Assembly: GCA_949358305.1 (NCBI GenBank)
Contig: OX442324.1
Span: 9,211,601 to 9,275,600 of the forward strand
DNA from: Strigamia acuminata
Taxonomy: Eukaryota; Arthropoda; Chilopoda; Geophilomorpha; Linotaeniidae
Direction of reading: 5' to 3'
Length of the DNA stretch: 64,000 bases
In this document: piece after piece, positions 1 through 64,000 of the stretch
Layout of the letters: every line of letters starts with the position of its first letter
How positions within the stretch are numbered: position 1 is the first letter of the stretch
The notes under the pieces: generated by a model
Databases searched by the model: none
Told to the model about the DNA's origin: nothing
The model's input: the letters and a program-made list of their open reading frames with translations, nothing else
Position numbers and translations under genes: made by a program

Positions 1-371
1 GAGTTCGTACTTTGTCGTGGGCGCGAAATGTGTGTGATATATATGCTACTATGCGTGATGTAGCGCCGTCAGCGCGTTTCAGCACGCGATGTAGCGCCCT
101 GAGCGCGTCCAAATGCGTACAGGTGTTCGACAGATGTGCCAGGGCTTCACGTGCATACGCGAAACATAAACATGAAGAAAACAGAAAAAACCGTTGTGTG
201 TGATGTTTATAAAGACACATTACACAAAGAATACTACTCTTCATACAAAAAGCAATAAACTTTATACATATTGCAATAAACTTACAAAATGGTAAAAATA
301 AAATACTGGAAAACATGGCCTTGAATAATAGTGGAAAACATGGCGTACTGCCTTGAATACCCCCTTGAATA
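1..371. other. Unclassified noncoding sequence
   Basis: No gene is recognisable; only short chance ORFs occur. Two direct copies of a roughly 20-base motif beginning GATGTAGCGCC lie at 57-77 and 88-108. The sequence becomes AT-rich after about 200. Confidence 0.5.
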
Positions 372-1405
372 CGTCGCACCGCATCATCTCGCCTCACTTC
401 TCGTCTTGGAAATAAATAAACGCCCCGGCGTTTATTCGAGGCAATGTCCAACTTGGGCTTTCATTCGCGCCTCACATCCCGCCTTGGTAATAAATAAACG
501 CCCCGGCGTTTATTCGAGGCACATCACCCACACCTCCCCGGCGTTCAAACGAGTAGCTGCGCGTATTTGACCCCGGTTTTTATTCTTTCAAATTGTCGTG
601 TGTTTTCAAAGTTCTTAATTTGTTCAAAAACAAACAAAATGGCTATTTGTTGATTTTTAATTGATTTTATCGATTTCTGTTCGTTTTTTGCTGGTTTTTA
701 ATCGATTTTTCTGTATTTTTGATCAATTTTTGCCAATTGTAATCGTTATTTGTCATTCTGAATTGATTATTGTCAGGTTTCAGTCGATTTTTGTCGATTT
801 CTGATCAATGTTTATACATTTCTTATCATTTTGTGTAGATTTCTGTTGAATTTTAATCATATTTCTTCGTTTTTATTCAATTTTTGTCCCATGCTCCGCG
901 ATCAGTTCGAATAATTGACACCATACTGTGCTTTTACTCATATTCAAGATGGCGTCGCAAACTCAAGGTCGAATTCCGCTGAATTCATTTATTGCGACTG
1001 TTTGCGCTCCATACATGCGAAAAGGATTATGGGAAAAATCCTCAATGCAGGTCATTTTGGTGTCAAATGAGCGAGGAAGGCTGGAGATAAGGAAAATTGG
1101 TGAAATTTCAAAAAAAAGCTAAACAATCAAAATTTACATGAAGCTCAATTTTTCTAACTGGAAATGCATGTATCGTCAATTTCGGGATATTTTAGGGGTG
1201 AAATTGACTGGGAAGGGACCCCCACATTCCCCATGCGTCAACGCGCGCGTTGACGAAATTCAAATCCAGGTTTTCACACAGCCCCACGTTATTTTCGGGT
1301 TCCAATTGCCGTATTGCCGTATTGCCTCAAATAAACGCCGGGGCGTTTATTAATTTTCATTAATTTTCCAGACCGGAAATGAGGCGAGGTGATGCGGTAC
1401 GATGC
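372..1405. repeat. Inverted-repeat (foldback-like) element with AATAAACGCC palindromes
   Basis: The left arm (about 372-445) reappears inverted at about 1323-1405. Both contain a 22-base palindrome built from AATAAACGCC and GGCGTTTATT (415-436; 1330-1351 in the other orientation), flanked by matching GAGGCGAG(A/G)TGATGCGGT(G/A)CGA sequence. A 78-base direct duplication of the left arm carries a second palindrome at 493-514. Between the arms, 599-1320 is T-rich with many degenerate GATTTTTGTCGATTT-like stretches and no credible gene. The arms suggest a nonautonomous foldback or MITE-type element, but I could not find an outer target duplication, so class and exact ends are unknown. Confidence 0.5.
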
Positions 1406-1544
1406 AAAATTGCGAGATGTAGTTTGCTTTATTTGTTAAAACAAATTAGGCGTCACTAATTCACCTGTATTAGGGTTTCAATGTGTGAAATTTCAAAATT
1501 TATCGGTTCCGTCAAAACGCCATTGAAAAGTTACATTTTTATAA

Positions 1545-1700
1545 CGTTTCAATGATGAAAACGGCCATTTTTGATGAAAAACAGCCATTTTTTATAGAAA
1601 AAACGACGAAGAAAGCCATTTTCACTATGAAAAATGGCTGAAAATGACCATTTTGACGAAAAACGGCCATTTTTACTACGAAAAATGGCTAAAAATGCCA
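1545..1700. repeat. Degenerate GGCCATTTTT / AAAAATGGC repeats
   Basis: Roughly 30-base degenerate units rich in GCCATTTTT and its complement AAAAATGGC alternate here, so the stretch can fold back on itself in several registers. No gene is visible. From 1701 to 1910 the sequence is plain noncoding leading into the Copia-A fragment. Confidence 0.45.
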
Positions 1701-1910
1701 CTTGAGTGAGTGCAAGTACATTTGGTGATGTACTATCGCGAGCGCGCGCGTTTTTGTGCAGTACAATGTGCTGATTAAACCAACAGCATTATAGAGTGAT
1801 TACATTGTTCATTTGTGTTTTTAAGTTACAAAATGGTACAAAATCATAAAATAAACTTGTAAAGTGCAATTTCTGCGGATTGATCAAAATCCGCAAAATC
1901 CGCCGCAAAA

Positions 1911-4900
1911 TTGCGAACAGGGGATCAGCATATAGGCAGCCGTAATGTTAAAAATGGGGTCCCTTTCGCACTCCGCAAAATCCGCATGCGCGCCATAAGG
2001 CTAAGACAGAAGGCGCATAACAAAGCGAATGTTGGCGAACAGAAGAAACAAGAGCCAACCATTTCAACACAAAGTACAACGAAGAGTGCGTCTAATCCTG
2101 AGGAAGCAAGACTTTGGCATGAGCGGCTCGGACACATCTATTTTCCAAGCGTCCAAGCAATGAGCAAAGGAGGTGCAGTAATTGGGTTGCCAATTTTGGA
2201 CGTGCCGATTACACAATGCGACGTTTGCACATTAGCCAAGAAGAAAGCGATTTCTCATAAGTCGTTGCCAGGAATTAGATCGACAGAGCCACTCCAGTTG
2301 CTACACATGGATGTATGTGGAGCATTTAGCACACCAACACTCTCGGGAAACATATACTTCTTAACTATCACGGACGACTTCTCTCGTTATTCGACAGTCT
2401 ACTTAATGAAGAAGAAGCACGAAGTATTTGACATTTTCCAAAAACACGTGAAACGGATAGAACGATTGCTTGGGAAATCGGTTCTCGCAATTCGTACGGA
2501 TAACGGTATGGAGTTCTGCTCAAACAAGTTTGGAGAGTATCTCCAAGGACTAGGAATCTCCCACGAGAGGACTAACGCGTACACTCCAGTCCAAAATGGC
2601 GTTTCCGAGAGACTCAACCAGACATTAGCAAATGGAATGCGAGCGCTTGTGTACGATGCCGGCTTGGAACATCGATTCTGGGGAGAGGCCATCCTGACTT
2701 TCAACTATCTCAGGAACAGGATCGCAAAGCTGAATTCGGACAAGACGCCGATGGAATTGTATTACGGACGGAAACCATCACTTAGACATTTGAGAAAATT
2801 CGGGAGTTTATGCTTTGTGCAGAAAAGAATTCGAGATGGCAAAATCGACAACAAGAGTCTGCATGGCATTATGCTCGGGTATTCAAGAATCACGAAAGGA
2901 TATAGAGTATGGCTGCCGGAGTTTTCCAAAGTAATTGAAACCAGCGACGTGAAGTTCGTGGAGAGCAGGCGCGGTGTTGAAGGCGTGCTGGGCCTACCAG
3001 AAAAGTACACGACTTACATCGATAATTTGGACGATAATATGGACAATGACAGTGATCGCCAATATTATTCGGATGAAGATGTCAGGCCGCCGCTACCCCC
3101 GCCAGTTCCAGTTAAGAAAAGGGAGGATCCACAACTGGAATTGCCTCCAGTTAAATTGAAATTTAGACTGCCAGATGAGGAGTTGCGACACAATTTGCCA
3201 GGAGTGAAACTTCCAAACGTTTTGCCACAACCTGGACAAACACCTTTGAATCCAGTTGCAACAATTCCAGCGCTAGTTTGGAAGAAAACAGAGAAAGTCA
3301 GACCGACTGGACAGAGAGATGTCGAGTACACGATCGAGGGCTACGACAAGCCCAAGTTACGCTCGATACCCGACGTGAAGCGGTATTGTACTGACCACAA
3401 TCTTCGCGTACCAGAGCATCTGTTTGAGGACAAAAGAAAGAAGAAGCCCTCAGAATCGAATACGACAACGGATAGTGTTGACGTGGACTTTGATGATGTG
3501 AATATCAACTTTGAAGCCAACCACCTAGAAGTCCACGTACCCGTACGTTATGAGGAAATTGCGACTTTACCCGAAAAGAATGAATGGCGCCAAGCGATGA
3601 ACGACGAGATTGACACCATGCATGAGCGCGAGGTTTGGGAACTTGTTCCACCGCCGCCCAACACTAAGATAGTGGGTTGCAGATGGATTTATACGACCAA
3701 ACAGAACGAAGAGGGGGAAATCGCACGTTATAAGGCGAGACTTGTCGCGCAAGGATTTTCCCAAGTCTACGGCGAATCCTATGAGGAGACATTCTCACCC
3801 GTGGTAGACTTTTCAATCGTGCGCTTTATGTTCACGCTACTCGTCTGTATGCTCAAATGGTCGTACATTCAGGCAGACGTCAAGTGTGCATACCTTTATG
3901 CAAAATTGCATAAAACAGTCTACATGCGCCAGCCAAAAGGTTTCATCATTGAAGGCAAAGAGAACTATGTCTGCAGGCTCCTCCGAGCCATCTATGGCTT
4001 GCACCAGTCTGGAAGAGAATGGGGAATAGAACTGGAGGAGACTTTATTGAAATTAGGACTAGAACACGTCAATTGGTGCAATTGCGTTTATAAATACGGG
4101 GATGTTGCGTATCTAATCGTCTACGTTGACGATATCGTTGTCTTCGGAAAGCAGTACGAAGATGCGATGAAAATACTCAACATGATTGGAACGCAATTCG
4201 ATTTAGTGATTCTCGGACAAACGAAGAAGTTGCTAGGAGTCGAATTTCACTCGCACAAACAACAATTGGTTCTACATCAAAGGTCGTACGTGAACAAAGT
4301 GTTGTTAAAGTTTAAAAACCACTTGGAACATGTGAAGATTCGATCTCAACCGATGACGAAAGCAACAGTTCTCACGAAACGAGATTGTCCGGACACAATT
4401 GACGAATTCAAAACCATGGAAGGAATTCCATATAGAAGCTTACTTGGATGTTTAGCATTCATCGCGTCGAGAACAAGGCCCAACATGACTTATGCGGTGA
4501 ACATCCTGAGTCAATTTCAATCGAATCCAGGGTGGGATCACTGGATTGCGCTACTGGACTTACTCAGCTATTTGAGAACAACGAGAAATCACGGATTGAT
4601 GCTGTTCCCGAATGATCGGATCGAGGTAATCGGATACAGCGACTCCGATTATGCGAACAACAGAGACGACCGAATTTCCGTTGGAGGAACACTAGTGACT
4701 TTGGGTAGCACACCCATCTACTGGCGCACCTTCAAACAACGGAACGTAACACTGTCAACAATGGAGGCGGAGTACGTAGCCCTCACAGAAACTGTTAAGG
4801 ACTATATTTGGATTGTTCGTGTTCTGCACGAAATATCCCCAGAATTGGCTGGAAGATTCTCTCATTATGTCATGTGCGACAACATATCAACAGTGGACTT

Positions 4901-5111
4901 CACAAAATCTTGTGTTGAGAACAGAAAAACAAAGCACATTGACATCCGTTACCATTTTATCAGAGAACTTGTTAAAAGAGATAATCTTCTAATTGTTCAC
5001 GTAGGCACGAAGTCCAATCATGCCGACATTTTTAGAAAGTCAGTTGACAAAGCTGACTTGGTAAAGTTTTGCGATCGCTTCTTAGTTGATTTGAGCATTT
5101 TGCGGGCTTAA
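1911..5111 (+). CDS. Copia-A pol fragment: integrase, reverse transcriptase, RNase H
   Basis: This is an uninterrupted 1,066-codon frame of a Ty1/copia polyprotein lacking gag and protease. Domains in order: GAG-pre-integrase (WHERLGH near residue 69, CDVCTLAKKK near 100); integrase core with D134 (LLHMDVCG), D197 (IRTDNGMEF) and E233 (NGVSERLNQ), a D-62-D-35-E layout; a proline-rich linker near 380-450; RVT_2 reverse transcriptase (about 560-800) with YVDDIV, catalytic aspartates 740-741; and RNase H ending in HADIFRKSV, where most copia copies read ADIFTK. The first codon is TTG, and the first roughly 30-40 residues look like non-element sequence fused at the truncation point, so the true breakpoint is probably near 1985-2040. 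The frame is intact, but the element has no 5' LTR, gag or protease and could not move by itself. Confidence 0.9.
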   Translation: MRTGDQHIGSRNVKNGVPFALRKIRMRAIRLRQKAHNKANVGEQKKQEPTISTQSTTKSASNPEEARLWHERLGHIYFPSVQAMSKGGAVIGLPILDVPITQCDVCTLAKKKAISHKSLPGIRSTEPLQLLHMDVCGAFSTPTLSGNIYFLTITDDFSRYSTVYLMKKKHEVFDIFQKHVKRIERLLGKSVLAIRTDNGMEFCSNKFGEYLQGLGISHERTNAYTPVQNGVSERLNQTLANGMRALVYDAGLEHRFWGEAILTFNYLRNRIAKLNSDKTPMELYYGRKPSLRHLRKFGSLCFVQKRIRDGKIDNKSLHGIMLGYSRITKGYRVWLPEFSKVIETSDVKFVESRRGVEGVLGLPEKYTTYIDNLDDNMDNDSDRQYYSDEDVRPPLPPPVPVKKREDPQLELPPVKLKFRLPDEELRHNLPGVKLPNVLPQPGQTPLNPVATIPALVWKKTEKVRPTGQRDVEYTIEGYDKPKLRSIPDVKRYCTDHNLRVPEHLFEDKRKKKPSESNTTTDSVDVDFDDVNINFEANHLEVHVPVRYEEIATLPEKNEWRQAMNDEIDTMHEREVWELVPPPPNTKIVGCRWIYTTKQNEEGEIARYKARLVAQGFSQVYGESYEETFSPVVDFSIVRFMFTLLVCMLKWSYIQADVKCAYLYAKLHKTVYMRQPKGFIIEGKENYVCRLLRAIYGLHQSGREWGIELEETLLKLGLEHVNWCNCVYKYGDVAYLIVYVDDIVVFGKQYEDAMKILNMIGTQFDLVILGQTKKLLGVEFHSHKQQLVLHQRSYVNKVLLKFKNHLEHVKIRSQPMTKATVLTKRDCPDTIDEFKTMEGIPYRSLLGCLAFIASRTRPNMTYAVNILSQFQSNPGWDHWIALLDLLSYLRTTRNHGLMLFPNDRIEVIGYSDSDYANNRDDRISVGGTLVTLGSTPIYWRTFKQRNVTLSTMEAEYVALTETVKDYIWIVRVLHEISPELAGRFSHYVMCDNISTVDFTKSCVENRKTKHIDIRYHFIRELVKRDNLLIVHVGTKSNHADIFRKSVDKADLVKFCDRFLVDLSILRA

Positions 5112-5128
5112 TAAGGAATGAGATAATA

Positions 5129-5140
5129 CGGGGGGCCGAA
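5129..5140 (+). other. Copia-A polypurine tract
   Basis: A run containing GGGGGG sits 18 bases after the pol stop and directly before the 3' LTR, the expected place for the plus-strand primer of reverse transcription. Confidence 0.6.
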
Positions 5141-5375
5141 TGTTAAGATATAATGTATATTGATAAGCAATCACTTTTTACAACTTGTGTGTATATCTAT
5201 CTTTGCGTATTATCATGTAACTAAGTGTTGATGTATGTGTTTGGCCAACGCGAGTGATCGCAACGTTTGTTTACATACAGTGTCTGTATGCTGCCTACAG
5301 GTGGCGCTGATTGCATTGAGGTCATGTGACCAATCAATAAAGCTCACTTGATGTTTTGGTTCTCACCTGTTAACA
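5141..5375 (+). repeat. Copia-A 3' LTR
   Basis: About 235 bases starting TGTTAAGATA and ending TTAACA, giving perfect 6-base terminal inverted repeats. An AATAAA polyadenylation signal lies at 5336-5341. No 5' partner exists in the window, so the 3' boundary is inferred only from the terminal symmetry and the signal position. Confidence 0.6.
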
Positions 5376-5874
5376 TGATGTGTATTTCTTTCACCTGATG
5401 TGTTTTTCCAATCCACTACATTTGCCACTATTTGCAGAAGTTTGCAACACTATTCAACAGTTCCGACGTTGTCGAGACAAAAATCCGTTGAAAACTGAAA
5501 TTAAACAAAAAATTCGTCGCAAAAACCGCGAGACCGCGCGAATTTGGACGAAATTAGCGATGGAAACGTGTGGTGGGCAACCCTGGTTGCCTGCGAACGT
5601 CGTGGATACGTCGCCGATTTGAAATCGACGAGAAAACTGGAAATAAACGAAAATTCGCCTAAGAATTCGCGAGACCGCGCAATTCTTGACGAAATTAACG
5701 TAGAATCGTGTGGTGAACGATACTCGGCGTGTCTGGACGTCGGTGATACGTCGTCGAAACGAAAATAGGCCCGGAGATCGTCGTAAACTGAAAAAACACA
5801 AATCGCCGCAAAAATTCGCGAAATTCGCGAAAATTTTCGGCGATAAAAAGAAAAATGTTATGCACAGTAGCCAA
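5376..5874 (-). mobile_element. Copia-B leader, 3'-truncated, minus strand
   Basis: Read on the minus strand this is the untranslated leader that follows the Copia-B LTR and primer site. It is C/G-dinucleotide rich (TCGCGAATT, CGCCGATTTTCG) and resembles the leaders of Copia-C and Copia-E. Two imperfect copies of a roughly 140-base unit containing CGAGACCGCG occur near 5529 and 5669. The several ORFs here are short and overlap on both strands; I do not regard them as genes. The left limit against the Copia-A LTR is uncertain, and the gag-pol that should follow is missing. Confidence 0.6.
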
Positions 5875-5890
5875 CCATCCTCTGCTACCA
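5875..5890 (-). other. Copia-B primer-binding site (initiator-Met tRNA)
   Basis: The minus strand reads TGGTAGCAGAGGATGG two bases after the LTR end. This is complementary to the 3' terminus of animal initiator-Met tRNA, including CCA, so reverse transcription would prime from the tRNA 3' end. Confidence 0.8.
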
Positions 5891-5892
5891 AC

Positions 5893-6429
5893 TGTAGCAG
5901 AGGAGAGCGGCACAATTTCGGTATGAACCGAACGTGGAAGCGTGAATCGGGCGCCGTGTCTCCGACACGGACGTAATGGCGACGTATTAGTTGCCGAGAC
6001 AATGCGCGCGGCCTAATGCCGCTTATCTGCGCTCAAAAGCACTGAATGTGCTATAAACTTAAGTGAAACGACTTAAAAATATAAATGTTTAATAAAACAA
6101 AGTATAATCTTACATATTGTGTCCATTTGAAAGGTGAAAAATATGAGAAAGCACACAGACGTGTGTGCGGCCATCTTGGATGGTGAAAAGCATACAGGTA
6201 CGACACCTTGTGTCGGAAAAAGGAGTTACACAAAGTAAAAATTTGAGAAAACATAAGATTGGGTTAGAAAATGCATGATACCTCATGCATAAGCACATAA
6301 AATGAGTATGAACATAGAATAATGCCAAATAAGACAATTAATGATAAATACATCGAAATAGAAATAAATAAGCGATCAAATGTGATCCTATATCACATCG
6401 ACACACATTTGGACTACTTTAGACCAACA
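5893..6429 (-). repeat. Copia-B LTR, minus strand
   Basis: On the minus strand the repeat starts TGTTGGTCTA and ends CTGCTACA, the same termini as the other iMet-primed Copia LTRs here. Its distal part holds GCGGCATTAGGCCGC and further short hairpins shared in position with the LTRs of C and E. Its start abuts Copia-D integrase sequence at 6430, which suggests B inserted into D and the other half of B, together with the 5' half of D, was later lost. Confidence 0.75.
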
Positions 6430-7484
6430 GCATTGCCAAGTCCACACGCGCCTCGCATAAACCGATTTCCGCACCTTCGACGACCAAACCGTTGGAGTTG
6501 CTGCACATGGACGTCTGGGGCCCGTCAAGACTGACTTCGATTGGCGGTGCTGATTATGCCTTCTCCATTGTTGACGACGCGACCCGATATTCGTGGATTT
6601 TTCCGATTGCACGCAAATCCGACGTTTTTGCGACTTTCAAAGACTTTGTTTCTCGCGTTGAACGCATTACGGATTCCCGCGTCAAATCAATTCGCACGGA
6701 TCGCGGCGGGGAATTTATTTCTAAGACTTTTGACTGTTACCTCGCTGACAAGGGCATTGTCGCACAACGGACCAATCCCGGAAGCCCACAAATGAACGGG
6801 GTCGCCGAACGCCTAAACCGGACGATGGGCGACTATCTTCGCTCCGTTACCTCCGAAACCGGTTTTCCGCACACACTTTGGGCTGAACTCGCTGTGACAT
6901 TTTCGTACGTTAAAAATCGCAGCCCGCATTCAAAACTTAACGACGAAATCCCATATGTGTTGTGGCGCCAGCGTGCCCTCTCCGTCAAACATTTCCGAAA
7001 AATTGGTTCTAAATGCTGGGTGCATTTCACCGCACCCGGACGCAACAAAATGGATCCGCGAGCATGGGAAGGATTTCTCGTCGGCTATGCCTCCAACACT
7101 CGCGGTTATCGAGTTTGGAATCCGGCTACGAACACCGTCACGGAATCCATTCACGTTCAGATTGATGAACGTCAAAATTTCAAACGCTCACCATTTTACG
7201 TTCCGGATCCTTACGAAAATGCTCCATTCATGGAGGAGCCTTCTCGCGTCACTGCACCGTCTCGTGTCACTTTTGACGATGGCGCTTTCCCATCCGTCCC
7301 CTGGTCACGTCGACGTCGTGATTCCGACGATGAATCGTCTAATGACGATGATGAATTCCGCCATCGGGCTCCGTCAAGCGCTTCATCGGTCGCTTCATAT
7401 CGTTCTGTCCTCGAGGGGTCCGAAGAGGACATTGCTGATGAACTGCCTCCTCCTGTCCTGTTTGCGGACGATGTGCCGGAGGAC
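6430..7484 (+). pseudogene. Copia-D integrase part, first segment
   Basis: The frame opens at the end of the GAG-pre-integrase region (IAKSTRASHKP) and runs through the integrase core: LLHMDVWGPSR with the first Asp, IRTDRGGEF with the second, and MNGVAERLNRT with the catalytic Glu. It then passes through the post-integrase WEGFLVGYA and YRVWNP motifs and an acidic linker. The frame stays open into the DNA element inserted at 7485 and stops there by chance (7583). Removing that element with one 8-base target duplication places the next segment (45982) in frame. The 5' part (LTR, gag, protease) is absent. This is a relic of a copia gag-pol. Confidence 0.85.
7477..7484. repeat. LIR target-site duplication, left copy (CGGAGGAC)
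   Basis: The octamer CGGAGGAC precedes the terminal inverted repeat and recurs at 45974-45981 directly after the other end. An 8-base duplication is characteristic of hAT-type transposition. Confidence 0.85.
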
Positions 7485-7779
7485 CAGTGTTGGGCACGGT
7501 ACAGTACCGGTACCGGCGGTACCAGTAACGGCGGTACCGGTACTGTACCGCAGCCTGTACCGCGGTACTTTTGTTCAAGCTGAGTACCGGTACCGCGGTA
7601 CTTTTCACAGTCCCCGGTAGTACCGGGTACTTGTACCGCGGTACTTTCGGCGCAATGCAGTATCGGTACCGTGAATTTGCAGTACTCTCGCGGTACTCGA
7701 GAAAACGCGAGAAAACGCGAGATTCTCGCGTTTTCTCCCGTTTTCAACGTAAAAAGTGTATGTTTTATTGTTTACACTC
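7485..7779. mobile_element. LIR (hAT-like foldback element), left arm
   Basis: This is the left arm of an approximately 800-base element now split into three pieces (7485-7779, 22156-22591, 45907-45973). It starts CAGTGTTGGGCACGGTAC, the exact complement of the end at 45973. It is filled with GGTACC/GTACCGCGGTAC palindromes, followed by GAGAAAACGCGAGA and its complement. The whole arm is mirrored, imperfectly, in the other two pieces, so the element is a long inverted repeat. No transposase is encoded. The CAGTG terminus and 8-base target duplication point to the hAT superfamily. Gypsy1 inserted near the inner end of this arm. Confidence 0.8.
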
Positions 7780-9522
7780 TGTGATGATTACAAATCCGTA
7801 TTTATCAATGTTCACAATAGATGGCGCTGTTTACCAAACGCGCGTAATTCAAACTCGATAAAACTAAAAAGTGTGATAAATAATTATTTAGACACGGTGA
7901 ATAAAATATAACTATTTTATTCGACATAAACTAAGTATTAATTACTTGATGATGTTGATTCTGTTGATTCAATATCCACATTACTTACCTGTCGAAGGGA
8001 ACCAATCGGATCCTTCCGGACCCCAACTGGGCCCATCTGGACATAGTCATATATTAGGTCCGGACTAGTGACCCACGAATCCGCCGATTCGTACGCTGAT
8101 TGGCTGTCGCCAATCTAGTAGTTCTACAGAACTATATAAGCATCAGTTTCTCACCCACTAACCCCCCTGGCTTGATAACTGTAAATGTCTGTAATTGAAT
8201 TGTTGTTATCGTTTGATTTCACTTTCTTATCGACACATCAGGCCACCTCAGCTCTCCACAATCGGTATTCATTACTATTGTTATTGTTTTTGTAGGGCCT
8301 TTTCGGGAAGGCTAACTCCGGTAATAGACATGCATCCGCATGAAATGGCCCCGTAACGCTAGCCAGCTGTTCTACGGGACAGTAGGATTTCGTACGGTGG
8401 CTTAATATAACGGTCGTATACAGTACGACCTTGCTAAATGAAAGTAGGTCCCTCAGCTAACTGGCCTCAGTCCGCTGCAGGATGGCTGTTGTAAACGGCC
8501 CTCGCAGGTTCCCGTCTTTCTACGATTGGTCCTTCCGCTCGTTAAAAGTCGGTAAAGGCCTAATGCACAGGTGACACGCCGGGTTGGTAGCCCGTGAGTA
8601 ATATCTTCAAGATGTTGCGATAAATAACTACCTGGATAATGGTAATCCAACGGCAGTGGCCAAGTAATATTTTACCCGGTGCTCGATCAGTGGATCCCGT
8701 CATCGTAAGGCATGCTGGCGGATGGAGGAGTCAAATCCTCCCGCGATGGTTCTCTCGACCGTCGTGACGGCCCCCGCCCCATTGTACCCTCCGGGTTAGT
8801 AACCCGTGAACAGTATATAAAATATATCGTGTTAAACAAATTACTCGGGCATTGGTAATCCTGTATTGGCAATATCTTTTAAACCCGGTAAGTCCATAGA
8901 AATGTTTACCTGGTGGTTGGTACCACCGATAGCGAGTTAAAGCACACAATTAAATACTCGGCGCCTGATCACGAGATCTTGTCGTCGTAAGGCATGCTGG
9001 CGGATGGAGTCTCAACAACTCCCGCGACGTTCTCTCAATTGTCGTGACGGTCCCCGCCCAATTAATATTTATACAACAATTCATTTGTTGTATTCCACTA
9101 ATTACTTTACTTTTATTCATTTGGAACATGGAATATTCTGCTGAATATTCCTACTTATGCGAAGGACTCTTCGCATTATTAGATACTCGAGCTGCGGACC
9201 AAATACGTCTCCGTAGCGATATTTGTGACGATGCCGCAAGTCAGCCGTATCCCTCTGGCTTCGCCCGGATCCTCAACCAGTTGATGCCGCCTGTTTACAC
9301 GCGTCAAGAACCCATCTTTTGTTGTTAATATTTAGTAATAAATATGTTATGTCACACTAATACTGTAAGTTATTTCTGCTCAGTCATGAATTCATATTTT
9401 TACACAGACTTCTGTAAGCTTATCTCGGTTAGGTTGTTGCTACTCCTAGCAACGTCTTGTTTAAACCGATTATTTATCTATCTTAAATGGCTATTAAATC
9501 AGCCAAAAGTAGAATCGTCACA
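7780..9522 (+). repeat. Gypsy1 5' LTR
   Basis: 1,743 bases, unusually long for a gypsy LTR, with TGTGA...TCACA ends. Two related blocks at about 8682-8780 and 8965-9060 share GGCATGCTGGCGGATGGAG and CGTGACGG(C/T)CCCCGCCC with a variable centre, so the LTR contains an internal repeat. Short ORFs inside it are copied in the 3' LTR and are not credible genes. Confidence 0.92.
8132..8140 (+). promoter_or_regulatory. Candidate TATA box in Gypsy1 LTR
   Basis: CTATATAAG lies about 350 bases into the LTR and is duplicated in the 3' LTR near 20760. It would start transcription roughly 25-30 bases downstream. The call rests on sequence match only. Confidence 0.4.
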
Positions 9523-9524
9523 AG

Positions 9525-9542
9525 TGGAGGTTCTACCGAGAT
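9525..9542 (+). other. Gypsy1 primer-binding site (tRNA-Gln-like)
   Basis: TGGAGGTTCTACCGAGAT begins two bases after the LTR. From memory it matches the 3' end of animal tRNA-Gln apart from one position. The tRNA assignment is from recall, not a search. Confidence 0.6.
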
Positions 9543-10638
9543 CGGCTGCAAAATTCAAATGAATTTTGAAGTTTTGTGTGCCTATGATGAATTTGAGTAG
9601 TATAATTTTGCAGTAAAATTTTTGTGTGTAAAAATAAATTTCGTTTGAAATTTATATGTGTTTAATATATTTTTATTTTAGAACATCTTGCCAAGTTAAT
9701 AAGTGTAACTCACTTTATTCTGTTTTCTCCGCAGTGGAAATTATTTGTTTTAACAAAATAATAATTTCTACCGCGTGGTCAGGCCTAAAGGCCTAACCCC
9801 GAGAACGGAAAAATCTTGCCCGAACTTGTTAAAGTTGACCCCGCCCGGGTGGCATCATTTTTGTCGTCGACAATATGACAAAACCACGCGGTTGGGCCTA
9901 ATTTTGAAAAGTTCGACTTTGACGGAATTCTTAAAGAATTCTATCAATTTTGACAATCGCTTTATTTTTGGAATGTTTTAAATAAGTAATTTTGCTTGAG
10001 ACTTCAAGTTAAACCTAAATTTATTTGTCTAAATAAATAAAAGAAAAAAATTGACATTTTCGAAGGAATTAAAATTTATATTTTATTTCAAAATGGTTTA
10101 CCTTATTTTACAGACTTGACCTACATTAAAATGTCGGTTAAAAATCATGATTTCAAGACCTTGGAATCGAATTTTAAGAATGGAATACCATTCAAATTTA
10201 GCGAAAGAAATTCTCACCGTTGTGTTGCCTAGCAACCAAGTTGTGCAGAGAAGCCGTCGATTCAAGCGATTCGACGCGCTTTATTAAAATTGTGGATTTT
10301 AATGCTTTAAAATTCTCATGGAATGGTCATTTTTATTAAATAAATTTGATATTATTTTAGAGTACTTTGAAAAGTATCCATATTGTTTATGACTACGTCA
10401 TAACACTGAAATCTGACAAGATTAAGGTTCCACGAACTTAGTGATTTCCACCAATCTCGGATGAGATTGGGCTCTCGCGAGATTAGCGTTGATACTTGAC
10501 CAATCAGAGAGGTGTTTTGAAGTACCCATTCTTCCTTTCGAATAGTGTGACCACTGCTTCGTTTGCGACCCTCCTGAACGTTTGCAACTACATCGTTATC
10601 TCTCAGACTTAGGAAATTTTCTTAGTTTAAGTTTAGTT
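9543..10638 (+). other. Gypsy1 untranslated leader
   Basis: AT-rich noncoding leader with no credible ORF. A segment at 10226-10256 (CCTAGCAACC, then GTTGTGCAGAGAAGCCG) has a relative in the 3' spacer at 20207-20244, so the same motif lies on both sides of the coding region. Confidence 0.55.
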
Positions 10639-12888
10639 ATGACTAGTAACCAACATCACATGAACACCCGCGGTAAGGAAAGAACTTGCTTAACCGGTGG
10701 AATGAATCTATCCGGGTTTGTACCTGTTCCTAATGGAGCTGAAGAAGTGGGAAACCACGCGGTCCATAATGGCGTTTCAATTGAAAGAGCCGGACTATCT
10801 GGAGAGAATAGGATTCCACGTGAACCTACTCCGCCTGGAGAAGAGGAATGCATTCCTGTAGGTTCTCATTTAGGCCGAGGCGGTCTACTATTTTGTCAGG
10901 ATCACGGTTTGAACCCAAACCAATTTAGATCTTTGACCGAAGTATTAGATTTCGTGCACGCACGTCGTGCTACGTCGGAGCATCCTAATTCCCCAACCAG
11001 CCAAAGATTAAATAATTTTAGTCCCACTCCTTCGACGCCTATTTCTAGATATAGAAATAAAAATGCACAACCCCCTCGTCAAGATCAGTCGAATTTGACA
11101 CCAGGAGATTTTAATCGTGCTTTCCAACAACGATTACGAGCGAATAACTTCGCTCGCAACCAACAAAGAGGATTTACAAATCCAGAGAACTTTGAGAATA
11201 CGTTCAACAGAGCGAATTTGGGTCCGCCTAATATGGCCAACCCTAATCCAAGTTTTCCAAACGGATCAAATAGTTGTCCAAATCTCGCTGGAAATTTGAA
11301 CCCAAATTTAGGTGCGACAAGAGGTCCAAATCGCCGTTTTGACCCAAATTCTAGATTTGCAAATAATTCTAGTCCAGCACCTAACATGCAAAGGGGTCAC
11401 CCAGTTCCTCCAAACTCGAATAACCCAATTGATATGAATGATTTAAATAATCCTTCTAATCCTGAAACGCAAGGAGATTCCAATAATTATTTGAATCACG
11501 GTACACCAAGTAATTCGAACAATCGTCCGAATTTTGGTGGCCCAGAAAGTTTGAACAACCGTCCGAATTTTGACAATCGGGGTAATTCTAATAATCATTC
11601 GAATTATGGGAACCAAGGTAATTCGAATAACCATTCGAATTTTGGTAACCACAGTAGACCAAATCAAGGAGGGTCGAATAACTTCAACCCCAACAATGGT
11701 GGCTCAAGTCAAAATAACTCGAGTCAATCAAACACTGGTGGATCGTCGAATGACCATTCACGTCCCCCAAGCAGCTTTGGAATGACGGCTGATGACCTCG
11801 CGTCAATTGCCACGACCATGCACAAATTAATGCAGGCTGGAAAAAGTTCCGCCATTGTCCCTCAAACTAACAGTTTGAAGCCCCCAGATATTCCTGTATT
11901 CTCTGGAAAGGCAGATGAAAGCGAACGCTTTCTCACTATCGTAAAAAATGTCGCTTTCCTGCGAAACATGTCACTCGATGACATGCTTATCAAAGGCGTT
12001 GCTGGTTATCTAACCGAGCAAGCGCATGGATGGTTCCATGAAAGGAGAGGAGATTTCACATCTTGGGATATATTTGAACAGGCGTTCAAAGAGAGGTTTG
12101 TGGCCACTCGACAAGAGCGGACGAACCAACTGACCAAGTTGAGACAACTTGAAACAGAAAGTCTTTACGACTTTATGCACAAATATTACCAGTTATGGAT
12201 TTTACAAGACAACCTCGACGCGAAAGGGGCTGGAAGTCTGTTTATCGGGAGTGTAACTCCTGCTAACGATTTGCTTTTGCATATGCAAGGCCTAGCTGAC
12301 TTACCTCTAACAGAGATTTATAGCGCGGTTACAAAAAGCAAAAGCTTGTACAGTCGTACAGCTAATGGAGCAAAGGAAAATAATTCCAATCCAGTTGTTT
12401 TTCCACCTCGGAAAACTGACACTCGTCCTCAGCCGAAGACAAATGCTAAATCTTTAACTTTGGATTCACAAGAACAACTTAATATTTGTGATGAAGAGTT
12501 ACCTGAGGAGTGCGAAGCCGTTTATTTAATAAATGGAGTAGTAGATCAGACCAGACGTGGTCAATTAGTCTGTTACAACTGTAAACAGCCCGGACATATG
12601 CGTCGGGAATGTACAAATCCAAAACCACGTACAAATTTCAACTCTGAAGAGTTACAAAAACGTGGTACTCCGGATTCCCCGACTGTGGATCCAACCTCTA
12701 AACGGCCTAATAATAGGTGGATAACTCAAGAAGTGTTGGATGCAACACTAGATGCTAAACTTGATGCGAAATTAAATACTTTTGAAACTAAGTTACAAAC
12801 TTCGCTGACCAACTCGTTGGCGGAAATGGTCAAAACTTTGATCAAGCCCGAATCGACAGATTCAAGTGCTACTAGTTCAAAAAACTAG
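10639..12888 (+). CDS. gag: Gypsy1 gag
   Basis: The open frame starts upstream at a TTG (10582), but the first in-frame ATG at 10639 is the likely start, giving 749 residues. The N-terminal third is unremarkable. The middle is a long Asn/Pro/Ser-rich low-complexity tract (about 11100-11770) with repeated NSNNHSN-type units. Next comes a retrotransposon gag domain (about 11880-12330; FSGKADESERFL, HGWFHERRGDF, FEQAFKERFV) and a CCHC zinc knuckle (CYNCKQPGHMRREC, about 12571-12612). A predicted helical tail follows. It would form the particle shell and bind the genomic RNA. Its stop follows directly on a slippery heptamer, and pol lies in the -1 frame. Confidence 0.9.
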   Translation: MTSNQHHMNTRGKERTCLTGGMNLSGFVPVPNGAEEVGNHAVHNGVSIERAGLSGENRIPREPTPPGEEECIPVGSHLGRGGLLFCQDHGLNPNQFRSLTEVLDFVHARRATSEHPNSPTSQRLNNFSPTPSTPISRYRNKNAQPPRQDQSNLTPGDFNRAFQQRLRANNFARNQQRGFTNPENFENTFNRANLGPPNMANPNPSFPNGSNSCPNLAGNLNPNLGATRGPNRRFDPNSRFANNSSPAPNMQRGHPVPPNSNNPIDMNDLNNPSNPETQGDSNNYLNHGTPSNSNNRPNFGGPESLNNRPNFDNRGNSNNHSNYGNQGNSNNHSNFGNHSRPNQGGSNNFNPNNGGSSQNNSSQSNTGGSSNDHSRPPSSFGMTADDLASIATTMHKLMQAGKSSAIVPQTNSLKPPDIPVFSGKADESERFLTIVKNVAFLRNMSLDDMLIKGVAGYLTEQAHGWFHERRGDFTSWDIFEQAFKERFVATRQERTNQLTKLRQLETESLYDFMHKYYQLWILQDNLDAKGAGSLFIGSVTPANDLLLHMQGLADLPLTEIYSAVTKSKSLYSRTANGAKENNSNPVVFPPRKTDTRPQPKTNAKSLTLDSQEQLNICDEELPEECEAVYLINGVVDQTRRGQLVCYNCKQPGHMRRECTNPKPRTNFNSEELQKRGTPDSPTVDPTSKRPNNRWITQEVLDATLDAKLDAKLNTFETKLQTSLTNSLAEMVKTLIKPESTDSSATSSKN

Positions 12889-12919
12889 ATCCGGGGGACG
12901 AAGGTTTATTCCATCCCCC
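12879..12919 (+). promoter_or_regulatory. Gypsy1 -1 ribosomal frameshift signal
   Basis: The heptamer A AAA AAC occupies 12879-12885, phased X XXY YYZ in the gag frame and followed immediately by the gag TAG (12886-12888). After a seven-base spacer, GGGGGA (12893-12898) can pair with TCCCCC (12914-12919). The pol frame is open from the heptamer to the first pol ATG at 12954. All three parts of a canonical -1 signal are present with normal spacing. Confidence 0.8.
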
Positions 12920-15900
12920 AGAAGTAGCTAATGCTACATCGGAGATTTTATTTATGGATGTAGACACAACTTGTCTTGAAATAGCCACTAGTCATAGTGG
13001 CGGAGTAGAGGAAAATCTGCAAGAAATGACGGAGCAATTAAAAAATCTGACATTGTTTCCTCACAAGTGCTACACGAAGAAATTCTGTAGACTTCGCCGA
13101 CTCAACAGAGTCATAGGCGGCAATAACTTGCACAACATTACTTTGGGTAATAATAAAGATGATCCTCGAATGAAGATCACAATTGGTGGGCTCACCTACA
13201 ACGCGCTCATGGATACAGGAGCATCTCAATGTTACATTGGGGAACAGCTTTTGTCTGAAACTCAGGCTCTGCCAGAATTTTTACAAGAAGCTCCCAGAAA
13301 TATGTTGGTTAACGCTGTAGGCGTAGCACACAAGCCTGTCGGACAAATAACTTTGTGCGTGCAATGGGCTGATGAATTTACACCAATGAATTTCATCGTT
13401 TTAGCAAAACGAGTGTGTGGCCTGATACTCGGTCACAATTTCATGCGCAGACAGAAAATTAGTCCGCATCCACATCTACAAGAGTTCTCTTGTGCAGATA
13501 AACCTAATTGGTCCGCCCCTTATGAGTCGGAAGAAGCCAATTTGGCCCTTGCCCCGTTGAATCGAATTACTTTCGAATATTTAGAAAGTCTAACGACTAC
13601 AGTTGACTCAACTGAGCTGACAGACACTCCCGTGTTACCATGGGATGAGAAATTAGTAGAGGAGAGCGACTGCACTCCAGAACAACGACTAGCACTTCGC
13701 GAAGTGGTTAACTCGATACCGAATGTATTTCGTGATCAAGTTGGGTGCACTAACGTGACCCAACATCGAATCAAGTTTAAAGAAGGGCATTCATTGCCCA
13801 AAATGCAGTATAGAATGTATAACCCGGCTAAGAGAGCCATTATGACCAAACTAGCTGCAGAACTTGAACAGGATGGACTTATTGAAAAGGCCAAAGGGCC
13901 ATTTATAAGTCATCCAGTCATCGTTGCGAAGCCTGACGGCTCGTATAGGATGTGTATTGACTACCGGTGGCTGAATGCCATCACCGAAGTCGAGGTAATA
14001 CAGATGCCGAGCATTGACCTTTTATTGCATAATACTGGTCCTGCTAAGTATTTTACGTCCATTGACCTTGTCAAAGGTTACTACCAAGTCGAGATGTGTA
14101 AAGAAGATCGTCCAAAGACGGCATTTTACACGCCAAATGGTCCATACCAGTTTGTGCGAATGCCGTTTGGCCTTTGCAATGCGCCTTGTACTTTCCAACG
14201 ACTGATGGAAGGCATTTTGGGCTCAGCTTTGCAAGACTACGCGTTAGTTTATTTGGATGACGTAATTGTGTATTCAGATAATTGGGATGATCATCTCAAA
14301 CACGTTCGAGATGTTTTGGAAAGGCTTAACCAAGCCAACATGACAATAAATAAAGCGAAATCTCGTTTTGGGCGTACAGAACTAAAATTCTTGGGCCACT
14401 GGATTAAACCCGAAGGTCTCTTCGGTGATCCCGATAAAATATCGGCGATCATGAAATTTCCCACCCCCACGTGTGCTAAAGACATTCAACGCTTTCACGG
14501 CATGACTAACTTCTTCAGGAAGTTTGTTCCAAATCACGGAACTATTGCCGCACCATACACCCGTATGATGAATGAGAAAACTCCATTTGAATGGGGAGAT
14601 GAGCAGACAGTAGCTTTTAATAAAATTAAAGAGCTACTTTGTGGTGACAATTGTCTACACAAACCAGATATGACTTTGCCATTTGTTGTCATGACTGACG
14701 CTTCACATGAAGGCTTAGGAGCTGTCCTTTGCCAAGACGTCGATATATTCGATGAAAAGAAGCAGAAAAACATTTCTGTACCCAGACCTGTAGCTTATGC
14801 AAGCAGAGTTTTACGTGGAGCGGAGAAGCGTTATACAACGCCGGAACTCGAATGTCTCGCAGTCGTGTGGGCTATTGATCGATTTAAACCATATCTCGAA
14901 TATGGTACATTCACTTTAGAATCAGATGCTGAAGCATTGAAATGGTTGATGCGAACGCCTGAACCATCTGGGAAATTTGGCCGATGGGCCTTAAGAATCC
15001 AATGTGGAAATTTTAAAATTGTTTTTCGAAAAGGTGCTGCTAATCAAGTTGCAGATGCACTTTCTAGAGCCCCACTAACAGAGGAAGACATTCCTCTTCG
15101 AGATCATGTGGAACCTGTCGAAATTAAACAATACTGGCCTGAGTGGGACGGAAATCCTTCTGTTTCATTAAATCGTGCCCCAGAGAAACGAGAATATTTG
15201 GCTAGTGTGCGTGTCCATTTTTCAGAAAATTCTAAAGAATGTTCTGAAGAAAAGGAGGGGGAGGAAGTACAAGAAACCTTGTACAGTGCGTTGACAGAAG
15301 TACTTAAAGAAGTCCCTCCTACACGGAGAGAAATAATAGATGCTCAGTTACTAGATACTGAATGCAAACGCATTCGAGAATATTTATTGAATGACAAGGT
15401 TGTTGGGATACCACAATCTGAAATAAAAGAATGGAAAAACAAAGTCAAAAACTATTGTTTAGACAAAAAAGAAGTTGATGGTGATCAAATGATCATCTAT
15501 TTTAACCCTTCGTTCGAAGAGGAATTAAACGATTCGGGAAATGGCTTTAAAGCCGTTGTACCCAGTGCACTCGTAAAACGAGTACTCTTCGCTTGTCATG
15601 GCCACCCCCTAAGCGGTCACGCTGGGATGAGTAAGACGCTTGAGAAAACGCGTTTAATATATTTCTGGCCTGGTATGAGTAGAAGTGTCAGGAACTACGT
15701 CAAAAGCTGCACGCACTGTGCTCAGTACAAGCCTATTCAACAGAAAAGGCACGCAGCTCCTTACACACCCCACAACATGACCAATCCTTGGGAATGTATT
15801 AACATGGACTTGATGGGCCCGAAACCCGCGGGAAGGTCCCAAAACCAGTATATTTTTGTCATTATTGATAATTGTACCAAGTTCGTTGAAATTAAGGCTT

Positions 15901-17087
15901 TGACCAAAGCCACGAGCGCTAACTGCGTTCAAGAATTAAGATCTGTTACAAACAGATGGGGACACCCCAAAAAGATTGTGAGCGATAACGGAAAACAATT
16001 TGTTTCCGATATTTACAATGAGTATTGCGAAATGTACAACATTCGCCCGTCTCATACGAGCACGTATCATGCCCAGGCGAACCCGACAGAGCGAGCCAAT
16101 AGAGATATAAAGACGATGCTGGCCCTGTACACAGACGTGCACACGCAATGGCCGCGTTATTTAGACGAATTTGCATTCGCAATGCGAAATAATGTTTCGG
16201 CAGCAACCGGCTCAAGCCCGATGCTGCTGAACACGGGACGAATCGTAACATTACCTTTCGACCCAAGGATTATTAAACATGCCAATCCATTTGACAAAGA
16301 AAATCCAGAAAAATATGTCAGAGTACTATTGGATATATTACGTAGATCGCATCAAGAGATGCATCGCAGAATTCAATTGAATTTTGAACGACATAGAAAA
16401 ATACACGAACAAAAGTTCGTAATTACGGAGTTCGAAGTTGGAGATTTAGTTTGGAAACAGACTCACATTCTCTCGTGCGCAGATAAAAATATCTCCGCTG
16501 GATTTGCCGAGAAGAGAGATGGACCGTGGGAAATTACTAAAGTACTTCCTGGCGGAGCGTATAAATTACGCAAATTAGCTGATGGTTCGATTGAAAAATC
16601 AGTAAATATTAAAGCGTTGTATCCCTATACTCCGTCGTACCCGATTGAGACTTGGAAAATAGGACAAAAGTCCGCCTCTTACTCGCCTCAAGAAAATCCT
16701 AAATGGATGGACGAAAGTAATCAACTTCCGGAGGCTGAAGAAATGGAATTAATTCCTGAAACTTCCTCAGAAATTCCAATGGAATTATCCGACTCAACTT
16801 CAGTGCAGATTGACAAATCTGCGCCCACAAAGTCTAAACGTAGACATAGACAACGCTTAACTGCTATGGAAAGGAAAGCGGCGTTAAAAAGAGGCGAAGT
16901 TCCAAAGAAACCGCCTCGAAAACCCCGCAAACCCCAACCGATAGTTCCTCGAACTAGCGCTCGTCCACGACGAGAACGAAAACCAAATCCTAAATATGCA
17001 GATGAAAATTTCGTGCGAAACATCACTGCAGTATTTAAAAAACTATACCAACAACGAGGAAGAGCCTCAAAGTTCTGTTGGAATTGA
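12889..17087 (+). CDS. pol: Gypsy1 pol: protease, reverse transcriptase, RNase H, integrase
   Basis: Pol is most likely read by -1 frameshift from gag; the first internal ATG is at 12954 (1,377 residues from there, numbering below). Domains: aspartic protease with MDTGAS (D87); reverse transcriptase with YLDD (433-436); RNase H with MTDASHEGLGAVL (D582) and a C-terminal SDAEALKWL segment; H2C2 zinc-binding integrase N-terminus (CHGHPLSGH ... CTHCAQYK); integrase core D952 (NMDLMGP), D1011 (VSDNGKQF), E1046 (NPTERANRD). The D-to-E spacing is 34, one short of the usual 35. The tail is basic and Pro/Arg-rich, without a clear chromodomain. The frame is uninterrupted, so this copy may be enzymatically competent. 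Confidence 0.92.
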
Positions 17088-18140
17088 TAAGTTTTATCCA
17101 AAACTCGAAGACTGTAATTATTTACATGTCTGACAGGTGTAGTGATTTATAATCTCAACACCGGGGGACAAGATATTACGATATTTATTGAAATTTATAT
17201 TAAAAATATGAATTTGTTGCGATGAATTAAGTATTCGATAGAATATTTTAATTTTTTTTGGTCGTATTTACATGTATTTTAACCAAAATACAGAGAATTA
17301 CTTTGAAAAGTGATAATCTCGCGTAACTACGAAGGTACGAGACTTACGAGGTGTGATTAAACCTCGAACCCGACAATTAATAGGGAATAAAATTCCCAGG
17401 GTTCATTGCACACAAACACTTCGTAAAACACACGGATACTAGTGACTTCGTCCCTTCGACCCGTCTTCATTTTTCAACTCGAGATTTCCGCTAATTCATT
17501 TAGCCGACTCCTAAACAAGGAAAACTAGCTTCAACCGTAAGTAGTTTTCAATAATATTCTTTGACCAAAGAATTGAAAATTGTTCGCAACAATTGGTAAA
17601 ATATCGGCGTCCCGATAAAAGTTAGAAATTCACGTGTCGTTATAAGCGTGAATCGGCATTAAATTACTCTGGAAGTTTAGCTATTCAGTCGAATAGTTGG
17701 GTTAAATATTAATAATGAATTATTAAGATTTAAGTACGTAGGCACTAATTATTTAAATCAAGTCGCGGTCGAGGCTTGCATAAATTATTTGGTGATGAAT
17801 TTTCGATGTAAGATATTTATTAGACTAAGTGTTAATTAATTAATACGGAAGTTATCTTTGATATTCAAGGATTGGATTGAATAGTTTATAGAAACTAAAA
17901 AGAATTTTTCTTTTGAAAAATCAACAAGTTGCGATTTTCGATGAAAATCTTTGCCGGCGAGTCCATTCTCGTGTCATAAACACAAGGGGAATGTGACTCA
18001 TTAGTGTCACGTGTTAAGGGTTATAAATAACTCGAGTTGTGTATTTTTCGTTGCGAACAACACGTTTAAATTCTTTGGACTCAAGGAATGACCATTTAGA
18101 GTGGAATTATTTTAATAAAATAATTTATTTGCGTCTGCAG
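17088..18140 (+). other. Gypsy1 pol-ORF3 spacer with candidate intron
   Basis: About 1 kb of AT-rich noncoding sequence. A CACCGGGGGAC motif at about 17159-17169 resembles the polypurine tract before the 3' LTR and the sequence after the gag stop. CCGTAAGTAG near 17537 looks like a splice donor, and the spacer ends in a pyrimidine-rich TTTGCGTCTGCAG directly before the ORF3 ATG, a good acceptor. Splicing is inference. Confidence 0.45.
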
Positions 18141-19658
18141 ATGGGAAGTGGTAAACACCGTTCGAAACGGAGTCATCGACGTCACCGTCACGAAAGCTCC
18201 AGCTCGTCCACCTCGTCTAGTGACGAGCAACGCCGTTCAGCGGAACGTGCTTACATGAGGGCCCAACCGATACCGACGGCGCCCGCCTCGATGTACGCCC
18301 TGACGCCACTGCAACTCGCAACGCTAAATTGGCTGAGCGTCCATCCGGACGGACTTCCGCTCGATTTGAATTCGATGATGCAGGCCCCGTCCACATCTGC
18401 GCAGCCAACCGTTTATGAGTCGGCGCAATTGGCCCCGTTGGCCCAGGTGGCATTTCCGCCCGCGAACGTTATCAACGTCCCGTTGGCCCCGCATTCACCA
18501 GAATTTCGGCCGCCAACTGCAAGCGTGGCGCCTACCGTCGCCAACACGTCGAATGCGACTGCACCGACTGTAGCGGGGCAAGCCACGTTTGATGTACGTC
18601 TTCCTGCCGGTGCTGAAACTTCGGCATCCGAATACGGATGGAACGAGCCGCCGCCGGGCGCTTTGCGTTTTTCAGAGCCTGTTTCTCGCAACCGCGAGTA
18701 CCGAGCAGCCAATAAGGCAAGAAAGAAGGACGAGAAGGCCCGCCTACGCAAAGAACAGTGCGAGCGTGACATGGCCGCAGGAATTCCGCACGATAACATC
18801 GTAACGGACCAGGCAACAGAGACAATCTGCCCGTTCTGCGTCGGCTGCGGGTGGTGCTGCGGTGCATCCGCAGGGTCTTCATTGATGCGTTGTCCAAATT
18901 GTCGTGGAAGGAAAACGCGACCGCGTTTGGAGCCGTGGAGGAAGGAGGTTCAGCCCCACGTAGTGAAAGGCATTAAGCCTAACGAGAAGCGATGTTGGGC
19001 TCACTGCCCAAAGTGTCGACTGTTTTTGAACAGCCGTGGCGAAGCGGTTTACATCGACCCACGTTTCCTCACCTGGACCCGCGCTGAAGCCAACGCCGGT
19101 GTAAGAGTCGAACTCCTTCGACAATCGCCACCGCCGTCCGAGGACTCTGAAGTTTCTACTGAAACTGTCCAGGCCACTGAAAGCGTCGGAAGCGAGGTGC
19201 AGGAAGAATTCGTTCGACCGAGAACGATGTCGCGTGGTCGAGGCTGTCTTACGCTCGACCGAGCGAAGGAAATTGCCAAGGTTCAACGAACCAATATCTT
19301 GGCACGAGGGCGAGCCCGTAAGCTTCGACAGGCTGTAGAAGCATCGTCTAAACCCGTGGAGAATCCTCCAGCGGCCGTAACCGACGTGTCCAGCGCCCCT
19401 CCAGCGTCTAAGTCCGAGACTTCGGACGACGCTCAGTTTGAGGACGCCGAAGAGCTGCTTTCCGTCGTTGATTTCGTGGCTGAGCTTCTCGACGACATGC
19501 CGTTTCCGCCTCCGAGTCCGGAAGAGATTGAAGCTCCGGAAGAAGCTGTGTTTTCCGCCGTCTCGACAGAGGCGACTGAAGAATCTGATTTTCTGACTTC
19601 TGCTGAAGTTGAGAAGAAGGAAGAGAAAGATTCGACTGACGTCGAAAAGAAGGAATGA
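18141..19658 (+). CDS. Gypsy1 third ORF: Cys-rich, acidic-tailed protein of unknown function
   Basis: The frame opens at a GTG (18039), but the ATG at 18141 is preferred because it follows a CTGCAG acceptor-like sequence; that gives 505 residues. The N-terminus is Lys/Arg/His/Ser-rich (SKRSHRRHRHESSSSS). A Pro/Ala-rich middle leads to a dense Cys cluster: C230-x2-C233-x2-C236-x2-CC(239-240), CPNC (251-254) and WAHCPKC (285-292), consistent with one or two zinc-binding modules. The C-terminus is strongly acidic with Lys/Glu repeats. I see no signal peptide, fusion peptide or membrane segment, so it is not an envelope protein. It lies in the position where errantivirus-like elements keep env. 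Function unknown; nucleic-acid binding is a reasonable guess. Confidence 0.75.
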   Translation: MGSGKHRSKRSHRRHRHESSSSSTSSSDEQRRSAERAYMRAQPIPTAPASMYALTPLQLATLNWLSVHPDGLPLDLNSMMQAPSTSAQPTVYESAQLAPLAQVAFPPANVINVPLAPHSPEFRPPTASVAPTVANTSNATAPTVAGQATFDVRLPAGAETSASEYGWNEPPPGALRFSEPVSRNREYRAANKARKKDEKARLRKEQCERDMAAGIPHDNIVTDQATETICPFCVGCGWCCGASAGSSLMRCPNCRGRKTRPRLEPWRKEVQPHVVKGIKPNEKRCWAHCPKCRLFLNSRGEAVYIDPRFLTWTRAEANAGVRVELLRQSPPPSEDSEVSTETVQATESVGSEVQEEFVRPRTMSRGRGCLTLDRAKEIAKVQRTNILARGRARKLRQAVEASSKPVENPPAAVTDVSSAPPASKSETSDDAQFEDAEELLSVVDFVAELLDDMPFPPPSPEEIEAPEEAVFSAVSTEATEESDFLTSAEVEKKEEKDSTDVEKKE

Positions 19659-20394
19659 AAAAGGACAAATTTAACATTCGTTATTTTTCCGAGTGGAGAT
19701 TTTTATGACTAAAAATGTTCCAAGTGTTTGTTGTGTTTTTCGCAATTACGAAATATTCTCATGAGTGTTGTGTTTGTTTGGTTTCAAGATCTTGAACTAA
19801 TTATTTAAATATTCATAAGAATATAGTTGATTTAAAATTGGATTCAATTTAATTTGTTTTGTTTTCGAATTCAATTTGGATGTTTATTTAAACTAATCAT
19901 ATTAATATATGTTTGTTTGATTTATTTGCAAATTTCATAATTATTTGTGGAAACTTTGTGTTTATTTTGCTTTGATCGAAGCGTTAAAGAATTTCAAGTT
20001 GAAATTCGTTAATTTTTTATGACATTCGTAATAAAGAATTAGTAGTTTAGATTTTCCGATAAATAAAATTTTGCATAAATTTATTTTATTTAATCATCTG
20101 GATAATTAATAAGCTGTGAAGAAGTTTATTTGATGGAGAAAATAAAATTTCTATCGAAATTAGTTTTCTCGAACATGTATCCATGTTCGGACGAGTTCAT
20201 TTCCGTCGCTTAGCAACCGGGAGTTTCGTTGTACAGGGAAGCCGATTAGTCTAATCGGGTGACGAAGTTTCTGAAAGAAATAACGTGATTAAGTTTAATA
20301 AAAATACTTACCCAGTGGATTAATTCGATAGAATTAGGTGAATATTTCTTATACATTAAGAATGACAATTGAAGAGTTAGTAAACTCTATGCTT
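19659..20394 (+). other. Gypsy1 3' untranslated spacer
   Basis: AT-rich noncoding sequence between the third ORF and the polypurine tract. It contains the leader-related TTAGCAACCGG ... GTACAGGGAAGCCG motif at 20207-20244. Nothing else is recognised. Confidence 0.5.
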
Positions 20395-20408
20395 GTCACC
20401 GGGGGATG
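20395..20408 (+). other. Gypsy1 polypurine tract
   Basis: CACCGGGGGATG lies directly before the 3' LTR. The same CCGGGGGA core occurs after the gag stop (12891) and after pol (17161). Confidence 0.6.
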
Positions 20409-22151
20409 TGTGATGATTACAAATCCGTATTTATCAATGTTCACAATAGATGGCGCTGTTTACCAAACGCGCGTAATTCAAACTCGATAAAACTAAAAAG
20501 TGTGATAAATAATTATTTAGACACGGTGAATAAAATATAACTATTTTATTCGACATAAACTAAGTATTAATTACTTGATGATGTTGATTCTGTTGAATCA
20601 ATATCCACATTACTTACCTGTCGAAGGTAACCAATCGGACCCTTCCGGACCCCAACTGGGCCCATCTGGACATAGTCATATATTAGGTCCGGACTAGTGA
20701 CCCACGAATCCGCCGATTCGTACGCTGATTGGCTGTCGCCAATCTAGTAGTTCTACAGAACTATATAAGCATCAGTTTCTCACCCACTAACCCCCCTGGC
20801 TTGATAACTGTAAATGTCTGTAATTGAATTGTTGTTATCGTTTGATTTCACTTTCTTATCGACACATCAGGCCACCTCAGCTCTCCACAATCGGTATTCA
20901 TTACTATTGTTATTGTTGTTGTAGGGCCTTTTCGGGAAGGCTAACTCCGGTAATAGACATGCATCCGCATGAAATGGCCCCGTAACGTTAGCCAGCTGTT
21001 CTACGGGACAGTAGGATTTCGTACGGTGGCTTAATATAACGGTCGTATACAGTACGACCTTGCTAAATGAAAGTAGGTCCCTCAGCTAACTGGCCTCAGT
21101 CCGCTGCAGGATGGCTGTTGTAAACGGCCCTCGCAGGTTCCCGTCTTTCTACGATTGGTCCTTCCGCTCGTTAAAAGTCGGTAAAGGCCTAATGCACAGG
21201 TGACACGCCGGGTTGGTAGCCCGTGAGTAATATCTTCAAGATGTTGCGATAAATAACTACCTGGATAATGGTAATCCAACGGCAGTGGCCAAGTAATATT
21301 TTACCCGGTGCTCGATCAGTGGATCCCGTCATCGTAAGGCATGCTGGCGGATGGAGGAGTCAAATCCTCCCGCGATGGTTCTCTCGACCGTCGTGACGGC
21401 CCCCGCCCCATTGTACCCTCCGGGTTAGTAAACCGTGAACAGTATATAAAATATATCGTGTTAAACAAATTACTCGGGCATTGGTAATCCTGTATTGGCA
21501 ATATCTTTTAAACCCGGTAAGTCCATAGAAATGTTTACCTGGTGGTTGGTACCACCGATAGCGAGTTAAAGCACACAATTAAATACTCGGCGCCTGATCA
21601 CGAGATCTTGTCGTCGTAAGGCATGCTGGCGGATGGAGTCTCAACAACTCCCGCGACGTTCTCTCAATTGTCGTGACGGTCCCCGCCCAATTAATATTTA
21701 TACAACAATTCATTTGTTGTATTCCACTAATTACTTTACTTTTATTCATTTGGAACATGGAATATTCTGCTGAATATTCCTACTTATGCGAAGGACTCTT
21801 CGCATTATTAGATACTCGAGCTGCGGACCAAATACGTCTCCGTAGCGATATTTGTGACGATGCCGCAAGTCAGCCGTATCCCTCTGGCTTCGCCCGGATC
21901 CTCAACCAGTTGATGCCGCCTGTTTACACGCGTCAAGAACCCATCTTTTGTTGTTAATATTTAGTCATAAATATGTTATGTCACACTAATACTGTAAGTT
22001 ATTTCTGCTCAGTCATGAATTCATATTTTTACACAGACTTCTGTAAGCTTATCTCGGTTAGGTTGTTGCTACTCCTAGCAACGTCTTGTTTAAACCGATT
22101 ATTTATCTATCTTAAATGGCTATTAAATCAGCCAAAAGTAGAATCGTCACA
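20409..22151 (+). repeat. Gypsy1 3' LTR
   Basis: Same length (1,743) as the 5' LTR, with about seven substitutions visible by eye and no indels. Followed by target duplication ACTC (22152-22155). Confidence 0.92.
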
Positions 22152-22155
22152 ACTC

Positions 22156-22591
22156 GTTTGAAACGAGTAATACAACTGGAAACGAGTCGTTTCCAGTTGT
22201 ATTACTAATAAAACACTTTAAAAGTTAATTTGTACATTCTTGATTTTTTTTTATTACTTTAAATGTCTATTTTTAAATGGATTCTCAACTCGATTTCTGG
22301 CGAAATCTCTCTTTCACATTAAAAGTTTATTATTAATAAGTTTTTAATGTGATTTTAAAGGTTGTTGATGTTTATACTCACTTTGAATGAGTGTAAACAT
22401 CAACTTTTTAAAAAAAAAATGGAATACGGGAGAAAACACGAGAATCTCGTGTTTTCTCGCGTTTTCTCGAGTACTCGCGAGTACCGCGAGTACTGTATCG
22501 GGACCGCGGTACTATTTGCGGAAGCAGGATGTACCGCGTACCGGTAACGCGGTACCGCACTAGGTACCGCGTACCGGGACCGCGGTACTTT
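22156..22591. mobile_element. LIR, middle segment
   Basis: Continuation of the foldback element after Gypsy1. It contains the hairpin GTAATACAACTGGAAACGA and its exact complement (about 22169-22206), a GTTGATGTTTA(T/C)ACTCA palindrome (about 22364-22404), the mirrored GAGAAAACACGAGA block (22428-22468) and a GGTACC/GTACCGCG-rich tract (22470-22590) that mirrors 7500-7700. Copia-C inserted at its right end in ACTTT. Confidence 0.75.
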
Positions 22592-23078
22592 TGTTGGTCT
22601 AAAGACCGTGTTTTTATCGATGAATATATTTATACTTTATTGATTTCGATGTTATAGTTGATTTTACGCTGTCTCGTATGTAATTCCATACCTCCGTTAC
22701 ACTATCCTATGATTTGTTCTTCATTTCAATGATTTGTTCACACCTAATGTTAATTTCCGGCACCAGAGTGCCCTCATGCTTGTAATCCCAACCCAACATG
22801 GCGCTGCACGCAAGCTACTGCAGCTTAGCTGATTTCTTTTCCAGTTTGGAATCCTATGTAAGATATTTCAATTATATTAAATCTTTTTTTATTGTTTTAA
22901 GTATTATCTTTACTTTAAAGCACCTTTAGTGCTTCTTGCCAGCGCATATAAGCGGCATTAGGCCGCGCGCATTTCCGAAACGATACGCGTCGTATCGTTA
23001 ACGTCTGTGCGGGTCGCACAGCGCCAATCCACGCTTCCAATCGGTTCACACCGATATTTTGCGCATTCTCTGTCTACA
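22592..23078 (+). repeat. Copia-C 5' LTR
   Basis: 487 bases, TGTTGGTCTA ... CTGTCTACA. The distal 140 bases hold four perfect short-loop hairpins: 22952-22966 (GCGGC/GCCGC), 22980-22998 (ACGATACG/CGTATCGT), 23005-23021 (CTGTGCG/CGCACAG) and 23040-23055 (ATCGGT/ACCGAT). Confidence 0.92.
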
Positions 23079-23079
23079 T

Positions 23080-23095
23080 TGGTAGCAGAGGATGG
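23080..23095 (+). other. Copia-C primer-binding site (initiator-Met tRNA)
   Basis: TGGTAGCAGAGGATGG, one base after the LTR, complementary to the 3' end of animal initiator-Met tRNA over 16 bases. Confidence 0.85.
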
Positions 23096-23969
23096 TTGTT
23101 CAGTGAACAACCGTTCTATTTGCTTAATTTTTCAACACTTTTTCGCGAAATTCGCGAATTTGCGCCGATATTTATATTTGCAGTTTTTCCGGCGCCATTT
23201 TGGATCCGATTTTCGTCTCGCGTACGTCGACAACGGACTACGGACGTTTACAGACGACCAGGATTGTCTGCCACAGCATCATTTGTTTAACCTTCTCCGA
23301 AATTACGCGAGTTTCGCGAATTTCGAGAGAAATTCTTTGTTTTTCCAGATTTATCGCCGATTTTCCGCTCGTCAACGTCGAAGAGACGTTCCACAGCCAG
23401 AAACGGATCGAATTCCGCTGTGTCATACCCCGGCGTATGCACAGTATCGCCGATTTACGAATTATTTACGTCGATTTTGCACTTTTCTTGCGAAGAGCCT
23501 CATTTAATGAGAAGAATTTGGGTTTTCGAGCCCAAATTGCGCTTTTTATCCGGTTTTTTCGAGAAAAACCGTGCCGTGCCTTCATTTGCACGAGGACTGC
23601 AACCGCAGTTGATTCATCTTTTTCTCCTTTGTGTCGAAATTACCTTTGTTAATATTAAGGGGGATTTTGGTGGGTCACTTAGAATCCTTGGCGCCCTACG
23701 TTCGATTCCGAACACCGCGCCATTGTATTCTGTGGTAAGGCTGAGCCCTGCGCCACCCGACATTCCCGTAACCCTAGGTGGTTGTAAAGGACGTCGGGGG
23801 GACACTTGCCACAGGTTGTCAGTCGATTGCAGCATCGACTCCCCTTTTGGGTTTCCGCATCGAACACCGAGGGAACCGTGCAGTGAAGTGCTCCGATCTC
23901 GTGCTACGATTTTGTGCCACTCTCTGAGCTTCTGTGTTTTCCGCGTAGTGCCGTGTCTAGCAAATTACG
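23096..23969 (+). other. Copia-C untranslated leader
   Basis: A CG-rich leader of about 0.87 kb. Repeated TTCGCGAATTTCG and CGCCGATTTTC phrases suggest an internal degenerate tandem repeat, as in Copia-B. The overlapping ORFs are unconvincing. An ATTACCTTTGTTA ... AAGGGGGATTTTGGTG block (about 23640-23672) is nearly identical in the Copia-E leader (about 28391-28423) and may be a packaging, splicing or priming signal. Confidence 0.5.
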
Positions 23970-26900
23970 ATGCAGAAAGCGGCCAATGCGAACACCTTGA
24001 TTCCGATCCTCGGCGTCGGCAACTATGAAGAGTGGAGGTTGTCGATGCAGTTCCTGCTGAAATCGGAAGGGCTTTGGCGCCACGTTACTGAGGATAAAGA
24101 GACGGAATATATCGCGACTTTGACGCCGAAGGAGTTGGACCGTTTCCTGACAAAGAAAGACAAGGCCCTCGGTCATATTTACATTCATGTCAGCCCTGGA
24201 AAGCGCTCGGTTCTGGAAACGTGCAACACGCCAAAGGAGGCGTGGGACACACTCGCCAAGATCTACGCGCCCAGTTCCAGAGCCCGCACGCAGCCATGAG
24301 ATGGGAATTTCTCGGCCTTCAATTGCAACCCGGCGAGGATATGCCGGATTTTATTGCCCGAGTGGATGGCTATGTTCGCCAGCTGAAGGCGGTGAACGAG
24401 AAGGTAGAGGACGATCACCATGCCTACCAATATTTGAAGTGTTTACCGTCCGAATTCGCGCAGGCGACGTTCGCCATATACCACTGGCCCGACGATAAGT
24501 TTACTCCGACACTGGTCGCCGAACAATTAGTTTCCGAACACATGCGGCTGAAATCAATCGGGCTACTCGGGACGAGCCAGTCCACGGCTCATGCGTCGAT
24601 GAAAGGGCAATTCCGACCTCGAAATAAATCCGGACCTCGTGACATTTCGACCGTGAAATGCTTTAATTGTGACCAATTCGGACATTATGCAAACAAATGT
24701 CCACGCCCGCCCCGTCAACAACAGGGACAGGCAGCGGCTTCAGTGCAGCAACGGTCATCTCGAAGCAAAAGTCGCCGACGGAATAAGAACGCCGCCGCGA
24801 AGGCCAACAACGCGCGTCCCCGTGAATCTTCGCATCCGCATCGAGAGGGGACATTCTTTGTCAATGCGCCGCAAGTTGTCCAACGTCCAGTGGCCCACTT
24901 TATGCAATCCAATGAGTGGATACTGGACTGCGGCGCCACGGATCACGTGTCTCACGTCCGAGCAGGATTTACCGAATTCGGCGACGTCATTCCCTTCGAC
25001 ATCGAGCTTGGACAGGGCAAGTCCCAAGTAACGGGCAAAGGAACGGTTCGACTACTCCTTGCAATCGACAAGACCCGATGCACCGTCAATTTGACGAATG
25101 TCCTCTACGCGCCGAACTTCGAGGCAAACTTGATTTCGGTTTCGAAGATAGATAAGGCTCGACATCACATCCATGTCTTCAACAGTGAGATCCATGTTTA
25201 CCAATCGGACATTCGCAGCCCTCTCATCCGTGCAAAGGAGAGAGGTGGTCTTTACTATGTGGACGGTTTGTGTTCGAATCCAACATTTGCGACGACTGTC
25301 TCTCCTACGACACAACCGACGATTCCCGCGTCGCCAGCGCAAATGTACGTGACAACCGAAGAAGATTTCCCGAACATTCCGAAGCATAGACAGGGAAAAG
25401 GGTCAAAACAGCGAGAAATTTCGGATTTCCGGATTGAGATGCCAGCTATTGAACCTGTAAAGCAAATTTCCGTACAACAAGCTCCTCAAACCAATCCGAT
25501 CCCTCCTCCCATTCCCACACAAATTCACAATGACCTGACCATTCCTCCTTCCTATGCGAGTGCCCTACAGTCAATTCCGACGGCAATTCCTACCGCGATT
25601 CACAATGCAAATTCCTTTCCTCCCCTCGGCAATCCGTCCCAACCGAAAAAGAAGGTCATTACCAATCCAGCTTCCGTCAAGGACGCCACCGGCTTATGGC
25701 ACAGCCGACTTGGCCACCTTCACACCAATGGAATGAAGTTGTTGGCCGCAAACGACCAAGTTTACGGAATGCAACCAGGGGAAGTCAGCAGGGAGTTGGC
25801 TTGCAACGATTGTCGGATCGCCAAATCGACTAGAGCTTCTCACAAGCCCGATCCGAACCCCTCGACAACAAAGCCTTTGGACCTTCTCCACATGGATATT
25901 TGGGGGCCCGCCCCTATCCCATCGTTTGGAGGAGCGCGTTTCGTCCTTACCGTCATCGACGACGCTACTCGCTATTGCTGGATCATACCGCTAGCGCAGA
26001 AATCACAAGTTTTCGCAACTTTTAAGGATTTCGTTGCACGGGTGGAGCGGATACAGGACGCGAAAGTCAAGGCTATCCGTACGGATCGGGGTGGCGAATT
26101 TTTATCAAACGAATTTCTCCGCTACCTTCAAGACAAAGGTATTCAAGGTCAGCGAACGAATCCATCATCGCCACAGATGAATGGCACGGCCGAGCGCATA
26201 AACCGGACAATGGCCGACAACTTTCGTGCAGTCTTATCCGAAACCAAGTTGCCGGAAGCGCTCTGGGCCGAGCTCGCGGTTACGTTCGCGTATATCAAGA
26301 ACCGGTGCCCTCATTCTCGACTTAACAATCAGGTCCCGTACATCCTTTGGCGACAGAGAGCCCTTTCGTTACGTCATCTACGAAAAGTCGGTTTGAAGTG
26401 CTGGGTACACTACACCGCGCCAGGCCGAAAGAAGCTGGATCCGCGGGCCTGGGAGGGGTATTTAGTCGGCTACGCCACAGGGACCCGTGGATTCAGAATT
26501 TGGAACCCGATGGACAACAAAGTCTACGAATCGATTCACGTCAAAGTCGATGAGCGACAATCTTATCGGAAATCCATCAAAATTTCGCCTCAACGACCTC
26601 AGGAATCGTTCACCGGTCCCGGACAGCAGTCCGTAACATTCGATGATAACCTTCATTACCATCAGTGGCCAAGGGGATCCGATTCAGAGGCTTCCGAACA
26701 CTCTGCGAACGACTCCGAACATGTGTCAACGGCATCCGCTTCGATGCACACGCCACCTGCATATCTACACATCCACATTCCACCTCCGACAACTCCGGAA
26801 CGGGTCTTGCTGGATTTATGTGCGACATTACCTCCGGGTTCCGCATCCCTTCGACAATCTCATCACATTTCATACGAAGAGGAACGCGATACTGACCACG

Positions 26901-27314
26901 ACATCCGAGAAATGGATGAATTATCGGTTTATCCCGAGACATCCGAACTCATTGACCCGTCAGCGGAACCATCGTCGCATCAATTACCTCCGTCGACACC
27001 TCGTCAATCTGCCCCGCCATCGCCTCGCCCATCAGCTCCACCCTCGCCTCAACGTTCGACAGCACCTCCTCTCCCACGTGAAACACCGGTACCGACGCCG
27101 AGATTCATCACAACGCGTCGTCAACAACGCGCTGGTGATCCTGCTACGCATACGTTGCAGATATTCGACCCTGATCCCATGTCACCGGCTCCGGTATTGG
27201 GAACCGAAGTCGCTGCGGCAACCGCTCGTCACACGACTCACATGTGGCGATTCGTCGGTGGAGATGGAGAGTGTCGTGAATGGGTACGCGAAGAGCATCT
27301 CCGGAAGGATCAAA
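23970..27314 (+). pseudogene. Copia-C gag-pol, first segment (frameshifted)
   Basis: ATG at 23970 begins gag (MQKAANANTLIP). The first frame ends at 24299; homology continues in another frame from about 24290, consistent with loss of one base between codons for the conserved RARxAA motif. Gag domain, then CCHC knuckle CFNCDQFGHYANKC (about 24659-24700), protease with WILDCGATDH (about 24920-24943), GAG-pre-integrase (LWHSRLGHLH), integrase core (LLHMDIWGP, IRTDRGGEF, MNGTAERINRT) and a Pro-rich linker. Copia-E inserts at 27315. The protease reads Asp-Cys-Gly rather than the common Asp-Thr/Ser-Gly. The continuation is at 43482 in the same frame. Confidence 0.88.
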
Positions 27315-27915
27315 TGTTGGTCATATGATTCGGTACGGATCACAAATTATTATTTGAATCGATGTTATCAATGATTATTCAGTATTCATTATGTTATTTA
27401 CTTTTTATTGACTCTTTTCAATGTATTTGGATATGTTCCAAGTTGTATTCCGTACAATTGTACGTGATTGTGTTATATTTAAGTGCATTAAGCACCTTGC
27501 TGTTAGTTTTCCATCAAATGCATGTGGCATCATGCATCTTGTAATATTTTCCTTTTTATATTGCCCAATTCTAACACCAGATGGTGTTATCGTTTGTTAT
27601 TCTCACCCAAGATGGCCGCACACAGGTGCGAGGATGTTTTCCAACCATTTCAAATGAATAGGAACATTATTTGTAAGCATTATTTCGATTAAACATTATA
27701 TTTTATTGTTTTAACTCATTGCCAGTTAACCTAGCACGTTTATAAGTGCTTGTTCTATAATTTTTGCGCAGATAAGTGGCATTAGGCCACGCGCACTTGT
27801 TTTTCACGGCAAAACGTCCGTGTTACGTTCGTCTCGGGTCGAGACGGCGCCTTCCGTGCTAAATACACGCTTCCACCGGTGTTATTCGCACCGTTTTGCG
27901 CTCCACTCGCCTACA
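27315..27915 (+). repeat. Copia-E 5' LTR
   Basis: 601 bases, TGTTGGTCAT ... CGCCTACA. Distal hairpins: 27776-27790 (GTGGC/GCCAC), 27805-27822 (CACGG/CCGTG), 27830-27846 (CGTCTCG/CGAGACG) and 27877-27893 (CGGTG/CACCG). Several occupy the same place as in Copia-C with different stem bases. Confidence 0.92.
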
Positions 27916-27917
27916 AG

Positions 27918-27928
27918 TGGTAGCAGAG
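27918..27928 (+). other. Copia-E primer-binding site (shortened iMet match)
   Basis: TGGTAGCAGAG begins two bases after the LTR. Only the first 11 bases match the initiator-Met tRNA end; other Copia copies here match over 16. Confidence 0.65.
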
Positions 27929-28785
27929 TCTTGGGATCGATTCATTGTATACTTTTCGCTAATTTACTGCGAAATTTTTGCGTTTATCGCGAATTTTCGC
28001 AGCATTCATCTCGTTTCAGATTTCCGTCATCGATTCTCGCCGATTTTCGTCTCAATAACGTCTTTGAAACGTTTATCCGACGTTCATTCGACGCCTTCTT
28101 CCTTAATTTTGCCGAAAATTCCGCGGGTTACGCGAATTTTCCGGCAAATTTCATATTTTTCAGGTTTTTCGCCGATTTTCCTTGTACGACAACGTCTTCG
28201 CGACGTTTACCACTAGAAACGGGCGATTCCCGCTGCTTAGTGCCCCGGTGCACGGCAGTATCGACGATTTATATCGATTTTCGACGATTTATCGCTTTTT
28301 CGGCGATTAAATGCGATTTGGCCAAATAATCGCACATCAATCGGTTTTTCACCGCACCGAATTAATCAATAATTCCCTTTCAGTAGTCGTATTACCTTTG
28401 TTAGTTTTTAAGGGGGATTTTGGTGTGGGACACTTAGTATCCTCGGCGCCCTTCACTCGAATCCGAGTAAGCGCCGTTGTATTCTCCGGTTGTGCTTGTC
28501 GTGGTACAAGTGAGGTTTCCCGCGGCTCCAGGCAGTCGAACGGACCCTCTCAGACTGGCAACCGGAGGTTATTTGACAACTTCAGAAGTTGTCGCCCATT
28601 TTTGGTATTCCGCTTCGATCCACGTGGGAACAGTGCCGTGTCGTGTTTGTGCTACGGAATCCGTGCTTTGTGCGCCGTTTTAATGCTATTTCGTCGGTTT
28701 TCGTGCTTCGATTTATTGCTTGTCGCCGACATCGCCACTCCCAACACTAGTTTATCTCCGCGTTTGTGTCTTCGTCTTCATCACG
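27929..28785 (+). other. Copia-E untranslated leader
   Basis: Similar in style to the leaders of B and C (CGCCGATTTTCG and TTCGCGAAT-like phrases), with the conserved AAGGGGGATTTTGGTG block near 28410. No credible gene. Confidence 0.5.
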
Positions 28786-29144
28786 ATGCAGAAAGGCTCG
28801 AATACTTCCGGTGGTCACGTACCGATACTCGCCATCGGCAACTACGAGATGTGGTCGCGATCGATGCGAATGCTCCTCAAAGCTGAGGGGCTTTGGCACC
28901 ACATCACCGAAGAAAATGAAAAAGACTTTCTTGCTACGGCCACCGAAAAGGAGAAACTCAAATTTCAAAGAAAAAAGGATAAAGCTTTGGGTCTGCTTTA
29001 CATTCATTTAAGTGAAGCGAAGAAATCAGCCCTCGATTCTGTCAAGACCCCGAAGGAAGGCTGGGACGCATTAGCCAAAATCTACGCGCCCAGTTCCCGC
29101 GCGCGCAAAGCCGCTCTTCGACGAGAATTCCTCAATCTTCGTAT
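28786..29144 (+). pseudogene. gag: Copia-E gag, N-terminal segment
   Basis: ATG at 28786 starts gag (MQKGSNTSGGHVPIL), closely related to Copia-C gag. It contains the gag N-terminal motif NYEMWSRSMRMLLKAEGLW and ends in IYAPSSRARKAALRREFLN, where Gypsy2 enters. Removing Gypsy2 and one GTAT joins it in frame to 38152. Confidence 0.88.
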
Positions 29145-29637
29145 TGTTACGCGGTAGAGCCGTACCGTGTATCGGCTGGCTCTGCTCGCTCTGTTTAGGC
29201 ATTTAATGCAATGAATTCTCACTAGACGGCGCTGCGCACCTAATTAGATGCACAGACCGTTCAACTTAGTTGATAGGGGGAATAGGAGTTTACTTAGTGA
29301 GCTGATTAAGCCAGAGAGCTAAGATCTCTTTTGATTCTCAAACTGTTACCTTCACCTACTACTGCCAGCCGGTTGACGGTCAGGCAGGACTAGGTTTCCT
29401 GAATTGAATTGAATAAACAACAGCATCATCCTTATTTGATTTGAATGAACCATTTATGTGTTTTAGGTTTAATAAATGAACAAATGTAATAAGAGCTGAT
29501 GACCGAACATTTACATTAGTAAATGTCCGACTTTGAACAATAAAGCCAACAGGCATTTTACATATAAAACCCTGTGTCATTCTTGATTGAATTCATGTCA
29601 CGTAGGACTAAATCAATCCCCATTTAGCCACGTAACA
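29145..29637 (+). repeat. Gypsy2 5' LTR
   Basis: 493 bases. CAATAAAG near 29535 may be a polyadenylation signal. The 66-codon minus-strand ORF inside it is duplicated in the 3' LTR and is not a gene. Confidence 0.93.
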
Positions 29638-29639
29638 AC

Positions 29640-29651
29640 TGGTGGAGATGC
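29640..29651 (+). other. Gypsy2 primer-binding site (tRNA-Ala-like)
   Basis: TGGTGGAGATGC starts two bases after the LTR. From memory it is complementary to the GCATCTCCACCA end of animal tRNA-Ala over 12 bases. Identity is from recall. Confidence 0.6.
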
Positions 29652-30180
29652 GGTCTCGATTGTAGCCCGTTTAGAATTAAAATCCCATTAAAATTGGATT
29701 AAAATTACCAAAATAATTTAATAAAAATCTAGAAATAAAAACTTGAAAATTGCTGATTTTATAGCAATTATCTTGAATGACTCAGAGTTGGTAAAAACAA
29801 GTGAAGTCACAGCTTGAATATTTAATGTCATTGTGTGAAATAATTTGCATTTTGGAAATGAAAATAGAGTTTAATTGTTTATTAGGGATTAATTAATTGA
29901 TTTACAATTGTTATATTTAGAATAAATAAAATATATAGTGTATAAATACTAATTTTGATATTTATTTACAGGAAATTTTGTGAATTTATAGGAATTGAAA
30001 AATTGTTTTGAAATGTTATTGATGGATTATTTTCTTTGTAATTTTGAGTGTAATATTTATGTATTATATGCTAATAACACTTTAAGTTTTCAGGTAATGA
30101 ATTCGTGTTAGTGTATTCAGTGTTTAGAAAGAGATTAGTGCTAGTGAAGTGAATAAAAAAGTGCAATATAAGGCTTCAGT
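29652..30180 (+). other. Gypsy2 untranslated leader
   Basis: AT-rich noncoding sequence. A stop codon (TAA) lies three codons before the first codon of the gag frame. Nothing else is recognised. Confidence 0.55.
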
Positions 30181-31512
30181 GTGGATAAGCCAGTGAAATT
30201 GTCACAATTCAACTTGGATAACCTTCAGGATCTGCAGGATCTGCAGTTACCTGGGCCAAATTTGAAGAATATCACCACTAGGAAAAGTAAAAACGCTAAA
30301 TCCGAATCTGACACCGAACCTCAGAAGGAAGATAAAGAAGTCCGATCTCAACCTCAATCAATCCTACAGAAGTTGGATTTCGCTACTCCGTTAATAAAAT
30401 TAATTCCACAAAAAGGTTTAGAAGAAATAATAAAGACATTTACACCAGTAAAAACTAAACCAGTTCCAACCACAATTAAACCAAATTTTCCGAAAATGAC
30501 ATCACCACAGACTCCAACGGACGTATTGACCGACTTATTGAAGAGTTTGGTAGTGCAGAAGCGACCTGTTGTCACTTATGATACAGAAAAGGGCAACATC
30601 GACCAATGGCTTGTGGCATATGAAGCTACAATAGGAACAGATGATGAGAGAGTAAAACATCTAGCATTAGCCTTAAAGACTGATGGATTGGCATGGTTTG
30701 TGGAACAACTAAAGAAGAATCCGACATGGAAATGGACGGATTGGAAACTACAGATCGAGAAAAAATTTAGAAGAAGCCAAGAAAATGTTTACAACACTCT
30801 CCACTTCATGAAACACAAAGAGGGTACAGCAGATGCCTTCATGAAGAAAGTCTTGGCCGAATGTGCGTTTATTCTACCAGAGATGACTGAAACTCAGAAA
30901 ATAAATTATGTTTACCAAGGTTTGAAGCCTGCAATGCAGAAGATGATGATAACGGTATTTCCATCGACGTTAGAAGAAATGGAACAGAGACTTAAATTGT
31001 ATGAAAGTCACAAAACAGAAGAACCAGCGGATCTACTGCTCACAATGTTCAAAAAAGTAGTAGATGAAAAGGTGAACCCTACGACAACAGGTATACTGTC
31101 TGGAACAGGGGGATCCCCAGTAAGCTACGCCGAGTTATTAGCTGAAAATATCAAATTAAAACAGCAAAAGCTCGTGAGTGAGTCAGTAGAGCCACAACAA
31201 TCGGTTCCATTATTCATACAAGGCGAGTGGTATATTCCAGCATCGCAGTGCGGACAGAACTTTAGAGGTAGATACAACAGAGGTAGACAGCGGTCAAATA
31301 GTAGTCCGACAACAACGCGTCCATGTGGATGTTGGCATCGTTATGGTTGTGAACATAACACATCAGCGCCACAGGAGCAACAATCTCAAGAAAATAGAGG
31401 GAACCCAAACAACAGAAGGTGGTTTAAGAAGAAAAGGACACAAGGGGGCGGTAAAACGAACCCTAATCCTAAGCAGAACCCACAACAAGGTCAACAAGAA
31501 GAGGAAAACTAG
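30181..31512 (+). CDS. gag: Gypsy2 gag
   Basis: The 443-codon frame begins right after an in-frame TAA with a GTG codon (30181); the first in-frame ATG is over 100 codons inside (near 30496). An original ATG mutated to GTG, or a non-AUG start, are both possible. Residues about 120-290 form a gag/capsid-like domain (DQWLVAYEATIG, LAWFVEQLKKN, WKLQIEKKFRRS). The C-terminus is Arg/Gln/Asn-rich and carries CGCWHRYGCEH instead of a canonical CCHC knuckle. The stop (31510-31512) overlaps the GTG that opens the displayed pol frame. Confidence 0.82.
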   Translation: MDKPVKLSQFNLDNLQDLQDLQLPGPNLKNITTRKSKNAKSESDTEPQKEDKEVRSQPQSILQKLDFATPLIKLIPQKGLEEIIKTFTPVKTKPVPTTIKPNFPKMTSPQTPTDVLTDLLKSLVVQKRPVVTYDTEKGNIDQWLVAYEATIGTDDERVKHLALALKTDGLAWFVEQLKKNPTWKWTDWKLQIEKKFRRSQENVYNTLHFMKHKEGTADAFMKKVLAECAFILPEMTETQKINYVYQGLKPAMQKMMITVFPSTLEEMEQRLKLYESHKTEEPADLLLTMFKKVVDEKVNPTTTGILSGTGGSPVSYAELLAENIKLKQQKLVSESVEPQQSVPLFIQGEWYIPASQCGQNFRGRYNRGRQRSNSSPTTTRPCGCWHRYGCEHNTSAPQEQQSQENRGNPNNRRWFKKKRTQGGGKTNPNPKQNPQQGQQEEEN

Positions 31513-34500
31513 TGGGTCGGCCACAAGGAAGATGTCACCATCAACAAGGAAGATGTTGTCATCCAAAGAAGAAAAGAAAAAGTAGAAAAGAAAAGATAAT
31601 CGTAGTCGAAATGAACATTTCAGAATCTCTATTGGAAATTCCAGTAATAGTGAACAACATGGAAGTCAAGGCAGTTATGGACACTGGAGGAAAACGCAAT
31701 GTTATCAGCGAAGAGCTTGCTGAAGCTCTACAGTTGAATTACCCGCCCAGCCCAAACATTCGATTGCAAGGGGTAAGCGGAGAACTTGTGACTCCAATAG
31801 GAAAAACCAAGATGAACATTACAATTGGTGAATTAACATACAGGATCGAGGTCCTGATTGTTAAAGGATTTCATTATGAACTACTGCTAAGTGACCCATT
31901 CATGCTGTTCGCGAAGTGCGTGTTAGACTACGACAAACAAAAAATCTTTGTGGGCCGAACTAGTGGAAAGGAAGTGTCATTTCCAATGAATAAAACTTTT
32001 GTTGATCAGAATTATGTTGCGAGGGTAATGAAGAACATCACAATTCCACCAATGCATGAGTGCATTGTTCCCATCTATTTGAATAAAGCAATAACATTGG
32101 ACATGTTTGTGCAACCATTACATAATGTTACTGATAGATTTGCTGTGATAGGTTGTAAAACTTTAACAGATTTCAAGAACGGCAAAGGCATCATTCGAGT
32201 GGCTAACCCAACCAAGAAGACAGTCTTTCTGAAGGAGAAGTCAGCAATCGCAAAAGCTTATTATGTGGTTGATGTTGGGGTGTTTGATGAAAAACAGGTA
32301 CACTGTTTTGACTTTGACGCCTCAATAGCAAAAGACAAAATGAATAAAGACCAACAAGAGCAAATGCGACAACTTCTTCAAAAGAATCAAGACAGATTTG
32401 CTGTTTCTGATAAGGATTTGGGAAGAGTTCAAGTGTATAAGCATAAAATCGATACTGGAGACCATGACCCAATACATTTGCAACCGTATCGTCGTTCTAT
32501 GAAGGAAAAAGAAGTCGAAGCAGAGGAAACAAAGAAATTGCTTGATATGGGAGTGATAAGGGAATCAGAAAGTCCCTGGAGCGCGCCTGTATTGCTAATA
32601 AAGAAAAGAGATGGTAAGTGGAGATTTTGTGTCGACTGGAGACGTTTGAATGCGATAACAAAGAAAATGGTGTACCCATTGCCAAGAATAGATGACACTT
32701 TAGATCAGCTGGCAGGTGCACAGTTCTTCTCCATGATGGATCTTATTCAAGGATATTATCAAGTCGAAATAGATGAACAAGATCGCGAAAAAACAGCATT
32801 TACCACTTCAAGCGGACATTTTGAGTTTAACGTCCTAGGAATGGGATTATGCAATAGTCCAGCAGCTTTTCAAAAGTTAATGAATAAAGTCTTAGGCAAC
32901 CTCCTAGGCAAAGTTTGTATAGCGTACATTGACGACCTTATCATTTTCTCTAAAACATTCGATCAGCATTTGAAAGATTTAGACAACGTTTTCGACAAGC
33001 TTAGACAATCTAACTTAAAGGTGAAGTTGAGCAAGTGCACATTTGGAACGAACACCATCAAGTATTTAGGACATGTCGTGGACTCTGAGGGTATATCACC
33101 AGACCCTAGGAACTTGGAATCCGTCGCGAAGTTTCCAGTTCCTACTAACCTCAAACTTCTTCGAGGATTCATAGGGCTCTGTTCGTATTACAGGAAGTTC
33201 ATTCCAGGTTTTGCGGACATATCCAAGCCCTTAGTCAATTTGACGAAGAAGGACGAGAAATTCGATTGGGGCCCACCTCATGACAAGGCCTTCAAAACAT
33301 TGAGGACCGCCCTTATCACCGTGCCAGTGCTTGCGCACCCTAATTTTGAAGAACCCTTCATGGTATCGACAGACGCGAGCGCATATGGTCTTGGAGCAGT
33401 GTTGAAACAGAAGATAAACAAACAAGAACATGTGATAGCTTATGCCAGCAGACTTCTCAGCCAAGCAGAACAGAATTACACAGCCACAGAAAGGGAATGT
33501 CTGGCTATTCTGTTTGGAATTGAAAAGTACCGACCTTATCTGTATGGTAAGAAGTTCCAGATAATTACAGACCATTCGGCACTCCAATGGCTAAAATCAG
33601 TCAAAAACCCCAATGGCAGACTAGCTAGATGGAGCCTACAGCTAGTAGACTTTGATTTCGATGTGATCTACAAGAGCGGAAAAGCGCACAAAGATGCCGA
33701 CGCCTTGAGCAGAATTCCAGAAGATTTAAGCGAGGAAGAAAATGAAATAGTTCCCTCACTTTTACTCGAACAGCTCGACCTTCCTGCTGAGCAGCGTAAG
33801 GACAAGAAGCTACTGGAATTGATCACCGCAATGAATCAAGTAGAGCAGCTTCCGAAGAAGAGAAGACGTCCTCTAAAGCAGTTCGTTCTTCTCGACAATG
33901 TGTTGTTTAGGAAGAAAAATTCTTTGAATTCCCTAGACACGGAAGTAAATCTGTTATATGTTCCGCAGCATTTGAAAACTGCAGTTCTTGAAGAAATGCA
34001 TGACGGACTGACGGGTGCTCACTTGGGCCTAAACAAAACGTGGAAGAGAATGAGAACAAGATTCTTCTGGCCCCGGATATATAAAGACGTTAGAAATTAC
34101 GTACTTTCTTGTCCACATTGCGCGAGCTCGAAATCAATGACAACAGCGCCAAAAGGTTTGATGCAGCCGTGGTCTACGATATCTAAGCCTTTCGAGAGGA
34201 TTGGAATCGATACACTGGGAAGTTTTCCGACCTCCGACAAGGGCAACAAGTATGTTTTCGTAATGACAGATTATTTGTCGCGGACAGTGATTGCTAGAGC
34301 AGCTCCAGCATCAACAGCATTGGAAGCAGCTAGAACCTTACTTTATGAGTTAATGTTGAAGGAAGGCAGTCCGAGAGAAATCCTGAGCGATAGAGGCACA
34401 GAATACAGGAACAAAATGGTGGAAGAAGTATCAAATATGTTTAAAGCCCTACACAAAACCACTTCAGGGTACCATCCAAGGACCAATGGACTTACTGAGC

Positions 34501-34955
34501 GTTTTAATGCGACGTTTGCAAAAATGTTGCAGATTTATGTTGATAAGGACCAGAGGGACTGGGATGATTTTTTGCCATTTTTGCTTTTCTCGTATAATAC
34601 CGGTGTGCATGAAACGACAGGATATACACCTTATTATCTTTTGAAAGGATATGAAGTTGATTTGAACGTGGACGTAAACCTCAACTTACCTCAGAAAGAA
34701 TTTACCTTGCGAACCTCAAAATTCATCAGAGAAGCTAGGAAGATAGCAAATGAAAGGTTGGAGTGGCAAGGAGAAAAAAGCAGAAAAAGATTCGATCAAG
34801 GCCGAGTTCATGTGGAATTTGACCCAGGAGAATTAGTATATCTCAAAACACCCAATAGAAAAGTTGGGTTAAGTGAAAAACTCCTACCACAGTTCTCAGG
34901 CCCATACGAAATAGTAAGAAGAACCGCGCCAAATGACTACGAAATTAGAAGTTAA
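31473..34955 (+). CDS. pol: Gypsy2 pol: protease, reverse transcriptase, RNase H, integrase
   Basis: Pol lies in the -1 frame relative to gag; its frame is open from 31473 and overlaps the gag end. Residues are numbered from 31512. Domains: protease MDTGGKRN (D57); reverse transcriptase with YIDD (472-475); RNase H (VSTDASAYGLGAVL; TDHSALQWL); H2C2 integrase N-terminus (MHDGLTGAHLG ... CPHCASSK); integrase core D900 (IDTLGSF), D960 (LSDRGTEY), E996 (LTERFN), D-59-D-35-E. The last domain (GELVYLKTPNR ... FSGPYEIV) stops at a TAA (34953-34955), but the same frame stays open to 35456. The stop therefore looks like a nonsense mutation near the integrase end. Confidence 0.9.
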   Translation, partial: AEPTTRSTRRGKLVGRPQGRCHHQQGRCCHPKKKRKSRKEKIIVVEMNISESLLEIPVIVNNMEVKAVMDTGGKRNVISEELAEALQLNYPPSPNIRLQGVSGELVTPIGKTKMNITIGELTYRIEVLIVKGFHYELLLSDPFMLFAKCVLDYDKQKIFVGRTSGKEVSFPMNKTFVDQNYVARVMKNITIPPMHECIVPIYLNKAITLDMFVQPLHNVTDRFAVIGCKTLTDFKNGKGIIRVANPTKKTVFLKEKSAIAKAYYVVDVGVFDEKQVHCFDFDASIAKDKMNKDQQEQMRQLLQKNQDRFAVSDKDLGRVQVYKHKIDTGDHDPIHLQPYRRSMKEKEVEAEETKKLLDMGVIRESESPWSAPVLLIKKRDGKWRFCVDWRRLNAITKKMVYPLPRIDDTLDQLAGAQFFSMMDLIQGYYQVEIDEQDREKTAFTTSSGHFEFNVLGMGLCNSPAAFQKLMNKVLGNLLGKVCIAYIDDLIIFSKTFDQHLKDLDNVFDKLRQSNLKVKLSKCTFGTNTIKYLGHVVDSEGISPDPRNLESVAKFPVPTNLKLLRGFIGLCSYYRKFIPGFADISKPLVNLTKKDEKFDWGPPHDKAFKTLRTALITVPVLAHPNFEEPFMVSTDASAYGLGAVLKQKINKQEHVIAYASRLLSQAEQNYTATERECLAILFGIEKYRPYLYGKKFQIITDHSALQWLKSVKNPNGRLARWSLQLVDFDFDVIYKSGKAHKDADALSRIPEDLSEEENEIVPSLLLEQLDLPAEQRKDKKLLELITAMNQVEQLPKKRRRPLKQFVLLDNVLFRKKNSLNSLDTEVNLLYVPQHLKTAVLEEMHDGLTGAHLGLNKTWKRMRTRFFWPRIYKDVRNYVLSCPHCASSKSMTTAPKGLMQPWSTISKPFERIGIDTLGSFPTSDKGNKYVFVMTDYLSRTVIARAAPASTALEAARTLLYELMLKEGSPREILSDRGTEYRNKMVEEVSNMFKALHKTTSGYHPRTNGLTERFNATFAKMLQIYVDKDQRDWDDFLPFLLFSYNTGVHETTGYTPYYLLKGYEVDLNVDVNLNLPQKEFTLRTSKFIREARKIANERLEWQGEKSRKRFDQGRVHVEFDPGELVYLKTPNRKVGLSEKLLPQFSGPYEIVRRTAPNDYEIRS

Positions 34956-35456
34956 AATGGAAAGAAAACAGATATTGTTAACATTGAACGATTAAAACCG
35001 TATAAACCCAGAGAAGAAATTCCAGCGGAGATATTAGAAGAATTGACAGCTAAAAAAGTCACATTTGCTGATGAAACTGCAACACAGAGTGAAAAACAAC
35101 AAGAAATTGAAGAAAACACGTCAATTTCGCCAATTCCAATCGCTAAAGAACGATTCATTAGTGATGACGATCAAATTTCGTTAAAAACACTCTTTGAACC
35201 TGAAGAAAATACAACAAAAGTGTCAAATTTCCCAATTCCAAGCGAAAAAGAGCGATTAAAAGCGCTCTATGGACCGAAAGAAATTATGGAAAGATGGCAA
35301 AACGAAGACGAACGGAAAAACAAAGAAAATCAATTGCGAAAACCGCCGACAGGTGTCGCTGACGCAGTCGATGACGCGTCGCCGCCTGAAATCGAGAGTT
35401 TCCGGTCACGTCGCCTTCGCAAACAAGCTCGTCGTGACTATAGTGGATTGTGTTAA
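34956..35456 (+). pseudogene. Gypsy2 pol C-terminal extension beyond premature stop
   Basis: Directly after the stop the pol frame continues with VNIERLKPYKPR, the conserved close of gypsy integrase C-terminal domains (compare VxxxRLKPY), then a Lys/Glu-rich tail ending QARRDYSGLC at 35456. The tail holds two similar segments around SPIPIAKERFISDDDQISLKTLF and PIPSEKERLKALYGP-type sequence. It is part of the ancestral pol and is probably not translated in this copy unless the stop is read through. Confidence 0.75.
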
Positions 35457-35872
35457 GGTTTTCTGAGACGAACCGGGTTTACTGTGTGACTCAAAGAAAC
35501 CTAAAGCATTAATAATAGCAGCAGTTGATTTGTGTGTGATTCCGTAAGTGAAGAGAGTGAAATTTTGAACGAATTTGGCGAACAAATAGCTTAAAAACGA
35601 AACGAATCTATCGCGAATTTTGTGAAAAAATAATATCGCGAAATGGAAATTTAGGCTTAAATAATTGTGTTAAATCTTCAAAATGAAATTTTAGTGTGTG
35701 CATATATTATCAAGTGACTAATTAGTTGAAAAATTGTTAAATTTAGTGTAATTTAGTGCAACATGAAATGTTAAATGAAATAGTGAATGAAAATTGGAAA
35801 AATTTTGTGAAAATTTTGAATTAATGAATTAATTTATTTTATTTTCTTTTCAAATAAAATATTAGAATCCGA
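35457..35872 (+). other. Gypsy2 pol-ORF3 spacer with candidate splice acceptor
   Basis: AT-rich spacer. It ends with a pyrimidine-rich run (TTTATTTTATTTTCTTTTC) and ATTAG at 35861-35865, eight bases before the ORF3 ATG. This fits an acceptor for a spliced subgenomic RNA, as in the corresponding place in Gypsy1. Splicing is inference. Confidence 0.45.
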
Positions 35873-37246
35873 ATGGACGAAATGGCAAGCAAATTTGATC
35901 GGATGGATGTGCGTAGTGACAGTGACAGCGATGCGGATTCAGTTTGCTCGATGCAAGTGGGCGATCTTTTGGAACGTCAACTTAAGAAAGGCGATGACTT
36001 GGAAATTTATTTAGCAAATAAGCCGAGCACAAGTAAAACTTTGGACGAATTGGTTAACTGCCCACGCCCGTTTACAGAAGGAAAACAAAAGGCGGAGGAA
36101 GACAAAAAGAAATATGCAGGACCATTAACAAAGGGTGAAGAAGGCTTATTGCGTCGTCGTCGTAAGAATCGACAATTGAAACGAGATAAGAAAGCACAAA
36201 AGAAGAAAGTGTTTGACGAGCAATCGAAAAGAATCCGGGAAGAAGAAATGCGTCACACCGTTGATCGAAACAAACGCCGATTAAATGATTTGCGAATGGA
36301 GCACCGGAATATGGTCAACGCCATTAGAGCCAGGAAATTAAAAGGAGTGATGGGATTGCCCGACTATCAGTTGTGGAGAACAGGGGCGAATGCTTTGCTG
36401 ATCCAGGAGGCGAAGATAAGAAAAAACATTCTAAAAGCCATCGCCCTAGCGAGAAGAGAGTCCTTCCAGGACCCTAGTGTAGTATTTCCTACTCCTATAC
36501 GGGTATACCGTGTGGAGTTGGACGCTGCACGACAGGTCCAGGCTCTCGGACTTGCATTAGACTATAGTAATGCGCCAAAATATGACTTAGCATTCGACGC
36601 CGTAGGTTGTCCGCCGATTAAAGTCATGAACTATCAGATGGCAGCATTAGGCGATCTAACGCCGGGACGACAGAGCTGGACGTATGACAGCGTCGTTGAT
36701 CACTACCTCCAACTGTTAGAAGAGCGATATCCCATATTGGCACCAATTCAATCTGAGTGGGTCTTCAAAATGGTGGACCCAGCTAAACGAAAGGAAGCGA
36801 TCTATTGGCTAATGAAGAGACTTCCAAGTGCTCAAAAGAAGATTTGGGTGTTCCCAGTTCCTATTGAAGAGCATTGGCAGCTTTTCATAATGGATTGGCG
36901 GAAAAAGCCAACCCAATACGTGCTTTATGACCCAAGCGGACCAATAGAGCGCACATATCCAAAGTGGGAATCTTTAAGGTACTCGTTGATGGATGCAGGA
37001 GTAAAGTTTCCAAACAAATTCATACGTTGGGACCCGCCACGTATGCACCAATTGGATAATGACAGCTGTGGCCCAACCATACTCTACTTCACTAGAAGAT
37101 ATGTTGAAGACCGTGACTTAATGCAGTTTGGGGAGCCATGTGAGTTACGCTTACGATTTGTGTACGAGATTGCAAATCGTGAAATTCTCCCATTCGAATT
37201 GATCAAGGAAGAGGATAAGAAAGATCAAGCGGAAGGAGGAGAGTGA
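35873..37246 (+). CDS. Gypsy2 third ORF: Ulp1/C48-like cysteine protease
   Basis: 457 residues from ATG 35873 (a second ATG follows three codons later). Residues 1-60 are acidic and Ser/Asp-rich; about 75-160 are highly basic and probably helical. The C-terminal half carries a papain-like Ulp1 signature: H334 followed by W (EEHWQLFIMDW), D353 (VLYDPSG), Q393 and C399 in HQLDNDSCGPTILYF. The Gln-to-Cys distance of six and the H-x18-D spacing fit SUMO/adenain-type C48 peptidases. All four catalytic positions are present, so it should be active if folded. It could cut SUMO-like or ubiquitin-like conjugates, or the element's own polyprotein. I see no signal peptide or membrane segment. The position is that of env in other gypsy elements. 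Confidence 0.85.
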   Translation: MDEMASKFDRMDVRSDSDSDADSVCSMQVGDLLERQLKKGDDLEIYLANKPSTSKTLDELVNCPRPFTEGKQKAEEDKKKYAGPLTKGEEGLLRRRRKNRQLKRDKKAQKKKVFDEQSKRIREEEMRHTVDRNKRRLNDLRMEHRNMVNAIRARKLKGVMGLPDYQLWRTGANALLIQEAKIRKNILKAIALARRESFQDPSVVFPTPIRVYRVELDAARQVQALGLALDYSNAPKYDLAFDAVGCPPIKVMNYQMAALGDLTPGRQSWTYDSVVDHYLQLLEERYPILAPIQSEWVFKMVDPAKRKEAIYWLMKRLPSAQKKIWVFPVPIEEHWQLFIMDWRKKPTQYVLYDPSGPIERTYPKWESLRYSLMDAGVKFPNKFIRWDPPRMHQLDNDSCGPTILYFTRRYVEDRDLMQFGEPCELRLRFVYEIANREILPFELIKEEDKKDQAEGGE

Positions 37247-37654
37247 AGTGAACTTTAACTTCTTTAAGTGAATAAGTGTAAAATCAACACGAACTTTGAA
37301 CATTTTTTTTTGTGTGTTTTTTTTTTATTTTATAGAAAATTGAAAACTGAAAAAAAAAGTAATATAAAACAAAAAACCAAAAAGTGTTATTATTGATGAA
37401 AAGTGTTGATTTTATTTAATTTTAAACTTTGAAAATTGTTTCCAATGTAAAAATGTAATAAAAAGTGACTATGACATTTACAAACATTGAAAAGTGTATC
37501 ATACTATATTTTTGTAAAAATAAGGATGATGAAAAGAGATTCTCAAAAATTGTAAAATTGAGTTTATGATTTGAATTTTTTAATGTGAAAGGAGATGCGT
37601 TAGTTAGAACAATTCATTGTTTTTCGAGAGACCGAAAAAATTAAAGGGGGGGGC
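37247..37654 (+). other. Gypsy2 3' untranslated spacer and polypurine tract
   Basis: AT-rich noncoding sequence with long T and A runs. A polypurine tract TTAAAGGGGGGGG (about 37641-37653) lies directly before the 3' LTR. Confidence 0.7.
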
Positions 37655-38147
37655 TGTTACGCGGTAGAGCCGTACCGTGTATCGGCTGGCTCTGCTCGCT
37701 CTGTTTAGGCATTTAATGCAATGAATTCTCACTAGACGGCGCTGCACACCTAATTAGATGCACAGACCGTTCAACTTAGTTGATAGGGGGAATAGGAGTT
37801 TACTTAGTGAGCTGATTAAGCCAGAGAGCTAAGATCTCTTTTGATTCTCAAACTGTTACCTTCACCTACTACTGCCAGCCGGTTGACGGTCAGGCAGGAC
37901 TAGGTTTCCTGAATTGAATTGAATAAACAACAGCATCATCCTTATTTGATTTGAATGAACCATTTATGTGTTTTAGGTTTAATAAATGAACAAATGTAAT
38001 AAGAGCTGATGACCGAACATTTACATTAGTAAATGTCCGACTTTGAACAATAAAGCCAACAGGCATTTTACATATAAAACCCTGTGTCATTCTTGATTGA
38101 ATTCATGTCACGTAGGACTAAATCAATCCCCATTTAGCCACGTAACA
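37655..38147 (+). repeat. Gypsy2 3' LTR
   Basis: 493 bases, same length as the 5' LTR; the only difference I see is one G/A change (GCTGCGCACC versus GCTGCACACC). Followed by target duplication GTAT. Confidence 0.93.
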
Positions 38148-38151
38148 GTAT

Positions 38152-39007
38152 CGACAAAAACGAAGAAATGGCTGATTTCCTTGGCCGGGTGGACTACCAC
38201 GTCCGCAAACTCACTGACATCGGAGAAATAGTTTCACCCGACCACCAAGCTTATCAATATTTGGACATGTTACCTCCCGAATATTCTCAAGTTTCCTTCG
38301 CCATTTACCACTGGGATGACGACAAATTCAAACCTAACATCGTCTCGGATCAACTCCTTTCGGAGTATATGCGTCTTAAGACATATTCTTCACGTGATAC
38401 TTCCGGTAACTCATCTGCCTACGCATCGGACCGTGGTCGTAATCGAAACCGAACACCCCGTCCAATTGAATCCGTGACATGCTTTAATTGCGGCGAAAAA
38501 GGACACTACGCTAATAAGTGCCCTAAACCGCGACAGGACAATCGCCAACCACTTCCGGCTGTATCTCTGCAACGTCCGTCGCGAAGTAAGAGCCGACGCC
38601 GCAACAAGAACACCGCTTCGAAACCGGCAGACGGTAAACCACGAGGCAATTCTCAAGTCCGAAGAGAATCGAACTTTTTCGTGAACGCCCCTCCGCATCT
38701 GGTTCAATCTCCGACGGTGCATTTCATGCAAGGCCACGAATGGATTGTAGACTGCGGGGCAACCGACCACGTTTCACACGTGCAGTCGTGGTTTGTCGAC
38801 TTTGTGACAGTTGTGCCTTTCGACATCGAACTCGGACAGGGCCATTCTCAGGTCACCGGCAAAGGCACGGTTCGCATTCAAACGCTCATCGATGGATGCG
38901 AGTGCATCGTTAACCTTCGAGATGTCCTTTTTGCTCCAAACTTCGAGGCCAACCTTATCTCCGTTTCGAAGATCGATAAAAACGAACATCATATTCATAT
39001 TTTTTAA
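38152..39007 (+). pseudogene. Copia-E gag-protease, second segment
   Basis: Continues gag in frame after Gypsy2: DKNEEMADFLGRVDYHVRKL, the LPPEYSQVSFAIYHW motif, the CCHC knuckle CFNCGEKGHYANKC (about 38480-38521), and the protease WIVDCGATDHVSH with Asp-Cys-Gly at 38750-38758. It stops at TAA 39005-39007 inside the protease (HIHIF then stop). The relatives C and G read through at this point, so the stop is a mutation. The frame reopens directly after it. Confidence 0.85.
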
Positions 39008-42000
39008 GGAGAAGTCAACATATATCAGACAGACGCTCATTATCCGGTGCTACGTGCTAAGGAAAAGGGTGGACTTTACTATGTCGATGGCTTATGTTCT
39101 TCTGCGACGATTTCTACGACTGTTTCGACTGTTCCGCCGCCGACTTCCTCACAAACCCCTCCGGTACGAACAATGGTTACCGTCGAGGAAGATTTTGTCA
39201 AAATCCCGAAGTCGAAGAAGAAGTCTCAACCTCGACACATTACGGATTTTCGATTCGACGTTGCGAACTCACCTCCGCCGACCTCAATTCCGCCCATTCC
39301 TGATGCCATTCCTGCACCGCAGTCGACTTCACCTCCTTTACCTCCTTCTACATCACTTCCTCCCGCAGCCGTTCCTCCTCTCCGGTCCTATACCAATGCC
39401 CTCAAGTCAATCTCCTCGACTTCCCCTCCGAACACCTCTTCGCCGTCAAATCCGAAGAAGTTGGCCGCTCCTACGTCCAAGCAGGATGCGACGGGCATTT
39501 GGCATAGCCATCTTGGACATTTACACACGGCTGCGATGCGCCTTTTGGCTGCCAACGAACAAGTTCATGGCGTCGAATCCGGAGAGGTCTCCAAAGAGTT
39601 GCCATGCAACCATTGTCGTATCGCCAAATCTATTCGTGCGTCTCATAAACCCGATCCACATCCTGTTTCAACAACGGCGTTGGATCTACTTCATATGGAC
39701 GTTTGGGGGCCGGCACCTATGACTTCTTTTGGCGGTGCACGCTACGTTCTTACTGTTATCGATGATGCGACCCGCTATTCTTGGATCATCCCGATGGCCC
39801 AGAAGTCACAGGTTTTCGGTGTGTTTAAAGACTTTGTCGCTCGGATCGAAAACGTCGCCGGCACACGCATCAAAGCTATTCGTTCCGACCGAGGGGGGGA
39901 ATTTATGTCAAACGAGTTCCTCCGATACCTCAAAGATAAGGGAATTGAAGGTCAACGGACTAATCCATCGAGCCCCCAGATGAACGGAACGGCAGAGCGA
40001 ATTAACCGCACGATGATCGATAATGTTCGTGCAACTCTTGAGGAAACCCGCCTTCCGGATGAACTTTGGGCCGAATTCGCAGTGACTTTCGCATATCTCA
40101 AAAATCGATCGCCTCATTCCCGTCTTAAGAACGAAGTACCGTATATTCTTTGGCGTCAACGTGCATTGTCTCTTCGTCACCTTCGTAAACTCGGATCCAA
40201 ATGCTGGGTGCATTATACTGCACCGGGCAGGAATAAGTTCGAAGCACGTGCATGGGAGGGATATTTGGTCGGATACGCCACTGGTACTCGTGGTTATCGT
40301 ATTTGGAATCCCGTTGATAATAAAGTCGTCGAATCCATACACGTAAAGATCGACGAACGAATTACTTACCGCAAATCATTGCGCAACGGGAACCGAACAT
40401 CTTTCGAGTCGCCCCAACGTCCGCCTAACCAATCTGGACCCCATGTCAATTTCGACGATAACGTCACATATGTCCGCTGGTCGAAAACAGCAGATTCGGA
40501 AGATGGCAGCTCGTCGTCAGATGAAGAATCTGACATGCCTCCTTTAGAAGAGAGTTCGAGTTCGGCTGCATCTGCACAATTCCAGACACCGGAACGTCAA
40601 TTTCAAGAAGCGTGTGCTTTGAGATTGCCGAGTTCCGACAGCAATCTGGGTGATGACACGGATCGGGACATTGACGATATCGATGAAGTTTCTCTCGTGC
40701 CAATGTCTAACTACACGTCTCCTCACATGTCACCACAAACTTCACCTCAAACATCACCCCCAGTGTCTCAACCTGGTTCTCCACGCAGATTCGTGACGAC
40801 ACAAAGAAGAGCGGGTACCTCCGTTCTCCAACATACGATACCGGTCTTCGATGCTGCCCCGATGTCCCCAGCTCCCCTCCAAGGAACTGAAGGGACTGAA
40901 GTAGCACCTACATCTGCACACAGGACCGCTCACATATGGAGATATGTCGGGGGAGATTCGCATTGCGCACGTTGGAGACGTGAAGAACATCTCCGCAAGG
41001 ATCAGAGACCCGGAAAGATTGACACCGATGTATATTATTTCCCGGAACCGGATGTGCGACTACGTTCACGCGGGGACATCGAGAAATATTGTCAATTTAA
41101 TCATCTCGAATATAATTCGGAACTCTTTTTCTTTGGCAGTATTGAATATACTACGCCTACGATCCCTGCCAGACATGTGGCTCATCTCTGTCGAACGGAA
41201 CCCGCATCTTTCGCCGAAATTCCAAAATTCCACGATGCACCGAAATGGCGTGAAGCCATAGACGAAGAGTTGGGAACGTTTAAAGAACGTGAGGTTTATC
41301 AGGAAGTACCACAACCGCCCGACACTACGATTCTCGGATGCAAATGGATATTCAAGCTAAAGACCGACGCCACCGGGAAGATTTCTCGTTATCGAGCCCG
41401 ACTTGTCGCACAAGGCTTTCGCCAGACGCTTGGCGTGGACTACGATGAAGTCTTCAGTCCCGTCGTTAATTTTGTATTGATTCGATTCTTCTTTTGTCTC
41501 CTCGTCTCTCTACTCGGATGGAAGGATGCGCACTTGGATGTAAAGTGCGCATACCTATACGGGGACCTCGAACATCGCGTCTACATGCGAATTCCAGCCG
41601 GCGCTACTTGCTCGAACCCGAACAACGTCTGGTTATTGATCAAGTCTTTGTACGGTCTTCACCAATCAGGCCGACAATGGTATGAAAAGCTTGATGAGAC
41701 TCTTCGTGCACTCGGTTTCCGCAAATTACCGGCGTGCAACTGCGTTTACGTATTCGGGAAATCGGCTATCATGCTAGTCTACGTGGACGATATAGTTTTA
41801 TTCTACGCAACCGACAACGTCTTAACGCACCTTATTCAATTGATCTCAACGAAATTTCAAATCGTCAATCTCGGACCCATTTCGAAGTTGCTCGGCGTAG
41901 AATTTATTAGATCCGCGGGCCGGACTTTCATTTCACAGCGTGCATATATTGCAAAAATTCTCAAGAAGTTCGATATCACACCGGATCGGATGATCAAAGT

Positions 42001-42619
42001 CCCGGTCACAGTAGGAACGACGCTCGTGAAAGGATCGAAGGAAAATTTACCAGATTTTCCATACCGCTCGCTAATCGGATCATTGCTCTTTTTGGCTTCG
42101 AGAACACGTCCGGACATTTTATATTCGATCATTGCTTTGTCCCAATACAATAACTGCTACGATGAATCACATATTCGGGCATTACTTCAAGTTTTGAGAT
42201 ACGTAGCAAATACGGCCGACTACATGATCGAACTTTCCGGATGCAACTCGAGCCAACTTTGGGCATGTACCGACGCTTCGTGGGCCTCCGACACCGCAAC
42301 ATCTCTGAGTTTCGGCGGTTTCATTACCTTTATTGGCAACATACCCATCGGATGGAGCTGTAAAAAGCAATCGTCAGTAGCGTGTTCCACGATGGAGGCT
42401 GAATTCATCGCCCTCGTGGAATGCGTGAAAGAACTATACTGGCTCGATCATGTATTCCATCAACTCCCATTTCTTAATCGTTTATCATCGCCAATCGTAT
42501 ACTCCGACGCTCTCGCATCGATTCAATTCACGTCGAACGATGTCGAGAATAGCAAGACTAAGCACATTCGCGTGAGGTACCATTGGTTGAGGGAGTGGTA
42601 TGTGGCCAAGCGATTTTAA
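39008..42619 (+). pseudogene. Copia-E pol: integrase, reverse transcriptase, RNase H
   Basis: Same frame as the preceding segment. It contains the protease end (YYVDGLC), a Pro/Ser-rich linker, GAG-pre-integrase (IWHSHLGHLH), integrase core (LLHMDVWGP, IRSDRGGEF, MNGTAERINRT), a variable Ser/Pro linker, RVT_2 reverse transcriptase with LVYVDDIVLF near 41777-41806, and RNase H. It ends at TAA 42617-42619 before the usual LRKIPG ... ADIFTKWL tail. The tail is still visible downstream (42620-42668) followed by another stop, and roughly 60 bases of the C-terminal coding end are missing relative to G and C. Catalytic residues otherwise look intact. Confidence 0.87.
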
Positions 42620-42875
42620 CTTCGAAAAATTCCCGGCGACGTCAACATTGCAGACATTTTTACCAACTAAGACATTCTTAAGTTATTCTACCGACTTCGA
42701 GGATTGTCGTGTTCTGTGGGAATTTTCGGGCTTTATTGTGATTGTGTTACAGTACCCGGCACGATGATTCGATTTATTATTTTTGGTTTTCACACATCGG
42801 TACACCATAATTCTCGTGTTACTTTTTCAGTTGTTTATCCAGTTTCCCAAATCAGTATCGAATCATGGGGGGATT
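42620..42875 (+). other. Copia-E pol remnant, 3' untranslated region and polypurine tract
   Basis: Begins with the out-of-use RNase H tail, then a 3' region shared with C, G and H (GGGAATTTTCGGGCTT, AGTACCCGGC). It ends in GGGGGGATT just before the 3' LTR. Confidence 0.7.
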
Positions 42876-43476
42876 TGTTGGTCATATGATTCGGTACGGA
42901 TCACAAATTATTATTTGAATCGATGTTATCAATGATTATTCAGTATTCATTATGTTATTTACTTTTTATTGACTCTTTTCAATGTATTTGGATATGTTCC
43001 AAGTTGTATTCCGTACAATTGTACGTGATTGTGTTATATTTAAGTGCATTAAGCACCTTGCTGTTAGTTTTCCATCAAATGCATGTGGCATCATGCATCT
43101 TGTAATATTTTCCTTTTTATATTGCCCAATTCTAACACCAGATGGTGTTATCGTTTGTTATTCTCACCCAAGATGGCCGCACACAGGTGCGAGGATGTTT
43201 TCCAACCATTTCAAATGAATAGGAACATTATTTGTAAGCATTATTTCGATTAAACATTATATTTTATTGTTTTAACTCATTGCCAGTTAACCTAGCACGT
43301 TTATAAGTGCTTGTTCTATAATTTTTGCGCAGATAAGTGGCATTAGGCCACGCGCACTTGTTTTTCACGGCAAAACGTCCGTGTTACGTTCGTCTCGGGT
43401 CGAGACGGCGCCTTCCGTGCTAAATACACGCTTCCACCGGTGTTATTCGCACCGTTTTGCGCTCCACTCGCCTACA
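42876..43476 (+). repeat. Copia-E 3' LTR
   Basis: 601 bases, no difference from 27315-27915 that I can see. Followed by target duplication TCAAA (43477-43481). Confidence 0.93.
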
Positions 43477-43481
43477 TCAAA

Positions 43482-45199
43482 AACCCGGATCAATCGCAAT
43501 CGACGTCTATTATTTTCCAACTCCGAAGATCCGTTTAAGATCTTATAAGGACGTCGAGGATTATTGTTTGTTAAACAACATTGATTACGATCCCGGACTA
43601 TTTTTCTTCGGTAATCTCGAGCACAAATTGCCGACTCTTCCGGGCGTTCGTCATGCGGCTCATCTGTGCCGAACCGAACCGGCTTCATTCGCCGAAATAC
43701 CGAAATTCAATGATGCTCCGAAATGGCGTGAAGCAATTGGAGAGGAGCTCGATATGTTCAAAGAGCGAGAAATCTATAAAGAAGTTCCCCGACCACCCGA
43801 CACCACTATTCTTGGCTGCAAGTGGATTTTTAAACTCAAAACCGATGCAGCCGGAACCGTCACTCGATACCGAGCACGCTTAGTAGCGCAAGGTTTTTAT
43901 CAAACCCTCGGAGTCGATTTTGATGAGGTGTTTAGCCCAGTCGTGAACTTCATATTGATTCGTCTGTTTTTCTGTCTTCTTGTCGTATTACGTGGTTGGC
44001 AGGACGCCCACCTCGACGTGAAAGGTGCGTACCTGTACGGGGAGTTAAAGCATAAAGTATATATGCGAATCCCCGCAGGTGCCACATGCTCCGATCCAAA
44101 CAACGTGTGGCTGCTCCTCAAATCACTTTACGGCCTCCACCAATCCGGGAGACAATGGTTTGAGAAACTCGACGAAACGTTACGGGCCCTCGGATTTCGG
44201 AAGATGCCGGCGTGTAATTGCGTCTACGTATTCGGCAATACAGCAGTTATGCTGATTTACGTAGATGATATTGTTCTTTTCTACGCATCCGACGGCATCT
44301 TTAAGCAACTGATCCAACTCATTAGTTCGAAGTTCGACATCGTAAATCTCGGCCCGATCACGAAACTTCTAGGCGTCGAATTCATTCGCGACGCAGGACG
44401 CACGTTTATCACCCAGCGTGCTTACATCGCCAAGATTGTAAAGAAGTTCGGGACATCGACTAATAACCTCGTCAAGGTGCCAGTGACCCCGGGAACGACG
44501 CTCGTCAGAGGATCCACCGAAAGCCTCGAAGATTTTCCCTATCGATCGGTAATCGGTTCACTGTTGTTTTTGGCATCGAGAACTCGTCCCGATATCCTAT
44601 ACTCCGTGATCGCCTTAGCACAATACAACACGTGCTACAACCGAACCCACATCCGCGCCCTTCTCCAGGTACTGCAGTACGTAGCAAACACCGCAGACCT
44701 TTGTATCGAACTGTCTGGTTGCATTTCCAGCCAGTTATCGGCTTTTACCGACGCATCGTGGGCAAGCGACCCGGAAACATCTTTGAGTTTCGGAGGATAC
44801 ATCGTGTACATCGGTAACGTCCCTATCGGCTGGTCCTGTCGCAAACAGTCGACCGTTGCATGCTCTACTATGGAAGCGGAATTTATCGCCCTAGTAGAGT
44901 GTGTAAAGGAGCTATTCTGGTTGGACTCCGTCTACACCGATTTCCCGATTCTCAATCGTTTATCTCGACCCGTCGTCTACTCCGATGCCCTGGCCGCTAT
45001 TCAGTTCACTTCGAATGACATCAAAAACGCGAAAACTCGACACATTCGCGTGAAATATCATTGGCTCAGGGAGTGGTATACGACAGGAGTCTTCGATCTA
45101 CGAAAAGTCGCCTCGGAAGTGAACACCGCAGACATTTTTACCAAGTGGTTATCGTCCGAACGTCTGCGATCGTTAATTTCGAAGATCTTCCGAGTTTAA
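43482..45199 (+). pseudogene. Copia-C gag-pol, second segment: reverse transcriptase and RNase H
   Basis: Continues the C polyprotein in frame after Copia-E. It starts KPGSIAIDVYYFPTP, then RVT_2 reverse transcriptase (GCKWIFKLK, RARLVAQGF, YGLHQSGRQW, IYVDDIVLF near 44256-44282), then RNase H (AFTDASWAS; STMEAEFIALVE; RHIRVKYHWLREW; ADIFTKWL) to a normal end. In the DVKCAYLYG motif the Cys found in D, E, G and H is Gly here. Uninterrupted, but upstream gag has a frameshift. Confidence 0.9.
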
Positions 45200-45414
45200 T
45201 TCAATCGTGACATTCCTATTTTAGTTTCACCCGACTTTGAGGATCATCGAGTATTCGAGGGAATTTTCGGGCTTCCTTAAGGAAGAGTTCTTCAATCACA
45301 GTACCCGGCCCGATGATTCGACTTTATTATTTTCATTTCTCGTTAATTATCGACTGAAATTCCAGTATACGTTTGTCTCGTCCCCTGATAAATATTTCCA
45401 TCGAAGAGGGGATT
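45200..45414 (+). other. Copia-C 3' untranslated region and polypurine tract
   Basis: Shares CGTGACATTC, GAGGATCATCGAG and AGTACCCGGCC with G and H. It ends CATCGAAGAGGGGATT before the LTR. Confidence 0.7.
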
Positions 45415-45901
45415 TGTTGGTCTAAAGACCGTGTTTTTATCGATGAATATGTTTATACTTTATTGATTTCGATGTTATAGTTGATTTTACGCTGTCTCGT
45501 ATGTAATTCCATACCTCCGTTACACTATCCTATGATTTGTTCTTCATTTCAATGATTTGTTCACACCTAATGTTAATTTCCGGCACCAGAGTGCCCTCAT
45601 GCTTGTAATCCCAACCCAACATGGCGCTGCACGCAAGCTACTGCAGCTTAGCTGATTTCTTTTCCAGTTTGGAACCCTATGTAAGATATTTCAATTATAT
45701 TAAATCTTTTTTTATTGTTTTAAGTATTATCTTTACTTTAAAGCACCTTTAGTGCTTCTTGCCAGCGCATATAAGCGGCATTAGGCCGCGCGCATTTCCG
45801 AAACGATACGCGTCGTATCGTTAACGTCTGTGCGGGTCGCACAGCGCCAATCCACGCTTCCAATCGGTTCACACCGATATTTTGCGCATTCTCTGTCTAC
45901 A
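45415..45901 (+). repeat. Copia-C 3' LTR
   Basis: 487 bases, two differences by eye from the 5' copy (one A/G, one T/C). Followed by ACTTT. Confidence 0.93.
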
Positions 45902-45906
45902 ACTTT

Positions 45907-45973
45907 TCATCGCCAGCGCAAGTACCGCGTAAATGTACCGCGGTACTCGTTGGGGGTACCGTGCCCAACACTG
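45907..45973. mobile_element. LIR, right end
   Basis: The last 67 bases of the foldback element, with GTACCGCGGTAC and the terminal GTACCGTGCCCAACACTG, the exact complement of the left end. The target duplication CGGAGGAC follows (45974-45981). Confidence 0.85.
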
Positions 45974-45981
45974 CGGAGGAC

Positions 45982-46590
45982 ATTGGCTTGGACGTCACGC
46001 CTGACCCACCACTTCCGCTTTACCGTCCTCGGAGAAGATTACGTCCCGATGCTTTGGCTCGTCAACCTCACACCCCCGAGGCCAGCGATAGTGAACTCGA
46101 CATTGACCACGATATCGAACAATTTTTCGAACGCTATCCCAAACGTGATTCCGAGCACGACCCCGAAGATGATCCACTTGATAATCTCCTCGATGATCTC
46201 CTCGATAAGGCAGCCGCCTTACCAGCGGCCGCTGCAACGCCTGCACCGCCTCTCGCTCCGTTACGCGCTCTTCACTGCCCCTATCGTTTTATTGGTGGAG
46301 ATACGCCCTTCAGCGGATGGAGGAGGGAAGAGCATCTCCGGAAAGAACAAGCGCCTGGCAAAGTCAAGGTCGACGTTTATTACTATCCGGAGCACGGTGT
46401 CCGCTTAAGGTCGAGAGGGGACATCGAAAGATATTGCATCGCTCGCCAACTTCCGTATGAAGAGGACATTTTCTTTTTCGGCAACCTCGAACATCAATTG
46501 CAGGAAGAGCAACCTGTTCATCGCGTCCTTATGTGTTTTCGAGAGCCGTCCACGTACGCCGAAGCTGTTAAGCTACCCGAGGCACCGAAA
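45982..46590 (+). pseudogene. Copia-D linker, second segment
   Basis: Continues the D frame from 7484 after removal of the LIR. It covers the variable acidic/Pro-rich linker and the start of the reverse transcriptase region (KVDVYYYPEHGVRLRSRGD; FFFGNLEHQL). A two-base excess near 46587-46592, in the conserved APKW motif, shifts the frame. Confidence 0.85.
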
Positions 46591-48071
46591 AGTGGACCGA
46601 GGCAATCGATGAGGAGCTCACGACTTTCAAGGAACGCGAAGTTTATAAGGAAGTTCCACGACCCCCGGACAAGACAATTCTCGGGTGCAAGTGGATCTTC
46701 CGTTTGAAATCAGATACCACCGGGAAAATTCACCGCTACCGTGCCCGACTTGTTGCGCAGGGTTTCCGCCAAACAATGGGCGTTGATTTCGATGAAGTTT
46801 TTAGTCCGGTGGTTAACTTCGTGCTCATCCGATTCTTTTTCTGCCTCCTAGTCGTTTTACTAGGATGGAGGGATCTCCACCTCGACGTCAAGTGTGCCTA
46901 CCTTTACGGCGACCTCGACCACGAAATTTACATGCGGATTCCCGCCGGCGCCACATGCACCTCGCCCGACAATGTCTGGTTGTTAACCAAGTCACTTTAC
47001 GGTCTTCACCAGTCGGGGCGCATGTGGTACCAGAAGCTCAACGAGACGTTAACCGACCTCGGATTCCAAAAATTTCCCGCTTGTAATTGCGTTTACGCAT
47101 TTGGACATTCGGCTGTTATGTTAGTCTACGTGGACGATATCGTCTTATTTTACGCGTCGGAGAGTATCCGAGACCGTATTTTGGCGCTGATTTCCAGCAA
47201 ATTCGACATCGTCAACCTCGGACCGATAACCAAATTACTCGGGGTAGAATTCGTGCGTCGCGATGGGAAAGTTTTCATGTCCCAACGCTCTTACATCGAC
47301 AAACTTCTTAAAAAGTTCAACGTTTCGCCTGATGCACTCATTAAAGTGCCTGTCACACCGGGGACCACGCTCGTCAAAGGCTCGTTGGACAATCTCCCGG
47401 ATTTCCCGTACCGATCGCTTATCGGGTCGTTGTTATTCCTCGCTTCTCGCACTCGTCCCGACATATTATACTCGGTCATCGCTTTATCGCAGTATAATAA
47501 CTGCTACGACCAACGCCACATCAAGTGTTTGCTCCAGGTTCTCAAATACGTGGCGAACACGAGCGATTTCTCGATCGAACTCTCGGGGTGTAATTCCAGT
47601 CAGCTGTGGGGATACACAGATGCGTCGTGGGCGAGCGACATTGCGACATCGAGGAGCTTCGGAGGATACATTATTTATATCGGTTGTGTGCCAATTGGCT
47701 GGAGCTGCAAAAAGCAGACCAGCGTCGCCTGTTCCACCATGGAAGCCGAGTTTGTGGCCCTGGTCGAAATCGTTAAGGAGTTATACTGGTTGGACAGTAT
47801 CTATCGGGTGTTTCCACCGTTAAACCGATTATCGAAACCGATTATTTTCTCCGATGCCCTCGCCTCGATCCAGTTCACGAACAACGACATCGAGAACTCG
47901 AAGACCAAACATATTCGGGTGAAATTCCATTGGCTTCGAGAGTGGCATATTGCCGGATGCTTCGAACTCCGCAAAATTCCGGGTGAAATAAATGTTTCGG
48001 ACATTTTCACGAAATGGCTAAGTTCCGAACGCCTCCGAAATTTGTTGTCCCGGATCTTCGTCTCGAAATAA
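46591..48071 (+). pseudogene. Copia-D reverse transcriptase and RNase H
   Basis: In the new frame homology resumes (EAIDEELTTFKEREVYKEVP, read in the sequence before the first in-frame start-like codon near 46704). RVT_2 core: RARLVAQGFRQ, DVKCAYLYGD, YGLHQSGRMW, LVYVDDIVLF (near 47121-47150). RNase H: YTDASWASD, STMEAEFVALVE, KHIRVKFHWLREW, SDIFTKWL, normal end. Apart from the frameshift this half is intact. Confidence 0.87.
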
Positions 48072-48103
48072 TTTCATCGAACTGTTAATATCGACATTGC
48101 ACA

Positions 48104-48117
48104 TCGAAGGAGGGAAT
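48104..48117 (+). other. Copia-D polypurine tract
   Basis: CATCGAAGGAGGGAAT directly before the LTR start, equivalent to the tracts of C and G. Confidence 0.6.
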
Positions 48118-48655
48118 TGTTGGTCCTTGAAACCACTTCGGACATTTATTTAACATGTTTTCGATGCGTAATGACGCTATTCAGACATTCGGATCTTTTA
48201 TTTTCTTTTAGTAGCATTTGCCGGATTATTTAGTATTGTTCCTCATGTTTTCCCATAGTTTCATTGTAAAGGGAATGCATGATGCTGTTTAGATGTATCT
48301 TATACATTTGGCATCATGCATTCTCTATTCTGAGTGTATCTTTTGTTTATTGTTTCCTTATTCGGCCACCAGATGTCTCTGGTATACCGAAAATGGCCGC
48401 ACACACGATCCGTGTGCTTCTTGTATTTTCTCCTTGCCAAAAGGACATATTTCGTAAGTTTTAGTTATTAAATGTGTGATATTTTTGTTAATCATTGCTA
48501 GTTCTTGGTTGCACGTTAGATATAAGTGCATGCCATTGTGTTTGGGGACCAAACACATCGTTTTTCATGCGTACATACTCGTATGTATATCCACGCACGG
48601 TAATCAACGTGCGGTGTGTTTTTCACACGTTTTCTGCACTCTAAGTGCCTTCCAC
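48118..48655 (+). repeat. Copia-D 3' LTR, end fused to Copia-G gag
   Basis: Starts TGTTGGTCCT. Distal hairpins: 48538-48556 (GTGTTTGG/CCAAACAC), 48572-48587 (TACATAC/GTATGTA) and 48594-48613 (CGCACG/CGTGCG). The expected CTACA end is not found. Sequence changes near 48655 into Copia-G gag, so the LTR end is slightly truncated. The exact junction is uncertain by several bases. Confidence 0.7.
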
Positions 48656-48697
48656 TGCACCACATTTACTGCCTCGTGAATATTCACAGATCTCCTT
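48656..48697 (+). pseudogene. Copia-G gag fragment left of Copia-F
   Basis: In frame this short piece reads HLLPREYSQIS, matching LPPEYSQVS in Copia-E gag. It ends in TCCTT (48693-48697), the target duplication of Copia-F. The following residues are found at 55537 on the other side. It ties 48656 and 55537 into one element. Confidence 0.75.
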
Positions 48698-48988
48698 TAT
48701 AAAATAAAAGCAATGACATTCATAATCGATAACTAAGCAATAATAACAATACAGGACTCGCTCTTTTGAGCAGACGATGTTATCAGCGCATGCTGCTAAA
48801 TGGAAACGTTCAACCGCGGTACAGAACCAGCATTAATAAAAATCGAGATCGATTGAACGCGACATCGAGACATTAAATAGCAGCACATTCATTACACATA
48901 TCCGGAAAGTGTGTAATGTAAATATTCACAAACTATACAATATGGCGACAAACAACCAAACACACAATATTTCCACCACAACTCAATA
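48698..48988 (-). repeat. Copia-F 3' LTR
   Basis: 291 bases, no visible difference from 55241-55531. On the minus strand it follows CAAAGGGGGATA, the polypurine tract (plus positions 48989-48999). Confidence 0.85.
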
Positions 48989-49005
48989 TATCCCCCTTTG
49001 TTTGG

Positions 49006-52000
49006 TTATTTGCGCCTTACAAATAAATGCTCACACAAGGTGTTAAGTCTGGGCTTGGGTAACCATTTGGTCATCACATCGGCGACATTCAGGGCCCCTG
49101 GAATATGCTTAATAGCAAACGTTCCGCGCTCAAACCAGTCCCTGAGGAAATGAAGCTTTACGTCGATATGTTTATTCGCCCTATTCTCTATTCGGTTTTT
49201 GGCGTATTGTATCGCGGGCATACTGTCCGCGTACACGCATGGGGTGTTCCGATTGATGCTGAACATGATGTCGGCATCGTAAAGCCTCTCTAGCCATATA
49301 ATCTCCTTTACGCCATCGACCACGGCCAGAAATTCACTCTCCATGATCGATAACGCAGTCATTGACTGCTTATGGCAGTTCCACATGATCGGAACGCCAC
49401 CCAAATAGACTATGTGACCCCCGAAGCTTCTCCTTTTGTCTGCATCGAGGGCAAACGACGCGTCGGTATACACAGTTAGATTATCATTTCGGCAATTGGA
49501 AAGATTAATCATATAATCCGACGTATTTGCCAGATATCGCAAAATTTGCAATAACATACTAATGTGACGCGTCGAATGTTTCTCATTGTATTGTGAGAGG
49601 ACAATGACCGAGAACAGGATGTCTGGCCTTGTCCTGCTCGCCAAGAACAAGAGACTTCCCACTAAGTTGCGATAGGGGAAAGTGGAATCAACCCGCTCCT
49701 TTTCCGTCACGCCCTGAATAATCGTTCCTGGCGTCCCAGGTACTCTAATCCGAAGGCATGAGTCGACCCCATACAACTTACAAAGTTTTTCTATGTATGC
49801 CCTTTGATGGATCCTAATTTGGCCCCCAGACCTATCAAAGGCTATGCCTAACAAGAGGGTCACGGGACCCAAATCAACCGTGTCAAAGGATTCCCTAATC
49901 CATCGAACAACGCATTCCTCGACGTAGTCATCCTTGGAGAAGAGAACTATGTCGTCCACGTAAAAGATAAGAATTGCGTCGTTGTCTAACGCATAAACAC
50001 AGTTAAGACCCAACAAGGGCACAAATCCCAGTTGGAGTAGACGGTCGTGGAGGGCTTGGTACCACATCCGTCCACTCTGATGTAGTCCATATAATGACTT
50101 CAACAGCATCCAACACTTATGTTGGTTTTCGGCTGTTCTGTAGCCCTTGGGAATCTCCATGAATTGGACCTTATCAAGGTCCCCGTACAAGTACGCGGCC
50201 TTGATGTCAAGGTGGACATCTCTCCAACCTTTCAGTATCACCAAGGTACAGAAAAACACTATAACGAGGACGAAATTGACTACGGGGGAAAATACCTCCG
50301 TAAAGTCAATGCCCGGCCTCTGCTTGAAGCCTTGTGCTACCAAGCGAGCCCGGTAGCGCGCGACTGCACCCGACTGGTCCCTTTTCATTTTATAAATCCA
50401 TTTTGATCCCAAAAGCAACTCTCCTTCGGGCTTATCAATTTCTTTATAGACAGTTCGATCGTCGAAGATATCTGTCTCTTCTTTCATCGCCTTTTCCCAG
50501 TCCCGTTTGTTGGTGTGCCTCATTGCCTCCTCGTAGGTATCAGGCTCTACGGCACAGAAACCGGCAAAAGGGAGTTCGGGTTCTTCACCCTCTAAGGTTT
50601 TGAAGTCAAAAAGATCTGGGTCGTAGTGGTAACCCTCTGCGTCGCACCATCGCGCAACGTCAGTCCGACTTCTAAGTTTGTCTTCATTGGGCGAGAAATA
50701 AACCACATCAATTTTCCCAGCCGTTGCCCCGGCTTTCCGGACAGACTGGACCCGTCTCCACTTAGTCATATCCAGCGGCAGCGACAAAGGATCTTTGACC
50801 TTCTTTCCCTTTTTGCCCGAACCACGACGAGCTTGTATCGTAGGAGGAAGATCAACCTCCTCATCGTCGTCAGGATAAACATTGAAGTAATTCTCGCCAT
50901 CGCCGTTATCCCCCTTCGCCCCACCAATTTCTTCAACTGGATTATCCCCAGCACCAGCATCCCCAACCAAGTCACCTTCAACAGTTTCTATCGCAGGCTG
51001 TTGTATCGCTTGTTTTACAAGCGGCCTCAATTCAGGTCTGAAAACAGGCTTTGGGGTTGTGGGTAAAGGAGGCTTCTCCTTCGGAACCGGGGGTTCAACA
51101 GGGGGCGGAATAGGAGGTGGTAGTGCCTCTTGCACTTCCTCAACAATTTCAGGGATAGGGGCAACGGAATCATCATCATCTCCCTCGGTGTCCGAGGAAG
51201 AATCCCCAAAATGTTTGAATTGGCCACCCTGCGGTTGCTTGATGGGCTGTTGTAGCCGTTTGCCAATCTCATACCAATATGAGTCTTCGAAAATTCGGAC
51301 ATGTTTGGACGCAAAAACTTGATTCCGTACAGGATCCCAAACCCTGTAGCCCCTAGTTGATATTGCGTATCCAATGAGTGCTCCCGCCCAAGCCCTTCCT
51401 TCCAGTTTGCCCTTTCTGACCTGGGACGGGATATGTACAAATGTCTTCGACCCAATACACCTGATGTGTCGCAAAGACAATTTCTTGCCGAAAAACACGG
51501 TATAGGGCACTTTTCCTCCAAGCCCTTCATGGGGGAATCGGTTCTTTAAGTAAACTATGGTCGTCGCTAATTCAGCCCAAAGGGGATAGGGGAAATCATT
51601 TTCCAACATTAAAGCTCTGACGCCACCGACAATGGTACGGTTTGCACGTTCTGCAACAGAATTCATTTCCGGGCTATATGTATTCGTACGAATACATTTC
51701 AAACCAATTTTGGATGCATAATCATCCCAATTCCGCGAAATAAATTCTCCTCCATTATCAGTTTTAATGCATTTCACTTTCCGTGATGTCGTTCTTTCGA
51801 CTTCCGTCAACCAACGTTTAAAATGGCCCAAAACTTCCCCTTTGGTCTTCATCGTTATGATCCACATATAACGTGAATAATCATCAACCAATATAAAGTA
51901 AAAATTAGCCCCACCCAAGGAAGTAGCTTGTGATGCCCCCCAAACATCCATGTGCACTAAATCTAATACTCCCTTAGTGGAAATGGTAATTATCGGGGGA

Positions 52001-53853
52001 AAACTCGCCCTAGTGCTCTTAGCACGGGCACATGCGTCACAAGTGGATAATTCTTTGTTAGACAAATTGATCCCAAAAACGTCCTCGGATTCGGTTAATT
52101 TAATAATGCCTTTAGCATTATGGTGGCCCATTCTGGAATGCCACGTGTCCATACTCTGGGATATTTCTTTCTTTCTCATTTTGATCCCAGTATCCCCGCT
52201 TTTGTTAACTTTCGCAGTCGCATTAGCTTCGGGAACAATAGCAGGAGGTGTCTGAACCTCATTCACTGTTTTCTGTAAATTAATCGCCGCAGGCGCATTC
52301 GCTTTGGTTGGCTCGCTTACTTGCGTACTCAAATTAGATGCGGATTTTCCCATATCCGGCTTACAGAAACTTTTTAGTAAAGCTGACTTAAAATCTAAAA
52401 TGGTTAGTAGCGGTTGTACAAATTTTTCATCCTTCACGGATGATTTGATTAAATCGAGGACAGCAGCTGTATCCTGTTGCGCAGTTAATGCAGCTGTGTT
52501 TACAGAATTAACCTCGACCCGGCAGTTGACTTTGTACAGCCTGTCGCTAGTCCGAACTGCCGAAATCAATGGTTCCTCGATTTTATCTTTGAAAATACTC
52601 ATCTTCCCATCTTTAACAATTGTGCACAACCCAGCCTCATCGGTGCGCCCGAGCGAAATAAGGTTTTTCCGAAAATTCGGTGCGAAGAATACATTCGTCA
52701 AAGTTATTTTCCTCGTTCTTTGTCCATAGAGCGAAGTGAGGACGATGTTGCCCACACCTTCAATCTTCGATTTTCCTTCTCCTTGTAGAACGCTGAAGTT
52801 AGACAACGGTTTGAAGTTTGAAAACCAATTCCGGTTGAAGGAAAAGTGGTCGGTCGCTCCCGTGTCCACGTACCACTGTGAATCGTAGTTTCCGTGCGAC
52901 ACAAGAGATAAGGGCACTGTGGGCTTCTCTTCCGACACCGCAGAATACAAAGTGTAGGGCTCATCTGTATAGGGGTCCAGTTGTGTGAGATTTGCTCTCT
53001 GTGGACCCCCTCTGCCTCGTCCTTTGCCACGGGTGCCTCCACGATTCAATTGGGCTGGCGAGCCAGCGCTGGCGGGGAAAGTCCCTTGCTGTTTCGGCGG
53101 CGATGGGCACTCCCTGGCGAAGTGTCCCGACCCACCGCAAGTAAAACATGTTCCACGCGAAGTTCCGGGGGAATTTGGGGTTTTTCCACGAGGTTTCCAT
53201 TTCCCTTTAGTATAGAAAGCGGTAGTATTGTCTGCCAATACAGGTGGGACGCCAAATTCATTGGTCTGTTCATAAAGGCGATTGTACTCGCCAAGTAAAC
53301 GTTCTTTAACGTTTTTCGCTGTGAATTCCGTATCCGACCAGTGATACGCGGTCTGTTTCACAGCCTCGTATTGTGGGGGCAGAAGATCTAAATATTGGAA
53401 TGCCTGGAATTCATCGGTGACCTCAATTTTAACGTCCTTCAGTTCGACGATTTTGCGGTCGACCCGCCCGGTGAAAACTAGCATTTCCTCATTATCTCGA
53501 AGTTTCATGTTGAGGAATTCACGTCGCAACCGAGCACGACGTGCCCTCGTCGTCGGTTGATAAGCGTCCTTTAGGGCTTCCCAAACTTTCGCAGCGGTGG
53601 GGCAGGCAACAGCTATCACTTGCTGCGGCTCAGCGCAACTCATGCAGATAGTGGACATTGCCTTGTCCTCTCGAGCGTTAAACTCTCGCTTCTCTTTTGC
53701 AGTGGCTGTTGCAGCCAGTGGTGGCTCAGAGCCACTAACATGTCCCCAAACGCCGTTGTATTTGAGCAATAACTGGACCTGCACGGACCAGGTGGCATAG
53801 TTCGTGCCATCGAGCTTTTTAATATCCTTGTAATCGTCGTGCTTTGAAGCCAT
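49006..53853 (-). CDS. Copia-F gag-pol polyprotein
   Basis: Starts at ATG 53853 (MASKHDDYKDIKK); the upstream codon of the longer frame (53877) is GTG. 1,615 residues, the full set in one frame: gag (YATWSVQVQLLLKYNGVW), CCHC knuckle CFTCGGSGHFAREC, protease WYVDTGATDH, GAG-pre-integrase (TWHSRMGHHN), integrase core (LVHMDVWGAS, IKTDNGGEF, MNSVAERANRT), acidic linker, RVT_2 reverse transcriptase with FYVDDIVLF, RNase H (VYTDASFALD; SIMESEFLAVVD; KHIDVKLHFLRDW; ADVMTKWL). The length is that of complete copia polyproteins. No stop or frameshift is seen and all catalytic residues are present. Confidence 0.95.
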   Translation of the reverse strand: MASKHDDYKDIKKLDGTNYATWSVQVQLLLKYNGVWGHVSGSEPPLAATATAKEKREFNAREDKAMSTICMSCAEPQQVIAVACPTAAKVWEALKDAYQPTTRARRARLRREFLNMKLRDNEEMLVFTGRVDRKIVELKDVKIEVTDEFQAFQYLDLLPPQYEAVKQTAYHWSDTEFTAKNVKERLLGEYNRLYEQTNEFGVPPVLADNTTAFYTKGKWKPRGKTPNSPGTSRGTCFTCGGSGHFARECPSPPKQQGTFPASAGSPAQLNRGGTRGKGRGRGGPQRANLTQLDPYTDEPYTLYSAVSEEKPTVPLSLVSHGNYDSQWYVDTGATDHFSFNRNWFSNFKPLSNFSVLQGEGKSKIEGVGNIVLTSLYGQRTRKITLTNVFFAPNFRKNLISLGRTDEAGLCTIVKDGKMSIFKDKIEEPLISAVRTSDRLYKVNCRVEVNSVNTAALTAQQDTAAVLDLIKSSVKDEKFVQPLLTILDFKSALLKSFCKPDMGKSASNLSTQVSEPTKANAPAAINLQKTVNEVQTPPAIVPEANATAKVNKSGDTGIKMRKKEISQSMDTWHSRMGHHNAKGIIKLTESEDVFGINLSNKELSTCDACARAKSTRASFPPIITISTKGVLDLVHMDVWGASQATSLGGANFYFILVDDYSRYMWIITMKTKGEVLGHFKRWLTEVERTTSRKVKCIKTDNGGEFISRNWDDYASKIGLKCIRTNTYSPEMNSVAERANRTIVGGVRALMLENDFPYPLWAELATTIVYLKNRFPHEGLGGKVPYTVFFGKKLSLRHIRCIGSKTFVHIPSQVRKGKLEGRAWAGALIGYAISTRGYRVWDPVRNQVFASKHVRIFEDSYWYEIGKRLQQPIKQPQGGQFKHFGDSSSDTEGDDDDSVAPIPEIVEEVQEALPPPIPPPVEPPVPKEKPPLPTTPKPVFRPELRPLVKQAIQQPAIETVEGDLVGDAGAGDNPVEEIGGAKGDNGDGENYFNVYPDDDEEVDLPPTIQARRGSGKKGKKVKDPLSLPLDMTKWRRVQSVRKAGATAGKIDVVYFSPNEDKLRSRTDVARWCDAEGYHYDPDLFDFKTLEGEEPELPFAGFCAVEPDTYEEAMRHTNKRDWEKAMKEETDIFDDRTVYKEIDKPEGELLLGSKWIYKMKRDQSGAVARYRARLVAQGFKQRPGIDFTEVFSPVVNFVLVIVFFCTLVILKGWRDVHLDIKAAYLYGDLDKVQFMEIPKGYRTAENQHKCWMLLKSLYGLHQSGRMWYQALHDRLLQLGFVPLLGLNCVYALDNDAILIFYVDDIVLFSKDDYVEECVVRWIRESFDTVDLGPVTLLLGIAFDRSGGQIRIHQRAYIEKLCKLYGVDSCLRIRVPGTPGTIIQGVTEKERVDSTFPYRNLVGSLLFLASRTRPDILFSVIVLSQYNEKHSTRHISMLLQILRYLANTSDYMINLSNCRNDNLTVYTDASFALDADKRRSFGGHIVYLGGVPIMWNCHKQSMTALSIMESEFLAVVDGVKEIIWLERLYDADIMFSINRNTPCVYADSMPAIQYAKNRIENRANKHIDVKLHFLRDWFERGTFAIKHIPGALNVADVMTKWLPKPRLNTLCEHLFVRRK

Positions 53854-55036
53854 CACGACGACACCAGGAAAATGCACAATAATAATTGGTTATGCACAGA
53901 GAGAACACAATTTCGGAATTTATTCCGCACACACACTTCACAGGAGCACTTAATCACACAATGCACAATTGTCTCTAGTCCCAAAAACCAAAAAGGAAGG
54001 CGAAAATACAGTTTCAACCCGGGGAATCTCAATAAGTGAGATTGGAAAACCTTGACTGGCAATCCACCAACTCTTCCGTCCGACCTCCTGGGGTCGCGGG
54101 ATGGTTGGGGGCCCTGGATAAGCCCAGCCAAGAATACAGTGCTACGTGCCCGACTGGACGTAGGGTAGCACCGAATCTAACAAGGGACCAACAACAAAAA
54201 CTTAAAACTATACAGAGTTTCACGAAAGTATGCAAATAAATCAAAACAGTCTAGATGTGAAGTTGGCCAATTACGGGATCCTTGCGCCGTAATCGGTTCC
54301 CACGGTGTGTTCAACGTCGGCTTCACGTGTCGAATTAACTCACACGCACGCCGGGGTGCTAATGTGAGGAGAAACCCTCTCAACTGGTGCACCCTGCGTG
54401 CAAAACCAGGGTTTCCTCTTGAAATCGTCGTTGCGCACGTCCGCGCCTTCGTAATTCCACGTCGGGTGTAAATCACGGCTCTTCGTGCTAAATATGGCTG
54501 TGTACGTGGACTTACACGTAAACACAGCTCCAAAACGAATATTCACCGTCGATGGCGATGAAAAACGATCAAAATGGTCGCCACAGAACAAATCTTCGTC
54601 CTCGACGATCCTACGACAAATATCGGTCGTTTTGCGTCGAAACTCCGTCGTGTCGACGTGAATGGGCGTCGTCTCGCTGGCAATACTGATTGCCTCGGCA
54701 AAATAACGTCGTGTTGGCGTGTATCGGTTCAGATGCACGTCTGGGCTGCGATTCGCTTCACGGCCGAATCCAAAATGGCCGCCGCAGGAGAATTTCACAA
54801 CGACGTCGGAAAAAGTGCTTATTTCGCACAGAAAAATTTCGAAATAAAGCTGCTTACACACTAAAATGTCCGTAGTAATGTCCGCACACGTTGCCGATCG
54901 TTTCCAATCGATTTGGCGAAGAAAATCCGTCTGCGTCGGTCGGTTCGCGTTTGCGGCGAAGTCGGGCGACGTCTTGGCTTCGTCTCGCGTCCAAAAAGGT
55001 CGGAAATCCTTTACAAACTGGTCAGGCCGTCGAGAA
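53854..55036 (-). other. Copia-F untranslated leader
   Basis: About 1.2 kb between the iMet primer-site sequence and the gag ATG. CG-rich, with short ORFs on both strands that I do not credit. Part of it resembles the other Copia leaders in composition only. Confidence 0.55.
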
Positions 55037-55052
55037 CCATCCTCTGCTACCA
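55037..55052 (-). other. Copia-F candidate primer-binding site (initiator-Met tRNA)
   Basis: The minus strand reads TGGTAGCAGAGGATGG, a 16-base iMet match preceded by GCTTTATA. It lies 188 bases downstream of the end of the 291-base LTR, not next to it. Either the true LTR is longer (to 55053) and its 3' copy is shortened, or priming differs. Confidence 0.65.
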
Positions 55053-55240
55053 TATAAAGCGATTTCCTGGCCAAAACATCGGTTAGAAAGGAGTTGACGA
55101 GTGTCTAAACAGGTGCGCGACACCGACATGCGTGCGCCATGTTTAATATCACATAAAAGTGTACACGCTTCGAGGCTAACAACTGCACTCGGAAAAATAG
55201 GATAAATCATTGTTGGATTTCAATGATTTGTCCTTTACAT
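55053..55240 (-). other. Copia-F segment between LTR copy and primer site
   Basis: 188 bases present only at the 5' side of the element. On the minus strand it opens with a stem GGACAAATCATTG / CAATGATTTATCC and ends GCTTTATA just before the primer site. If the LTR were 479 bases, this would be its U5 end, missing from the 3' copy. Confidence 0.6.
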
Positions 55241-55531
55241 TATAAAATAAAAGCAATGACATTCATAATCGATAACTAAGCAATAATAACAATACAGGAC
55301 TCGCTCTTTTGAGCAGACGATGTTATCAGCGCATGCTGCTAAATGGAAACGTTCAACCGCGGTACAGAACCAGCATTAATAAAAATCGAGATCGATTGAA
55401 CGCGACATCGAGACATTAAATAGCAGCACATTCATTACACATATCCGGAAAGTGTGTAATGTAAATATTCACAAACTATACAATATGGCGACAAACAACC
55501 AAACACACAATATTTCCACCACAACTCAATA
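55241..55531 (-). repeat. Copia-F 5' LTR (portion shared with 3' copy)
   Basis: 291 bases matching 48698-48988. TSD TCCTT follows at 55532-55536 on the plus strand. Confidence 0.85.
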
Positions 55532-57007
55532 TCCTTCACGATATATCACTTGCCTAAAGGAGAATTTACACCAAAGAAAGTGTCTGAACAATTGCTCGCG
55601 GAACAAATGCGACTCAAAGCGATGGATTCGCGCGATTTAGACAGTTCAAAAACATCACGTGCCTATGCTGGTGAAAAACAGCGTGGGAGAAATCGATCTC
55701 GACCCCCTAGAACGTTATCTTCGGTGCAGTGCTTCAACTGCCAGGAATATGGCCATTATGCTAATAAATGTCCATTACCGCCTCGCCGAGATGACAAGAA
55801 TCAACCCGCTGCCAATTTCCAACGGAAACCCAGAAGTTCTAGCCGTAAACGCAACAAGAACTCTAACCGAGATGATTTTAGACCAAGGGGGAATTCCAGC
55901 GCAAGACGGGAAACAAACTTTTTCGCCAGTGCGCCTCAATCGATGCCCACAATTCACTTCATGCAATCACATGAGTGGATAGTGGATTGTGGGGCAACGG
56001 ATCATGTGTGCCACGTCCAGGCTTGGTTTCAGGATTTTGTCAAAGTTGTGCCCTCTAACATTGCATTGGGTCAAGGATATTCCGAAGTTTTAGGAAAGGG
56101 CAAAGTCCAAATTATCTCCATGATCAACAACGTAGAATGTGTCGTAAATCTCCAAGATGTGTTGTATGCGCCAAAATTTGAGGCGAATTTGATTTCAGTG
56201 TCAAAAATGGACAAAACTAAACATCACATCCATATTTGGAATGGAGACGTCTATGTCTACAAATCCGACATTAAGCATCCAATGCTTCGGGCCAAAGAAA
56301 AGGGCGGCCTTTATTATGTCGACGGCTTGTGCCCACCTTCAACACTGATGTCAACAGTGGATGTACCTATTGCGCAGTCGACCGCTCCGACCCGAACATT
56401 AGTCACGACAGAAAAGGATTTCATCCAGTATCCAAAGGCAAAGAAAAAGTCGAAAGATCCTGAACTTTTTACTGATTTTCGGCTAGAATTCCCTCCTTTG
56501 CCAAATGAAATTCCTCCACCTGCACCAATCAAAGTAACCCAGTCCAAGACACCTCCTGTACCTGTTCCTACCAATCCATTACCTCAAGTCCCATCCTTTG
56601 CCGACACATTAAAGGCAATTCCTCCAAATTCCCAACCGAATTCAAATTCAAAACTGAATTCAAAGCCAACCAACGCAAAGACGGTTGCAGCGCCATCGGT
56701 CAAAAAGGATGCGACTGGGATATGGCACAGCAGATTGGGTCATCTTCACACCAATGCAATGAAGCTTTTGGCCGGAAATAACCAAGTTTATGGAGTGACA
56801 CCGGCAGAAATGAACAAGGAACTCTCATGTAATCATTGTCGAATTGCGAAATCAACGCGCATTTCTCACAAGCCGGATGCGCTCCCCATTGCAACCAAGG
56901 CTTTAGATCTCCTGCACATGGACGTGTGGGGAGCTTCAAGAACGACTTCCTACGGAGGCGCGCGTTATGTGCTAACCATTATTGACGACGCCACGCGCTA
57001 TGCCTAG
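55532..57007 (+). pseudogene. Copia-G gag-protease-integrase, up to nonsense codon
   Basis: Resumes gag in frame after Copia-F (SFTIYHLPKGEFTPKKVSEQ). CCHC knuckle CFNCQEYGHYANKC (about 55729-55770), protease WIVDCGATDHVCH with Asp-Cys-Gly at 55985-55993, Pro-rich linker, GAG-pre-integrase (IWHSRLGHLH), start of integrase (LLHMDVWGAS). TAG at 57005-57007 replaces the conserved Trp of RY(A/S)WI. The frame continues directly after it. Confidence 0.88.
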
Positions 57008-57431
57008 ATATTTTCGATGGCCCAAAAATCCCAAGTATTTGGATTCTTCAAAGACTACGTCACACGAATCGAACGAGTGACGGGCAAACGAGTGAAGGCC
57101 ATCCAAACCGACCGAGGAGGGGAGTTCTTATCAAACGAATTCGACCGCTATTTGAAAGAGACCGGGATTCAAGCCCAGCGAACCAATCCCCATAGCCCCG
57201 CTATGAATGGCACAGCGGAGAGAATAAACCGCACAATGGCGGATTACACGCCTGCCATCCTAGATGAAACTGGACTTCCGAATGAACTTTGGGCGGAATT
57301 CGCAGTGACATTCTCCTATATAAAGAATCGATGCCCTCATTCTTGTCTTAAAAATGAGGTGCCTTACATTTTATGGCGCCGACGTGCCCTTTCGCTCCGA
57401 CACCTTCGGAAATTAGGCTCCAAGTGCTGGC
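57008..57431 (+). pseudogene. Copia-G integrase segment
   Basis: Same frame as the preceding piece: IQTDRGGEF, MNGTAERINRT, CPHSCLKNEVPYILW and LRKLGSKCW. At 57430 a deletion removes the VHYTAPG motif present in the relatives and shifts the frame. Confidence 0.85.
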
Positions 57432-59831
57432 ACGGACAAATTAGATCCACGAGCTTGGGAGGGCTATTTAGTTGGTTACGCTACCACAACGCGAGGTTAT
57501 CGCATCTGGAATCCAAAAGACAATAGAGTTATCGAATCAATTCATGTTCAAATTGATGAACGGCAATCCTACAAACGTTCCAATCATTACCGAGGTCCTC
57601 AAGAACCGTGGATGGGGCCAGATATGGACCAAACGCATCAATCGTCGCAAACTTATCAACCATTGCGCATTTCACAACCGCAAGTGAGGTTTGAAGACGA
57701 CTTGGAATACACAGATTGGCCCAAATTTCCGGATTCAGAAGATGAATGTGATACGGATTACGATTCCGATGATTCGGCTCCACCGGGTGCTCAAGCTCGG
57801 ACTCCGCCAGCTACTCCACCTCCGGGATCTCCTATTCGAGCTCCATTGATTACTCCAATCATAACGCCAGTTCCTAGTCCTGTCCTTACTCCCGGAAACA
57901 CACCAAGTCATACACCACCGGGCTCACCTCCGAGTTTTGTAAATGCTCGTCGAGGCTCTCGTGGAAACGCGCCACAAGCTCATCAAGCAGCCTACCATGG
58001 TCCACTTCCAACTGGAGCTGCGACTGCTTATAAATGGCGTTATGTTGGAGGCGATTCCGAATGTAGGCGCTGGAAAAGAGAGGAACATTTGCGCAAAGTA
58101 CAGGAACCTGGCAAATTAAAAACAGATGTCTATTATTTCCCAGAAGCAGGACTCCGATTACGTTCTAGAGGTGACGTTGAAGAATTCTGTCACATGAATA
58201 ACATTCCTTATGATCCCGAATTATTCTATTTTGGCAACATGGAATACGAATTAGAGGATCTTCCATTACCTCTTCCTAGAGTACACCTGTGTCGTCGTGA
58301 TCCCACAAGTTATGCAGAGGCTGTGAGATTTCCGGATGCGACAAAATGGCAGGAAGCCATTAATGAAGAGTTGGACACTTTTGCAAAAAGAGGCGTCTAT
58401 GAAGAAGTCCCCAAACCGGAAAATACAACCATATTAGGATGCAAGTGGCTCTTCAAACTGAAGGAAGATGCTCTAGGCAAACCAGCTAGATATCGCGCCA
58501 GATTAGTAGCACAGAGTTTTCGTCAAACTTTAGGAGTAGACTACGATGAAGTCTTCAGCCCTGTTGTCAACTTTGTTCTCATACGCCTATTTTTCTGCCT
58601 GTTAGTAGTCCTTAAAGGATGGAAGGACGCGCACCTAAATGTGAAATGCGCGTATCTATACGGCGATCTTGCGCACAAAGTATATATGCGCATTCCAGCT
58701 GGCGCAACATGTTCTAACCCAAATCATGTTTGGCTCCTGATAAAGTCGCTCTATGGACTCCACCAGTCCGGGCGCCAATGGTTTGAAAAACTTGATCAAA
58801 CATTGCGCGATTTGGGATTTCGGAGATTACCAGGGTGCAATTGTGTGTACATATACGGAACTTCCGCCGTGATGCTAATATACGTCGATGATATAGTTCT
58901 ATTTTACGCGACGGATGGTGTCCTGACGCAATTAATTGCGCTCATCAGCACCAAATTCGATGTCGTGAATTTAGGACCAATTACGAAACTCTTAGGTGTA
59001 GAGTTCATCCGTACTCCCAAAGGAATCTTCATCATTCAACGTGCATACATACAGAAGATTCTCAAGAAATTTGAAATTATTGCCGATAAACTCATCAAGG
59101 TCCCAGTAACACCAGGGACAACGCTCGTCAAAGGGTCGAAAGAGAACTTGCCTGAATTTCCTTATCGTTCGTTAATTGGCTCTCTTCTCTTCCTTGCATC
59201 GAGGACACAACCTGATATATTATTCTCAGTAATAATGTTGTCACAGTTCAACAATTGCTACAACCACACTCACATCAAGGCGCTCATGCAGGTTGTGCGC
59301 TACGTAGGCAATACTTTGGATTACGCAATTGAACTGTCAAATTGTTCCAATGGACAACTATGGGGATATACTGATGCGTCCTGGGCCACCGAAGTCAGCA
59401 CTTCGTTGAGTTTCGGCGGGTATATAGCCTATATTGGAAACGTCCCCATCGGGTGGAGTTGTCGAAAACAAACCAGCGTGGCGTGCTCAACGATGGAGGC
59501 GGAATTTGTCGCCCTCGTTGAGTGCGTCAGGGAGCTGTATTGGCTCGATTACGTCTACAGTTCCGTCCCGATGCTGAATAGATCTTCATCACCTATAGTG
59601 TTCTCCGATGCGCTTTCTTCCATCCAATTCACATCAAATGACGTGGAGAACAGTAAAACGAAACATATCCAAGTGAAATTTCATTGGATTCGGGAATGGT
59701 ACACAGCAGGTGCATTCCAATTGCGCAAAGTCCCCGGATCAATGAACGTGGCAGACATTTTTACCAAATGGTTGGGCTCATCTCAACTGCGTCTCCTGAT
59801 TTTCCGGATTTTCAATTTCAACCTATCGTGA
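57432..59831 (+). pseudogene. Copia-G post-integrase, reverse transcriptase and RNase H
   Basis: In the new frame: DKLDPRAWEGYLVGYA, RIWNPKDN, then a Pro-rich linker, RVT_2 reverse transcriptase (RARLVAQSFRQ, YGLHQSGRQW, IYVDDIVLF near 58877-58906) and RNase H (YTDASWATE; STMEAEFVALVE; KHIQVKFHWIREW; ADIFTKWL). Uninterrupted to a normal end; the first ATG of the open stretch is at 57612. Confidence 0.88.
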
Positions 59832-60039
59832 CATTCTTAATTTAGTTTTACCCGAATTTTGAGGATAATCGAGTTCCAGTGGGAATTTTCGGGCTTTCGT
59901 AGTGATTAATTTAACAGTACCCGGCTCGATGTTCCGAATTATTATTTTCATTATTATTATTCTATGTAAAGTTACATTTAAAGTTTTTCCCTTAACTTAT
60001 TCTTTATTTTTGCGGCTATTTGCCATCGAAGGGGGAAAT
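59832..60039 (+). other. Copia-G 3' untranslated region and polypurine tract
   Basis: Shares CGTGACATTCTTAATTTAG and AGTACCCGGC with C and H. Ends CATCGAAGGGGGAAAT. Confidence 0.7.
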
Positions 60040-60488
60040 TGTCCTCCGTACTTGTTTTGCGCATTTCTTAATGTATTACTGCATTATGCAGCCTAGTGTA
60101 TTTATTAGGATTTATTTCATTATTTAACATTGGGCATAATGCTGCCTGTATCATGTTAGTATTAGTTTACTTTTTCCAACACCAGATGGTGTCAATTGTA
60201 TGTTTTTCACAATCACAATGGCCGCTTGCATGCAAGCAAGCACTGATGTATTTTCTCCACCTAAATGGACCAAATCATGTAAGCATTTTCGTTTTTATTA
60301 AACATTTAGTTTATTTTTACATTGTGTTGGTCACATATGAGCACTTTAGAGTGCAGTGACTTTATTTTCCACCATTTTCAAGCGCTGGAGGTGCGCGCAC
60401 GTCATTGCGCTCATATTCGCCGTGTTTCGGCATTTAAACTCGCTTCCACACACAGTATTTCATACTGTGAGCGCACTCCTCTGCTACA
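60040..60488 (+). repeat. Copia-G 3' LTR
   Basis: 449 bases, TGTCCTCCG ... CTGCTACA. Distal hairpin CACAGTAT/ATACTGTG at 60451-60469. The matching 5' LTR is not in the window. It abuts the 3' untranslated region of minus-strand Copia-H at 60489, so G probably inserted into H. Confidence 0.8.
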
Positions 60489-60557
60489 AAAATTTCCTCA
60501 GAAACTCGATGATCCTCGAAATCGGGTGAAAACTAAATTAGGAATGTCACGATAAGT
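60489..60557 (-). other. Copia-H 3' untranslated region, cut by Copia-G
   Basis: On the minus strand it reads CGTGACATTCCTAATTTAG, CACCCGATTTCGAGGATC and so on, as after the Copia-C stop. The 3' LTR of H is absent. Confidence 0.7.
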
Positions 60558-63500
60558 TTATGCTCGGAAGATCTTCGAAGTCAGTGATCGCATACGTTCT
60601 GATGCGAGCCATTTTGTAAAAATGTCCGCGATGTTAATCTCGCCGGCCACTTTTCGAAGATCGAAGACTCCCGCCGTAAACCACTCCCTGAGCCAATGAT
60701 ATTTCACGCGAATGTGTTTCGTTTTCGCGTTCTTGGTGTCGTTGGACCTAAATTGAATAGAGGCCAGGGCGTCGGAATATACGATGGGTCGAGACAGTCG
60801 ATTGAGAATCCGAAAATCGGTGTAGACGTGGTCGAGCCAGAAAAGTTCTTTCACACACTCTACTAGGGCGATAAATTCTGCTTCCATTGTAGAGCATGCC
60901 ACTGTCGATTGTTTGCGGCATGACCAGCCGATGGGCACGTTTCCGACATATACAATGTATCCTCCGAAGCTCAATGACGTTTCCGGGTCGCTCGCCCACG
61001 ATGCATCGGTGAAAGCTGACAGTTGGCTGGAAGCGCAACCGGATAGTTCGATGCAAAGGTCTGCAGTATTTGCCACGTACTGCAGAACCTGTAACAAAGC
61101 GCGAATGTGGGTTCGATTATAGCACGTGTTGAACTGTGCTAGAGCGATAACGGAATATAGAATGTCGGGACGTGTTCTCGATGCCAGGAACAGTAATGAG
61201 CCGATTAGAGATCGGTAAGGAAAATCCTCCAAATTTTCGGTTGACCCTCTGACGAGTGTGGTTCCAGGGGTCACTGGCACTTTAACGAGGTTGTTAGTCG
61301 TCGTCCCGAACTTCTTAACAATCTTTGCGATATAGGCACGTTGGGTGATGAACGTGCGTCCGGCGTCGCGGATGAATTCGACGCCTAGGAGCTTCGTGAT
61401 CGGGCCAAGATTTACGATGTCGAATTTCGAACTGATCAGCTGAATCAGTTGTTTGAAGGCACTGTCGGATGCATAAAATAAAACGATATCGTCCACGTAA
61501 ACCAGCATAACAGCTGTGTTGCCGAATACGTAGACGCAGTTGCATGCCGGCATCTTTCGAAATCCGAGGGCCCGAAGTGTTTCGTCGAGTTTTTCGAACC
61601 ACTGTCTTCTGGACTGGTGGAGACCGTATAATGACTTGATGAGTAGCCATACGTTGTTTGGGTCGGAACATGTGGCACCTGCCGGGATTCGCATGTAAAC
61701 CTTATGCTTTAACTCCCCGTACAGGTACGCACATTTAACGTCGAGATGGGCGTCCTTCCAGCCGCGTAATACAACGAGAAGACAGAAGAATAAACGAATG
61801 AGAATGAAGTTCACAACCGGACTAAACACTTCGTCGAAATCCACACCGAGGATTTGGCGAAAACCTTGTGCTACTAGGCGTGCTCGATATCGGGTGACGG
61901 TTCCGGCTACATCGGTCTTCAACTTAAAAATCCACTTGCAGCCGAGTATTGTGGTGTTCGGTGGCTTAGGAACTTCTTCATAAATTTCCCTTTCTTTGAA
62001 AGTGTCTAATTCTTCTTGTATGGCTTCGCGCCATTTCGGAGCGTCGTTGAATTTCGGAATCTCAGCATATGAAGCAGGTTCAGTTCGGCATAAATGAGCC
62101 GCATGACGAACGCCCGGAAGAGTCGGCAATTTATGTTCGAGGTTACCGAAGAAGAAAAGTTCGGGTTCATAATCGATGTTATTCAACATGCAGTAGTCTT
62201 CAATGTCCTTGTAAGATCTGAGTCGAATCTTTGGAGTTGGAAAATAATAAACATCGATTAAAATGGATCCCGGTTTTTGATCTTTCCTAAGATCTTCTTC
62301 ACGGACCCACTCGCTGCACTTCCCGTCACCACCGACGAATCGCCACATGTGAGTTGTATGGCGAGCAGTTGCCGCAGCAACTTCAGTCCCTAATACAGGT
62401 GCGGGTGACATGGGAGCCGGATCGAAGACTTGTAACGTGTGCGATGTAGGGTCGTCAGCACGTTGTTGTCGACGTGTCGTAACAAATCTTAGCGGATCAC
62501 GTGGAGGAGAATGCGGCGTTGAGCGTCGAGGTGACGGTGGTGCAGACGGAAAAGGCGTAGACGGAGGTGTTTGACGTGGTGATTGGTCGGGTGATGTGCC
62601 AGTAAATTCGGATGTGCCCGGATACATGGATGCACTCTCAATGGGTTCAACATCATCTGCCGTGTCACCTCCTTCCTCTTCATATAATTTGAGATATGAT
62701 TGAGAATATCGCAACGTTGCTGAACCTGGTGGTTGAGTTGCACATAGATCCAACAATAGTTGTTCCGGTGTCGTCGGAGGTGGCAAGAAAATATGCGGAA
62801 AAATTGGCGGCGTGTGCATTGTCACAGATGTGGAGGTCTGGTTACCGTTGCTGTCATCGGAATCATTATCCGAACGATTTGATCTTTCGGAGTCAGATCT
62901 CCTCGGCCAAGCGTGATACCTGACATCGTCATTGAATGAAACTGACTGTTGTCCGGGACTAGTAAACGATTCCTCAGGTCCTTGGGTCGAAACTTTGATG
63001 GACTTTTGATACGATTGTCTTTCATCAACCTTAACGTGAATGGATTCGTAAACTTTATTATCAGCCGGGTTCCAAATTCTGTATCCACGGGTCCCTGTGG
63101 CGTAGCCGATTAAATACCCCTCCCAGGCCCGCGGATCCAGTTTCTTGCGGCCTGGTGCGGTGAAGTGCACCCAGCATTTGGAGCCCAGTTTACGTAAGTG
63201 TCGTAATGACAATGCTCTCTGCCGCCAAAGGATGTACGGGACTTGATTGTTAAGTCGTGAATGAGGACTCCGGTTCTTGATATAAGAAAACGAGACTGCG
63301 AGTTCGGCCCAGAGCGCTTCCGGCAATTTAGTTTCGGATAGAACTGCGCGAAAATTGTCGGCCATTGTTCGGATTATGCGCTCGGCCGTGCCGTTCATTT
63401 GGGGCGATGATGGGTTCGTTCGCTGACCCTGAATCCCTTTGTCCTGAAGGTAGCGGAGAAATTCGTTTGATAAAAATTCACCGCCTCGATCAGTACGTAT

Positions 63501-63757
63501 GGCTTTGACGCTCGTTTCTTGTATCCGCTCCACCCTTGCAACAAAGTCTTTGAAAGATGCGAAAACTTGCGATTTCTGAGCCAATGGAATAATCCAACAG
63601 TAACGGGTGGCGTCGTCTATGATAGTGAGAACAAAACGCGCCGCTCCAAACGATGGGACGGGGGCCGGTCTCCACACGTCCATGTGAAGGAGGTCCAATG
63701 GCTTAGAAGTAGAAGGATTTGGATCTGGTTTGTGCGATGCTCTCGTAGACTTTGCTG
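60558..63757 (-). pseudogene. Copia-H pol: integrase, reverse transcriptase, RNase H (5'-truncated)
   Basis: A single open frame of about 1,066 codons, closely related to Copia-C. It begins inside the GAG-pre-integrase region at AKSTRASHKP; the preceding MLAT is foreign sequence. Integrase core (LLHMDVWRP, IRTDRGGEF, MNGTAERIIRT), WEGYLIGYA, long Pro/Ser linker, RVT_2 reverse transcriptase (RARLVAQGFRQ, DVKCAYLYGE, VYVDDIVLF near 61490-61520) and RNase H through ADIFTKWL to the normal end. The Gly of YGLHQSGRQW is Arg here. Gag, protease and both LTRs are missing. Confidence 0.88.
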
Positions 63758-64000
63758 TTGCTAGCAACCGCGATGGAATCGTTAGCGGTTCAACTTTTGG
63801 TTTTTGGACAGAAAGTGTCTTTAGATTTTTAATAATCTTTTTGTCTTCATTTAGTATCGTTTAGCCTGATCGCCAGGAATTTGGAGCACTTACCTGCGCT
63901 GATTTCTTGGTCTTGACTGTCTGGGACGAGCTGCGTTGCCATGCCAACTCGTCGCTGCTTTAGATTTAAGTTTTAGCAGAGCTTAGAGCATTTTCTCTTA
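63758..64000 (-). other. Unclassified sequence flanking Copia-H, possibly host gene
   Basis: Not similar to any element in the window. A 10-base palindrome TTGCTAGCAA lies at the junction (63758-63767). It contains the possible exon listed separately. Confidence 0.4.
63894..63942 (-). CDS. Possible first coding exon of a host gene
   Basis: On the minus strand an ATG at 63942 in a good context (GGCATGG) opens MATQLVPDSQDQEISA, followed at 63893 by a perfect splice donor (CAG|GTAAGT). The retroelement Copia-H would then lie in the intron in the same orientation. The evidence is one short frame plus one donor, so this is only a hypothesis; I do not recognise the protein. Confidence 0.3.

Follow-up and report, generated by a model that had tools for sequence, protein, structure and literature searches.

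A predicted Ulp1/SENP-like (C48) protease domain in the env position of a Ty3/gypsy-type element of Strigamia acuminata

A Ty3/gypsy-type element nested within a copia element

The DNA analysed here, the window, is a stretch of 64,000 nucleotides from Strigamia acuminata (contig OX442324.1, positions 9,211,601 to 9,275,600 of the forward strand); coordinates are those of the window, and every feature to which a strand is assigned lies on its forward (+) strand. The segment 29145-38147 is a single Ty3/gypsy-type element, bounded by a 5′ LTR (29145..29637; 493 bp, TG...CA) and a 3′ LTR (37655..38147; 493 bp) and flanked by the target site duplication GTAT on the left (29141..29144) and on the right (38148..38151). 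TG...CA LTRs and short target duplications are features of Ty3/gypsy membership, and both are present. The two LTRs are 99.8% identical, with one mismatch over 493 bp; the insertion is young. Two bases past the 5′ LTR, at the place of the putative tRNA primer binding site, begins TGGTGGAGATGC, and a polypurine tract (37643..37653) with the sequence AAAGGGGGGGG is found immediately 5′ of the 3′ LTR. The whole element is nested within a copia element whose LTRs are at 27315-27915 and 42876-43476 and, judging from the frames, we read the insertion point as the gag region of that copia element.

Within this element, gag (30496..31512, counted from the first ATG of its frame) belongs to a frame that is open from 30172, such that its first Met is residue 109 of the open frame; its match to Pfam Ty3_capsid (E=0.0012, 18.7 bits) is below the cut-off of 29.1. 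The open frames of gag and pol overlap at 31473-31512 in differing phases. The pol frame (31473..34955) encodes an aspartic protease with a DTG motif, reverse transcriptase (RT), RNase H and integrase, an order that is itself a feature of Ty3/gypsy membership, and ends in an in-frame TAA. Specifically, Pfam recognises RVT_1 (E=1e-36) and RT_RNaseH (1.2e-38), both far above cut-off, Integrase_H2C2 (1.8e-21), well above it, rve (1.1e-9; 38.9 bits versus a cut-off of 32.6) and Asp_protease_2 (1.9e-8; 35.3 bits versus 24.3). Relatives of pol are numerous (1061 at E≤1e-20 among 7991 scored), and those listed include proteins named Ty3-I, 412, 297 and K02A2.6-like. Among the named relatives near the top of the best 120 of these 1061 are Ty3/gypsy pol proteins of Cordylochernes (a pseudoscorpion) and Trichonephila (a spider), which are 34-51% identical to pol over the part covered.

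The TAA (34953-34955) is within the integrase C-terminal region, and pol is therefore interrupted; this concerns the activity of the examined copy and not its Ty3/gypsy membership. Past the stop, the same frame continues (34956..35456) through what is left of the integrase C-terminal region into a tail, a continuation that matches no Pfam family, and in two pol relatives (P0003 and P0005) the stretch that matches it (GK.DIV.VER.K.Y) is unbroken. In the one copy examined, the TAA may be a copy defect, a sequencing error or a read-through stop.

The window as a whole is crowded with LTR retrotransposons. Several copia-type elements and fragments with mutual identities of ~65-83% are spread over 5622-63755, one of them being the element split by the Gypsy element; the copia-type LTR pairs, unlike these 65-83% identities elsewhere, are identical or nearly so. 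A second Gypsy element (7780-22151) has ~1.74-kb LTRs, starting at 7780 and 20409, that are 99.6% identical, an apparent target duplication ACTC, gag at 10546-12888 and pol at 12876-17087. After its pol there is also an extra frame (18027-19658; 543 amino acids) whose start is SR-rich and which includes a CxxC region rich in Cys; its only Pfam match is Anti-TRAP at E=0.067, and its type differs from that of the extra frame described below. Because the two Gypsy elements of the window carry different extra ORFs, there are hints that such ORFs are perhaps not rare in the elements of this host.

The reading frame downstream of pol

The extra frame of the nested Gypsy element, ORF3 (35873..37246; 457 amino acids plus TGA), encodes a C48/Ulp1-like protein; it starts with ATG, contains no internal stop and is in a different frame from pol. 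An earlier, sequence-only reading of this DNA had assigned the frame to the element, and this assignment holds: ORF3 is downstream of pol, between it and the polypurine tract and 3′ LTR, and is enclosed by the LTRs and the GTAT duplications. In related elements this place is sometimes occupied by a viral coat gene. It is separated from pol by an AT-rich spacer of 401 bases (35457..35857; 27% GC). A pyrimidine-rich stretch followed by AG (35833..35865) ends 7 bases before the ATG and is, by eye, a candidate splice acceptor. The 5′ leader contains, at 29960-30099, an acceptor-like TTTATTTACAG as well as TTTTCAG and then GTAATG, also picked out by eye; with these signals, the leader looks as if it held introns, or a donor from which an ORF3 message could be spliced.

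The length of the frame exceeds what its composition produces in simulation, where the longest stop-free frame in 300 sequences of 8.5 kb, built with the dinucleotide make-up of ORF3, is 316 codons versus 462 at ORF3. Codon use favours the ORF3 frame as the best of six, and its in-frame value (0.095) can be set beside those of gag (0.102) and pol (0.064), but the test is weak here, with at least one frame of the non-coding 5′ leader, the spacer and the 3′ region reaching 0.09, 0.07 and 0.06, respectively.

The N-terminal part of the protein is first acidic and then basic, with 15 acidic and 8 basic residues in positions 1-60 and 41 basic and 19 acidic residues in positions 61-200. A single-sequence AlphaFold model places a long, basic and perhaps coiled-coil helix at residues 87-157 (36131..36343); within it, the block at residues 91-140 (pLDDT 79-93, lower beyond) is the only confident part of the model. 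No membrane span was found in ORF3 (the largest 19-residue Kyte-Doolittle mean is 0.72), which has one N-glycosylation motif; we rejected an identity as an envelope protein because of the missing membrane span.

Evidence for a C48-type domain

We judge that the C-terminal half of ORF3 is very probably a C48-type domain. The Ulp1/SENP-like peptidase domain, supported by its phmmer match to SENP1, comprises residues 265-440 (36665..37192). The sequence-only reading had named His334 followed by Trp, Asp353, Gln393 and Cys399 in the context NDSCGP, with a Gln-Cys spacing of six, and each of these is found at its claimed position, the Cys lying in LDNDSCGPT. The predicted catalytic His334 (36872..36874), with Trp335 after it, aligns with the HW of SENP1 and ULP1, and the predicted catalytic Asp353 (36929..36931), the predicted oxyanion-hole Gln393 (37049..37051) and the predicted nucleophile Cys399 of the SCG motif (37067..37069) align with their counterparts in the same two enzymes. 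The order His, Asp, Gln, Cys with the Gln six residues before the Cys is a feature of C48 membership.

Searches of the PDB sequences point in the same direction. With the whole of ORF3 as the phmmer query, the top match is SENP1 (E=5.5e-4), and the best 14 of the 17 matches at E≤10 are SENP1, 2, 3 and 5 and ULP1; these 14 represent five proteins (SENP1 seven times, SENP2 four times, and ULP1, SENP5 and SENP3 once each) and are not independent. When residues 251-448 were used instead, the same SENP/Ulp1 sequences made up the best 14 of the 16 matches at E≤10, and the E-value for SENP1 (2iyc) was 1.5e-4, with a best single-stretch i-Evalue of 2.3e-4. All seven matches at E≤0.001 are SENP1 (E=1.5e-4 to 9.4e-4), and those to SENP2, ULP1, SENP5 and SENP3 range from 0.0015 to 0.027. 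In the five alignments listed, all of them to SENP1, H334, D353, Q393 and C399 stand opposite the SENP1 catalytic residues. The phmmer match to ULP1 spans query residues 15-123 and ends before the Gln and Cys, and the register with ULP1 is taken from a three-way MAFFT alignment of ULP1, SENP1 and ORF3, in which W269, H334-W335, D353, Q393 and C399-G400 are invariant. W269 of ORF3 is at the place of the Trp of the WLND motif. In the SUMO proteases, the two Trp residues form the tunnel for the Gly-Gly end of SUMO.

Comparison with the yeast ULP1 (1euv) and human SENP1 (2iyc) sequences defines both what is shared and what is altered. Common to all are the order H-W, D, Q, C-G, the Gln-Cys spacing of six, the Trp of the WLND motif and a catalytic domain of ~180 residues. 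Despite these similarities, WLND is changed to WTYD and PQQxNxxDCG to MHQLDNDSCG in ORF3, which shares 20% identity with ULP1 across the alignment and which, unlike yeast ULP1 and human SENP1, is encoded by an LTR retrotransposon. At the level of sequence, the likeness of ORF3 to SUMO-removing enzymes is distant.

The class assignment made in the sequence-only reading, a Ulp1/C48-like protease, is borne out at sequence level by the PDB matches and by the residues in register, but Pfam scores remain below cut-off. The search with PF02902 that had been proposed as a check gave E=0.21 in one trimmed construct, below cut-off, and full-length ORF3 matched no Pfam family at E≤10. More precisely, among the four trimmed constructs that hold the domain, Peptidase_C48 (PF02902) was found in one (residues 302-448; 11.8 bits versus a curated cut-off of 20.7) and Peptidase_C57 in all four (E 0.11-0.24, below cut-off); these four matched no other Pfam family, and a fifth, N-terminal construct matched none at all. 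The C57 and C48 peptidase families are related. A profile built from ULP1, SENP1 and ORF3 picks up I7 (C57) chains at E 0.06-0.1. Searches of whole ORF3 against NCBIfam, PHROGs and PADLOC gave no usable match.

Controls separate the match from background. The ORF3 domain scores 24.7 bits against SENP1, 19.7 against ULP1 and 16.5 against a profile of both, versus 10.9, 8.9 and 8.1 bits, respectively, for the best of 20,000 shuffles. Of 343 frames of at least 60 amino acids in the window, ORF3 alone rises above the shuffles against ULP1 and SENP1 among the matches listed. A single shuffled ORF3 domain had no PDB match at E≤10. In contrast, the reversed domain had 11, all designed TIM barrels, with E-values down to 1.3e-7 and no single stretch passing; whole-sequence E-values in the range found for ORF3 thus leave some doubt by themselves and have to be read together with the register and the shuffles.

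Structure prediction adds little. Two AlphaFold models made without an alignment have mean pLDDT values of 42.6 and 36.8, too poor to assign a fold, and the domain model, in which no residue reaches pLDDT 70, has an order of helices and strands that we take to be like that of Ulp1 in outline. Foldseek with this poor domain model gave no match at E≤0.001 among 281, and the names SENP, Ulp1 and adenain are absent from the best 50 of these.

The search for closer relatives covered ~5.8 billion proteins, in which none of the 7997 candidates scored for the whole ORF reached E≤0.01 and none of the 94 candidates for residues 255-445 reached E≤10. Among the best 120 of the 1061 pol relatives, all of them proteins, an ORF3-like stretch is likewise absent (phmmer; best E=2.1). 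Scans of viral and genome contigs for relatives of ORF3, pol and Ulp1, which may omit records near the window's own genome, gave pattern matches only, none of them confirmed by tblastn; seven viral-contig stretches (L001-L007) that match the PQQxNxxDCG DNA pattern were rejected, as they have no C48-like frame.

Possible roles of ORF3 and its precedents

On balance, and narrowly, we think it probable that ORF3 is an element-encoded, deSUMOylase-like accessory protease; from its sequence we infer expression, activity, specificity for SUMO, a substrate and a benefit to the element. ORF3 would then be a two-part accessory protein, with an acidic-then-basic helical N-terminal region and a C-terminal Ulp1/SENP (C48) peptidase, most likely translated from a spliced message or some other message of its own. 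Through its N-terminal part it would bind to the element's own particle, to RNA or to host chromatin, and the peptidase would free host silencing factors or the element's proteins of SUMO, or of a ubiquitin-like tag akin to it, and thereby ease expression or integration of the element. Since SUMO proteases are the closest kin of ORF3 by sequence, the first guess is that it removes SUMO or a similar tag. In addition, because the element keeps its DTG aspartic protease, a second protease is likelier to act beyond Gag-Pol. Gag, Pol and ORF3 have no clear excess of SUMO sites or SUMO-interacting motifs compared to shuffles, and in several cases they have fewer than expected.

Alternatively, an enzyme of the same kind might serve the element's own particle: like adenain or poxvirus I7, a C48-like protease would trim structural proteins such as Gag, for example between capsid and basic tail, and SUMO would not be its target; we consider this unlikely. 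It is consistent with the weak match to Pfam C57, the family of the vaccinia I7 peptidase, in all four domain-holding constructs, and with a single LSGTGG in Gag just past the capsid-like region (31096-31113; residue 309 of the open frame and 201 of the Met-started protein), which is of the adenain type and a candidate cleavage site. No such motif is present in pol, the pol tail or ORF3. However, a motif of this type occurs in 14% of shuffled Gags, and the stricter form, found in 0.8% of shuffles, was picked after the site had been seen. The best sequence matches are to SENP/Ulp1. The DTG aspartic protease that pol encodes also makes a part in Gag maturation, which the sequence-only reading had suggested, less likely.

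ORF3 could instead be a captured passenger or pseudo-enzyme, that is, a host or transposon Ulp1-like gene carried by this copy or subfamily and not selected for any function in the element. The examined element is a single copy: the window has no second one, the proteins and contigs searched yielded no relative of ORF3, and pol has an in-frame stop, all of which would fit such a passenger. Against this, a frame of 462 codons is still open and retains the four catalytic residues, and among the six frames that of ORF3 has the best codon use, with a value near those of gag and pol, although this test is weak. With one LTR mismatch, the insertion is too recent for decay to be informative. We regard an unselected passenger as quite unlikely.

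That ORF3 is an unrecognised envelope-type or unrelated protein whose C48 likeness arose by chance seems improbable. The position downstream of pol would suit an envelope-type protein, absolute scores are low, the PDB support consists of five related proteins only, the structure models are poor and the reversed-sequence control has a low summed E-value; yet the shuffle and window-ORF controls, the matches to two related Pfam families and the catalytic residues in register all argue against chance, as does the missing membrane span against the envelope form. The weakest alternative, that ORF3 is part of another transposon (a MULE, Ginger, Crypton or similar) lodged between pol and the 3′ LTR, draws on the C48 domains known in such DNA transposons (PMC2836005, PMC13317346, PMC3212892, in their available portions), but it is very improbable given neither clean terminal repeats nor a transposase frame: there is no other frame of at least 100 amino acids between 35457 and 37654, the flanking spacers (27% and 24% GC) resemble the element's 5′ leader (24%), and the 6 of 23 inverted-repeat pairs that flank ORF3 with one arm per side are AT-rich, 13-23 nt long and 73-92% complementary and thus do not form clean terminal inverted repeats.

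Precedents exist for each half of the arrangement. In the available portions of the cited papers, Ginger1, the MULE/KIU (Kaonashi) elements and Cryptons F and S are selfish elements with a C48 domain, as here (PMC2836005, PMC13317346, PMC3212892). In KIU MULEs and CryptonS the C48 domain is a separate protein, like ORF3 (PMC13317346, PMC3212892); in Ginger1, unlike in ORF3, it is fused to the integrase-like transposase (PMC2836005). These are DNA elements, whereas the host element of ORF3 has LTRs and reverse transcriptase. Polinton/Maverick elements, according to the parts of PMC10175614 and PMC5718144 at hand, combine a Ulp1-like cysteine protease with a retrovirus-type integrase in a mobile element, but have a protein-primed DNA polymerase and capsid genes where the Gypsy element has LTRs, RT and Gag. 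A further likeness is offered by the LTR retrotransposons Vesta and Juno of bdelloid rotifers, whose env position is occupied by an enzyme gene; their ORF3 products are a DEDDy exonuclease and a GDSL esterase, enzyme classes other than C48, and the term 'Ulp1' does not occur in the accessible text of that paper (PMC5408684). No C48 domain in a Ty3/gypsy element was met among the papers listed in the literature searches, to which Repbase and most subscription journals do not belong, or found by term look-up in the available text of PMC6338049, PMC6431247 and PMC5718144. C48 domains in transposons and enzymatic third ORFs in LTR elements are therefore known; the predicted C48 domain in a Ty3/gypsy element is, with this reservation, apparently new.

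If ORF3 is a deSUMOylase-like accessory protease, it may belong to a Ty3/gypsy lineage that uses an env-position SUMO protease to counter SUMO-dependent silencing in its animal host, a form of counter-defence; we put this forward tentatively and hold it to be doubtful. Such silencing has a precedent in the Piwi-piRNA pathway of flies, where, as the available part of PMC13195609 describes, the silencing activity of Panx requires Panx SUMOylation. In plants, Vandal VANC/KIU elements with a Ulp1 domain induce hypomethylation of related elements, the function of the domain being unknown, and the source of this statement, a 2026 review, likewise gives the function of C48 in MULEs as unknown (PMC13317346, in the portions available). 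In yeast, Ty1 RNA is raised in Nup84-complex and Ulp1 mutants, and the authors suggest, in the text at hand, that Ty1 is activated when unidentified factors are less SUMOylated (PMC8585004). This is also a counterpoint: Ty1 rises on loss of Ulp1 tethering or activity and not on gain of a SUMO protease (PMC8585004). With a C48 ORF in a young LTR element, a pattern known from several unrelated DNA transposons would reach retrotransposons as well; if this ORF is real and conserved, it would link them to direct interference with a modification on which piRNA-guided silencing in flies relies.
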